Source: Lepisosteus oculatus (lineage: Eukaryota > Chordata > Actinopteri > Semionotiformes > Lepisosteidae). From it: DNA of 64,000 bases. The notes below the pieces were generated by a model, which was given only the letters and a program-made list of their open reading frames with translations, was not told the origin of the DNA and made no database searches. The stretch is from positions 2,230,501-2,294,500 of the forward strand of contig NC_090698.1 of NCBI RefSeq assembly GCF_040954835.1, read 5' to 3'. Position numbers and translations under genes: made by a program. Shown here in pieces: positions 1-64,000 of this stretch (positions within the stretch are counted from its first letter, which is position 1; each line of letters opens with the position of its first letter).

Positions 1-112
1 CCTGTACAGAGGAAGTATGTATGAACTGCAGCTGATTTTTGTCCTGGGCTCCTGCCAGTCCAGTCCAGTCCAGTCAGGAGTTTATCTGTGTCTCCGGCTC
101 TTTCTCTTTCAG

Positions 113-3100
113 ACTCGTTCAAGAAGCCCTGGGAGAAGGCTGCCACCATGCCCAGGTACAGGCTTGTTCTTAGTGATACTGAATATACTACTGAACCTTG
201 AAATGTAAAACTGCACCAGGCTGGGAAAAGATGGGGACCTCCCAGACATCTCAGCCAGTAGCGAGCAGGCGGAGCTCTGTGATCGCGGGTTCGAGCCTGG
301 GTCACGTGGCCTGCAGGCCGTGACCAGGGTTTCCCCGAGCCTGCGGTTCCTCACCGCTCCCTGTGTGCAGGCGCAGGGCTCACGGAGATGACCCAGACAG
401 GAAGAGACAGCTGGCTGGCCGTGCCAAATCATAGCCAGTAATAGCCGGTGTTAGAGAAATTAAAAGGAGCTCTTGTGTATACTTTTCCCTTCTTTAGGTT
501 TGAAAGAGAGGACAGAGGCCCAAGCCAGAATGAGTAAATGTTTCTCTTAATTACTACATACTGTTGGAAACTAACACTACACAGGAACTGTTCATATTTT
601 AACATGTAGCGCCTGGTTGCCTACAATAGGGGACGTTGCTCTTTTTCCCTGTAGAGCAGAGGAGGGGCTCAGGGGGTCTCTCCCAGACTCCACCGTCTGT
701 GCCCTCTGGCTGTAGTCTTGTCTGTCTTCTTCTGTCCTTCTGTCTGCACGAGGCTCAGGTGGGTTGACAAACCCTGCATGATGAGAAACAAGCCTGACAG
801 CGGTGCCACGATGCACTGGGCTCGTGTGCCTTTCATCACGCTCAGTGCCAGAGACACGCTGGGCACCGGGAATCAAACAGCCTGATCGGAGCACATGAGA
901 TTCTGATTGGAAACAGACAAAACCATCAAAGACTCTCATGAGCACACAGAACACATGAGAGCAGACAGTAACTTAATAAGAAATAAAGATCTAAAGTGGA
1001 TTTCAAAGACATCACATATGTAAGAAAAATACCTGGAAATTATTTTAAGTGAAAATGAAGAAGAATATTAGTATTATCATTAAGTTATAATTATTAAACA
1101 TGGTAATGATATAGTACATAAAAGCAGAAAGACTTAACAGCTGTTTGAGATGGAAGAATATTAATACTGCGTTTGTCTAACCAACACCAGTGGTGGTGGT
1201 GCTGGAGGCTTGGTCAGTGTACAGATCCAGGCCCTGCCCTGCCCTGTATCACTGAGCCACAGCCACAGCGGAGTGTGGGCTCTGTCCCTCCCGCGAGCGT
1301 CCCCGTGTGAGCATGTGTGTTCCTCTCAAACAGGAATAACTCCGTGCCAAAGAGCCTGGACTCCAGCAGCTCCCCGGTCAGCAGCAGCCCCAGGTAGACC
1401 GAGCTGGGCCGGCGCCCTGCTGCCAGGCTGCTGCATCTGCGCTGCTCTTCTGGGTTCTGGGCGCGAGCTGTGGTGGCTTTTTGTCTGGGGGGGCGGCTCC
1501 AGTCCCTGCAGTGTGGCCTGCGAGGGGCGCTGGGCTCAGGCCTCAGACCTCAGCGCCTGGCTGGCTGACCCCTGAGGGGCTCTGCTAGACCAGGTGTTTG
1601 CTGGATCTCTCTGCACACTGGCTGTCAGAAGCAGCCTGCAGGCCCGAGGATCCCCCTTTATCGTAGACCTCTGAGTCCAGCTGCGACACTCTTCCCCGCG
1701 TTCTGTGGCCAGTGTCAGTGTTGCTGCAGTGCCCAGACTGGAGGTTATCAAAACCTGTGCTGCTGTGCTGAGGCTGCAGAGTTGCTTTACCTGTGAGCAC
1801 AGGCACACCTGTGTCCGGACAGGCGTCCGTTTCGCTGCCTCTGTACAGGACAGAATGGCACTGGGCTCTGGATCCCAGATGTGCTGTGTGTGAGAAGTGT
1901 GCTGAGCTGTGCTGGTGTCCATCTGGTTGTCAAGGGTGGTGGTGGTGGGCGGGTCTGTGGTTGTTGGGTTGCCGTGGCGCTGGGTGTCTGTTGCCACAGC
2001 AGCGATGTGTTGCCATGGCGCTAGATGTCTGCCGCTGCGCCTGCAGATGTGCACGTGTGCTCGACGAGGAGATCTCTCAGGTGACAAGTTTGCAATGTCC
2101 TTCTCTTGTGTTGTCGCCCCCTGTCCCCTGGTCTGTGAACAGGGTGAAGTCAGCAGTCGGCACCAGCGATGGAGGCAGCGCTGAGGACTCGGATATGGAG
2201 CGCATCAAACAGGTGAGCACAGGATCTCTCTTCCCTCCAGGGGGCGCCTCCCCTCATCGTGTGCAGTGTGGGGGCTTGACCCCCCCCCAACCCCAGTTTC
2301 ACCCAGAACTCTCACCCAGACGTACCCCGGTTCTAGAAGACGAGCCAGGTATTCCCTCCTCCCTGTGCTCGACCCGGTGAGACGGTGAAGTCTTCACTGC
2401 ATATCCAAGGGAGGGGCTGTAGCCAGTGGCCACCCGCAGTGTTAGTCCAGCCTGGTCCCAGCGGCTCTGACCAAGAGTCTCCCTTTGTCCCCGCCCGCAG
2501 GAGCTGCTGGAGGAGGTGCGGAAGGAGCTGCAGAAAGTCAAGGAGGAGATCATTAGCGGTAAGCACTCACCCCTGTCTGCTGGCGTCCCTTGGAACTTGT
2601 GAGTGCAGGCTGCACCACCTGCCACACGGGGAAACGACAAGCTTTTGTGTTGTTTTCTTTTTAAAGAAAAAATAAGAATGCAGCAGCAAAATAGGAACCA
2701 GAGGGCACGAGTGGGGACTGTCCACCTGAATTTAAAACAGAAAAGAGGAGGCGCTTCTTTACACAAAGAGTGGTGGGAGTAGGCAACAAGCTCTTCAGCC
2801 ATGCTATTGAAGCCCGTACTCTGGCTTCTTTTAAAAAAACAGCTGGATGAGTTCAATTAATTACTAATTACTAATTGGTAACCTTTCTCCTGTGTCCTTG
2901 GCCTTTTCCCCTGCCCTGAGTAGTTATCTCTCTGTCTGAGCCTCTCAGGTGTGTGAATGCTAGACAGACCTTTCCAGTTTTCCGCTGTCTGCAGGGAGGT
3001 CGAATTTAAAGATGAAGATTAACCCCCAAAGCAGATTAAAAGAAGGATTGTCTTCTGTAAAGGAGTCCGCCTGTGCAAATCATGCAGCAGGGTTTTATAT

Positions 3101-3737
3101 TTAGTCCTTATTTAAAACTCCTCCAGGCCGCAGTCGGAGAGGCTAAGCCTTCTCTGGAGGAAGGTTCAGACCGAACTAAGGAGCAGCAGGGAGGAGAGCG
3201 TCTGTTTTTTTGCAACAAGGGGATGAATACATTCAGAGGGGTGGGGAATCTGCTCAGTTCATAAGATTTACTCCTCCGGGCAAGGATAAAATTTGGGTTT
3301 TATCCTTTTTCTTCAGAAGGTTTTTTTTTCCCGGCGGCATTCAGAACGATCCAGTGGAAACGATAAATACAGGCTGTTCTCTCTTGTCCCGTTCGATGAG
3401 CCAATAAATATACTGAAGGAGCACAACTGAGGTGACAGATTTAGAGGCCGTTCGGCTCATTTGCCCCACTAGATAGTAGACAGTTGATCCCAGCATCTCG
3501 CCCTGAAGCAAGTCAGTGAAGACCATGTGGGAACTTGTTCCACACTCCCGCAACTCATTGTGTAACAAGGTGCCTCTGTTATTCCGTTTTGAATACTGTA
3601 CACTTGCACTCCGTGATGTATATGTAGGTGATCCTCTGGGATGTGAAGCGTGGGGGTTCCTTCGCTCACTCTCTTCCTCGCTCTCTCCTTCCGTCACAGC
3701 ATTCATCCAGGAGCTGCAGAAGAGGGGCTCCTCGTAG
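113..3737 (+). CDS. vasp: VASP, 3' part (last five coding exons)
   Basis: VASP is an Ena/VASP actin-filament elongation factor that acts at focal adhesions and leading edges and works as a tetramer. The exons I place are 113-155, 1334-1393, 2143-2212, 2501-2558 and 3700-3737. All are bounded by AG/GT and phases agree throughout. They encode a PWEKAATMPR segment matching the PWEK(S)STLPR stretch of vertebrate VASP, a Ser-rich linker, and then the C-terminal tetramerisation coil: ERIKQ, ELLEEVRKELQKVKEEII, and the end AFIQELQKRGSS followed by TAG. The last residues resemble the VASP ending (RKRGSP) rather than those of EVL or ENAH. The EVH1 domain, proline-rich core and actin-binding motifs lie left of the window. 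Introns carry repeat fragments (about 2690-2855 and 3418-3610). Confidence 0.93.
240..305 (+). repeat. tRNA-like promoter remnant (SINE-type head) in VASP intron
   Basis: The stretch GGGTTCGAGCCTGG around 285-298 fits a pol III B-box. It sits at roughly tRNA-like spacing from an upstream GAGCAGGCGGAGC block. No tRNA cloverleaf closes, so this is more likely a decayed SINE head than a tRNA gene. Confidence 0.3.
2690..2855 (+). repeat. LINE-end repeat family B, copy 1
   Basis: Translated on the + strand, this reads RRFFTQRVVGVGNKL and then SFKK. It belongs to a family whose peptide FxTQRVxGVWNKLP...SFKK resembles the extreme C-terminus of non-LTR retrotransposon polyproteins. Seven more copies lie in the window. 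It sits in the last VASP intron. Confidence 0.7.
3418..3610 (-). repeat. LINE-end repeat family B, copy 2
   Basis: It shares the block TTGTTCCACACTCCCGCAAC (3537-3556) and the flanking 'GATCCCAGCATCTC' and host-end segment with the other minus-strand copies at 9200-9450 and 13820-14215. It is decayed, and no open frame persists. Confidence 0.65.
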
Positions 3738-5990
3738 TGGCTCAGCTGCACAGCAGGGACCTGCAGCACGCTGGAGGGAGCCTGGAGGAGGCCGGCACCG
3801 CCGAGCCCCAGCCGCCGAACCAGGCACCCCTCAACCCCACCCCCACCCCCACCCCCCTACCCCCTTCACCAAGACCAGACGGGGGGGCGCAGCCCAGAGC
3901 GGGCGGCTCTCGCCTCCCCGTACCCCGATTCTTCACGCGCGGTTTTAGAACCACTGCTGAGCCCCGCGACGCCCTCGGCAGCCGCAGAGCCGCTTTCGCT
4001 TCATTTTCTTAGCCGGGGGGGTGTTTTCCCATTCATTTCTTTACTGCGTTCCCCCCCCCTCCCCTGGGAAGGAGCCCCCTGTGCCGTGAAAGAGGGAGCG
4101 TGGGTCTCGCCTTCGTCCCCGCGCCTCCTGGCGGAGCTCGGCCGCACCCCTCGCAGCTCGCCCAGGTCGAGCCCCCTCCTGACAGAGCTCCGCGGGTTTG
4201 GACGAGGTCTGCAGGGAATACCGGGGCGGGCTTGACGCAGGGGGACCCGAGTGGGGACGCCCTCTCCGGCACTGGACTCCCGTTCCCAGATGGGACAGTC
4301 CTCTTCGTTCTTGAGTTCGAAGGAGAGCGGGGTGTCCGGGGCGGGTTGACCTTCAGTGCGCCTGTGCCAGTGGGGGGGTGCATGTGGGACCCCCCCAAAA
4401 AAGATGTTAAGTCAAGTCTTTAAGAAGCGCCAGCTCCAGACCCAGGGGAGCGCAGAGCTGGTCCTCTGTGCTCGTGGGTAATTCCGTCTGTTCGCTTCTG
4501 AGCTCCTTTCAGGGGCCTTACAAGTGTGGGGTCGCTCCGCCTTCCGCACGTAAGGGCTGGGATATTCCGGCTCCATGATGAGCCGAGAGCCGGCGAGGGC
4601 AGGACCTCCTTCCCGCTGGCGCCCCCTGCTGTTTGGAAGGCAAGGGGCCACGGCTGGAGAGAGGAGCACAGAAAGGGCGGGTCTAAGCTTGAACCCCAAC
4701 ATATCAAGAACTCAGGGATGAGCAGGGCACGGGTATGTGCCCTTCCTGTCCGACAGGCACGCTTGAGTCTCCAGCCTGTCCCCCCCCTCCAGTGGCTCGG
4801 GCCGGACCGGGCCTGGCCAGGGAGCCTGAGTCAGGGTTCCCACCACCACCACCCCCACGTCGGACTGCGGCAGTAAGGCTGTGCCTTTCCTTAAGCACGA
4901 AAAACTGGCGCACAGAAATCCAGACAATCGAAGGGAACGCACAGCTCTTCTGTCTAGTCTAGGACAGGGTAGCCTCGTAGCTATAGTCCAGTAACTTCAG
5001 TCCAAACTTTTGAACAGGTGAGGAGATTGACACGCAGCCCGCAGACGGACAAGAACCGCTTTTCTGTGCTATCATTCGTGAGCGCGCTTCGTGCTCCCCA
5101 GAACATTCCTGCTTTGCAATAGCGCCCATCTGGCTCCTCCGTAATCATTCCGAGCTGCGCGGGAAAGGATAAGGGGGGCCGGCAGTATTGTAAGAGGCCC
5201 CTGGCCAGCCGTTAGCCACAGGGCTGAAAGCTGTGCGCCCCTTTCTTCAGCAGGTATTAGGAAGCAGTTGTGGTGGGCACCCCAGTGTCCTCAGCTGGGC
5301 GGAGGGGCGCAGGGCAGCCTGTAATGCCAGGGGCTCGTCAGCACCCACACTGTGCAGTGTTTGTACAGCTTTGACAATCAGCTGAGAGGTCCAGGGGAAA
5401 CTTCGCTGGCGGCCTCTCCGTTTAGTGCCTGGCGGCTTCCAGGAACACGGGGATCGGGGATCACAGAGCTAGCTTCCCATCCCTCTGGCACGTCTCCCTG
5501 CCCAAAACTTTGGAAACGTACAAGAAAGCCCTTTCCTCTGACATGAGTGATGGCGTCTGCCCTGCACGTTGAACAGGGCTTCGTGCTGTGAATGGTGGAG
5601 CAGGCAAGGGCAAGCACCCCTCTTGAGCAGGGGGTGTGGCCTCACTGCTGCCCTCTTTGTGATGTCACGGTGATGTCACTCCCAACTGTAGCAGCAGGGG
5701 AGGAAGGGTGATGTCATAGTTCTAGGAATCCCATGGCAGGGTCACAGCTTGGGGATGGAGGTATTGACAGGCAGGTCAAAAACGAGGAAGACGCCGATGG
5801 CCAGGGCACAACGCGGAAACAGACCAGGGAACGCTTGCTGCCGGTTAAACCTGGATCAAGGGTGCCTTCTCCCGCATCGAAGGGCAGACTGGGAGTTCCA
5901 GCAGTGGTTCTAAACTTTGCTGTGCTTTTTTGTGTTTGTTTTTATACATGTATATTAAAAGAAGAAAAAAAGTTTTTTTTTTGCCACTCC
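3738..5990 (+). other. VASP 3' UTR and downstream flank
   Basis: The first kilobase after the VASP stop is GC-rich and C-tract-rich, with no second gene recognised. An ATTAAA hexamer at 5954-5959, followed by an A-rich and then T-rich stretch, is a plausible poly(A) signal; this would give a 3' UTR of about 2.2 kb. The assignment rests only on position and the hexamer. Confidence 0.4.
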
Positions 5991-6744
5991 TGCTAACTGC
6001 TTTTGAAATGATATATAATATAGTATATATAGAAATTTCTTTTTGAGGGAAATGAAAATATGATAAATGGTTTCTATTTTATTTGAGATTCATGGTGTAA
6101 GGTTAATGGGTATTTTTTTTGCTGCAATTGATTTTTTTTTAAATGGGTTTATTGTTTTTCTATTAGACTTTAGCCTTTTTACACTGAATTGTCGGAAGAA
6201 ACGTGTAGGAGACACTGGATATCAGCGACTGCCTTTATAGCCAAATACAGCTGCTTCCTATAACACACCCGAGTCCGTCTCTTCTTCGGCGCGCAGTGGC
6301 TCCTGTTGCCCCTGTGCTGCGGGCTGGCCTGGGGGAGAGGGGAGAGGGGCGGGGCGTTGATCCTGGGGGCAGGCCTGGGCCTCTCCCCTCTCCGCCTGGC
6401 AGCCCGACTCCAGCTGGGAGCAGACAGGGAGTATAAGTCTTCCACACCACATGGAATACTCCTGGGAAGGGTTCCAGCCTGGAGCACCGTCTGGGTGGAG
6501 GCTGCATGGTCTGGTCTCAACCCCCACATTGCTGTTCCACAGTTTCCACAGCCACGGTGTCCAGGTCCTGTAGTGTGTGTGTGTGTGTCCTGCGGTGGCT
6601 CAGATGCTTGATGTCAGCCTTAAGTCCTCAGTAATGATCACAGGCAATACCGACATTTCTTCACTGACAGCCCTGAAGTAAGCAAAAACAAAAATATATC
6701 GGTAATAACCTTGTTAAATACGTGCAGGGGTGCGATTATCATCA

Positions 6745-6830
6745 TTATAAATAATAGGTTTATTCCATGCTGAAAAAAAGAAGAAAACGGAACGTTTCGG
6801 CCGTGGAACCTTCTTCAGGTGTGACCTGCA
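6745..6830 (+). repeat. Unclassified repeat family C, copy 1
   Basis: This segment contains GGTTTATTCCATGCTGAAAA, then AACGTTTCGGCCGTGG and CTTCTTCAGGTGTG. The same string recurs at 29270-29345 and 47692-47745, always in this orientation. The reverse complement reads as a 'CCTGAAGAAGG...GAAACGTT' module. I cannot assign a class. Confidence 0.6.
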
Positions 6831-7427
6831 GCCCACAGATGCTGACATCAATGCAGATTCCGGAGGAAGAGCGGTATTCATTCCATTATCCTTCTGTTCA
6901 CCAGTGTCCGAGCATCCCTAAACACACTCACTCTACTCTTCTCTAGTCTTCTACAGACAGCGATGACCACCCAGTCTGTCCGCCTTTTACTCCAAAGGTT
7001 GTGCAAGTAAAGCCGTATGAAGATTTTCTCTTGATATTGTTGCTTTCCTGAGGTTTGGAAGCGCGGGGCTTACTGAGGCAGAGCCCTTTGGGGCTGTCGG
7101 CTGCTGTGCGAGGTGGACAGTGCTGGCCTGCTGGCCCCTGTCAGAGTCTGCAGTTCAGACAGGATGTTTAGTGAAGATGATTCCCCAGCGGCGGGCCCAG
7201 TTCTGTCTCCGTCTGCTTTCCCTTTTCCCGATTACTGGGAGCTGAAAGCCTTTGTAGGTATTTGGTCGTCACTGCGAACAGTCTTGTGGAATAAGGAGCC
7301 AGCTCCTTATCCCATACAGGGATAGTGATATTAGTGAACCTAGGGGACACAGCTGAAAACAGGAAGATTACTGTTCTGTCCCATCGCCTGGACACAGGTC
7401 CTGGACATCAATGCGTGGCACAGCACA

Positions 7428-7980
7428 TGCGCAGGGTGACCTGCTATATCCCCCTGCTGCTCACAGCCCACTGGGGCTCAGCAGGTGTGCGAGCCTGGCC
7501 AGGACCTGGAGGGGAGACTCCTGGGAAAGCTAAGGCTGCTGCTGGAAGAGGTGTTAGTGGGGCCAGCAGGGGGCGCTCACCCTGCGGTCTGTATGTGTTC
7601 TAATGCTACAGTATAGTGACTGGGACACTAGACTGTAAAAAAGGCCCCACCCTTTGGAAGAGATGTAAAACCAAGGTCCTGACTCTCAGTGGTCTTTAAA
7701 AATCCAAGAGCGTCTGTTGAAAAGAGTAGGGGTGTAACCCCTGTGTCCTGGCCAAATTTCTCTCTGGCCTTTTACAGTCATGGCCTCCTAATAACCCCCA
7801 TCTCTGAACTGGCTTCATCACTCTGCTCTCCTCCCCACTGAGAGCTGGTGTGTGGGGAGCGGACTGGAGCATCATCCAGGTGGGGCTGCACACTGGTGGT
7901 GGTGGTGGGGAGTCCCCATTACCTGTAAAGCGCTTTGAGTGGAGTGTCCAGAAAAGTGCTATATAAGTGTAAGGATATTA
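7428..7980 (+). mobile_element. 5S rRNA-derived SINE, copy 1
   Basis: The head (about 7436-7520) is a diverged 5S rRNA internal-promoter region, with GGCTCAGCAGGTGTGCGAGCC and then a degraded GAGGGGAGAC box. A body with GTGTTAGTGGGGCCAGCAGG follows. The tail is CTTTGAGTGGAGTGTCCAG...GCTATATAAGTGTAAG, which resembles fish L2/CR1 LINE 3' ends. The copy ends in an ATT/AGT microsatellite. Six copies occur in the window. Confidence 0.85.
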
Positions 7981-8040
7981 TTATTATTATTAGTAGTAGT
8001 AGTAGTAGTATTATTAGTATTATTATTATTAATATTATCC
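7976..8040 (+). repeat. ATT/AGT trinucleotide microsatellite
   Basis: Runs of ATT and AGT triplets directly follow the SINE tail. They probably grew from the element's simple 3' repeat. Confidence 0.9.
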
Positions 8041-8479
8041 CAATTGAGTCCAAGCAGCGAGCCAAATAGTTTATTGAATCAAGAACGTTACAAGAGAGAA
8101 GCACTTCATAAAAACATTAAGTGGATCCAGTTCAAATAAGGAACTACAATAAAATTAAAAGTACAGATTAGGCTAAGAGCAAAGAACATACTGTAGGCCT
8201 CTTCAGACAGCAGGCAGCGTTTTTCTGCAATAACCACAAGTGGGCGATAGTCCTACATGCGTCTATCGAAGGGTTGGATCCATATTTTTTAAATAATCCT
8301 TTCCACGAGGTGGAGTATTGAAGGTCTCCTGTTCACTCAAGCACCCCTGTCACATGATTAAGGTCAGTGAACGTGTTGTTTGGAATGACGAGAGTGACAG
8401 CCAATCGCATGGCTAAGATTCAAGCCAACCGGAAGAATTTGGGCTTGGGGACTGTACTAATTCTGATTGACAGCATATG

Positions 8480-8886
8480 TGTCCAATTGTCATTGAGTCT
8501 TTGTCTGGCGCGTCCAATAGGTTCCTAGAGCTCTGAAACAGGGGGCGGGTATTTTAAACTCCCGGCTGTTCGCCCGCTCTGTTCAACAGCTGTAACTGAC
8601 AAAATAAATAACAGACGGGATTTAAAGTCGATCAATGGATCTTGAGGTGATTTAAAATGAATCAGAGTAACACTAAATAATTATATTATTCCTTACTTTC
8701 CTTAGATTCTGCTTATTTTAAGGAAAGATAACTCTCCTGGATTTTTTTGCAGCCATTTGCAACGTAGAATCCCGTAGTTATAAACTTCAAAACGTTGATG
8801 CCACTCATTTTTTAGCTCTGAAAATCAAAGTTGTTGAGCTCCACTTTACTTTTTTTACTGGTGACTGACACGGATTTGGATAAAAG
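8480..8886 (+). promoter_or_regulatory. Candidate CCDC61 promoter and untranslated first exon
   Basis: CCAAT boxes lie at 8483-8487 and 8514-8518, with a GGGGGCGGG GC-box at 8541-8549. A short GC-rich block follows, and further downstream a good donor (AAAG|GTATGT) at 8886/8887. This would fit a CCDC61 promoter with an untranslated exon spliced to the coding exon at 10683. An acceptor such as the AG near 10658 would be needed, and I cannot prove the link. A second CCAAT pair sits directly before the ATG. Confidence 0.35.
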
Positions 8887-9194
8887 GTATGTTATGCGTT
8901 TTTTCTTTCTTTGATTTTACGTTCACAGAGCAATGCAGCCCCAGTCTACAGTCTACGTTACGATGGGATAATCCCATAAAGTCATAGTTACATGACTTTA
9001 TTGTCTTTTTACTTTCGTGAGATAGCCATTCGAGATGTAAATTCGTGACCCAGCGGCGGTCTAGTGTCCGGTCTGTTTTCTCTGGTTATCGGTCAGTCTT
9101 TCAGCCTGTGTTATCCTTCAGTAGAAATCATCTCAGCACTGTGACCGGGCTTGTCGATTCGGTTAGATCCATCCATATATAGAATGATTTACTC

Positions 9195-9450
9195 TGCAAA
9201 AACCTCAGAACATGAGCTCCAGACGACAGGAGACCTTTCGGCCTACCCAGTGTGTTAATAATCTAGGTTAGTCGTGTATTGATCCCAGCATCTCACGCGG
9301 AGCTTTCTTGAGAGAAGCCAGGGGTATCGGCTTCAACAGGCTGGGAAGCTTGTTCCACACCCCCACAACCCTTTGTGTAGAGAAGTGCCACCGGTTCTCG
9401 CTTTTAAATGAACTCTGACGTATGGTCCACCCGTGTCCTCGTGTTCCTAT
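9195..9450 (-). repeat. LINE-end repeat family B, copy 3
   Basis: It carries GATCCCAGCATCTCACGC, CTTGTTCCACACCCCCACAA and a segment matching the KLDRSAFK part of the family peptide on the minus strand. Stops interrupt it. Confidence 0.7.
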
Positions 9451-10620
9451 GTAGCTAGAGCTGAGATTTGGATGGGGCGCCCTGACTGATTTAGACTCAT
9501 GGTCGTCACGGTGTTGGTTGAGAATTTTGCATTAAATATTTGTGGTATCCCAAAAATAAAAACGAAACCTTTGCATGCCCCTCTCTGCTATTTAACGGAA
9601 TGGCAGAGTTATATTAGTTTTGCTGCTCGGAGGACTCCATCCAATTTGTGTCCGTTCATGTTTATTGTTTACTGTGAAAGGACCAGCTCGCAGAAGCTGG
9701 GCATTAGGCTTGTGAGAAGCCTCAGTGCAAATTGCCTTCAGTGATTTAAATGTCTTTATTGATGTAAGAATCCTTAAGGACTTGAATTAAGCATTTTGTG
9801 TTTTAAGTGGGAGTCTTTTAAATAGCTGAACATTAGTTTTGTGTTTGAGAAAAGTAAAAAAAATTCCAACGAATTACCTAGATTTTCAGAGCACAACAAA
9901 ACGTGATTCTGCCATACTCCTTGTGCAGTGTGTTTACTAAGTAAGTGTCCGCTGACAGTGTTTTCCGTCTGTCTGTCTTGCGTGAAGGGTTGGGGAATCC
10001 TGCTCTCCCAAGATCCCTGTGAAAAGAAGGGAGTTTGACTCGCAGCACAGCAGCTCTTTAGTAATACACCAGCTGCTGGTGAAACCTATTTGTATAAAAT
10101 CAAATTCAGTGCTGGACCTCTCAGTCCTGGTGCCTCGCAGTATGATGTTAAGTGTGGGTGTTTTTTTCTGCTGTAAGAACAGTTCGTACTGGAAGCTGGC
10201 ACTTTTAAATCCTGAAATGGATCACACTGCTATGCAGTAGGAGTCTATTGCCATCACTTTCCTGTTATTGTTGTGCGCTTGAACCTGACAGATCTTAGGT
10301 GTGTTTTTCCCTGTAGTATCTCCTGTAGGTTTCTGCATCAGCAATGTCAGTGTTTTTGTCAGTTTTAGTTTTAAACAGCTACTGTGAGAATAAACATAAC
10401 TGAATGTATAACGAGGTCCTTGAATCCAGTGCAGCATCGTGGATAGAGACCATCGCTAAAGGCAAAACTTTACATTTTGGGATATAAGTGCGTGATGAAT
10501 AGCTTAGAATACCAAGCACAGCATTAAGAAAAAACATATTCTAATGGGGGGGGAAATATTAAATCTAATTAGTTTCCATCTGCATGTTTATCGTGAGACT
10601 GCAATCTTTCACTCTGGCTC
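9451..10620. other. Non-coding stretch upstream of CCDC61
   Basis: This is AT-rich unique-looking sequence. The open frames at 9499-9744 and 10019-10240 lack splice context, domain similarity and codon bias, and I take them as chance. I see no further element here. Confidence 0.4.
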
Positions 10621-10627
10621 AGCACAG

Positions 10628-10671
10628 CCAATCAGCTTGCCCCCCTGCCTGGTGAGCAGAGCTGTCATTGG
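10628..10671 (+). promoter_or_regulatory. Paired CCAAT boxes at the CCDC61 start
   Basis: A forward CCAAT at 10628-10632 and an inverted ATTGG at 10667-10671 lie within 55 bp of the CCDC61 ATG (10683). They may mark an alternative proximal promoter, in which case the upstream exon at about 8.6-8.9 kb would not be required. Confidence 0.35.
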
Positions 10672-10682
10672 TGCGTGGAGCC

Positions 10683-13600
10683 ATGGAGGGCGGGCTGAAC
10701 ATCCAGGCGGAGATGGACTTCCGGGGAACAGAGGTCTCGGTGTCTGTGGAAGTGGGGGAGGACCTTCTGGTGGTCGAGGTGTCGGATTTGCTGACCGCTG
10801 ACCAGTGGAGAGGAGAGTTTCACCCCGCCTGTGAGTACCTTGCTGCTACTGTGATATCACTCTCTACTGCCCAATCCAAACCCAACTTCGGCATCTGCGG
10901 TCGGTCTTCAAGGGCTCCTGCACTGTGCTCACAAGCTGTGCAACTACATCCTGAGCTCGTCTTGCTGAGAGGCAAGGTAGTTGATCACAGCCCAGCTCCC
11001 CAGCAGACAAGTGATACAGCAGGATTACTACCTGCGCCCTCCTTGCTGTTAGACCTGCTCTGCTCTTGGGACTTTCTCTTCATAAGACCACAAGGCCTGC
11101 TCAGTCCAGGATGTTGTAACTGGCTAGTGCTCCTTTTTCTACAGCTGTGATCCTCAATTCCTGTCTCTCCCTGTCCATCTGTGTCTTTTCAGATATTGAA
11201 GATCTTACCCGTAAAACTGGCAACTTCAAGCAGTTTGCCATCTTCTGCAGCATGCTGGAGTCTGCAGTCCGCAAGGTCAGGCAGGGGGCAGGGAACAGCG
11301 AGGCTCTGACCAGCTGTGCTGTGAACCCGCTGGCACTCCGACATTTGCATTAGAGATAAGCGGTCTGTTCAGGATTCTGGGGATAAGTTAGACTACTATA
11401 AGTGAAGAAGTGTAGCCTCTACGTGTGCATGTATAGAGATAAGAAAGATTTTTCAGTTTTATATTGTTTGTAGCTTCATTGTTTTCCCTTCTACAATAAC
11501 TTGTGAAATCGGAGCTCAAGAGCTTTTCTTTTGATTGGCTGGGTTCCGTACAGCTCTGGAGCCTGGAGATCAGCTCGGTCTGTGTGGGTCCCGCGCGGGT
11601 GGGTGGGTGGGTGTGGATGAGGGGGCTGCCGAGAGTGTGACGCTGTCCTCCGTGTGGGACTTCTCTTCCCAGACCAGCGAGTCCGTGTCCCTGGACCTGC
11701 TGACCTACGGTGACCTGGAGCTGCTGCGGAACAGGAAGGCGGGGCTCCTGGGACGGCCGCGGGCCCCGGCCCAGTCGCCGGCCCTCCACTCCAAACGCTA
11801 CCTCATCCTCATCTACTCCGTGGAGTTCGACAGGTCAGCTCCCCTCCGCCTGCGTGTTCACAGCGCGCTGTCGGACCCACAGCTAACCCTGGGGTCATTT
11901 ACGCTGGCAGACAGTTTAGATGGAGGCTGTTGTTCTCCCTTTCAGATGAGCTTATGTCAGCGAATCCAGAAGACGTTATGCCCAAGCCCACTGTACGTCT
12001 GCTGTAATGCTTTGGATTCAGAGCAGAGCAATGTGGATTCTGAAAGAAATCATGGAGGAAGAAGGTTTAGTCATACAAATGAACACCTGCAGTCTAAAAT
12101 TCAATGTGAACCTTAAAATCCATTAGCAGAACAGTAGTTCACTAACTTCCCTACACATTACTCTTAATGGTATATTGCGTGTGGGTGTTGGTGTGAAGGA
12201 AAAGATTGTTTGGTGATAATTGCTTTTGTTCTTACCTGCTTTTAACACAAAATGCATTAGGAACGAATCTGAGGCTGGAGCTAAATAGACATTTATCTCT
12301 AAATACCGACCCAGTAAAGAATATTTTGATGGAAGGAAAAAAGAAGTGATTCTTACAGGTTATTATTTGTAATATGGAAGTCCAAGAAAGTTTGGAAGCT
12401 CAGAGAGAAAGTTGGTTTTATGATGCCTTTAAATTGCCCATTTTAATCGACATAAACCCAAAAAGAGTTACAAATCAGTAACAAAATTTTAGAAAACTAA
12501 ACTTACAGTAGAAGGTGCCTTGGTTAATGGTGCACAGCGGCTTACTACAGCTTGTTGAGGAGCATCAGTAGGAGGTCTGGGTTAGGCGCCCAGAGCTCCC
12601 TGATGTCTAACAACACCAAGTACAGGTGTGAGACTGGGGCTCCCTCCTCTGATGTAGCACGCGATGGCGGACCGCAGTGCTCCGGCCTCGCACTGTGCCG
12701 GTCTGACTCCTGCCCCTCCCTGTCTCGCCAGGATCCACTACCCGCTGCCCCTGCCCTACCTGGGCAAGCCGGACCCCGCGGCGCTCCAGAGGGAGATCCG
12801 TGCGCTGCGGGCGGAGCTGGCAGCACTGGGCACCCGGACGGGCAAGGACGCCCGCGACGCAGAGATCCGCCGCCTCCGAGCAGAGTCAGTACTCGGCCGC
12901 ATCCTGCCCAGATCCGTCACAGGTCCCGTCGGCTCCGGCCAACACAGTGGCTCCTTCGGCTGGGTCACAGCGAAAGTCCCGTTTCCCAGTGACTGTACCT
13001 GTGTACAGGTGTACAGGAAGTGTTCATCAAGGCGTACAGGTGTTACAGAAAGTCTCTCAATTGTGAAAAGTGTAAAAACACAAAGTGCAGACAGTGCATC
13101 AAGACAACATACAAACAAATAGTAGACAATGTACAAGTAAACAAGTAAACAGTTTGAATGTAAACAATGCAGACATGTAAACCATGACTGCAGATGCACA
13201 ATAAATAGAATTATAAGGAGGTAGATGGTGTAGCTGTGGTCCGAGCTATTGAGGAATCTGGTGGTGTCTGTATGCTCTTGTATCTCTTGCCTGAGCGTAG
13301 TGGGGTGAGGAGCTCATGCCCGGGGTGGTGACTGTCCTCTGTGATGGCCAGAAATCTACCACAGCAGCGGTCCTCATAGAGCTCGTAGTTCTTTACTCTG
13401 GACCAAATTCTGCTTAGATTACTTTACTGATTCTAGCAGATCGTAGGCTGTAGAGGTGGTGCTGGACCGGTAGTGTAGCACACACCTCTCACTGACCTGA
13501 GCACAGCACTGGACGCTGGACAGGAGACTGAGTAAGACGCTCTCAGTAAGGCCCATCCAGCTCAGACTGCAGAGCACTGAGGCAGGGTTTGCCCGTGTCA

Positions 13601-16600
13601 GTCCAGAACAGTTACTTTCTAGATTCTGGGCACCAGTCAGTCCGGCAGAGGCTGTTTTCTGGCTACACTCCCTCTCAGCTCCCGGGGAGAGTCCTTTTTC
13701 CAGGTCACAGTGCAGGTGGAAGAACCTGTCATCTGCATTTCTTTAGCAAGCTGCTGCTCAGAGGACAAACCCTGACCCTGGCCTCTGGTGTCAACTGGCA
13801 TCTTTAAGCAACTGTAGTGGGATACATAAGAATGTTTGCAAGCAAGAGGAGAACGTGACCCAACCAGCCTGTTTGGTAGTGAAATAATCCAAGAATCCCG
13901 CCCAGATTTTCTTGAGAGAATCCCTGGTAGTGGCTTCAACCACATGGCTGGGCAGCTTGTTCCACACTCCCGCAACTCTCTGGGTAAAGAAGTGCCTGCT
14001 GTTCTCGGTTTTAAATGCACTTCTGTCTAGTTTCCACTTGTACCCTTTGGGGTGTGTTTCACTGCTCGCTAGGAAGAGCACTGCTGGTTTGGCTATGTCC
14101 GCGTCTTTGAGGAGTTTAAAACTTGTATGAGTTTCCCTTGTACTCTGGGGACAAGGAGTATCGAGGAAACCACTGGTGCCTCTCTTAATAATTACTGTAC
14201 GTAATCTGGCCCCGCTCATGGGGATGTGTATATTGGGGCTTTTCTTGGAGCCTTGACGCCTGCTGTCGTGCCCAGGCTGTCCCAGATGCGGGAGGAGAAG
14301 GAGGTCCTGGCCCGGGCCCTGGAGTGCCTGCAGGCTGGGGGGCCGGCCCCGCGCGACGAGCCGAGGGGGGCGCAGGCGCTGAAGGAGGTGGTCCGCAGCC
14401 TGGAGGAGGAGCTGCTGCGCGAGAGAGCCAGGAACCAGCGCTCCGCCAGCAAGAAGAGCCAGGAGCAGCGCCTCCTGCTGGAGAAAGTGAGTAACCCCAG
14501 GGAAGGCGCTGGAGGAGGAGAAGGGTAAGATCGCTGGCACAGAAGATGTCACGTGCTATAGCGCCAGAGAGCGAGGGGTTATGATGCTGTAGAGCACTTT
14601 AATAAAGTGTTGCCAAAGCTTTTGTGGGGTGTTTTTTTTAAAACGCCACAGGTCTAGTGCTGTGCTGTGCTGCACTGCTGTGGTTATATCAATCGGGGAG
14701 TTATCTGTTCAGTACTGTAGACGTTCTTCACATCAAATATTAACTTACGTTTTACAGTACAGAATTCTTGCAAAATATTTTTTTTCCCTAAGCGCACACT
14801 CGCCTTACGCCCCCCTGGTTTTCAGCAATAATGCTTTGGTCAGGTGTCCACTGCTGAGTGAGAAACGGATGAGTGACGGACTTGTTTTGACCTTTACCAC
14901 CCCAAAACCCATGTACGAGAACGACTACTTCCCCGAGCAGTCTCGCTCCTCTACATCCCTCTTCCTTTTCCTCTTTTTTTCCATGGCTTCACTCCGTCCT
15001 TCCCCTCTCAGCTGGAGGAGCTTAAGGCGTCGGAGAGGAACCTGCGCGTGCGAGTTAAGAGCTTGACCAGTGAGCTGGCGATCGTGAGAAAGGGGTGAGT
15101 CTGCGCGTATCACTGGGTGTATCTACAGTCTTCGATCAGATGTACTGAGCAGTGGAGCCGTGGGGAGCTCATCTCCACTCCTGGCTCTTCACTGGACAGG
15201 AGGTGTAACTGAAGGCTCTTCTGCAGGAGGGTGACTCCCGTCGGGCCCCGGCGGTCAGGTTCAGAGCTGGGCTCCGGACCGCCCAGGAGAGAGGCGGAGG
15301 GGCGGCGCTCGGTGTCCCGGGACAGGAGCCTGGGGAGCTACTCGGGGTCCCGGGAGCGCAGCGTGGGTGTTGGGGAGCGCTCGGGCTCCCGGGACAGAGG
15401 GCGGAGGTCAGGCTCAGCTGGTACGCGCCCCTTCGTCCCCAGGCAGTCCCCATCACCAGCAGGTAAGCACAGGTGTGCACAGACCTTCAGAGAAACACAG
15501 TAGCTGCCGATGGCTGCAGTAAGTGCCCACTTGAAGACCGTGCAAATTTCTCCCAGGACTCGGAGGCTGGAAGGGGAGAGGTCTGTCAGTGCCCTGCAGA
15601 TAGTGAAGAAGAGTCCTCAGTTCTTCATTCTTACATCCCTAATTTAGCTTTGTGCAGCAAATACTCGTCCATCCTGTATTAGTTGGCCACTTTGCCAGGT
15701 GAGGGGTACAGCTAGAGTCCATAGCTGCAGCAAAGAGTGCGAGACTAGCAGCACATAAGACAGGTGACGATCTAGAGATGACTGTTCTGGTCCTGGGGGG
15801 GGTGAATACTCAGCTGACCCTTATTTTTGTTCTCCTCCGACACCATGATGGGTCATACGTGAGCAGTGTCTGGAAATTGTGGTTTTCAGTAGAGCTCTCC
15901 GCACACAAGACCGTGAAATCAAGAGGCGTTTCTGCTCTGTTTGACAGGGACCAGAGCCCCCCGCTTCGACCCCACGGCCTACATCAAAGGCAAGGAGCGC
16001 AGGCAGAGGGAGGCCCAGCTGAAGACGTAAGGCTTACTGGCGCATGAAGTCGTTTGCTCCTTTCAGTAATCGCATAAGTGTGCGCGCTGCTGATGTGAAG
16101 CCCAGTGCTGTATGTTTTACTGTATTTCTGAGGGACGGGCAGAGCGTACCCATTCATGCCCTGAGTGGTGCTGGCCTCTCCTGCTTGTCCTCTCCGAGCC
16201 CCATCAGGCCCGCCGCCAGCCCTCGGCCTCGGAACGCACCAGCGTCTGAACCTGCTGGAGTCACAGGCCGCTCCGCTCCTCCCGGAAACCCTGTGCTTCC
16301 GTGCTGCTGTGCAGTGGGAGGGTTGGGAATTTAGCAGCCGGTTTTGTGTTCATTTGAAGCCCGTTTCTTGGCGGTAGCAGAGTTGAGCAGGGCTGATAAC
16401 TGAAAGGCTGTGGGCTCGAATCCCAGGTGAAACACTGCTGTTGTACACTTGAGCAAGATATTGTTCCCTTGAAATATCCAGCTGTTTAAATGAATGCAAA
16501 AGTATCTTGCTTTAGATAAAAGCGTTGGACAAATAAATTCGTTTCCATGAGACACAAAGATAGCAGCTTGCTGCAGTGGTATTTTATTGCAATGGGCAGG

Positions 16601-18903
16601 ATTTACTTATTATTCAGTAATACAGCCTCAGTGCCAGCAGTGTTCATTGTTTGGAATCTTTAATGCGTGCTTGTTTAATGAGGAGTGTATATGTACATAT
16701 AACTCTTTAAGTCTGACATGAGATTTAATTTACAAAAGAGTGAATAACTGTCTTGCCATTTCATAAAATTGACAGTTCAGGTTATTTGTTTTTGCCCACA
16801 GTGTGCAGCTCATGGTATTTTAAGGTTTGATAGCAAAAACATTACAGGCTGAAGATGTCTAAGGTCCTGTGGAAGATGACGCAATCTGCTTTTCATTATT
16901 CCGTTGACTTATAAAACATCAGTACTATAAGAAGCTGTTGTAACGGATTGTCCCGTCTCAAAACAAACTTGTGTTAAATGAAAAAAACATTATTGTTTTG
17001 CTTTCGAGTTTGCTCATGATTGTCAGGGTCAAAGAGCATCTTCTTTATAGGATGAATGGCTGACAAGCCCACAGTCATCTCTCTCCTTGTGTTTTGTTGT
17101 TAATGGACTTTGACTCCTCTCTTCTGTCTTTGCAGTCAGAGGAAGGTGCAGCGAGACATGCTGACCACGCCCACTAGCTCCGAGAGAGGGCGGGCCCGCT
17201 CCCGGGAGACTCGCCATGGCAGTGCCCGATTGGGTCTGGCTGCCAGGGGGCGGGGCTCCTCTGTGGAGAGCCAGAGGAGCAGGCAGTCTTCAGCCAGCTC
17301 ATTGGCTGATCTGGAGGACCTGGCTAAGCCCCTCCCTTCCAGGTGAGCTCAGACGAAGTGACGACAAAGCCAGACCTCCATCTAGGAGCTCACCATCTTG
17401 ATAGATGCAGTAGTATCTGTAAAAAAAACAACAAATAGTTTTTTCTTTTAGTTATGGCCAACAGCTAAAGAGCTTCAATAAAATAAACACCGGGTCACCC
17501 AGAAGTGTCCATTGGACAGTGCGAGAAGGGGAGGGACAGGGATTCCCTGCAGTTCAGGTGGATTGTGGGTACAGGAAGGCAAGATCCATGTGTCTGATCC
17601 CAGTGTGTCCCCTGTGTTCCAGTGCTGGGATCCGGAGCAGAAAGAAAACGCAGCCTCCCCTGTGCTCCGTGCCCTGGAACAGCCCCGGCATGGTCAGTAC
17701 CCCTGGGGTTCAGCCGCTGTGCCCCTTGTCCTCCGGTCTGAAGAGCGTTTGTGTAGCTTTGTGTCCAAGATCCTTATCCAGCTGCCTCTTGATAGACCAG
17801 TAAGATCAGCATTGAATTAATTCAAAGCCATTGATATTCAGTTAGTTCAAACAATTGATAAATCTTTCAGCTTTCAGCTAAATAATTTTTACTTGCTTTC
17901 AAATCTCAAATACATTTATAATTTAATGTTTATTTAATATAAACTTTAATGTTTATGTATATAACAGTTGTTAGGTTTGTTAAAGCTGTGTAGTTTATGA
18001 AATGCTTTTGGGTATTTAAAAAATAAAAGGCACTGCTTACCATTACTGCTGTTATTGGTCTAAGTTTAACAACCAGAGAAGTTCCAGCTATTGAAGGCTT
18101 AGCGTACAAAAGTTAAAGAATTTGTGAATGGTTACAAATAAGAGGAAATTGTGTGGCCCAGTTGGGTTCGCTGTTTCGTAAGGGAAGCCAGGGTATCACC
18201 TGGATCAGCATGACAAAAAAGTGTCTGTAAAGCTCCTTAACGCAGAGTTGTGGGAGTCTGGGACAAGGTACCCAGACAAGCTGTTGAAGCTGATCATTTC
18301 AGAAAACGACTGGATGAGGTCTTTGGGTCCACCGCCTACTAGCAGTTAAACAAGTGATGTGCGCTGAAAGGCATCCCTGTTTGTAGGCTTTACGTTGATT
18401 TGATTCATTGATTTAAATGTTAAACAAAATTCAAGTTCTTCAGGGAGAGAAATCCCTGACGTGGAACCGTCCTGTTCCTGTCTCTGCAGCCCCCCAGAGG
18501 AGCCAAGCCAAAGAGGCAGATGTCCAGCACCCCAACCAGGAGGAGCCGGGTTGCTGACAAAGGTCAGTCTTTATTAAACAATCATTTCTTCAGGATTTAA
18601 ATGGCTTGTAGACCAGCTTCCAGGACGGCCACTGAGGCCCTGTCTGAGCCCGCTGTTCGTTGTTGTAATGCTGTTGAATGGGACAGAGTCTGTAGATGAC
18701 TACTCATGGGCCCACCCAAAGCTCTTCTTGCTCCAGTGGTCTTCCCGAGTGTGTTGCAGTATTCTGTGAGACATGGGCATGACAGCAGCGCCTTTGTCGG
18801 TCTTGCAGAGAACTCCTTCGACCCTGGTGCCGATCTCTCGGAGATTGACGCCCGACTGCAGGCGCTTCAGGACTACATGAGGAATCTGGAAACTGGACAC
18901 TAG
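10683..18903 (+). CDS. ccdc61: CCDC61 (VFL3 homologue), complete, 12 coding exons
   Basis: CCDC61 is a centrosome, basal-body and ciliary protein of the SAS6/XRCC4 superfamily that dimerises and binds microtubules. Coding exons are 10683-10830, 11193-11275, 11673-11833, 12732-12884, 14276-14486, 15012-15094, 15227-15462, 15948-16026, 17136-17342, 17623-17692, 18490-18562 and 18809-18903. They sum to 1599 nt, giving 532 residues, with all phases compatible. The N-terminal head (about 1-145) contains TADQWRGEF, IEDLTRKTGNFKQF, LLTYGDLELLRNRK and KRYLILIYSVEFDRIHYPLP, all diagnostic. A coiled coil follows (about 145-275, LSQMREEKE...LEELKASE), then an Arg/Ser-rich basic region, the conserved RFDPTAYIKGKERRQRE block (about 362-380) and a divergent tail. 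The start has a gccATGG context. Length is close to the human protein. The intron between exons 4 and 5 holds LINE debris. Confidence 0.95.
13130..13560 (-). repeat. Degenerate non-LTR retrotransposon fragment
   Basis: The minus strand around 13208-13400 translates to pieces such as RFLAITEDSHHPGHELL and GKRYKSIQT. These resemble the HP...L..SG+RY+SI+T segment near the end of fish LINE polyproteins. Stops and frame breaks are present. It lies in CCDC61 intron 4. Confidence 0.4.
13820..14215 (-). repeat. LINE-end repeat family B, longest copy (copy 4)
   Basis: This is the best-preserved copy. On the minus strand it reads YKWKLDRSAFKTENSRHFFT, then QRVAGVWNKLPSHVVEATT and SLKKIWAGF. The WNKLP...FK pattern is typical of LINE reverse-transcriptase C-termini. 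It lies in CCDC61 intron 4, directly before exon 5. Confidence 0.75.
16370..16545 (+). mobile_element. tRNA-derived SINE
   Basis: A B-box-like GGGCTCGAATCCCAG (16410-16424) lies about 35 bp after an A-box-like block. It is followed by CACTGCTGTTGTACACTTGA and a terminal GATAAAAGCGTTGGACAAAT. This order (tRNA-like head, 'CACTGCTGCTGTACCCTTGAGC', then 'GGATAAGAGCGTCTGCTAAAT') is a common fish SINE layout. It lies in CCDC61 intron 8. Confidence 0.65.
18190..18355 (+). repeat. LINE-end repeat family B, copy 5
   Basis: A diverged + strand copy: 'AACGCAGAGTTGTGGGAGTC', 'GACAAGCTGTTGAAGCTGAT' and 'CGACTGGATGAGGTCTTTGG' align with copies at 20695 and 30920. It lies in CCDC61 intron 10. Confidence 0.55.
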
Positions 18904-20690
18904 GGCATTCCTCCCAGAGAGGTCTCCTCACTCCCTGGGAGCTTGTGGTGTTCAGGCTGCTGTTAGCCCCCACCCGGAAAACCGAGCCAACCAGCGTGAG
19001 TGAACTGATCTGTTAGCATCGGCAGCAAGGACCGTGTGTGGCCCCTGAGTGATGTTCCAGCTGAGCCACTGCTGGACGTGTGACGGCACAGGTCTGCGGC
19101 GCTGAATCCAGGGCAGGGGATTTTTGTATTTGTTGTGACAAAGATCCGCTTGACTTTTTAAATAATTTTTTAATGACCGGATGGCTTTTTTAAATAATGG
19201 AAAATACTGTGATCTGCCTCGAATTGTACCTTGAATAATATTTTATCCATGCACAAAAACGGTTTTATTCCGAAGTTCGCTGAAGCACATGATTGAATCC
19301 CGCATGGAGACAGAAGAGTGAGAGACCCTGAATCTACTGTCAAATCCATCTCTGAAAGAACCTGTTGTATTTGAATAGATCTCGTATGGTTTGGGATTGC
19401 TCTGTCCTAAATTAAGCCTGTTCTTTAGAAGGGATTCCATGCTTTCTGACAGAAGTGTGCTCGAATGTTTGTAGTAGAAGGGTGCAAGTTGAAGAGTACA
19501 GTCGACTACTGAGCACTTAAGATGGCTCTCACTGAAGGAATAATTGTAGGTTCCACAATGCAGCACAGATTAGCACTAGAACTGGACTCGTTTCTTAAAT
19601 GTATATCCAGTGAATTATTTTAGAAGATGCCTGGAATAGATAGTTGGAGGGACATTAGGAGTCTTTGTTTAAGAGAACTGCTGAAATTGGTGTTCCTGGT
19701 AAAAAAGATCTTTCAGGAGGTATTGGTATCTTCTAAAAGCGTGCAAGTTTCATGGCAACAGCTTTACTGTTAGGGAAATACAGGATGACGTGTGTTGATG
19801 CCTCATTTGGAATCATTTTTCTAACTCTCAGTATGCTTGTATTTCTCCTATTTCAGGGAAGTGTTTTCTTATTGTCACTTCTAGTGTTTAAAACACCTGC
19901 TCTTCTGCAGCTTCTGTCTTTGAAAATGGTTTTTAGTGTGAGTGTTTTTATACTTGATGCGGTTATATGTGCCTGTACCCTGTGTGGTTCTGTAACAGGT
20001 GTTTTCTGTAGAGGGAAAAAGTGTTCAAACCAATGAGTAGTTTTATAGCATGTCATGGTATAAAGAGGAATCTGTATAGTGGAATCTGCATGGAAACACT
20101 AAACCTCAAATTTACATTTTGTTTGATAATTTATTTCCAATCAAATACAATACCTTCTCATTACACTTGTCCCGACAGCTCTGCGTTTATGTACACGCCT
20201 TTGCACATGAGCTCAGTGTGCTGTATAGCTTCTTCCCTGTGCTTTAAGCACATGTTAAAACTCACATGTTCACAACTACTTGAAGTGCTCGAGGAAGGCC
20301 TGCTACCTTGAGCTGTCACCGTGGATACCCAAATCACTGCCCCAGTCCGTCTTCTGTGTCCTGCAGCACTGGTCAAAAATCACCAGGGGGTTTGTTTTTG
20401 TCAGAGCTCATCTCTGGAGATACAATGCCAGGGACAGGCCACAGTCAGAAGGGTAAAACAATGTACAGATACGTTATTCAGTACTGGAAGGACTTCCTTC
20501 TGACCACGCTCGTCTTACACTGACAGGGCAGTGAACTGGATCTCTTTAGTTGTCTGCAGACAACACTGCCCAGGAACCTGATTCAAGTCTGCAGAATCTT
20601 CACAAGCTCTGACACCATCAGTCCAGTGGGCCTCAGAACCAGCTGGGAAAAGCAAACTACCCGACACAAGTGAAGAACTGTTGGGAAGTG
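18904..20690 (+). other. CCDC61 3' UTR and AT-rich flank
   Basis: The sequence after the CCDC61 stop is AT-rich. I found no canonical AATAAA close to the stop, so the transcript end is uncertain. The open frames here (for example 19752-20036) show no domain or splice support. Confidence 0.35.
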
Positions 20691-20694
20691 CATT

Positions 20695-20885
20695 TAGTGC
20701 ATGAGTTCTGGAGCCATTTTGTTGCACAAAGGGTTGTTGGGGTATGGAACAAGCTGCCCGGCCGTGTTGTCGGAGCCGATACTGAGGCTTCTCTCAAGGA
20801 GCAGCTGCGTTAGATCCTGGGATCAATCAGGTACTGGCAGCAAAACAAGCTAGATGGCTCAAACGCCCCCCTCTCATTTGTAGCC
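20695..20885 (+). repeat. LINE-end repeat family B, copy 6
   Basis: The + strand shows TTGTTGCACAAAGGGTTGTT, TATGGAACAAGCTGCCCGGC and GATCCTGGGATCAATCAGGT. These match the family peptide (TQRVVGVWNKLP...SLK) with degenerations. Confidence 0.7.
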
Positions 20886-21950
20886 TTTCTTACATTTTTT
20901 TGTTCTTATAGCGCACAGCCAATGGCTGTTCGGCTTTTAATCTAAAAACGTTACCTGTTTTTAATGTATTGTTGCATCTGAACACTTTGAAAGCAGGCTC
21001 TATTGATCTCTGCCTTGGTTAAGCTTCACTCTATAATGCCCCTGTCTCTGCAAAACACAGACTCCACAATATGTTTGTTCTTTTTGGGAAAATGAACCTG
21101 CAGCATTTTCATTTGAAAGGGGGTCTTTGCATCTAGAGAGAAGGAGGCTTTGATCTTTGGCTTTTTGTGTTTCTGGGGTAAAGTAAGGATTTCCATTGTT
21201 ACTGTTGTTGTAAGAGATAGAAAAAACATACTACCTCGGTCTTTACATATCAAACTGCTGTTTGGCTTTTAACAAAAATTAGCAGTTAAATATCAAAGCT
21301 TTCCAGCTTTCTTTTATTCAGATACGTGTTCTGCACAACTGTAGGATTTCAAATGCTAGGGAAGGCACTCTGCCTGATAGAGTAGCCCAGAACAGGTGCT
21401 CAGTATCTTCCTAGTATCTACAGCAGTGCTCCTAACCCTGGTGCTGCAGGAACACTGCGTCTCTGGCCACGTTCTTAAGGCCAGTTGATTTCAGTTTTCT
21501 TGGTGGGGAAACTTTTTCACATTTACATTCAGCCCCCAAAAGGTCTGAAGAGATTTGTAATCTGTATCAACTCTGTGCCAGATTCTGAGAAACCGACTGA
21601 CCTCTTTCAGGGGTGCAGGCTGGCATGTGACCAACTGGCCCCTGCAGAAGGACGAAGCGCTCGCTATGGGCTGAGGAGTGTCACAGGGCCAAGACAGGTC
21701 TTGGGTCCTTCACAGCAGCAACAACTGTTCTTTGTTGCCAACAGTGTCATCCTCAGAGTTGTCCATTGATGTCTTCATTTCCTCCACTGGAGGTGGGGTC
21801 CAGGACCACAGGCCGTACCAGAACCAGCCTGCGGGCCCGCATGAGGAAGAGAGGGGGACGCAGGTGTTCAGGACAGGGACACTGATGTTTCTGTGTGTGC
21901 AGAGCTGGGAGTTTGTCTTTCAGTTTAGCTGGAACACCGCTGTCTGTCCC
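20886..21950. other. Intergenic stretch with no gene recognised
   Basis: Mostly AT-rich. Around 21600-21870 a GC-balanced segment lies in open frames on both strands, but no exon pair, domain or conserved motif could be assembled. Confidence 0.35.
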
Positions 21951-21999
21951 TGTTTTTCAGCCCAGCTCAGGGTAAGATTGGCGGGAGGGAGGGATCTTT

Positions 22000-22323
22000 T
22001 TTCTTTGCTAAATGCACCGCTGCCCCGACGCTGGGAGCCTCTGGGCGCCGTGCCAGGCAACAGTGCGGGCAGGAGCAGCGCTGCCAGGCTCCGGCGCCTG
22101 TTGGCGTGGCAACGGGGGGAAGCCCAGCTCTGCACTCGCCGAAGCGGAGCTGTGAGCAAGCCAGCGCCGAGCCAGGCCCTGCAGCGGGTCGGGCCACCCT
22201 GGCGGGACAGCGCCGGCAGAGAGCCACGAGCTGTGCGCGCAGGCGGGGGGAGCCGAATCTCAGGGGAAACCCGCGACTCCCAGGCAGGGCTGTTTTTTTC
22301 ACAGCTCCTCTCCTGCGGTCTTG
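22000..22323 (+). promoter_or_regulatory. CpG-rich island with X-box-like site and orphan splice donor
   Basis: Sequence is GC- and CpG-rich against AT-rich flanks. GTTGGCGTGGCAAC at 22100-22113 is one step from the palindromic RFX X-box. A donor (CTTG|GTAAGG) follows at 22323/22324. This is the layout of an untranslated first exon, but no downstream partner is proven; globin X, 6 kb to the right, is the nearest + strand gene. The 238-codon frame across it looks like a composition effect. Confidence 0.3.
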
Positions 22324-22399
22324 GTAAGGGTTGTGCCAGCCTGGAGCCTGACCTGGATGCACGGGGCACAAGATGCCACTCAGGGACAGTTTAGAGAGC

Positions 22400-25080
22400 C
22401 TAATATTCACTTTGGTGCCCAGTTAAACCTGGGCTACTGCATTCCTAAGCTCCTCAGTGTTTGCCAATAGAAATTGTAACCATTTTTCCCACAAAATATA
22501 TAACTCTACATCCATAAGCACATAAGGCATAGCGCATTAGAAAAAGCCAGATCGAGTTTATTTTGTGCCATTTGTTCATCGTGTTGGTCTAAAAAAGACT
22601 TCCCAGGAATCGGCTCCTTCCTTTCCCGACAGTAGAAAGGAAAATGAGCTGAGTACTATCCAGCTATATTATTTGCTAACAGATATAAGATCCCCAGACA
22701 TTCAGATTATATTCTGAATTAACCTCGCCCTCACTGTAGGACTGCCCATCTGACAGGTCTCTGTGCACAGGCTACAGTACACAACAACAGATAACTCTGT
22801 CGTTTCCTAGCCAATCAAATCTTGCGTGTCTGTCATAACCCCCTGGCCGTCTGTGAAGAACAGATTATAATTAGAAAAATGCCCGAATTGTTCCTGTTGC
22901 ATTCAGGCCATAACCACGCTTATTCTGATTATTGGAATAGCACAAGGTATCAAATGCACTGCTTGAATCAGTGTTGTGTGTGCTCTTACTCTATTATCGG
23001 GAACTGTAAAAGCAGTTGTTAATCTCTTGCATTTAAGTATTAAACAGAAACAGAAGGGAATTAGCTCACAACCTTTCATGGTGCACATTAATCCCCCAGA
23101 ATCCTCAGGTGTTGACAAGAAAATTGAGAAGCAATTTGTGGCCTTTCTGTTTCAACACCAGTGTGGCAACGAAAGGGACATTTTCTGTATTATTGTTGGA
23201 ATTTTCCAGGGTGGTTAAGGACAAGGCCCTTCATTTCTTTAACAACACATTTATTTTAAACGTGTCAACGCTAAGCAGTTCTAAATATTCCAATAAATGA
23301 GCGCATGTGCTCTCGCGTCATGCTTAAGGAATCTCGCCCCAAGGGGTCGCCGGAGTTGTTCAGCCGGTAAAGGCGCTTGCCCTCCGCACAGCTCTGAGCT
23401 CTGTGGGTCGTGTCGCCACCAGGCTGTGCCGGGGATTCTCCATGAGGTGGTGCTTACCCAGGAGGGTAGGATGGGCTTAGCGGGTCAGGGCTCTGTGAGC
23501 TCCCTGGACACAGTGAGCCCCCCAGGCTCCCGAGCACAGTGCTGTGAGGGACACTCCTCTCCTCCAATCAGCACTGCACCTGCACACCTGTGACCTGTTA
23601 AAAGAGGAGCAGCTGGATGGTGGGCGGGTCAGAAGTCAGAGGTTTAGAGGTCTCTGCACACACTTCCCTATTCCCCCCCTGTGTAGGCCCACAGGGTTCG
23701 GCGCTGTGAGCCAGGACATGCAAAAAAAAAACAACACAAATGGCAAATCCACATCAGGTGGGCTTAAAACAAAAAGTTAGTGGAGATTCTAAATTTATGT
23801 TAAAAGCTTTGGTTCAGTCATTTATCAGCAACCAAGCAAACAAAATGGGATTTATTCCTTCTGTTCCTGTGAGGTGGCATGATGGCTACAGCACGATATG
23901 ACAAATCAGTACTTCCTCGTGACACGCAGCTCAAGCACAATGGCTTGAACGCTACAGGAATACAGAGTGCCTACAGACAGCAGGCACATGGCCGTAGACT
24001 GGCGTACCTGCGCCGCACAGCTGCCGTCTGGTACAGGAACGCTGATCAGGTGCGATCACAGTCTGGCTTTGGGAAAAGCTAAAAACAGCCTATGGGAATG
24101 ATTCAGCCCTGAGCCATTAGTCTCCATCATTGTTCTCCTGGCCTGTCATCATCTCGCAACGTTTTTCACACTCTTCTGTGCTGCGTGCATAGGGGTCACA
24201 ACTGAACCGCGACGGACGTCCCACAAGAAGCCGGTCGCTTGTGTCGAGACAGTCTCCCTGGATACTGAGGAGCCATCCCTGAGCCCGGCTTGGAAAACCA
24301 GAGGGAGCAGAGGGGAGCTCACTGTGGTGCTGTGTGTGCAGCTACTGGTCTGCTCTGGACTTGTGATAGGTCCCTCTGGGGATATATTGCTAGAATGGGC
24401 ATCATTCTGTGATAACCTGATTTCCAATCGATAATTTAATGACAAACACAAAGCTCACCTGTATTTGCCCTCCTAACTGCTTGGTACAGCTGTCTGGCAA
24501 GATATGAAGAGGCTAAAATGACAGTTATTAACACTGATAGTAGTGCTGATGCTACTGACACTTTAAATATAAAAATATAAAATGTTGTGGTGTCAGTACT
24601 AGTAGTTTATTTGCTTCTGGAATCTACCCTAAGTCTGTATAGAAGAGAGCTTTGCCTTAGGTTTTCAGGCTGTGTCGACAAAGCACTAGGAAGTGAATGG
24701 AGCCCCAGTCACGGCTCGCTTTCAAGAGGAACAAAGCGGATATCTGGGCACCGTGAGCCCGCGAGGACGTTCTGTTTTCCTGGAGAGCAGGGCTGAGAGC
24801 TCCCTCCCTCTCCCCCTCGTCACGAGCGGGCGGAGAGCGTGGGGTCCTTTGGAAATGTCAGGCCCTCCTGAGTGTCTCTCCTCTCGAGGCATGGGGGTGT
24901 GTGGGTGTGAGAGAGAGAGAGAGTTAGAGCAAAAGACAGTGTACTGGTACTATTAGATACAACAAAAAATGTTTTGAATTTAATTCTTCGTCCTTTCTGT
25001 TATGCTAGGAATGCTAGCTTATTCCTAGTAGTGGTCATGACAACACTTACATATTGAAATCCAGTCCCTCAAGGATACCA
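22400..25080. other. Intergenic stretch, mostly unique AT-rich sequence
   Basis: I see no gene. A tRNA-like patch at about 23345-23430 (GTTGTTCAGCCGGTAAAGGC and a weak B-box) may be a decayed SINE. A (GA)n tract lies at about 24908-24923. Confidence 0.35.
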
Positions 25081-25089
25081 TACGTCCTT

Positions 25090-25390
25090 TTTCTAACCAC
25101 TTCATCCAGTTCAGGGTCTGGGGGGGAGCCGGAGCCTATCCCAGCCAGCAACAGGCGCAAGGCAGGAAACACCCTGAATGGGATGCCAGTCCACCACAGG
25201 GCACACAGACTCACACCAGGACCAGTTTTCCCAGAAGCTAATTAACCTACTAATTTTCTCATGGGACTGTGGGAGGAAATAAATACTGTATGTCATTGGG
25301 GAGCATGCAGACTCCACACAGATAGCAGCCCAGGTCCAGAATTGAACCCTGGGCCCCAGCACTGTGAAGCAGCAGTACCATCCATGTTCC
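25090..25390 (-). mobile_element. SINE-like repeat family D, copy 1
   Basis: Read on the minus strand, it has a head with 'GGGCCCAGGGTTCAATTCTG', then TGTGTGGAGTCTGCATGCTC, CCCATGAGAAAATTAGTAGG, CCCTGTGGTGGACTGGCATC and finally GGATAGGCTCCGGCTCCC with GATGAAGTGGTTAG. This matches the repeat at 60560-60760 and a widespread fish SINE-type consensus. Confidence 0.7.
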
Positions 25391-25744
25391 GCCCTCCTCA
25401 AGGACACTTAAGTGTTAAATTTACTCCGAGAGAAAAAGCATGGCTTGTGATTCCTTTGCGCGACACTGTCACACAGTGCAGTCTTGAACCCATGCCAAAA
25501 CAAATACACAAAACTCATCAGCAGGTTTTACTCAAGGAGAATCAGAAAAACAGGCCTGCTGTTTCTTCTACAATAGAACTGTCTCTGTTTCAAGTCATCG
25601 AACAACAGCAGGTTATATATTTTTGAAACAAGCATGTATTTCAGTAAGCCTGTGGTGAACATGGTAATGGCCAGGGAGGAGAGAGATATTTGCCTTAAAT
25701 ATTCAGCACTCAGCAGCTCTCTGAGAGGAGACACTGTGACTGAA

Positions 25745-25965
25745 GTCTGCAGAAGACATAACTCATACAAACAGGAGGAGATCATTTGGCCCATCTAGCC
25801 CCTTTGGTAATTACTTCTTCACTGATCTGAGAATCTCATCTAACTGCTGGGAATCCATGGTATCGACTTCAACAACATGGCTGAGCAGCTCGTTCCCTGC
25901 TCCTGCAACCCTTGGTGTAAATACAGCATGTACCTTTAGCTCTCGGTTTCAAATGCATTTCCATG
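25745..25965 (-). repeat. LINE-end repeat family B, copy 7
   Basis: It contains 'ATCATTTGGCCCATCTAGCC', GGTATCGACTTCAACAACAT, GGCTGAGCAGCTCGTTCCC and 'CTCTCGGTTTCAAATGCATT', co-linear with copy 4. Confidence 0.7.
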
Positions 25966-26511
25966 TGCATAGCTATCGGGAGAAAGCTGCACAGTTGACT
26001 TTGTGAGTGCCTTTCAGGTAAAGAATTAGGTTTTACTATTCCTGCACTGTCAAAAGATTCAAATCAAGATGGAACATCAGCCCAGCAATCTGAGACAATT
26101 GCATCTTTCTGGAGTAACAAAGACTTTGACAGTGCTGGAAAGGAAATGAAATAAAAGGTACCATATGCGTATGACTGAAATGACAGTGTAATGTAACTTG
26201 ATGGCTGCGCTCAGCTACACAGTCTCCTGCCCTAAATAAAGAGAAAAGGGAATCACTCTGATTATCGCAAATGGTTTAGTGAGCCCACCTGGGCTCCTCT
26301 GTTCTCTTCAGCAGTAGAACCCTCTGCTTCATAGGCAAGGCGTGATGTGATGTGCCTAAAGCCTCACACATCAAGTAAATGTGCAAATCTCACCAAGCTG
26401 AGCCTGCTGCTTTTTGTGCTTGGTGTTCTGTGATGTACATCTCATGTGTCTCCGAACATTTATCACTTTTATCTGGAAGGGTTGTGAGAGTCTCTACATT
26501 TTTATTGATAA

Positions 26512-27060
26512 TGATCCTTACACTTGTACAGCTCTGTTCTGGACACTCCACTCAAAGCGCTTTACAGGTCATGGGGATCCCCTCCACCCCCACCAGTGTG
26601 CAGCCCCACCTGGATGATGCGCCAGTCCGCTCCCCACACACCAGCTCTCAGTGGGGAGGAGAGCAGAGTGATGAAGCCAGTTCAGAGAGGGGGGTTATTA
26701 TGGGCCATGATTGGTAAGGGCCAATGGGAAATGTGGCCAGGACACCGGGGTTACACCCCTACTCTTTTCGAGAAACGCCCTGGGATTTTTAATGACCACA
26801 GAGAGTCAGGACCCCGGTTTTACATCTCATCCAAAGGATGGTGCCTTTTTATAGTGTAGTGTCCCCTCCACTGTACTGGGACATTAGGACCCATACAGAC
26901 CTCAGGGTGAGCGCCCCCTGCTGGTCCCACTAACACCTCTTCCAGCAGCAACCTTAGTTTTTCCCAGGAGCCTTCCATCCATGTACTGACCAGGCTCACA
27001 CCTGCTGAGCTTCAGTGGGTTGCCAGCTGGGAGCTGCAGGGTGATATGGCTACTGGCCAT
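26512..27060 (-). mobile_element. 5S rRNA-derived SINE, copy 2 (minus)
   Basis: The order is the reverse of copy 1: tail first ('GGACACTCCACTCAAAGCGC'), body, then a 5S-like head ending near TGCCAGCTGGGAGCTGCAGG. It faces copy 3 head-to-head. Confidence 0.85.
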
Positions 27061-27165
27061 TTCATTGAGCCAACTGTCTTATTTATATGGCGCTATAGCA
27101 GATAATGATATTCCTCCTTATTGTCGGTTTGAGTCTACACAGAACTACAGTGGCATTGTAGCCAA

Positions 27166-27715
27166 CAGCCATGTCACTCTGAAACTCACAACTGGCAGCC
27201 CACTGAAGCTCAGCAGGTTTGAGCCTGGTCAGTACCTGAATGGGAGACCTCCTGGGAAAAAAGGTTGCTGCTGGAAGAGGTGTTAGTGGGGCCAGCAGGG
27301 GGTGCTCACCCTGCGGATGGGTCCTAATGCCCCAGTCTAGTGACGGGGACACTATACTGTAAATAGGTGCCGTCCTTCGGATGAGATGTAAAACTGAGGT
27401 TCTGACTCTCTGTGGTCATTAAAAATCCCAGGGGTGTAACCCCGGTGTCCTGGCCAGATTTCCCATTGGCCCTTATCAATCATGGCCTCCTAATAATCTA
27501 TGAATTGATTATTAATCCCATCTATGAATTGGCTTCATTACTCTGCTCTCCTCCCCACTGATAGCTGATGTGTGATGAGCGTTCTGGCGCACTATGGCTG
27601 CCGTCGCATCATCCAGGTGGGGCTGCACACTGGTGGTGTTGGAGGGGATCCCCATTACCTGGAAAGCACTTTGAGTGGAGTGTCCAGAAAAGCGCTATAT
27701 AAGTGTAAGCAATTG
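27166..27715 (+). mobile_element. 5S rRNA-derived SINE, copy 3 (plus)
   Basis: The best 5S match in the window: GAAGCTCAGCAGGTTTGAGC, CTGGTCAGTACCTGAATGGG and GAGACCTCCTGGGAAAA lie in the order of the 5S rRNA A-box, intermediate element and C-box. The tail is GTCCAGAAAAGCGCTATATA then AGTGTAAG. It lies about 750 bp upstream of globin X. Confidence 0.9.
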
Positions 27716-28139
27716 TTATAATTATTGTATTGTGTTGTGATATCTAATCAGATAAAAAAGTGGCACAACGGCAGAAGCGCACGGATATCGGCGGGGATTA
27801 TTTCCAGAAGCCATTCTGCGTGAACGATAGACCCGCTCTTTGGCTCTTGACATTGGCGAAGGAGATGTTGGCGTTGGGGAGCTGCTCGGGTCCTCCCAGC
27901 GCGCGGGGGCTGGGGGACCACGCGCAGGTGGGGGCGTCCCGCGCCCTTGAAGGGGGGGGAGGGGGCTCTCGGCTTCCACCTCATTCGCGTCGCGTCGCCC
28001 GCGCGTCAAAGACATTAGTTTGCCGACGGGAGAACAAAAAAAAATTACTCCCAATTTCTTTTCCATGAAAAATAAAACAATCGCGGAAGGCAAACGGAAG
28101 AGATCCTTCTCACGTTTCAGAACAAATCGTGCTTCGCTC

Positions 28140-28461
28140 ATAAGGGATGAGAGCGCGCCGTGTATCAGCTGTTAACAGTGATTATTAGCGGGCGGCAAGC
28201 GAGCGAAAATTGTGTAAGAGCGGGCTGTTCAGTCCGGCTCCAGCCGGGGTGCTCTCTGAAGTCCCCGTCGTGGAGAGTTTCTGTCTCTTTGGGGAGGTGG
28301 TTCTGGGGCAGGTGAATATCTCTCACAGCGCTCTTGGCGGTGCTGTGGACGCCACGGAAGAACAGTTCAAGCCATCAGCATCAGTTATACCCCGGCGCCC
28401 AGTTTAATCCGAATAAAAGGTCTCCCCTAGGTGCGCTGTCGGAGTCCAGGGTCGGATCGCG
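28140..28461 (+). promoter_or_regulatory. Globin X proximal promoter and 5' UTR
   Basis: GC-rich sequence directly upstream of the globin X ATG contains a TATA-like AATAAAAGG (28412-28420), about 45 bp before the start. If used as a TATA box it would leave a very short leader. No strong acceptor is seen directly before the ATG, so an unspliced leader is the simplest reading. Confidence 0.4.
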
Positions 28462-31400
28462 ATGGGGTGCGCGCTGTCCGGAAGCGGAGTGAGTTCGGGA
28501 GCGTCGGCTCCCGACTCGGCCGGGTCCAAAAGAGATCGCGCGGCGGAGTCCACTTTTGCGTCCGCTGGAGGTTCCGAAATCGGAGGCGCCAGGGGTCCCG
28601 GATTCCGCCTGAAGTCGGAGCCAGTTCCCTTGACAGAGTCCCAGAAGGACCTGATCCGGGAGTCCTGGAAGGTCGTGCATCAGGACATCGCCCGGTTAGG
28701 GATCATCATGTTCATCAGGTAGGAGAGAAAGAACCGGGCTCGTAACTGTCGCTCCCGTACTCCCTCACAGTGACACTCATGCCCACTTTGCTGAGGACAT
28801 CGCAGCTGTAGATGTGTGTGTGTTCACATTAGTACTGTGCTAGTGAATTCAGCCAGGGAATGACGGGCGTGCTTGGTAAAGAGATTATAGCACCGATTTT
28901 ACACGCAAGATCGATCTTGACCACACTGGGAAACAGTGTAGCACATAATGCTCTATCATCATGTTTCTTGTTTTTGTCCCAAGAAACATAACCTGTGGCA
29001 TATCCTGACCTTTTAAATCAATCACTCACTCAATCAATCAAACCAGTTTTATTAATCCTTGGTATTTTTGTGTCGTACGATGTGGTTAAAGCACCAAGCC
29101 TTTTATTCAAGGGATGCTACTGTATATACAGTATGAATGAATTTGGCTGCCTGTGCTGAAGTTGGTAATCAGCAGCACAGAAAAACAACATTTGAGGAGA
29201 CCTGTTGGAGTTCACATCCCACTGCACAGTCTAGGACAGACCTGGGCTGTGTAGCCATGTGTTAAATAACAAGTAAAGGTTTATTCCCTGCAGAAAAGAG
29301 AAGTAAAGAAACACAACGTTTCGGCTGTGGAGCCTTCTTCAGGTGTGTCGGGTGTGTTAAATATTTTTAATAGTGAAATAGTGGAAGATAACAGAAAGGG
29401 AGAAGTGGTGGTTAACAGTGAGGTCCCACAGCTCTGGGGTGCTGGGTTTGTCTGCAGGTGCAGGTGCCTGTCTGTGTGGAGTCTGCATGGTCTCCCCGAG
29501 TCTGCATGGGATTTCTCCAAGCACCCCAGTTTCCCCCTCCTCTGACAGGGTGACAGGCCTGTCTGGAGGGGCTCAGCTATGAAACTGACCCCACTGTAGT
29601 CGGGACAAGGCTCAGGCGAAGCAGTGAGCTCCTCCTGTGCCCGTGTCCCTCCCAGGCTGTTCGAGACCCATCCGGAGTGCAAGGACGTCTTCTTCATCTT
29701 CCGGGAGATCGACGACCTCCAGGAGCTGAAAATGAGCAAGGAGCTGCAGGCGCACGGCCTCAGGTACCCATGTGGGGGTCCCGTGGCTGGGAGTCTCCGG
29801 AGAGGAGGGGGAGGTGAGCTGGAGCTTCACTGCGTCTCCTCTCTCGGCAGGGTGATGTCGTTCATCGAGAAGAGTGTCGCGCGACTGGCTCAGGAAGACA
29901 AGCTGGAGCAGATTGCCTTGGAACTGGGGAAGTGCCACTGCCGCTATAATGCACCCCCAAAATACTATGAGGTACCCCTTTTAGAACCACAGACGGGTTT
30001 CGTGTGTGAGGATTTCACTCGAGGTACTCTATGACACTCTATGGAATGGTACTGACACTCCTCGGTCCTGCATTTCAATTGTCCTGTTACCAGTGCGCTG
30101 TGGGATAGAGAGTGTTGGGAGACAGTTCCCTTCCAGGCTATAGATAAGCATCTGTCAGCTCTGTCTCCACCATCCCAGTCTGTGTCCAGTGCTCCCAGTC
30201 CTCCTGCTTTGCGGGGGAGACGTTCCTGAGACTGGGTGGGGGGGGGGGGGTACACTGTATACTGGGAAGGAGATCTCCTGTACTCCCTGACCACCACACG
30301 TTGCAAATAGACAGAATTATGCAAAAGATAAAGAACACGACAGAACTGAAGAGCAGTCCTGCACGGTGTTCTGTTATTAGGAGGGGTATTATTACAATGA
30401 GCATGAAGCAGGTATTTTTCATCTCCTGTGACTAGAACAAGCAGATATCTGTTGTTTAAGATGCTCTAAACAATTCTAACACACTGTTAGTGTTTAACTT
30501 GTGGATCAGCCTGGATTAGTTGTTTTTAATAGAGGTGCAATTAATATAGAGTTCGATTATGATCACATTTATTTCACTCCTAACGTTTTATGAATATGTT
30601 TTTATTAGCATTATATTATAAATTATATTAGCAACCCCTTTTCTAAAGTGCGGCTTTGCCAGCCGGCGCTGTGGCTGAGAGACGGGTTCTCTTGTGTTTG
30701 CCCAGTACGTCGGAGTGCAGTTCATCAGCGCGGTCAAGCCCATCCTGAAGGACAGCTGGAGCCCGCAGGTGGAACAGGCCTGGGAGGTGAATATTCCTGA
30801 GTTTGGGCTTCATTGTGCCCCATTTGAATCAGAGCAAAGTGCCGCAGCTTTCGGTGAGATCATGGTTGTTAATAACCGTTGGGAAACATTTTCTGTATCA
30901 ACAGTAAACCGCAAGCCAGAGGCCACAAGTGGAATCTAGATAGAGGAGCTTCAGAACGTGCACAGGATGCACTTCCTTACACAAAGGGTTGTGGGAGCGT
31001 GGAACAGGCTAATCAGCCATGCTGTTGAAGCCGATACACCGGTTTTCTTCCGAGAAAGAGCTGGATGAGATTCTGGGATCAATTAGCTACTAACGACCAA
31101 ACAGTCCAGATGGTCTGAATAGCTCCTCTTGTTTGTCAACACTTTTGACGTTCTCCGGCTACGGAATGTGATGCGGATATTCTAAGATATCCTGTGGTAT
31201 AAATAGTCCTGATGCGAAGGAGGAAACCACGAAGCACATTTCATATGATACAAACATCTATATTGCCCTGCTAATACGAATCGTTCAGTGTTGTTCTACT
31301 GGGCAGGTATATCAGGACATCCGTTACAGGACTAGGTGGTTAACGCTTGAATACCTCTGTAAGGAGTGTATTATCACAGGATAGATGCCTTGCAGGTGTT

Positions 31401-31702
31401 ACAGGCTGATGCTGGCCAATGCAGCAGGTCTAAAAGAGAGCGAGAGTGTATTAAGTTGTGGTGGAGAATTCACTCATGATTAGCACTGTTTCAGAGAGGG
31501 CTAAGATCACCGTTACAAAAACGCAAGTCTCTTTCAGTTCTTGGCTTTTGCTTGACCCCAGAGTTTATTCGCGTACCTGGCGGCCGTGATGAAGAGGGGG
31601 TACCACGAGGAGGAGCACAAGGACGGGGTGAACAAGGCGAGCTACGCGAGGAAGAGGCCGCCCCAGAGCCCGGCGGAGGAAGCGCCGCCCAACTGCATCT
31701 GA
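28462..31702 (+). CDS. xgb: Globin X, complete, five exons
   Basis: Globin X is an ancient membrane-attached globin of fish, amphibians, some reptiles and many invertebrates, thought to act in redox or nitrite chemistry rather than oxygen transport. Exons are 28462-28718, 29656-29763, 29851-29971, 30706-30786 and 31562-31702, giving 235 residues. Residues 1-3 are MGC, a myristoylation plus palmitoylation signal. A roughly 53-residue low-complexity extension precedes helix A (PLTESQKDLIRESW). A Phe-rich CD corner (VFFIF), distal His119 (QAHGLR) and proximal His151 (GKCHCRYNAPPKYY) follow. Their spacing of 32 equals that of neuroglobin (64/96). Intron phases 2, 2, 0, 0 suit the B12.2/E10.2/G7.0/H10.0 pattern known for this family. 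Cysteines flank the proximal His on both sides, which I find odd. Confidence 0.93.
29270..29345 (+). repeat. Unclassified repeat family C, copy 2
   Basis: Shares GGTTTATTCCCTGCAGAAAA, ACAACGTTTCGGCTGTGGAG and CCTTCTTCAGGTGTG with the copies at 6745 and 47692. It lies in globin X intron 1. Confidence 0.6.
30920..31140 (+). repeat. LINE-end repeat family B, copy 8
   Basis: The + strand reads 'CTTCCTTACACAAAGGGTTG', 'GGAACAGGCTAATCAGCCAT' and GATTCTGGGATCAATTAGC, co-linear with copies 1 and 6. It lies in globin X intron 4. Confidence 0.75.
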
Positions 31703-33175
31703 CGGCGCCGACGCGCTCCGTGCCGGTTTCTGCGACCGGGGCGGTGTGGTCCTGAGCCCAGCACCGGCAGTCCGACCCATTACATGCGAACAGCAGCCCC
31801 GCCCTTAACCAGAGTGAGAGTCTCGTGAGCCGTCGGTGTCCACCTACTGGATGGACGGTAGCTGAGTGCGACTGAGGAGCCCGGCAGGTGGCACTCAGTT
31901 ACTGCGCCTGTGTCACATCAATGCCCAGTTTTGTGACCCCCATTTCGCAGCAAGACATCCATTACGTGGGCAGGATGGGTGGGCAGGCAGGGTGAGGGAA
32001 GGGCTTCTTTAAAGACAGGTGAATTGACAGCTTGAATGAATGATGCCTCTGAAAAAATGGAAGGTTTTATTGCAGCCAACTGGAGCCTCTGACAGAAGTC
32101 AGACTCCTCTCTAAGCTGGCCAGAGCCACCTGGTGAGAGTCAGTCTGGTTATTCCCCAACACAAAAACATGAAATAGCTGGAATTGTAACCAGATCTCCG
32201 AGTCCTACTCCCGTCCTGGCCTCCCTGCATTGGCAACCAGTCAGGTTTGGGAATCGTCTACAAGCCCACCTCCTGACTTGAAAAGCCCTAGGTAATCTGG
32301 TGTCTTGCTGCTCCACAGGCCTGCTGGTGTATCTGGTGTATTACTCCCCACCCTGCCAGCTTTGGCCACTGGGTTCTGATCCACGGTGTGTTCCCGGTCC
32401 CTCTCGTTTGGCAGCAGCCGGTCTGCTCTTCTGCACGGAAACAGGGAAATACGCTGCCTGAGGCTGTGTGACACTCTGTCACAAGCTCTGACTCTTTTCT
32501 AAAAGCCCTTTAAAGACCCGATTCCTCAGACCTGCCACCCTGGTTTGTAATATAACCTCCCATTGCTTTCTGCACTTGTGTCTGTCCTCGGACGTTACTT
32601 TATCTGTGGAATATCGCGTCTTTGTTCTGCCCTGCAGGAGATTGAAAGCACTGTATAAATTATGATTATTATTGGGTGGAAGTCACCAGGGAGCAGCTCA
32701 TACAAGAGACAGAATGATTAATAATTACAGTTGTACAGCTTAGCAGAGAGCACAGTGGTTAAGTGGGTTCAAGTGGCCACCTGTGGCAGTTTTTTGTGGT
32801 GAATCTGCAGAGGAGCCCAGGGCACGAGGCCTGCTGACTGGCGTTCCCTTCTTCGCCACAGTGTTCACATCTGTACCACGCTTTACCACAGCTCCCTGTG
32901 TCTTACCATGTTTTTACAATGACACCATGGTGCTTAGCTTCAGCTTCACTGTGCTATACCACAGTAAGCTCTTAGAGGGGAAGTATGATCAGTTAGCCCT
33001 GACTGTTTTATTTTGTGGGCATTTTTTCCGCGTTGTTCAGAGCAAATCTTTAGCAGATCTCGTTTCCCCTGCCCTGGTTCCACATCGGTAGTTTGTGTTC
33101 AAATGTGACACAGGTCCGGACAAACTGTGCACTTAGAGGCTTGTAATTAGAAGAATAAAGCAGAGTTACAAAAGG
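31703..33175 (+). other. Globin X 3' UTR and flank with poly(A) signal candidate
   Basis: AATAAA at 33154-33159 is a clean downstream hexamer and would give a 3' UTR of about 1.45 kb. A degraded LINE lies inside this interval, so an earlier non-canonical site is equally possible. Confidence 0.35.
32195..32690 (+). repeat. Degenerate L2-type LINE 3' fragment
   Basis: The + strand gives broken pieces of the L2 reverse-transcriptase C-terminus: HWQPVRFGN, then KALGNLV, and later FSKSPLKTRFLRPATL. The end, 'GAAAGCACTGTATAAATTAT' followed by ATT repeats, is a typical L2 tail. Several stops are present. Confidence 0.6.
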
Positions 33176-34563
33176 ACTGTCTTCTTGTATTCATTCGCAC
33201 CCCTGATTCGTTTGATGTGATTCCAGCCGGTGCCGATCGGGGGTCCGATCTAATACAACAGGCAGTCTGAGCCGATCCAGGGGGGAGTCCTTGCCCTTCC
33301 ACTCAGTGACCTCCGTCATGTTTCCCGAATAATTTCCCCGTGTGTGCTCACTTGTAAAGATCCGCTCCCGCCTCCAGTCCTCCTCCTGTCTGCAGGTGTC
33401 CCGTATTCATTAGGCATGCATTAATGAGTGCAGCAAGCAGAAACCGAGCACTTGAAAAAAACAACCTGTGAGAGTGCAGACGCTGAACTCACACTGACAC
33501 GCAGCAGAATGTCTTCATGGCAGGATTTCGGAATTGTTGCACCTGTTTATATGCACCTTTTCTTTCATGTGCAAGGTCCTTGGCTCAGCTAGTGTGGCTC
33601 CAAGCAATTTCACACATAACGTTCGCGCACACTGATGGTAAATCAAGTGATCCGTGATCCTGCTAATCAGTGATCCCGGCATTTTTGTGAAGTTTTAACA
33701 TTATATGCCGGTACAAAACAAAATCTAACATTGTACCCTGTCTAACACAACTCAGAAGCAACTGCATTTAAATAAAGTGGTCCTCTGCTCTACCAACACA
33801 TAGCCACAAAAAAAACCATGAGAAAATCCATGCAATTAGTAAAACAATGTCCACAGGATAAACTATATAGAATGAGCTCTGAAGATGCGCTTTGGCGACA
33901 TCTAGTGGTAGACATGGTCATTACGCCTTGTCTGGGGCAACCTGCCATTCCGCTCCGTGAACACAAACAGACTCGATTAAATATTTAGTTTAGACAGTTA
34001 TTGTGCCGCCTGTTGTTTATTCTGTGTGATGTTCCGAACTGTGTCTGCTTACTCTGTGATTTGGCATGAGTGTGCTGTCGCGGGAATACTGTATCGTGAG
34101 AGGTCCTATAAACATTCCTCAGGTTTTCGCTATGGAACCAGGCCTGCCAAATTCGGTTCTGGGAAGGTCTAGTCTCTCCTGGTTTAATTAGACATATAAA
34201 GCGTATTTTGCACAGCTTTTTACAGTTCACTTTATTACAATTATAAACGCGTTCACGCCTGGTTGGACGCGTTATGAAAGATGCAGGAAATGAATTAATG
34301 ACACCAGCTGTGGAACCGTGGGCCACGGCAGGCAGCCTTTATCCGAGAGCCTGGGGGGCTTCGAATTCCCTTCCGCCCGCGTCCTTACTTCTTCCAGCGC
34401 AAGCTGGAGGCTTTCTGTGTGTTACAGGAACCACTGCCTAGACCTCTGCAGTTGTAGACCACCTGCTCGCTCCTCTGCAAGTCCGAACCCGGCCTCACCC
34501 ACCTCGGACTGATCTGCAAACCCATCGCACGTGAAACGTATTGTAACGCATACGGCCGTCAGT

Positions 34564-34601
34564 GGTGTGTAAGAGCCGGCTTACCAGGGCTCTTACACAC
34601 C
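34564..34601. repeat. Perfect 14-bp inverted repeat
   Basis: Arms GGTGTGTAAGAGCC (34564-34577) and GGCTCTTACACACC (34588-34601) are exact reverse complements around a 10-nt loop. As RNA this forms a stable hairpin. There is no U-tract, so a terminator reading is not supported. Confidence 0.9.
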
Positions 34602-34679
34602 GCCCTTCACCGGTGTCACCGATGTCACCGCCCTTCCCTGTAATAGCAGGACCACAGCCCCTGGGCTCTAGAGGGATCT

Positions 34680-34745
34680 CTCTTTAGCTCAGCAAGCTGG
34701 GTCTCTGTTGAGTGGCCCGGGTTCAAGTTCCCCACGGTGCGGGGC
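34680..34745 (+). repeat. tRNA-like SINE head
   Basis: TTTAGCTCAGCAAGCTGGG (A-box-like) and GGGTTCAAGTTCCCC (B-box-like) sit at tRNA spacing, but stems are imperfect. A decayed SINE or tRNA pseudogene is more likely than an active tRNA gene. Confidence 0.4.
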
Positions 34746-35589
34746 CGACCTGTGCAGGCAGAAGGCAAGGGCGCCCGCCTGAACCCCGTTGCGTTACAGT
34801 ACTATTTATTACTTTGACTGTTACAAATCCAATCAGTCGCTGCGTTTTGTCTCTGGGTGGTCACTAACACGTGTCCTGTTGGCAGTGCCCACGGGCTAGC
34901 CGGCGACGCCGACCGGTGGCAGGGACACCTGTCCGGGCGGGCTGCGGGATGACCCACAGCAGGGCTGGTGTGAGCCGGGGTGGGGGCGGTGCCGCCGGAC
35001 TCGGGGAGAGTGACGGCCTTCGTGGCTCGGGATCCGAGCCGTCATGACCCGCCTGTGCGCGAAGAGTAATCTTGGAGCCGGTGACGGGAACTTCTCGCTG
35101 CGGGCAGCTGTGCTGTAACAGAAGAGTCCCAGTACGTGCCTGCAGAGACTTTCGGAGTACACGAGTAGAGTTTAAACCTGGGATCTCCGCCCCTCAGGTC
35201 AGCCTGGGCTGTAAAACCATTTTTTATTGCACTTGTAATATTGTTCTTTTTAAAATGACCATCCTTTGTTTTCGCTTGTTAGTAGAGGAGGCTCGGTTGA
35301 GGAGGCGGGAGCGTTACCTCTTGGCGTTCCTCTGGAGTATCCCGGTTTTTTCATTCTTTTCCCTGCCGATTGCTTGGCAGTCCCGATGCGGTGTGAGCTT
35401 CCTACTCAGACCTGTTTGCTGTATAAAAGCGGGCACGGAACTCGAACCAGAGGTCACTGGGGAAATAGAGACGGAGCTCAGTCTCAGTGACCCAAGCCCT
35501 GCCGGGACGCTGGGTTTAATTTCAACGCTTCAAACGCTGCTTTTCAAGTTGCTGTAAATTGAATTTTATAACAAACAGGAGGGGGGGGG

Positions 35590-36017
35590 CTATTCTTTCC
35601 TGTGCGGCGCCCCCCGGAGAAGCCGTCGCGCGTCTCTGAGGGCGGGTGACCTTTCGCTCAGGAATTCCAGCGCGCTGCGGCTGCAGGGGCGCGCAAGTCT
35701 GCGGCGAAACACCTCCTTCGCTCTGGAACGGATCCCAGTCGAAACTGCTGAAATTTCACATCCTGTTCAGACAGCGTGCGCAATCGGTAACGCCGTGGCG
35801 AGCCGAGCCGAGCCGCTCGGGAACGGACCGCTGAGGAGTGACCCCCTCACGCTGCGAGCGAGAATCGGACTGCGCCGAGTCTACACCTCGGGCGATGTGC
35901 GGCGGTTTTAAAGCGAGGCTCTAACTTTCACCCTTTCAAATTCGGGAGTGAAGGCAGGGACACAGGTGTCAGCGAGACTCAACAGGTCAATAACTCCTTT
36001 CCAGAGGATCTTAAAAG
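35590..36017 (+). promoter_or_regulatory. CpG-rich promoter and candidate untranslated first exon of IL15L
   Basis: A dense CpG block at about 35600-35920 is followed by a good donor (AAAAG|GTGAGC) at 36017/36018. The next + strand gene is the IL15L cytokine, whose first coding exon has a strong acceptor (CTCTCTGTGCAG) ending at 40201. Joining the two would give an untranslated exon 1 and a 4.2-kb first intron containing the LINE and the minisatellite. The link is inferred from order and splice sites only. Confidence 0.4.
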
Positions 36018-37065
36018 GTGAGCACGTTTTACTTTCCTTTTCCTAATGCGCGGAGACGCGTTTGTATTTCGCGTTTAGAGTACCTGGCTGCAAAAGTGAT
36101 TTTCTTTCTTTTCTTTATTTAACTTTCTTGTATCCTTCAGAATCCGCATGGACGGTCATTGGCACTCTGCAGATCAGTGCTTCGTTCGAGTGCTTTTGCG
36201 TTGTAATTAAAAACAGATTTCGTCTCTTAAATTGCCCCCTGGGGAGGGATGAAGTATTTCGAACTGAATTGTAAAAGCTTTTGATTTACGTGAAGTAACT
36301 TTTTACGCGCAAAAGTTACATGTCATCAAAACGAAAGCTAGAGACCTGCCTTTAATATGCATTTTATTGTTTTCTGTATGGTGCATTTTAATAACGTTTA
36401 GTTAAGCAGTGACAGCACCGTCTGGATCAAACTCCAGAATTCAGTGAAGACGTGCCTTCACCGGGGCGTATAAACGGGGAGACCATTATACAATGCAGCA
36501 ATTAACCCCCATTGCAAACGAGCTAGTTTACCGATACTCACATTCTCGAGTCAACTTTAAACCTATATAGTGTTCGCGCTCAATGTGCGATTTAGAAGCC
36601 ACAGAATGAGCACAGTACATAAAAGCGAATTCAACTCCTTCGAGGTACAAAGAATGAAAGTAATTCAAGAAGCCCAATCTTTTTAACATCAGACGGTTAA
36701 ATTCAAATATCCAATTCAATATCTATACCTACACGAAACCACGCTGAGCTTCACAACAGAATACCGCAAGATGATTCCCAAGACCTTCCGACTGGGAATC
36801 CTCATTCCTGCCGCTCTGTCCACCCTGTACTTGATTTCAATACACATTTTGCTTCGTGTATTACAGGTGTACTCTTGAAGGGAACTTCAACGAGAGGCGG
36901 CGCTAATTACTCTAGGAAGTGGGTATGGCTCCTATACCTGTTTCTTTCCCTCTTCTGTTGGGACGTTTGTCAAGCGAGTGGGTTGTTTTTTTGGGGGGGT
37001 GACTCTTCGGTTCTCGCCCACAATGCGAAGACGGGCTGTCTCGCTGGCGCAGCTCCGTGACGATG

Positions 37066-37290
37066 GCCCCCCCGTGCAAACAGCACAAACGACGAAACCC
37101 CCCTCATTTGTCAGTGCTGCGTTTCGTTTCCGAGATATAGCGCCTTGTGTTTTCGGGGGTCGTGACGTCACTGAGCCCCCTTAGACCAGCTTAGGAGAAC
37201 TGAGCCGGTCTCATTCTTCAGTGCTGCGTTTGTGCCGGTTTGTGCCGTTGATGGTAACTTCCCAGCTGCTTTCGTTCCCGAGATAGATAG
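37066..37290 (+). repeat. Unclassified repeat family E, two direct copies
   Basis: Copy E1 (37066-37180) and the left half of copy E2 (37200-37290) both contain a TCAGTGCTGCGTTT segment. E2 then has TTTGTGCCGTTGATGG, CTTCCCAGCTGCTTTC and TTCCCGAGATA. E1 has TTTCCGAGATATAGCGCCTT. E2 is split by the LINE and resumes at about 38600. An inverted third copy is at 39290-39425. Confidence 0.65.
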
Positions 37291-38570
37291 ATACTTTATT
37301 GATCCCGTGAGGGAAATTGCAGTGCAACAGCAGCTTAACACACACAACACAGCCACAGTGTAACGAATTATATACTAATAATACAATACATACAATACAA
37401 TACAAGAGTTACTCACAGTCCGGACACACAAGAGGAAATGTGGATGCGTTGTACAGTCTTATGACAGACGGCAAGAATGACCTCCTGTAGCGCTCCCTGT
37501 CGCACCGTGGGTGAATCAGTCTATTGCTGAACGTGCTCTTCATTCCTGCAAGCCTGTCATAGAGGGGATGGGAGAAGTTGTCCATGATGGCCTCCAGTTT
37601 GGACATCATTCTCCTCTCAGCCACTACCTCCAAGGGGTCCAGGTCAGACCCAATGACAGAGCTCGCTCTCCTGATGAGCTTGTTCAGCCTTTTGGAATCT
37701 ACTGCTCTAATCCCAGAGCCCCAGCACACCACTGCGTAGAAAATGGCACTCGCTTCCACCGACTGATAAAACATGTGTAGCATCTTACTACACACATTGA
37801 AGGACCTGAGCCTCCTCAAGAAGTAAAGTCGGCTCTGTCCGTTCTTATAGATGGCCTCGATGTTCTTAGACCATTCCAGTCTATCGTCGATGTGCACTCC
37901 CAGGTACTTGTACGAGTCCACCATCTCCACGCCACTCCCATGGATGTAGACAGGAGTAGGTTTGACCTTTTTCCTCCTGAAATCTACCACCAGTTCCTTT
38001 GTCTTTGTAACATTCAGTTCCAAGTGGTTCACCCCACACCACTCCACAAAGCTGCTGACCAGTCCTCTGTACTCCTCCTCCTGCTCACCCTTGATACATC
38101 CCACAATCGCAGAGTCATCTGAGAACTTTTGCAGGTGGCATGACTTTGAGTTGTACTTAAAGTCCGAAGTATAGAGGGTGAAGAGGAATGGAGAAAGAAC
38201 TGTCCCTTGAGGTGCCCCTGTGTTACTCACTACCAGTTCAGACACGCAGTTCTGAAGTCTCACAGACTGTGGTCTGCCCGTCAGGTAGTCAGTGATCCAC
38301 GAGGTCATGGAGGCATCGACTTGCATCTCCTCCAGCTTCCTCCTTAGAAGTAAGGGCTGGATGGTATTGAAGGCACTGGAGAAGTCGAAAAACATGATCC
38401 TTACAGTGTTGCCAGCCCTGTCCAGGTGTGAGTAGGCCCTTTGCAGCATGTAGATGATCGCATCCTCCACACCAACACTGGGCTGGTAGGCAAACTGTAG
38501 GGTGTCCAGTGATGAGCTGACCATGGGTCTCAGGTGGGATAAGACCAAGCCTTTTTAAAGATATAGCGCC
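37282..38570 (-). mobile_element. 5'-truncated Rex1/L2-like LINE
   Basis: A non-LTR retrotransposon inserted in minus orientation. Its 3' end is the GATAGATAGATACTTTATTG then ATCCC signature common in fish Rex1/L2-like elements. The frame at 38548-37409 is open for 379 codons. The endonuclease and the start of the reverse transcriptase are missing. The right-hand (5') junction has short repeated copies of TTTTTAAAGATATAGCGC, matching the target repeat. Confidence 0.9.
37409..38548 (-). CDS. LINE reverse transcriptase, C-terminal fragment (open)
   Basis: A fragment of 379 residues from the first internal Met, covering the palm and thumb of a LINE reverse transcriptase plus the C-terminal region. 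Visible motifs are FDFSSAFNTI (54-63), GAPQGTVLSPFLF (111-123), and the catalytic box as FSDD (142-145) instead of the usual FADD. Then come LELNVTKTKELVVDFRRK, YKYLGVHIDDRLEW and, near the end, RSFLPSVIRLYN. Lack of stops suggests a fairly recent insertion. The fragment cannot retrotranspose on its own. Confidence 0.9.
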   Translation of the reverse strand: MVLSHLRPMVSSSLDTLQFAYQPSVGVEDAIIYMLQRAYSHLDRAGNTVRIMFFDFSSAFNTIQPLLLRRKLEEMQVDASMTSWITDYLTGRPQSVRLQNCVSELVVSNTGAPQGTVLSPFLFTLYTSDFKYNSKSCHLQKFSDDSAIVGCIKGEQEEEYRGLVSSFVEWCGVNHLELNVTKTKELVVDFRRKKVKPTPVYIHGSGVEMVDSYKYLGVHIDDRLEWSKNIEAIYKNGQSRLYFLRRLRSFNVCSKMLHMFYQSVEASAIFYAVVCWGSGIRAVDSKRLNKLIRRASSVIGSDLDPLEVVAERRMMSKLEAIMDNFSHPLYDRLAGMKSTFSNRLIHPRCDRERYRRSFLPSVIRLYNASTFPLVCPDCE

Positions 38571-38584
38571 TTTTTAAAGATATA

Positions 38585-38690
38585 GCGCTATTTTTAAGCC
38601 TTTTTAAAGATATAGCGCCTTGTTTTTCCGGTGATCACTTGACCATGCACGGCGACTTTGACTTCCAGTGACCCCATCTGCCGAGTTCAA
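38585..38690 (+). repeat. Right half of repeat E2
   Basis: Continues the interrupted copy: AAGATATAGCGCCTTGTTTT, then GGTGATCACTTGACC, comparable to the part of E1 after 37135. Confidence 0.6.
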
Positions 38691-39289
38691 GCGCTCTGTT
38701 ACCGGTGCGAGAGTAACAACTCTGCAGTTGTGTTTCTCTGTTTGCCCGGGTCGGGGGGGGCGCTGGATTTTGCATTTAATATCGGTATCTTCTGTGCGTT
38801 TGTGTGAACAGGAAAATTAAATTTGTCCCCAATATCGTACCCTAAGCAGAAGAGTTGCGGGTTTAGCCTTAAAAAGCGAACTTTAGGAAACAACATTATG
38901 TTCTTACAAAGAGGCTTTAACTTGCACGTCTTAATACTTCGTAGCGCTGTCCTTCAAAATAATCTGAAGAAGTAATCAGTTTCTCATTGTCTCCTTCTTA
39001 AATAGACATGCGCACCGAGGGACTGGTGAAGATTCGACCCGCCGGTCGAGTCAGTCTTTAAAAAGGCTTGGATTTGCAACTTCAACTCTTGTCGCGCAAA
39101 GCACATTCGTCATCGTGAAAAAGAACCAGGATGTTTTTATCAGGGGCCCTGTGTACAAAGCCGACACGGGTCGTTCATAATACATCCGCAAAACAACATT
39201 GGTAATTCTACCGTCTCACACTTGCGGACCGCGGCAATCTTGGAAAAATACTTTTATTTTCACAAAAATAAAAATTGTTGTAGGGGGGG

Positions 39290-39425
39290 GGGGGCTGAGT
39301 GGCGGTCACAGTCCCCCCAAAAGAAGGCGCTATATCTCGGGAAAGAAAGCAGCTGGGAAGGTACTTTCAATGGCACAAAACGGCACAAGCAAGGCACTAA
39401 CGAATGAGCGCGGGGGGTAATCGTT
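39290..39425 (-). repeat. Inverted third copy of repeat family E
   Basis: The minus strand reads TTGTGCCGTTTTGTGCC, CTTCCCAGCTGCTTTC and TTTCCCGAGATATAGCGCC, followed by a C-rich run. It matches E2 (37200-37290) in inverse orientation. Confidence 0.65.
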
Positions 39426-39785
39426 TGTGCTGTGTGTAGGGGGGTGGGGGGGGCAACTTCACTGGCGCGCGTGTGCCTGTGCGCGAGGCAGTGGGCGTGT
39501 GTCCGGGGTGACTCCTGCCTCAGCAGCCCGGCTGGTGACCATGGGTGTGTGGACTTGTTGTAGTCATGCCCTTGATTTAGGCCTTCCTCAATGCGATGCT
39601 TCCAGCACTCCTGTCTCAGGGCTGGAGCTGATGTTTCATGTAGGACTGCTGATTGGATTTCAGTGCTTTGTGACGCTGAGGACTGGTCCCTCAGGAGGCA
39701 CACCTTGCCCTGCGGCCCACAGCCCAAAGATCCGGCTCCTCTGGGGGGGGGGCTGTGGATGTAGGGCCCACTCTGGTCCGGTGCC

Positions 39786-40140
39786 CATGCGTTAGCGGGA
39801 TTGGGCCTGGTCCTGGGTGGTCCTGGGTGGTCTGGTGCTGACGAGCCCATGCGTTCTTCGGAGTGAGCCTGGTTCTGGGTGGTCCAATGGTGATGAGCCC
39901 ATGCGTTCCCGGGAGTGGACCTGGTCCTGGGTGGTCCGCTGCTGACCAGCCCATATGTTCCCGGGAGTGGACCTGGTCCTGGGTGGTTCTGGGTGGTCCG
40001 GTGCTGACCAGCCCATGCGTTCCCAGGAGTGGACCTGGTCCTGGGTGGTCCGGCGCTGACCAGCCCATGCGTTCCCGGGAGTGGACCTGGTCCTGGGTGG
40101 TCCGGCGCTGACCAGCCCATGCGTTCCCGGGTGCAGCGGG
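39786..40140 (+). repeat. 52-bp minisatellite (six units plus a partial)
   Basis: Units begin CATGCGTTCCCGGGAGTGGA and end GCTGACCAGCC. Six units are recognisable from 39787, and two carry an extra TCTGGGTGGT-type 10-bp insert (62 bp). The array is open in several frames and so generates long false minus-strand frames. It ends about 60 bp before the acceptor of the IL15L first coding exon. Confidence 0.92.
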
Positions 40141-40201
40141 CTTGTCCAGCGTTGTTCCGGCCCGGCAGGAGGGCGCTGATCCGTGTCCTCTCTCTGTGCA
40201 G

Positions 40202-40393
40202 AGGGGGAGCCGGCGAGAGCAGATGTCCGGGTTGGTGCCAGCTGGAACAGATGGAGTGGCAGCTGGCATGAGCCCGCGGCCCGGTTTCCCCCACCCTGCT
40301 GGCACGCCGACGAGCCCCACAGAGGTCCTGGCCCTTTCCTGCTGACCCCCCCAGCTGTCCCGGGACTGGCCCTGGGGGACTGATGGTCCTGCC
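40202..40393 (+). promoter_or_regulatory. IL15L leader with upstream start codons
   Basis: Between the acceptor at 40201 and the cytokine start lie four upstream ATGs: 40223, 40251, 40268 and 40383. They define an upstream frame of 40 codons (40223-40345, with 40268 in frame), one of 6 codons (40251-40271), and one starting at 40383 in good context (G at +4) that overlaps the main start and ends at 40460. Upstream AUGs are a known brake on IL-15 translation in mammals. Confidence 0.6.
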
Positions 40394-43300
40394 ATGCGGT
40401 GGAGGATGGCCACCCCTGGCAGCACCCTGCTGCGCACCCTGTGTTGCCTGGTTGCCATGACGCCGTGGGCAGGAGGGCAGAGGGCCCTGTGCAGCAGGGA
40501 GGCGGTCGCGGACCTGCAGAGCCTCCAGAGCAATATCAGCGGGGTAAGGGGCCGCCACGCGCACACAGCTCCTGAGCCTGCCCTCGCACAGCCCCCCAGC
40601 CCCCCAGACCCCCAGACCCGGGGTCTGATAAAACAGCCCCACCCGCTGCGTCTCAGGACCGCCAGACAACTGTCAGTGGTGAAGGTTGGTCAAAATATAT
40701 TAACCAGCAGCCTGAAGTGGAAGGTACCGCTGAAATAGCAAGCTTGTTTTGCTTTGTTTCAAGCAAGCTCATTGCAATAATAATAATTCCTCACACTTAT
40801 ATAGCATTCTTCTGGACACTCCACTCAAAGAGCTTTACAGGTAATGGGGATCCCCTCCACCCCCACCAGTGTGCAGCCCCACCTGGGTGATGCGCCAGTC
40901 CGCTCCCCACACACCAGCTCTCAGTGGGGAGGAGAGCAGAGTGATGAAGCCAGTTCAGAGAGGGGGGTTATTAGGAGGCCATGACTGGTAAAGGCCAGGG
41001 GGAAATTTGGCCAGAACAGGGGGATAACACCACTTTTCGAGAAACGCCCCGAGATTTTTAATAACCACACAAAGCCAGGACCTCGGTTTTACATCTCATC
41101 CAAAGGACGGCGCCTTTTTACGGTATAGTGTCCCCGCCACTGTACTGGGGTATTAGGACCCACATTAGGACCGCAGGGTGAGCGCCCCCCGCTGGTCCCA
41201 CTAACACCTCTTCCAGCATCAACCTCAGCTTTCCCAGGAGTCTCCCCTCCAGGTACTGGCCAGGCTCACACCTGCTGAGCCCCAGTGGGCTGCCAGCTGG
41301 GAGCTGCAGGGTGATAGGGCTGCTGGCACTGACAACTCTTGCACATCCACACATCACACACCCCTCTTTTGTTAGTGATCTCCTGTCCATCCTGCTACAC
41401 CAGTGAAGCTAAAGGGTGATATTTGAGTGGGCTGGGTAAATATAAGCTTTGATTTACTGAAACAATAGAACTCTGCATTGACTGTTGAGTGTGGAAGCCC
41501 AGTACTGCAATATATTTCTTCAAAATGATTACTTACTTGCCCACTTTACATAAAAATGTATGTAAAGCCACCTTTGCTGTGCTCCTAAGGAAGCAGAGAG
41601 CTGCTCTCCTCCACTTGTGCCCTGTAATGACTTTCCTCTCATTCCTCTGGATCAACAGGGTGCTGAGCTGAGAGAGACATCAGAGTTCAACACTAGTCTA
41701 GTGAAACAGTGAAACAGTGACCACATTTTTTTAGGATATTTTTGTTTCTTACTTCATTTAGAAAAATAAAATAATTCAGATATTAATAATATAATAATAA
41801 TAAACTTTATTTTATATAGCGCCTTTAAAGGTGGCTTCTCAAAGCGCTTTACAGGATGACAATAACAATAAATAAGAAGACTACAACAATAAATAAGAAA
41901 ATTTCACAAGACAGGACACAATAATAATTACAACAATACAACAATAACAATAGAGGAGACTGTGGAAGATGGTATTAAGAAGAGCAGAGGGGTGAAGAAT
42001 GGAACCAGTTAAGTAAAGGCTTTTCTGAAAAGGAGGGTTTTGAGTCTGGATTTGAAGGAGTTTAGAGAAGGTGACTCTCTAATATCCTTGGGCAAGGAGT
42101 TCCAGAGCTTGGGGGCATAGCAGGAGAAGGCCCTGTCGCCCATACAATGTAGACGGGCTTGGGGGACAGTAAGGAGGGCAGAATTTGAAGAGCGGAGGTT
42201 GCGAGGTGGGGAGTAGGGCGATAAAAGTTCAGACAGGTATTGAGGTGCCAAGCCATGTAAAGCCTTGTAGGTGAGCATGAGGATTTTAAAGTCTACGTGG
42301 AATTTGACCGGAAGCCAGTGCAAGGACTCCAGGATAGGAGTAATGTGAACACTTGCACTAGACCTGGTCAGGATTCTGGCTGCTGAATTTTGGACATACT
42401 GCAGCTTGTTCAGAGTAGATTTAGATACCCCAGGGAGCAGAGCATTATATTTAGGTCACATTTTCTACCTGGTTTAAGAGTTTCTGCAATGTGGTAGGGT
42501 GGTGCATCACTTAAACATCTTGATTCACACCCAAAAAATGTTGGGGAAAAAGACAATATCCCTGTAAAGGGATACATTCCTTTGTGTTGATGATGATTCC
42601 TCCTTCTCCAGTCCTAGTCTGCTCATTTGTCTTCTTGTTCCCTAATTTTATCCAACATTTTTATCCAGAGGGTTGCACTGCACTGTACTGTGCAGTACCA
42701 ATGTGGAAGATAATCTTGTATTGACTTACTGATAGGTACCCCCATTGTGCTCCAGCGACTGTAAATGCATAAATTACTGCTGCATAAAAACGATATTGTA
42801 CAGCTACACAATAGCTGAAAGAGGAGCTCCACTTCAGTGCCACAATAATGTAAGTGAAGTAACACCAACGCATGCATACTCACACAATTTTTATAGTTTT
42901 CTTATCTTCAGATATTTCATAATTAACTTCCACATTCAATTTCTCTGTGAATTTTTGCCAGGTTTCTTCTCTGGTTTTTGCAGCTGCTACTGTATAGTTC
43001 CTTGCTATTACAACAGATTTTTATCCCCATAGTTTTCCATAAAGGGCTGTAACTCATAGTCACTGGATGAAGACGTGCATTCTTTCGCTGTGGTTTTGAT
43101 GGCTCAGATGGATTGGATGCTTCACTCTCCTTGCCTACAGAATTGCTGTACTGAATTGCTTTAACCAGATAACTTTAAACCAAAGTGTGCCTTCATGAAA
43201 CCAGAGTAATCATGAAGTCCATAATAGAGGTAATTCAATCTGGCTAATTTGAGAAAATTTGTGAAACAGTAAACTCTGTACTCTGTACACAGTGAGAACC

Positions 43301-46300
43301 TAATGAGTGGGAAACTCCCGCTGTTTAATAACCCATTTATTCATCTCAAAGCAAGATAAAAATTCATAGTTTACATTTTTGTACTGGCACATTACACTTC
43401 TGTGGTAAAGAGTTCTTCACCTTTCCTGTATTCCAAGTTTCAGTCCTATAGCAAAGGAACATAATGATATTTTTACCTTGCCATTAAAAAAACATTCATC
43501 TGTGCTTTGTCATCGGGGTGACTAATCTATAGAGTGTCTCCTGTTTGTTTAGAAAAATGCTGCCTTGCAAAACCAGACTAATTTTCAGATTGTTCTGCAC
43601 TCGTCTTGCCTGTCTTTGATCAGTGCTTTTTTGTTTTCATTCAGAATCGAGACAATTGCACTCTCTACACTGCCAATGTGAGCGATTATAAGGTATGTAC
43701 AGTAGGAAGTGCTGAGCGATTGGTACAGCTGTAATTCGCTGGCAGAGATGTGGTGCTTTTCACCTGCATGTGATTGCACTGCTGCATGGGGCAGGCCCTG
43801 CACAGGAGAGCACAGGGGAGTCTTGACATGGCAGCACCTCTGCAGAGTAATCTGATCACCACGAGAGTTTTGTCCTTCTGGTGAGTTAGTTTCCTTGCAT
43901 CAGTCTCATTGCACCGACGCTGTTTGTGGTGTCTCGACATGTCGCTGGCCTTGCTCTGTTTGTTTTTATAGCGATGCCTCTCCTGGGCTCTTTATCCAGA
44001 ATCTACTGAATACTCTAAGGGATATTGCGTGTTTCCCTGTGAGTGAATGGAAAAGTAACGAGTATCTCAGAGACGTGGCTCTGCAGATGGGGTAGAATGC
44101 TGGACCAGGCTTTGAACTAATTGCCCCTGTCGTGCATCTGGCTGGAGAGCAGTGCTTGAGAGCACAAACACTGAGAGTACCCACCTCATCTCCCTCCCAT
44201 TGATTCTGTAATATTTCTCCCAGTCTGAGAGTCAAAACCCATGTCATTTTTTCTTGTACTGAGCAGCATGACAGATCAGGGTCCATGCATTCATATTGAA
44301 ATGTTATTCCCAAGTTTGGCGTATCTCTTCTGGCACTTTTGAAGGTGCACAGCACTGCATTGATATACAAGCCCGAATCCAACGTGGTGTACAGGAGCAG
44401 ATACTTGATCTTGTGCATTCCAGAAAAAGGTCTTGGCATCCTCACTGCATAGTAAACACTGTTTCCCTCCTGCATTCTGAACAGATTAACCTCTCCAGGA
44501 GTATTAACCCTTTACAAGGCAGGACCACGTGAGCACTGGGTGTGTGTTGAGTGTACCTGGCTGTGGATGGAGAGCTGTTTGGAGGTTAATGACCACACTG
44601 TTCTGAAGCTGCTTCTGAAGCTATTGTCTGCATCTCCAGACAATAGGAGATGCCTCGCGTTGTACATGGAAGAAGGCTGACAGAGTGACCAAGAAAGATG
44701 TGGCTAACGTGGGTGTTGTACAGTTCCCTGAATCAAACAGATCATGGAAGTCTGACTTGGAATGAAGCATCATGGAGCAGCTTGACATAATGATCACAGT
44801 GCTGGAGTTCTGCTAAAAGTCTGACAAAGTGCTCTTTCCTCCTAACCTGCACACACGTACTGCTGCTCTATGCATCCTGCCTGTTATTCCTCAAAGACTC
44901 TAGCAGAAATGCCACACCACAGCGGGGATTTAAAACTGGACTCTTATTATTATTGGTAGTAGAATTATTATACTGGATTATTATTGTTAGCTGCACTTGG
45001 CACTGATGTGTTGAGTGTCAAAAAGGCCTCAATTTAATGTGCTTTGAACCGGAGCTCAAGCAGGGGATGTGTATTATTGGACTCCAGTTTGCACAATCTG
45101 AACTGTGTTCCTCAAAATCAAGAAACAATGAAAAGCCGCTTCATAATTCCTTGCTTTTCCAATTTCTGAATAAATGGTTATTCATTTCCTCAGTGCAATA
45201 CTCTTAAACCCACTTGAACATGTTTACCAGACAATAAAGGAATTCAGTGCAAGAGTTCAGGACGCTCTGTTCATCTAAATCAAATTAATTCTCTTGTTGG
45301 CTCGGATGGATTTATGTTTTTTTTGAGAAGCAGGATTAAATTCTCAAACTTTGGTTTTTTTGAAGCTGCCCTTATCTGACTCCTCTGGTCGGACTGGGAC
45401 TCCATTCCCCGACAAATTATTGTCCTCCTGGAAACCACTATTTGATTCAATGGGACTTCTTTTCACTTAAATCCGTGGTCTTATTTGTCACTGTTTAAGC
45501 CTGAGCCTGCTCCAGCTACCTCACCCTTTCTCCTGCCAGTGCTAACACGGCAATGTGTCTTGTTTCCTGGGAGCCGACAATGAGCCGGCTCAGCTTTGGG
45601 AGATTGAAGCCCGGAAGCCTGCCTACCAGCGGGTCCAGGAGAGACCCAACGGCACAGGCTTCATCACGGCATCCTGACCGTCTGAGTCCGGGGCTCGGAG
45701 CGCCTGGCCTCGTCATCCTGTTTTTATTCCCTGTCCGTGTTCTGGATCCTGTTCCGGATTTTAACCATGTTTTGTCTCTTCTCGGATGGATCACCTGGTT
45801 TTGGACTTTGGACTGCGCCCCAGATTTCCCCTCTGGGCTCTTTGGACTTGTCTGCCTTGGCCACGCCCCCCCGTCTGTCAACCCCTTCTGATCCTCGTCG
45901 CCTCCTCCCTGTTGTCCTTCTCCACTTACTTCCGGATGATACCGTCTGCATAGGGTCCAGAACTACGCTTGACGGGAGCCTGGACCGCCTCCTGTTACAA
46001 AACCCTTCCAACAGCCACAAGACCAATGACACATATGGAGTAGAGCGTTGGTCGTCTCCAGCGTTGGTGTTGACTAAAACCGGTACTCTGTTACGCTGTA
46101 CTTATTTGATATTGTTCGCAGTTTGATGGTGATGTCTAAGGGAAGGTGCAGAGTTGTGAATATTTCTGCTACTCTGCTGACATCTTGGTGTGTTTTATCC
46201 AGCAGGAATGTCCCAACTCCACACTATCTTGCTTTATTGAGGAGCTCGGGGTCCTGATTCTCGAGTTTGGACACACGAGAACGAACGTCTCTTCGAAGCT

Positions 46301-48906
46301 CCTGAGGCGGTTGCATCGGCTGAATACGAAGGTGTGTGTTTTCCCTCCTCCTCTCCGTCTTCCGGTTCGTCCCCCTCGCCGTGGTTCCGTGGGCAGGCGT
46401 TGGGCCGTTTTCACTTCGCGGCGATTTGTTTTTCGGTGAGAATTTGCAGTTCGCCATCGGTTCCTGCACCTGGATGCATCTCTTCAGCCTGTCCCCAGGA
46501 AGAGGCGGACCTGGCGTTTTGAAGTTCCCGTGAAGCAAGACTGCTATTGGGCCGGTACCCCTCATTAACTGGCTTGTTTTAGAGAGCGGGTCCAATTCTC
46601 GCCGTCGCTTTAAAGCCATTCCCTTTCAACACAGAAGCGCAGCGGGGTCTGTCAGCTATGCTGGTTTGTTCTATATAGTCGACTGGCACAGTAGCCACAG
46701 GCTGACTAAAGAGTGCGCGTTTTCAAGGACATCTTGTCCTTGATGCACTGGCGTTCTGTCACAGTCTGTGTCCATTAAGGAACGAAAGTGTTCGGTATTA
46801 CCTTCAATAAATTTTTTCAAACGTCAGGGCTGGATCTGGACGGAAGCCAGCACTCTGAACTCCGGCAGAAGTTGTGCTTGAGTGTGAGAGAGCGAGATGG
46901 TGTCTAAACTTTTTTTTTGAAATCACTAAAGGTTAGGGATTAGAAGCCGAGTATACCCGAGATGAACTTATAGCATTGACTGTCCTTTCTCTTCTGTTTT
47001 TGTATGTGCGTGCATTGCAGCTTCTCCACACGACCTCGCAAGTTAAAGTAAAAACGATCTAATCCGCATTCCTCATCAGTTCGCACTTATCGCCGGCACA
47101 TTCCCAGCATAATCAGGTTTCTGATATTTACTGAGCATTTCAATGTCCAAGAAAAACATGCCATAAAGTCTGACATTTAGATTTAAAAAAAGAATTCAAA
47201 GTAATCCTAAAATTCCCTGTACACCAATTAGCACAGAACTGGATTTCTGGGATGAAAAGGCTTGAATCTGGGAGGATTTCTGCTTTCCTGCGGTGGGACT
47301 TTTTCTCATCTCTTGCCAGTGAATGTTATCAGCCGCCCACTTTGTAGACCCGTTGCGGTTATATTAACATGACTGCGTTGAGTCAAACAGTTTATAAAAA
47401 CCTGTAAAAGTATACAGTACCTGCTCATTCACACCAGCTTGTAATTCTAGCTGGTATTCACTCCAGTTGTTCTGTTTCTCAACATTTTTATACATTTGTG
47501 GTTGAGTAGAATTCCAGTGATGTTTTGAGCATTTTAGTTCTCATGCTAGAACAATAGACGATCCCTACTATTAATAGAATTGAAAATAGAAATGAAAGGT
47601 GAGTTTCTGGAGTTGCAGGAGACCTACAGTACAGTACCTGGAGAATGGCCAGACTCATTCAGAGCTGTAGTTCCCTTCAAGGGAACAAGTAACAGGTTTA
47701 TTCCATGCTGAAAAGAGAAGAGAGAAAACACAGCGTTCTTCAGGTGTGGGGCTCACTCACTGAACCAGCGTTCCCTTCAAGTACCTTTGAGACCCCAACT
47801 CACAAGGCCCAGAATCACCTGAGTACCTAACAGCAGTGAGCTCTTACCTGCATGTTGTCATTTTAAGATCAAATTAAGACTTCAGATTTAAAACCAATTT
47901 TTATACATGCAGGAATAGAGTTGTTTTTTTTTTTGCGTCACCTCAATGGGAGGAGACATTCTTGGACAGATTTCTGCTGCATGAGTCAAACAATGCCATT
48001 GAGTGTTCAGCTCTTATCTTCTTGTGTAACTTTTTATTCCCATCACTGGTTGTGGCCCCGAGGGGAGAGTTTAAGGTATAGTGTTGCCACAGAAGTCAGG
48101 CCCACAAACTCCAAAGGAAGCAAAGGGAGATCTGCAAGCACCGACAAGCAGCAGATTGTATTCCTTTCCCCTTGACAGAAGATCTCAACTTTTGCCCTGC
48201 TGTTAGTTTTGAAATCTGATTGCTTCTGCACTCCTCTGTAGCTGAGTCACAGGAGAAGCACGCAGCGTCTTTCCTCAGGATTCATGCTAATTATGAGGGA
48301 TCGGGAGGGTTTTTCCCCTCACCGCGGAAGATGAGACTGGTGGGCCCTCGCTAGCGGAGAGCGTGCAGGCAGCAGCGTGATCCCAGTGTCCTGCCCCAGG
48401 AGCTCCGGCTGGGCTCCCTGTGGGAACTTCCCCACTGCTGCCCAGTTCCCGTGTTCAGCCCGTTTCCCTCCCGGGTTCTTGCTGGAGCCAGGCCCACATT
48501 TGAAGCCCCGGGAAGCAGCAGCCATGCCCTTGTAGCTCTCCAGATGTTCCCTCCTCCCTCGAACTGCACTGAGGCATTCTAGATCCCATTAGAAGAGAAA
48601 AGCTCTCTCATCCCTGGGTGCGCAGAGACGCCGCAGCTGCAGCGCAGGGGGCCTGAAATGGGAAAGAAGTGAAAGCTGATGCAGACTTTCCACAGGTGTG
48701 CGGCCGCGAGATGGGAGTCGTGCTTCCAGTTTTGATTTTGTGCCCTTTGGGGGCGGGGGGGTTCTCTTGTCTCTGCTGTGCTCTTTTTTCGCCAGAAGGA
48801 CCAAAAAGCGGACTGCCCACAGTGCGAGGCCCATGAGGAGCAGCCACCCTGGGAGTTCCTCACCGCCCTGCTGTCAGTCCTGCAGTCCATTAACGACAGC
48901 TGTTAG
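40394..48906 (+). CDS. il15l: Interleukin-15-like cytokine (IL-2/IL-15 family), four exons
   Basis: A short-chain four-helix cytokine, expected to be secreted and to act through IL-15R-alpha and the shared beta/gamma-c receptor. Exons are 40394-40543, 43645-43692, 46206-46331 and 48796-48906, all phase 0, giving 144 residues. Exon 1 has a signal peptide (LLRTLCCLVAMTPWAGG) and start of helix A (CSREAVADLQSLQSN). Exon 2 has NCTLYTANVSDY, like IL-15 TLYTESDV. Exon 3 has ECPNSTLSCFIEELGVLILE, like IL-15 SCKVTAMKCFLLELQVISLE, with identical C-x6-C spacing. Exon 4 has DCPQCE and FLTALLSVLQ, like IL-15 GCKECE and FLQSFVHIVQ. Cys33 and Cys55 could add a third disulfide as in fish family members. The receptor-contact Tyr and Glu positions are kept. 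A start at 40406 (Met5) has the stronger context. IL15L is preferred over IL15 because of the neighbours; the split is inference. Confidence 0.85.
40785..41330 (-). mobile_element. 5S rRNA-derived SINE, copy 4 (minus)
   Basis: The tail 'GGACACTCCACTCAAAGAGC' comes first. Body and 5S-like head then run to TGCCAGCTGGGAGCTGCAGG near 41310. It lies in the intron after IL15L coding exon 1. Confidence 0.85.
41795..42470 (-). mobile_element. L2-clade LINE 3' fragment
   Basis: The minus strand is open over the reverse-transcriptase C-terminus: LNKLQYVQNSAARILTRSS, HITPILESLHWLPVKFHVDF, KILMLTYKALHGLAPQYLSE, then LWNSLPKDIRESPSLNSFKS and RLKTLLFRKAF. The 3' tail has AAAGCGCTTTGAGAAGCCAC and TATATAAAATAAAG. 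It is 5'-truncated and moderately young. It lies in the intron after IL15L coding exon 1. Confidence 0.85.
42480..43640. other. Intron sequence of IL15L
   Basis: AT-rich, with no repeat or exon recognised. The candidate frames on either strand lack splice partners. Confidence 0.4.
44621..44646. repeat. 10-bp perfect inverted repeat
   Basis: CTATTGTCTG and CAGACAATAG flank a 6-nt loop. It is intronic, and a function is not evident. Confidence 0.8.
45480..45970 (+). repeat. LTR-like or unclassified fragment
   Basis: The stretch has the 'GTTTTGGACTTTGGACTG', 'GACTTGTCTGCC' and 'CCGTCTGCATAGGGTCC' style seen in fish Gypsy-type LTRs. No partner LTR, primer-binding site or gag/pol sequence is found, so this is at most a solo fragment. 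It lies in the IL15L intron before exon 3. Confidence 0.3.
46332..48795. other. Last intron of IL15L
   Basis: Mostly unique sequence with one copy of repeat C (47692-47745). The right end (from about 48690) is CpG-rich and runs into the last exon. Confidence 0.45.
47692..47745 (+). repeat. Unclassified repeat family C, copy 3 (short)
   Basis: Has AGGTTTATTCCATGCTGAAA and then GCGTTCTTCAGGTGTG. The central GTTTCGGC part is deleted relative to the other copies. Confidence 0.55.
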
Positions 48907-49045
48907 CGCGGCGAGCAGACGCCGCCGGCCGCCACTCCCGAGCTGGTCTCGTTCCCGGCGCCGTCCGCAGCGAGGTACAGGGCGAGACCGGAACCGCGGC
49001 TCGTGTCCAAGGCCGGCCGGGACCGCTGCGTTCCGGCCGTAGATC
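48690..49045. promoter_or_regulatory. CpG-rich island over the IL15L terminal exon
   Basis: CpG density rises sharply from GTGCGGCCGCGAG (about 48699) through the last coding exon to about 49040 (GCGGCGAGCAGACGCCGCCG and similar). This is unusual for a gene's 3' end and may mark a promoter, perhaps antisense. Confidence 0.4.
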
Positions 49046-49436
49046 TTGTTTGCTCTGTTCAAGGTTTGAGTTTTCGACCCCACGCTATGGATGTCTGACT
49101 CCGTTCCTGGAGGGCCTGGTGTCCAGTCCTGTCCATCGTGGGGCTAATTATTTAATCAGCTGCATGATTATAGTTGTTTATAAGCACCGGTGGCTTTAAA
49201 GGCGTGTTTTGAGTCATCTGCTGTGACCTTGGGTAACACCCTGTAGACGTGTAAGAAAACAATGGTTTAGCCAGAAGAGAAACCAGCCGGGTCCTCCAGG
49301 AAGGGATCTGACTCTGCTGCAGTAGACCCTGCAGCTGCAGGGAGCTCTTTCGGAATGAGCAACCTTGGGAGAGGAATGGGACATCGTACAGCACTGCGTG
49401 CATTCAAGCCCATGCAACTGCAGAGCCTTTATTGAA

Positions 49437-49442
49437 AATAAA
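49437..49442 (+). terminator. IL15L poly(A) signal candidate
   Basis: AATAAA about 530 nt after the stop. A second AATAAA is at 49847-49852. Choice between them is open. Confidence 0.45.
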
Positions 49443-50132
49443 GTGCATTCATGGCACACTGCAGTCGATGGCTGATTGGAGAAAATCTGCTGGACAGCGT
49501 TCTAAGCCATTTAAAGTCCTCGCTGCAGTAGTTGTAGGAATAGTAGCTGGACGGATCGACTGCTGAAAAGGCTCTGAAGCTGGGAAACCTGTTCTAGGCC
49601 TGTGAACGTGGGGTTTGAACGAATTCCCTTGCAGACTGAGGCACCCCCGGCTCCCGGCAAACCCTCCTTGTGCTTTTCGAGAGCTGAGGAAAGGGAAAGC
49701 AACACAACCGGTGGATGGGCTGGCAGGCCTGGTCTGTCACCCTGCCCTCTGTCTGTCTGGAAACGGGAGCTTCTGCTGCTGCTAGGATACCTAAATTGCT
49801 TGTTCACAACGGCCAGTCTGGAGACTTTACAAAATTTATAACTTTCAATAAAGCGTATCCTGGAGGCATTTCTGCGGCATTTCAGGAAACAGACAGCACC
49901 CTGGCTTAGTTTCCATGGTTTCCTTGTGGACTCTGGGGAAAATCTTTTTTTCCTTTCCCCAACTGGCCTTTCCTCCCTCTTGGTAACTACACTACCCACA
50001 CACATGGCCCTGGGTTACATTCGTACACCACTGCTGGCCTTTTTTACTGTAGCCCTGGAGGCAGAGGAGGAATGCTCCAGCCTGCCACGTTGCTGAGGCC
50101 AATACCCTGGTTCTGGCATGAGTTGGACAGCA

Positions 50133-50615
50133 GCCAGATCACCCTGTAGCTCCCAGCTGGCAGCCCTACTGGAGCTCAGCAGGAGGGGAGACTCCTGGGA
50201 AAACCGAGGTGTTAGAGGGGCCAGCAGGGGGCGCTCACTCTGCAGTCTGTGTGGGCCCTAATGCCCCAGTGTAGCGAATGGGACACTATACTTAAAAAGG
50301 GCACCATCCTTTCGGATGAGACGTAAAACCGAGGTCCTGATTCTCTGTGCTCATTAAAAATCCCAGAGTGTTTCTCGAAAAGAGCAGGGGTGTAACCCCG
50401 GTGTCCTGGCCAAATTTCCCATTGGCCCTTACCAGTCATGGCCTGCTAATAATCACTCTGCTCTCCTCCCCACTGAGAGCTGGTGTGTGGGGAGAGTACT
50501 GGCGCACTCTGACTGCCGTCGCATCATCCAGGATTCAGGTGGGGCTGCACACTGGTGATGCAGGTGGAGGGGATCCCCATTACCTGTAAAGTGCTTTGAG
50601 TGGAGTATTATAATT
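50133..50615 (+). mobile_element. 5S rRNA-derived SINE, copy 5
   Basis: The head is shortened: GGAGCTCAGCAGGAGGGGAG shows loss of the GAGCCTGGTCAGTACCTG part of the 5S region. Body and tail ('TGCTTTGAGTGGAGTATTAT') are kept. Confidence 0.85.
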
Positions 50616-51295
50616 ATGAGGTCCCTCGCTCGATCAGGGCAGGTCATGAGAGCAAGCATGAGCTGTTCTCAAACTAAGTAAAGCAGTATCTTTTCTTGAT
50701 GCGACTGCAGTAGATCCTGCGCAGCAGCAACCCATGCTGAGTGATGCCGAGATGGGGGCGTTTGTTTGAGCAGTCTGCCTGGGCGGAGTTGTCATGCCCT
50801 CCCTGGGCTCATGAGGGCTTTGGCCAGGAGCTCCAGTTTTATCCCAGGGACGCGGCACTAGTGTCCCATCTGGGGAGATAGTGGTCATGTGCTCAGGCTC
50901 ATCCCGCTGGGAGAGGCTCTGGCTACCTGCAGAGTTCGCTGGGACAAGCATCACATTCCCCGATTCTCCATGTACAGCCCCTGGCTTGACAACACAATGA
51001 TCTGGATGTGTTTATTTCCTCCAGGGCCAGAACCTGACGGAAGGGGCTCCTTCAGCCCAGAATTTGAACTTGGTGCTTGGAATTCACAGATCATACTGGC
51101 AGCCCCTTCGTGTGACATTGTTGAAATCCTGTATCTGTGGAAAAGCAAGACAAGACCCAAACTTACCCCAGAGGAAAGTTTTTCTGAGCGATGACTCACT
51201 GGGCACAGGGCTGCGCTAATGCTAAACATGACAGGGAAATACCTCATAGCAACGAGCCAGCAGATTAATCCCATGTCGGGAAATCAATGTTTTTA

Positions 51296-52068
51296 AATGC
51301 AATAAAATGTTTTAAACATAAAAGCAGTGAGCAAAATGAAGGTTTTTCTTCTTTTTGAATGATTGAACAAATGCCCCCCCCCAAAAAAACAAAAAAGGCA
51401 GTTAATCTGTGAGACGATTTAAAGTTGCTTTTGTGTTGAAAGAATCGTGAAGAAAGCCTTTATTTTCAGGAAGTATTCCAGTTTGCTCCCTTCTCTACAT
51501 ATTTCTTTAATTATACAACTATTTTGATTTCTGTGAAGTTGGCACAAAGCCATTTAAATCAAATCGGGAACGCTACAGGATGTCTGAATGCTCAAACCCA
51601 AAGCGCAAACAATGTACTTTGTTTTTAAATGTAATGAAATGCTTAATACATAAAAACAGGGAGCAAAATAAAGTTTTTTTTTTGAAGAGCTGTAGCCTAA
51701 CTTCATCTGACACTGTGCCCCAGCCAGCACATACACAATATCACACATTTTGTGCCACAAAAGGAGCCTTCTGTCTTTACTGGCTCACCACCAGGGTGGG
51801 CCTCATTCACAGTGGACAGTGACTCAGCAGGACAGCTGATGTTTTATAGAGCCCTGGAACTGCGCGATTTAACAAATGCCCCATTTAAAGTTGCTTTTGT
51901 GTTGAAAGAATCGTGAAGAAAGCCTTTATTTTCAAGAAATATCCCAGTCTGCTCCCTTCTCTAAATATTTCTTTAATTATACAACTATTTTGATTTCTGT
52001 GAAGTTGCACAAAGTCATTCAATTCAAATCAGGGACACTACAGGATGCCTGAATGCTCAAACACAAAG
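51296..52068 (+). repeat. Imperfect tandem duplication
   Basis: 51418-51603 and 51883-52068 (186 bp each) are co-linear and highly similar; both contain AGTTGCTTTTGTGTTGAAAG and 'CTTTAATTATACAACTATTT'. Preceding blocks at about 51296-51350 and 51625-51680 also match. The second unit carries about 140 bp of extra sequence between its two blocks. Confidence 0.85.
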
Positions 52069-52339
52069 GAGATACACTTTTCAAAAACTGCTCAGGCCAG
52101 TATAAGCCGACTGTGTCCATAACCTGGATGCCAATGGGCACAGAGCAGGATAGACCTGCCTTGGGACACTAATACATGGCAGGACACACACAGGACATGC
52201 AGGGGCCAGATCTCCTTACTGGCCAAAATATTAGGAATGAGAGCATCCTGAGTGACTAAACCAGTAAAGTTTCTAACCTGGGTACTGGTTAAGCTTGATG
52301 ATCACGGGTTCGAACCTCGGTCACATCACTAGCTAATGA

Positions 52340-52905
52340 CCGGCAGCCATATCACTCTGCAACTCACAGCTGGCAACCCCCTGAAGCCAAGTAGGTCTGA
52401 GCCTGGTCAGTACCTGGATGGGAGACCTCCTGGGAAAAACTGAGGTTGCTGCTGGAAGAGGTGTTAGTGGGGCCAGCAGGGGCGCTCATCTTGCGGTCCA
52501 TGTGGGTCCTAATGCCCCAGTATAGTGATGGGGACACTATAATGTAAACAGGCGCTGTCCTTCAGATGAGACGTAAAACCGAGGTCCTGACTCTCTGTGG
52601 TCATTAAAAATCCCAGGGCGTTTCTCGAAAAGAGTAGGGTTGTTACCCCCGGCGTCCTGGCCAAATTTACCATTGGCCCTTACCAATCATGGCCTCCTAA
52701 TAATCCCCATCTCTGAACTGGCTTCATCACTCTGCTCTCCTCCCCACTGAGAGCTGGTGTGTGGGGAGCGTTCTGGCGCACTATGGCTGCCGTCGCATCA
52801 TCCAGGTGGGGCTGCACACTGGTGGTGGTGGAGGGGATCCCCATTACCTGTAAAGCACATTGAGTGGTGTCCAAAAGGCACTATATAATTGTTAGCAGTT
52901 GTTAT
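52340..52905 (+). mobile_element. 5S rRNA-derived SINE, copy 6
   Basis: The head 'GAGCCTGGTCAGTACCTGGA' followed by TGGGAGACCTCCTGGG is a near-standard 5S internal-control-region match. The tail has 'CACTATATAATTGTTAGC'. A B-box-like GGGTTCGAACCTCGG at about 52306-52320 sits just upstream. Confidence 0.88.
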
Positions 52906-53764
52906 TATTAGTTAGTCATGCTGACTCTGTTCCCAGCAACGGGGACCCCTGTGGCCTCCTGCATGCTTGCAGGCTGATGTAGCTGCTGTTCAGGGGAGCG
53001 CCTCTCCTCCAGTCAGCGTTTGACTTGCACTCTGGAGCGAGTGATCGTGCTGTGGAGGCCCCAGAGTGTTGTAAACCCTTCAGGTAGTACCCCTGGCAGT
53101 AGTTTCAGGGCTTGTATTCTCTCCAGCTGCAGTGAGTGAAGCTGAAGGTTTTCTGTAGCCCTGGTTCCTGGAGTGGGGTCTCTTCCCCCCACAGCTCTGG
53201 TCCTCTGTTACAGCACTGAGTCGCCTCAAAGGTGTAAAAAGACGAGCAGGTGGGTGTGGTTGGGGTCTGCAGTTCCTCACTGTCCTGTCAGTGCAGTCCT
53301 GCGGCCCAGTCCCCTCCCATTCTGTCAGCAAGAGTGGGACTGGAGTGTGTCCCTAGAGTGGGACTGGAGCGTGTATTCTGCACACTGCTGGATCTCCAGT
53401 TTCTCTGTGGGGCTGAGATCAGGGTTATTCCAGGAAGGTGATGAAAGCCTGATGCAGCACGAAAATAACCTGCCTGCCAGATAAGGAAAGGTTCACTCAA
53501 GGGTCCCAGCAAAACTTCTGCTTTTCTTTTCTTGGCTGAGCACTGAGGAAAGAAATCTGCTCCAGGCTCTTCATGCTTGGCTGGCAGGAGGAGCGACACA
53601 GAAAAAAACTTTGAAAAACAAAGAAAACAAGCACCGGGATCTGGAACAATTGGAGGTGTGTGTGAGTGCTGGTGCTGAGCCAGTGCTCGGGATGTGATTT
53701 TCAGTCCCAAGTGAAGGAAGTACAGAAAGGGGCTGAGACAGAGGGAAACTCTGTTGCAGCAAGT

Positions 53765-54085
53765 GGAGATGATAAGATCACTTTATTGGCCATTGACAAT
53801 TTCTTGCATTAGGAATCTGTCTTTTCACATACCCCAGCCTGCTCTCCATGAGGTGGCACACAGACAGGGAGAGAAGCTGGGGGTCAGAGCGCAGGGTCAG
53901 CCATTTATACGGCACCCCTGGAGCAGCTGGGGTTAAGGACCTTGCTCAGGGGGTCCAAAGGAGTAGGATTCCTCTTTAACCTTAATCCTTAACCCTAATT
54001 CCAGGGGTGCAGGATTTGAACCAGCAATCTTCCAGCCACAGGCGCAGGTCCTTAGCCACAGTGCCACCACTCCGCCCCAAATGGC
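53765..54085 (-). mobile_element. tRNA-derived SINE, nearly full length
   Basis: Read on the minus strand, it has an A-box-like GTGGCTAAGGACCTGCGCC and a B-box-like GGTTCAAATCCTGC. A body with CCTGAGCAAGGTCCTTAACC follows, and the end is CAATAAAGTGATCTTATCAT. Length (about 320 bp) and order fit a complete fish SINE. Confidence 0.7.
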
Positions 54086-54089
54086 GATG

Positions 54090-55080
54090 GTGATGATGAT
54101 GATCCTGATGAAGACTGTGCTGGTCCAGGGCTGCTGGCTTACTCTGCAGATTGGGAGGCATCTGAGCAGTAAGAGCATAATGTAATGATCCTAAGTTTCC
54201 CCCTTTATCCCACACTTGGTATTATTACACACACTTTAATTGTTGATGTGAGGGGAAAAAAAAGTGGTGATGAAAGAGCCCTAGATGTCAAGAGTGGGTT
54301 CCTCCTGATTTATTTTCTGCTTGACGTTGACATTAACAGGCTGCCCTTTTTTGCTTGTGGGGTTGAAGTAAACCAGGAAAAACAGAGGCTGAATGAAAAG
54401 CCGTGACGAAGCACAATACACCTTTCACACTAAATGGACAGAAAGGCCTTGCTGGGAGAGACCGACTGCTGCGGCCGGTAATCAACAGACCAGTGGCAAC
54501 AAGCCACGCCTGCGAGCAAACCGCTGTGTCATCGCCAGACTTTGGTCGAGCCTGCGGAGTCCCGAAAGAATGGAAAGTTCAGTACAAGCTAAAAACCGAA
54601 CATGAACTGGAATGAACTGGAGTTCAGTGCACTGCACGTGACAAGCATACTCTCCAGAATATCTGTGCAATGCCACACGGTTTCTCTTATCAGTGCAGCC
54701 TCCCGAGCCTCTGAAGGTGTTTTCTGCTAGCACAAGCAGAGAGACCTCCACTGCTGCACTCACGCCCATAGAAGGAAAGACAGACAGACCCACACATCCA
54801 TAGGAACCAATACTCTGTCTTTTCCTGCACACTTGATTATATAGCTACCTTTAATTAGAGGGTCCCCAGAATTACAACTGCATAACATTTACTCATTTGA
54901 GTTTCTATTGTTTTTATACAATGCAGCCAGTTACTCTTATCCACAATCAAATGAAAAATCCCAAGTGAAAGCACATTAAATAAAGATGAATATGCAAAGG
55001 CGAAAAAGAGAACGGGGAAGTACTTTAAATGTCGCAATCTACATACCAAGGCAAAAAAAAATCAAATATACTTGATGTAC
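54090..55080. other. Intergenic stretch before SUPT5H
   Basis: No gene is recognised. The open frames at 54185-54832 on both strands have no domain or splice support. Confidence 0.4.
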
Positions 55081-55084
55081 ATAC

Positions 55085-55270
55085 AGCTTCCGCTACCAAG
55101 ATGGCGCTCAGAGCCAGTTGACCTTTCTAATATGGCGTCTTGGTGAGGACAGGAGCATGTCTTTCAGTGTGTTCTCGCGATAGTTCCTTTCAGTCTGTGC
55201 TGGAGTGGTGATGTGTGTTTATTAACTCAACGATTTTTTACATATTTCTCAGTTTGCGGTAATTTTTAAG
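55085..55270 (+). promoter_or_regulatory. SUPT5H promoter and untranslated exon 1
   Basis: An ETS-type CTTCCG (55087-55092) is followed by a YY1-type CAAGATGGCG (55097-55106) and a second ATGGCG at 55132-55137. The segment ends in a strong donor (TTTTTAAG|GTAAGT) at 55270/55271. This is the usual set-up of a TATA-less housekeeping promoter, and the next acceptor in order (TTCCCACTAG, ending at 56259) leads to the SUPT5H start exon. Confidence 0.6.
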
Positions 55271-56259
55271 GTAAGTGCTCTTTCGCTGCAATTTAGGCGT
55301 CAGATGCCTGTATTAATACCATGATTCGTGCGACTAAGTACGTATGTATTTCTTAGAAAGAGGGTTAGGCTTAGGCTTAATTTCAGGGCCTAGCTGTGAG
55401 TTTTCTATAAGATTCGTGCCTGTTATCAATCTCAAGGTGTTTAACCTCATAAAATATTCTTACGTGTTGCATTAATGAAATGAAAAAACGATTAAACTTG
55501 GTGTGTCAAGATAGATTTTCGCGTACTTAATATAATTGTTTACGTATTTGTGCATGGCCGGTACTACTGTATTTTATATTAATATAGCTTCCGTTAATAA
55601 ATTCCGTATATCGCTCATGTCGCATACCGTTTTTCTGTTTTAGATGTCTGGTAGCGCGTAGCTTAATTAAAAAAAGTGGAGCACGAATAAAAACAAGAAT
55701 GAATTGGAATGATGGAGAGAGTTAGAAGTCGTAGCTAAGTCGGTTTGTTTTTGCCTTGAGAGCTTCTCTCTTCATGCGGAGTCACAAGTATCCGCTGCCT
55801 AAACAAGCTGAGCTCCTGATTCTGCAGGGTTGTGTGGTCTTTGACGTGTATTTCGACTTATTTCGAATATTGACGTCATTGCTGAATTTGCTGGCGTTTC
55901 CAGCGGGGAAAGTTTAAAATCCAACACTCAAAGATCCCACAGTTCTGTCAATTTAGTACTTCAACGTCAACACAGTTGACACTGGTCCAGCGCAGCCCAG
56001 ATTAAAAAAGACCACACAGCAGAAGCAACAAAACGCATATTACCCTTACACACAGTATTCAATCACTACAAGATCTGCATATTGAGGTGCCTACTGCCGC
56101 TTGAACTGGAGAAAAGGCAGTTGTTCCAAGGCTCTAGAGCTGGAGTTGTGCTAGTCAGGATGATGCCTGGGTGAGGACGCACAGCGAGCAGGTTCAGCCT
56201 TCAGCCTCGGTGTTTACAAACTGGTGGTCCTACAGCTCCTTCTCCCTGTTTCCCACTAG

Positions 56260-56279
56260 CCGGGGGTTGTGCTGAAAGG
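56260..56279 (+). other. SUPT5H 5' UTR segment on exon 2
   Basis: Twenty untranslated bases lie between the acceptor AG (56258-56259) and the ATG. The start has the context AAAGGATGT. Confidence 0.6.
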
Positions 56280-59200
56280 ATGTCGGACAGCGAGGACAGC
56301 GACTTCTCGGACAACCAGAGCGAGCGCAGCAGCGAGGCGGAGGAGCTGGAGGAGAATGAGGTAACGGTGGGCGCCCTCCCCTGAACCCCTGATCGATGCA
56401 CAGTCTCCGTTTAGGCCCGGTGTTCTTTTACCCTGCGCTCACTGGACAGCGAGACTGGACAGGGCGGTCAGAAGAAGCTGCTCTGTCCGGAGAGCTGTGC
56501 CACTGCAGGGGTCACTGAACTGAGGTCTTTTTCGCGGTCAAAGAAGACGGGGAGTCGTGTGTTCGACGATGTGTGGCGGTTGTGTCCTTTTCTTCCCTAC
56601 CTGTGCCAAGTTTCTTTGGAGTGTGCGGATATTATTTTTTGAAGTTTAGCGATCACCCCAGTTGTCCCATTAAGTGGTGGTGAAGGGGCTGCAGAAGATT
56701 GGCTTCTAGCTGGAATCTGCACGGCCTGTCCCATGTCCTGCCTCTGCTCACAGATTGTTCTGCTGCCACTAAGACAGCTACCTGACCACCATTTCTTTCC
56801 CTTCATCCTCAGTATGTGGTCTGTGACACTAACTCCTGCCGTTTAATACTTTTCAAAAGTTCATCCATTTCAGTGCAAAAACAGCCAAGTGTGATTTATT
56901 ATTGATAAAGAAACACTTTATATTATATAGCGCCTTGAACGGTGGCCTATCAAAACACTTAGTGACACTTAGCGCCTCGTGCACTGGGATTCCTATGCAT
57001 ACTGATGGCTTTAAAAGAAAAAGAGCTGTCTGTTTTTAAGCACAGTGTGTTATAACTGCTTAACACAGTGTTGTACCCTGAAAGTTTTCAGATTTCCCTG
57101 CTATCAACGACTGTGCTCTCTGACTAGCTTTTCCTTCCTGCTTCTCTGCTCTGTGCTTGGGCGCAGCTGGGGTACAGGGATGTCGGTTTGCTGGGAGGCC
57201 CCGTCTTGGCTGGCAATTAAACGTTAGCAGTTGGCTCAGACCTGCAGTTATCCTGGGTCCTTCAGCTCCAAACTTGTTTTCGTCTTGGCAACAAGAGCGC
57301 AGAGGTTAAATCAGGTTGTTAATTCAAGTTAGGGCATAACCTGGCGCTTCACTGTTAATACACCCAGAAAGGAAAGGTGTTTGTGTAGGTCTTGGGGAGG
57401 GAACAGTGACTCTGGTGCAGCTCGTCCTGCCGGGGTTTGAATCCTGTGCTGGTGGCAGGCCCAGTACAAGGTGCCGATCGCCCCGCCTTCGGGCCTCCAA
57501 GCACAGAGCAGAGTGGGGATTGTGCCCGCAGCTCCGAATCAAAGCGCAATTCCAGTCTTGGAAGCTGTCGAAAGGCAAGACGGAGGGTTTATTTGTGTGC
57601 TCTGGACCGCTGTGCCGGAAGGCAGGGGTTTGGGTCGGGCCCTCCCTGGAGAGCGGTTCTGGTCCGGTTCTGCAAAGCGGGAGGGGTGACTTGTTTGTTG
57701 CTGGGTGTGTGACGGCCCGCTATCGTCCTGCAATGGCAGGAGGAAGAGGCCCAGGCCAGCGACAAGGGAGAGGAGGAGATAGAGGAGGATGAGGAAGAGT
57801 ACGATGAGGAGGAAGAGGAGGATGATGACGACCGGCCCAGGAAGAAGCCACGTCACGGGGGCTTCATCTTGGACGAGGCCGGTAAGATACCTGTGTTCCT
57901 CTCTCTCCCTCGGCACTGGGGGTGTCTCTGTGCCACTGGTTCATTGAGAAAACCATTTGAAAATATTTTTTTATGGTAATTCTGGAGCAGATAAAAGAAG
58001 GGATTCAATCCTCTGCCCAAATTCAATGTAATCACCTTCTTTTCTGTCTTGTTACCTTCTGCTCACCTGTGAAATTGTGTGGTGCCCCCCTCATTCTGGG
58101 GTACAGGACAGTGAGGTGTGCTAGTCCTGTAAGTGTCAATTCTGCTTCTGAACCAGCATTCAGTTGTTGGTTCTGCATAGCTGAATTCAGAGGGAGGTCA
58201 TATCCAGGCTTGCTGTCCACTGTCCGATGTCTTAAACATAAAAGTGTTGAGGTCTGTTGCCTTTTAAAATGCATGATAAGGTGGACAAAGAGCAGGCCAC
58301 AGGTGTGGCGGCTCTGACACTTAACAGGAGAGGCTCTCTGACACCATCTTTCCTGTTCTAGATGTGGACGATGAGTATGAAGATGAGGACCAGTGGGAGG
58401 ATGGAGCTGAAGACATCCTAGAGAAAGGTCAGTGCGTCCTCGCGAGGAGGTGGGATGGAGAGAGTGGCTCGCATGAGAAGCTCTCCTTCGAGAGCTGGCG
58501 TGCTGTATAGGTCTCCTGTGACTGGGTTTGGAAAACAAAACAAATTGCATTTAAAAAAGCCAAAACAAACCTTCATAGTGGCTTTATAGATCAGATCCTT
58601 TCAGCACCTAATATTCTGAAATGGTGTGAAGCTGCCATCTGTGGGTTTATGACTGAATGCCTCTAACACCTAAAAAAAGTGGGGGGATTCTTTTTGTTGT
58701 ATATACATTTTCTTATCGTTCTCTTCTGATGCCCCCCTTTTTTAACTTCTGAATCTGAAAGTTGGCCTTTGGTCTGTCTGCTAAACCTGTAGGGACTAAT
58801 AGGAATTACAATGTTTCAAGACTCGTTTTGAAGCATCATAGGGAAAATGATGCTTCAACATGCGACTATATATCATAATGTTGGTATGTTATTGATAGCA
58901 TATTAATTAGGCTGTTCCTGTAATGTCCTGATCTTAAGATTTACAGAAAACAATCTTGAGCCAGTTAATTGCTCTGAAGCTGCTTTGTTTAGGGCTGACT
59001 AGGCCAGTGCATCATGGTCTGATTTTAACCTCTAGCTGGTGGAAGGAAAGATAGCTGTTCAATGCTTCCCATATCTTAAATTAGTCATGTTTTGTCATAC
59101 ATTCTAAATGTTTAAAAATTGTGCTTAAGCCCGTGATTACCTGTAGGGTATAATTCCTTGTAATGCAAAACCTTCAGAAACATATTTGGAAGTTACATCA

Positions 59201-62200
59201 AGCATGCTGTAAGGGTAAATTCCAAATATTTACCTTAGAATGGTAGTTCTATTTACTGCCCCTTTGATGTCAACATCTTGAGTGATCAGGCCCTATGGGT
59301 TTCAGAAACACGATAGAGATTTTTGGCTTTTTTTTAAATGCCCCTAAACATGCATTCTGTTGTAAGCAGAGCCACCCATCCTCCCTCAACCTTGCCAGTC
59401 TGCATTTAAAACCAATAAGCTTCCCTGCCTCTTCAGTCTCCTTCCTATTTACTGCAGACTTACAGGTGTTGGCCACTATCATGCTGCTTTCCTGCAAGCT
59501 ATGAGTGCTGACGTCTTGGAAGTTCAAATCCAGCTTGGGAAAGTGACAGCTCAGAAGTTGGGCTGAAGTCATTCTAGGGCTTAAGTAACACGCAGGCCAG
59601 GAGCACATTCTGGTTCCTGCCTCTGTGAGTGAACTGGGAGCGTGGAACACCGCAGTTCAGCTCTGGACTGACTGGAAAATTCTCATGGTGTCCCAAAGGC
59701 AAAGCTGAAAACGTTTGTGGTGTTTAAACAGGACGGCGTGGCAGAGGGGACTGGCAGCTCAACATGATGAGTCATGCACACCACATGAGACTTAGTCCAC
59801 GTGCCGTTTAACGGGATGTTTACTGAGCTATCTTTCCCATTTTCATCTGTTTAACACCAGTAATTGGGTTAGACAAGGGGCCTCCAGAAAGGCTCCAATT
59901 TCAATTGTTTACAGTTTCTGAAGTCTAGTGCCAGAAATCCTTGTAATTGCAACAATTTGAGGCACGCAAACATTAGGCATTTGAAAAAAACGTGCAACAT
60001 TAAGCCTGAATTGTTTTGCAATAGTGATGCCTGTTGTGTTAATTTTGACTGTTCCTTTGCTGCGCTCATAACTCTTTATTTTTTATGCATGCCTCCTTCA
60101 GTTAACGGTAAATCAATTCCAGATCTTGTTTTTTTGTTCTGTTTTGTATATCTGAATGTTTATGTATGTACTGTACGCATGCGTGATGGCAGGAAACCAA
60201 CACGCACACGGACCGTATAACACATTGGTGCTCTTTGTGGTTGACTTGTTTTGCATTGGGAAAGAAGAAAGCACAGATGACCAAGAGCAGGAGCTGATGT
60301 TTCGATACTGGGGGGGGTTCTGGTACCCACTCAGTCGATAGAGCCCTCTAAACCAGACTGCAATCTCAGCCCTGATAATGTGTCTGTGAACTCGGGCCAG
60401 GTGGTGCTGGAGGTTCCTGATTAAAGCTCCTCTTACCCTTCTACTTCTAAATTGAAGCATCTAGCCTACATCTTCAGATGATGTTAAGCATTTGCAGTCT
60501 TGCAGTTATGATAAAATACATTTCAATTGAATATTGGCTATACAGTGGTCCAGTATTGCATGCATTTCTGCCTCACAGCTCCCGGGCCCTGGGTTCAATT
60601 CCGGACCTGGGGTGCCGTCTGTGTGGAGTTTGTGTGTGTGTGTGTGCCCTGCGATAGACTGGTGTCCCATCCAGGGTGTATCCTGCCCTGTGCCTATTGC
60701 TTGCCGGTATAGGCTCTGGCTCCCCTTTATGGAAGGAAGTGGTTAGAAGATGGATGGATTACTATGATGGTTAGAAACCACGCTCTACGACTCCTAACAT
60801 TAATAGTGTCGACATTGAAGTCAGTAGAAAAGAATGCTGATGTAATATAAAATATAACTTTTTAGTTTGAATTCCTCCATTCGTAGACTAGGGTATTTTT
60901 TTGAAATCTTGAGTTGGGGTGCGGTCAGGCCTGGAGCAGTGGTGTGGGTGTTGGTGGCATTCCATAGGTCATAGGTCATAGGGCATTGCCAGTTAACCCT
61001 TCCCTCCTTGTCTCAGAAAGCAGGGAAATTACTTTGCAACTGGCCTTTGCTCCCGCTCCCCCCCCCCCCCACTTCAAAAGTCTATTTTCCTCCTGGTAAC
61101 ATAGCCTAGTGCAGCCTCCAGGGAAGCACTGCAGTACTGCTTGCAGTTCTGGTGCAGAGGAACAGGATGACAGATTTCTCAAAAATTACTGGGAAACCAG
61201 ATCTCTAGTCTCGCCTTCAGGCATCTCTTTCTGTAACAGGCAGTGATTTGAGCCGTGAGGATGCCCTTGATTTTTAGAGACAGAACCTGGAGCTTTTTCT
61301 GGACAGCCCCTGGCCAGGAGCATAGACAACATAAACAAGCCCAACTGCTTGACATCAAGCTCAAACAAAAGCACAGCAATGTTTATTCCAGATAGAAAAC
61401 AGCTTTTATAGTGGAAGTATCTTTAGACTGCAGAACTGTCCAGCTTTCCGTCTGGCTGTTGTACAACCTGCCAATAAAACAGCACTTGTACATTAAAAGC
61501 ACTGTTTCTCATTGCGCACAGTATGGGGACTGTAGGCCGGAGTATGTTCCTTTAGTAGTATGGGTCCCATTTTTATATCGATTTAATATTTATTTATGTC
61601 CGGACAGATTTGTCAAAAAAAAGAATCTCTGCTTTCCTTACAATTGTATGTACCATTTGTACCTTTTTTTGGGTTCCTTTAGACATTTTGTTTACTTTTT
61701 TATTTTTTTCCTTCACAAAATTTTGGTTCCCTCCCTGACCCCTGTCACCCTTTGCTGTCCGCCATTGGTGATATAATTTGGCTCATGCTGTGTGCTGCAA
61801 CCATCTCCACCTCCACCCCTCCTTCAACAGAGGAAGCGGAAGGTAAGTCCTGATTTCTTCCAGGTGCCAACATGGAGGCAGAGTAGACTGGGACACAGCA
61901 ACATGTTGCCGAGTCTGTGACTGGTGCAGAAACACTTAACACGGAGCAGATATTTTCAGTGCCTTTTGAGCAGTAGGGAACAGGAGGGCTGTGCTTGTAT
62001 GCCAGCCGTCCCTCTGCAGCTTAGCCGTCGCTGTAAATGTGGGCTAGAGCGCATTCACAGTCTGCACTGCCAGGATCAGACAGACACAGGCCAGGGGTTA
62101 TTGCACCGAATCCGAACACACCTGCGTCGTAGATTAATGAAAGCGAAGATGACGTAGTCGGCGGGGGGGGGGGATCTTTACGGAAAGAGATTTGGGTCAT

Positions 62201-64000
62201 TCCAATCCAGTCCCATCCGTGTTGGCACCTGTGCTCTGGTGTGTGGTCACTGCTCTGTGCTCTGGCCGGCCGTCTTGTCCTGCTCGCCTGCACTCGGAGA
62301 CAACCAGCCTTGCTCACTGTCACGTGTGAGAAGCGCCACTGTGCCGCTCCTTGCTGGGCATATTGGGATGGATTGGAGATAAAGGGGTTTAATTGGATGC
62401 CTCACCAGTGTCCGGGTTTGGAAAGTAGAAGTTCAGAAGTGGGAATAACAGCACTGAATGGACAATAAGATACTTTGATTTGTGTGCACACTGAGGAAAA
62501 AAACAACAACCTCTCCCTAACTACACACTTTCTCATACTCATCCTGGGGGAGAAAACTCTTAAATCAAGGTCTTGCCACTGGTTTGAGAGCTCTCTGCAC
62601 TCCTACGTATCCTGTTTGACTTTTAAAGTGTACTATTCTTCATTGTTAGAATTTCAAAGGTTTGTGTTGCTGAGGAGTCAACACAGAGAATTAATCAAAA
62701 GGGAAGTAAGCTTCTAGTAAACAAATAGTCACAATAGTTGCCTCTCATATAAGCTCCCATGTCATTCCAATGGAGACCATGCAAAGCAAGCTCCCAAAAT
62801 ATTTATGCACGTACAGTATTGGAAAATCCCAAAACTCCTTTGTTATGAGAAGTTTGGGGTGGGCGAGTTTGAGTTATGGAATTGAGGTTCTGGCCAAGAG
62901 AAGCTGCCGGTCTTAAATAGCAGTGTGATTTCCAAACCTGGGCCTGCTCCTCCCACAAAACAAGAAAGTCCCATCTGCCTTTCACAGTGTCAGTCCTTTG
63001 AAAGGCCTCTCGATCTGTCTGTTATCTGCTTTTAGGAACATAAAAGTGTTTGCAGTCCGCAATCCGGTGTGCGTTTGTTTTTATTTCTGTTTAAAATTCC
63101 AGTTGGAATAAAAGGCATCTTGTACCATTTACGGCTTTCTTGTTTCCAGAAGACCTGTTGATTTTGTGGTGTAGAAGCTGTTTAGAGGTTTCTGCTTTTG
63201 TAATTCAGCGAATCCCTACTAGGGGCTTGTGATTCCACATACAGCAACGGGCTGTGTGCCGTCTGAGAGGGATATTGACACGGGCAGTCTAGACTGGTGT
63301 GCGTGTCTTTCAGATTCCTGTTATGACGGCCTGTTGCAGTTCCCTGGAACAGGCTTATTCTGTAGGTCTTGAACCAGAATGGCTTTAGATGTAGACTGAA
63401 AATCACAAACCTTGTCAGTGAACTCATACATACTGCCAGTGTGAAAAATGACTGCACGATTTTCACTTTTGCCAGTAACCCTTATTAATAAGGCTTCTCC
63501 TGATGGGACAGTTGCTTTTGGATTGTTGTCAGGCTATTTGGTTTAAACTTTCTTTCTTACAAACAAGCTCAGAGGGGAAAAACAGTTGGAGCACTGTCAC
63601 TGAATTGTCAACTTGTGATTAGAGCTTGTGTGATGAACACCAGAAACAGTTATTAGGTTTATCCAGTTTTATTAGCTGTGGGTTCTTGAGAAGCCAGAGG
63701 AAATGAACATTGAAGTAGGATTGAACCTTACTTCTCAGGGCTCAGTAAGTTACTGTCCTGGAGTGGGATGTTGCTCTTGAACCCGGAAAGCACAGAACCC
63801 CCCGCGGGCTGTTGCCTTTGGAGTTGTGAGGGAATGAGACTTGAGCCTGTGATGGCGTTGGAGGACAGCTGGCTGTCTGCTTGCTCGTGTAGTTTCAGGG
63901 AGTGCGTCGGTGAGATGTCCGTCTGGTTCGCTCCGCTGGCTTGATTTTTCTCTGTCCCTTTTTTCTCCTTAGTGTCCAACATCGATCATGTGGTTTTGGA
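56280..64000 (+). CDS. supt5h: SUPT5H (SPT5), 5' part; continues past the window
   Basis: SPT5 with SPT4 forms DSIF, which controls RNA polymerase II pausing and elongation in the nucleus. Coding exons seen are 56280-56360, 57740-57881, 58362-58427, 61831-61842 and 63973 to the edge, with phases 0, 1, 1, 1. They encode the acidic N-terminal region: [20 protein letters not shown], then a Glu/Asp run with [48 protein letters not shown] and [10 protein letters not shown]. This agrees closely with the vertebrate SPT5 N-terminus. The NGN, KOW and C-terminal repeat regions lie beyond the window. The fourth coding exon is only 12 nt. Introns hold SINE-type repeats and homopolymer runs. Confidence 0.95.
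56910..56965 (-). repeat. L2-type LINE tail fragment
   Basis: ACTTTATATTATATAGCGCC and then GGTGGCCTATCAAAACACTT match the 3' tail of the L2 fragment at 41795 in the same orientation. It is a short relic in SUPT5H intron 2. Confidence 0.6.
58428..60540. other. SUPT5H intron, unique sequence
   Basis: AT-rich intron sequence with no exon, RNA gene or repeat that I can name. Open frames on either strand are short and unsupported. Confidence 0.4.
60560..60760 (+). mobile_element. SINE-like repeat family D, copy 2
   Basis: The head has GGGCCCTGGGTTCAATTCCG, then CCGTCTGTGTGGAGTTTG with a (TG)n run, CCCTGCGATAGACTGGTGTC and 'TATAGGCTCTGGCTCCCC', and it ends GTTAGAAGATGGATGGA. It shares order with the minus copy at 25090-25390 but lacks the middle part. 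Confidence 0.7.
61831..61842 (+). other. SUPT5H 12-nt microexon
   Basis: AGGAAGCGGAAG lies between a TTCAACAG acceptor with a pyrimidine-rich tract and a GTAAGT donor. With one base from each side it encodes EEAE (human EEIE), four residues whose skipping keeps the frame. Conservation of the residues against human SPT5 supports it. Confidence 0.85.

Follow-up and report, generated by a model that had tools for sequence, protein, structure and literature searches.

The window, the whole stretch of 64,000 nucleotides that we analyzed (C3:2230501-2294500 in a genome of 1.2 Gb), holds a four-exon cytokine gene between a globin gene and the first coding exons of SUPT5H (Table 1). The first of these SUPT5H exons starts 7.4 kb downstream of the cytokine gene. 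The joined SUPT5H pieces score 19.2 bits with Pfam Spt5_N, below the cut-off of 24.2, and SPT5 motif patterns gave no match downstream of 48000 in the window; further SPT5-like exons lie downstream of the window. The upstream globin is presumably globin X, a name that we take from its place near SUPT5H. A published study gives the order SUPT5H-GbX-PLEKHG for turtle, coelacanth and Anolis. PLEKHG stands beside GbX in that order, and here CCDC61 lies beyond the globin gene as seen from the cytokine gene.

Table 1. Features of the window, with the cytokine gene entered under its highly probable name, IL-15L
Feature	Position in window	Strand	Remarks
CCDC61, several exons	10719-17331 (ends approximate; right of 12885 named by eye)	+	10719-12885 joined matches the CCDC61 structure 6hxy at 8.4e-75
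Globin X-type gene, core pieces	28462-30786 (ends approximate)	+	joined pieces match Pfam Globin at 3.8e-16
IL-15L coding exon 1	40394-40543	+	open, phase 0, donor GGG/gtaagg; putative signal peptide, N-terminal Cys33, start of helix A
IL-15L coding exon 2	43645-43692	+	NRDNCTLYTANVSDYK; LYT, a predicted contact for IL-15R alpha; picked by the splice-aware search
IL-15L coding exon 3	46206-46331	+	C-x6-CF, IEELGVLILE, helix C; alternative start 46203; second-best segment of the HMM
IL-15L coding exon 4	48796-48906	+	CPQCE, helix D with Gln138, terminal Cys144, stop; alternative start 48799; top segment of the HMM
SUPT5H, first coding exons	56280-56360, 57740-57880, 58361-58429 (ends approximate)	+	when joined, match human SPT5 at 2.1e-26; continues past the window

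In the flanks, scanned with few motifs over 80 kb on either side of the window, RhoGEF (2.9e-16) and PH-type exons lie at about C3:2.162-2.165 Mb, on the same strand as the cytokine gene and some 106-109 kb upstream of it. RhoGEF motif patterns had no match within the window itself. The nearest solved structures to these exons are other RhoGEFs, P-Rex1 first, and we infer from the domains and the locus that the gene is PLEKHG2. With PLEKHG2 named in this way, the gene order is PLEKHG2, CCDC61, globin X, IL15L and SUPT5H. According to PMC3894449, the position of IL-15L in fish, reptiles and mammals is between PLEKHG2 and SUPT5H, and the same locus is given in PMC7658486 and, for carp, in PMC11611867. 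The window gene stands in this published place, subject to the naming of PLEKHG2.

Between the globin gene and the cytokine gene, an open reverse transcriptase segment runs on the minus strand (37412-38554; Pfam RVT_1, 8.9e-19) and is probably part of a LINE-type transposon.

Gene model and joined protein

The original prediction had proposed four exons, and a check of the sequence bore this out: they lie on the plus strand, their borders are GT/AG, all four are phase 0, and together they encode 144 amino acids followed by a stop codon. It had also held that the gene is invisible in ORF lists, a statement that needs correcting, as exon 1 falls inside a listed 114-aa ORF. Of the family layout that it described, C-x6-CF, IEELGVLILE and CPQCE are present in the protein; the signal peptide stays putative, and corresponds to a hydrophobic stretch at about residues 11-21 in a Kyte-Doolittle plot.

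The donors of exons 1-3 (GGGGTAAGG, AAGGTATGT and AAGGTGTGT) rank within the top 1.2%, 0.4% and 0.5%, respectively, among the 4039 GTs on the plus strand of the window. In the bases that precede the acceptor, the share of pyrimidines is 82% for exons 2 and 4 and 59% for exon 3. This poor tract counts against reading the exons as an IL-15L gene, as does the slight similarity of exon 1 beyond helix A. Two of the acceptors are tandem (NAG NAG), CAGCAG at 46200-46206 for exon 3 and CAGAAG at 48793-48799 for exon 4, and a one-residue difference in the protein is possible at either junction.

Just 5' of the start codon lies a minisatellite (39783-40131), made up of roughly six copies of a unit some 52 bases long. 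It is crossed by a 469-aa ORF on the minus strand (39260-40669) that looks spurious. The 900 bases upstream of the start contain 20 ATGs, part of them inside the minisatellite. AUG-rich 5' UTRs have been reported for IL-15L (PMC7658486), and the upstream ATGs would fit this description, given a presumed transcript start. A scan of the sequence for bacterial-type promoters found no match, a result that is uninformative for a fish gene.

Family match and chance controls

An HMM search of the joined protein, which the original prediction had put forward as a check, returned a single Pfam family, IL15 (PF02372), at 5e-10 and 40 bits, above the cut-off of 28.5, over residues 35-138. Searched singly against Pfam with E values up to 1 allowed, exons 3 and 4 gave no match, and exon 2 is too short for a separate Pfam search. 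Among solved structures, at E up to 10, the joined protein matched eight distinct sequences. Four are IL-15 (mouse at 5.5e-7, the others at 3e-6 to 3.2e-6) and two are IL-21 (8.6e-5 and 4.6e-4); the remaining two are another interleukin (0.2) and a photosystem protein that is unrelated (0.42).

As the exons had been chosen by eye, the Pfam value makes the evidence look stronger than it is, and we therefore ran chance controls, all with the human and mouse IL-15 letters from the structure matches as the query. These controls bear on the possibility that unrelated open stretches were stitched together by chance, or that the gene is a decayed pseudogene, to which the free choice of exons and the lack of significance of exons 3 and 4 taken singly lend some weight. 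A two-sequence IL-15 HMM was applied to both strands, on open segments of 12 aa or more; exon 4 scored highest (8.5 bits), followed by exon 3 (7.7). In 60 randomized windows searched with the same HMM, the best segment exceeded 8.5 in four, and the second-best exceeded 7.6 in none. A chain search that took no account of splice sites scored 120, compared to a maximum of 117 in 100 randomized windows, and used a wrong exon 2; this marginal result is too weak to decide alone and is compatible with chance. When an acceptor, a donor and phase 0 were required, the search of the whole window scored 119 and returned exons 2-4, with the alternative starts for exons 3 and 4, whereas the highest score among 200 randomized windows was 86, with a median of 73, and reversed pieces of IL-15 scored 77. 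The margin over the randomized windows is large, in a search that left exon 1 out and whose length and splice limits were set with the gene known. Set against this margin, against the strong donors and against the correct locus, which was found independently, the probability that the gene is a chance assembly or a decayed copy is close to negligible.

Searched against the genome at E up to 10, the joined protein gave five matches, four of which are its own exons. The fifth, at C3:859116 (E 2.07), contains three stops and was treated as chance. The Pfam IL15 model had no match in the genome at E up to 0.001. Allowing E up to 10 gave two matches, which fall short of the cut-off and do not correspond to the exons in the window. 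Since the model missed even these exons, the genome search cannot show that IL-15 is absent. The weaker of its two matches, at 64.3 Mb on C3 (E 3.76, one stop), was set aside: inspection by eye of plus-strand segments of at least 25 aa found no family hallmarks.

IL-15L and the other members of the family

The other weak Pfam match, at C1:10491043 (E 0.175), reads as a second four-exon, phase 0 cytokine gene, located at C1:10489543-10492650. Once joined, its protein matches Pfam IL15 at 5e-12. Among solved structures its best match is IL-15 (8.3e-8), with a weaker one to a chain labeled just Interleukin (2.8e-4). Its signal peptide is followed by APTQST, and we take APT to be an IL-2-like mature start. 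An FGF gene lies 155-165 kb away, and because this fits the IL2/FGF2 neighborhood, the C1 gene is probably IL-2, a name that is not certain. Its exon 2 (GNKDGLYYTPADYK) resembles exon 2 of the window gene, which gives independent support for so short an exon.

Given that the two genes have the same layout of four phase 0 exons, could the window gene itself be IL-2, or an IL-2-like copy? We regard this as very unlikely. It is the C1 gene, at 10.49 Mb, that has both the IL-2-like start noted above and the FGF gene nearby, and its protein is 24% identical to the window protein and is without the extra cysteine pair described below.

When the window protein is aligned with IL-15 of human and mouse and with the protein of the C1 gene, all four sequences share Y58, C68, C75, F76, E79, E86, C115, C118 and E119, and three of the four share Q138. 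C68, C75, C115 and C118 align with the four cysteines of IL-15, and both family cysteine pairs are thus present. The key residues for IL-15R alpha, Y28, E47 and D/E54 in the published numbering (PMC3894449), are Y58, E79 and E86 in the joined protein. An LXTP motif, F44, D/E89 and Q108 are described for many IL-2/15/15L members (PMC3894449). The window protein has F76, E119 and Q138, but its LXTP motif reads LYTA, and the missing proline counts against the assignment. IL-15L is described with an acidic residue in helix A, an arginine in helix C and E/Q in helix D; the window protein contains D40, R100/R101 and Q138, which may correspond to these, with the caveat that the helix A and C alignments of these cytokines are uncertain, as also stated in PMC3894449 and PMC7658486. 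Both papers call trees of these cytokines inconclusive.

C33 and C144 of the joined protein make up an additional N-/C-terminal cysteine pair, which is described as typical of IL-15L (PMC3894449). The pair is not strictly diagnostic, because a similar extra bridge may also occur in avian IL-15 (PMC3894449) and because trout IL-15Lb has lost it. A seventh mature cysteine, C55, stands immediately before LYT; an obvious partner for it is absent, and this too was counted against the assignment. It is possible, though we consider it unlikely, that C55 makes this IL-15L act in another way than that of trout, whether as a disulfide-linked dimer, through a covalent bond to the presenting receptor chain, or otherwise.

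The nearest solved relatives of the protein are mammalian IL-15, and the Pfam model carries the same name, as would be expected if the gene were IL-15 itself. These matches do not separate the members of the family, however, because the C1 gene shows both of them too. The neighbors of the window gene on C3 are SUPT5H and the globin X-type gene, whereas NOA36/ZNF330, given in the original prediction as a neighbor of IL-15, lies at 28.12-28.13 Mb on C1. The extra cysteine pair also speaks against IL-15, as does the placement of the putative signal peptide inside exon 1; in IL-15, according to a published figure legend, exons that code for the leader precede consensus exon 1. An identity as IL-15 is therefore distinctly unlikely.

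Taken together, the SUPT5H and globin X-type neighbors, the published locus and the extra cysteine pair uphold the preference for IL15L over IL15 in the original prediction, and we conclude with high confidence that the window gene is IL-15L, apparently intact and at its usual chromosomal place. IL-15L is known in other fish and in some mammals, and the gene in the window is an expected member at the expected place.

Proposed mechanism and comparison with known systems

Gene structure, family match, locus and cysteine pattern are observed directly; the steps of the proposed mechanism are drawn from work on trout and cattle, and expression and receptor use of the window IL-15L are inferred by analogy. 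Trout and cattle IL-15L are reported to bind IL-15R alpha and to depend on this receptor for stable secretion (PMC3894449), and trans-presentation, induction of type 2 markers and STAT5 signaling are reported for IL-15L in PMC7658486. By this model, the window gene would encode a secreted four-helix cytokine with three predicted disulfide bonds, C68-C115, C75-C118 and the IL-15L-type C33-C144. Tyr58, Glu79 and Glu86 would mediate its binding to the IL-15R alpha sushi domain, and this receptor chain would stabilize the protein and present it to neighboring lymphocytes. A type I receptor that includes the common gamma chain (Gln138) may then pass the signal on to STAT5, and the outcome would be a push toward type 2 immune responses.

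A Hox13 homeodomain searched against the genome at E up to 1e-12 gave at least 17 matches, with 150 of 169 candidates scored. Four of them are close (84-97%, the next being 60%); they lie on C1, C10, C12 and C31, and each has additional matches next to it. Four copies point to a ray-finned fish whose genome lacks the teleost duplication. In PMC7658486 (2020), spotted gar IL-15L is published as a cDNA only, and the value of the window lies in its complete genomic coding gene. The gene agrees with IL-15L having been separate before the origin of teleosts, and type 2 immunity could be studied in this fish.

Among the systems compared, the C1 gene, probably IL-2, resembles the window gene in its four phase 0 exons, the DYK at the end of exon 2, CF-x2-EL and CxxCE, but differs in sequence (24% identity), in contig and in the absence of the extra cysteine pair. 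IL-15 (Pfam PF02372; PDB 2psm, 2z3q) has in common with the window protein the two cysteine pairs, LYT, CF-x2-EL, CxxCE and the helix D Gln, at an identity to the human and mouse pieces of about 26-31%, depending on the alignment. It differs in its published locus and in its leader exons.

Compared to published IL-15L, the window protein reads LYTA where LxTP is described, and has one more cysteine next to this motif. Common carp IL-15L is described in PMC11611867 as being without a signal peptide, whereas the window gene seems to have one. An intron parts exons 3 and 4, as it does in fish IL-15L, whereas tetrapod IL-15L has lost this intron (PMC3894449). The window gene is like IL-15L of trout, zebrafish, spotted gar and cattle in its locus by SUPT5H and a PLEKHG-type gene (PMC3894449, PMC7658486), and its protein has the extra cysteine pair and the IL-15R alpha contact residues in common with published IL-15L.
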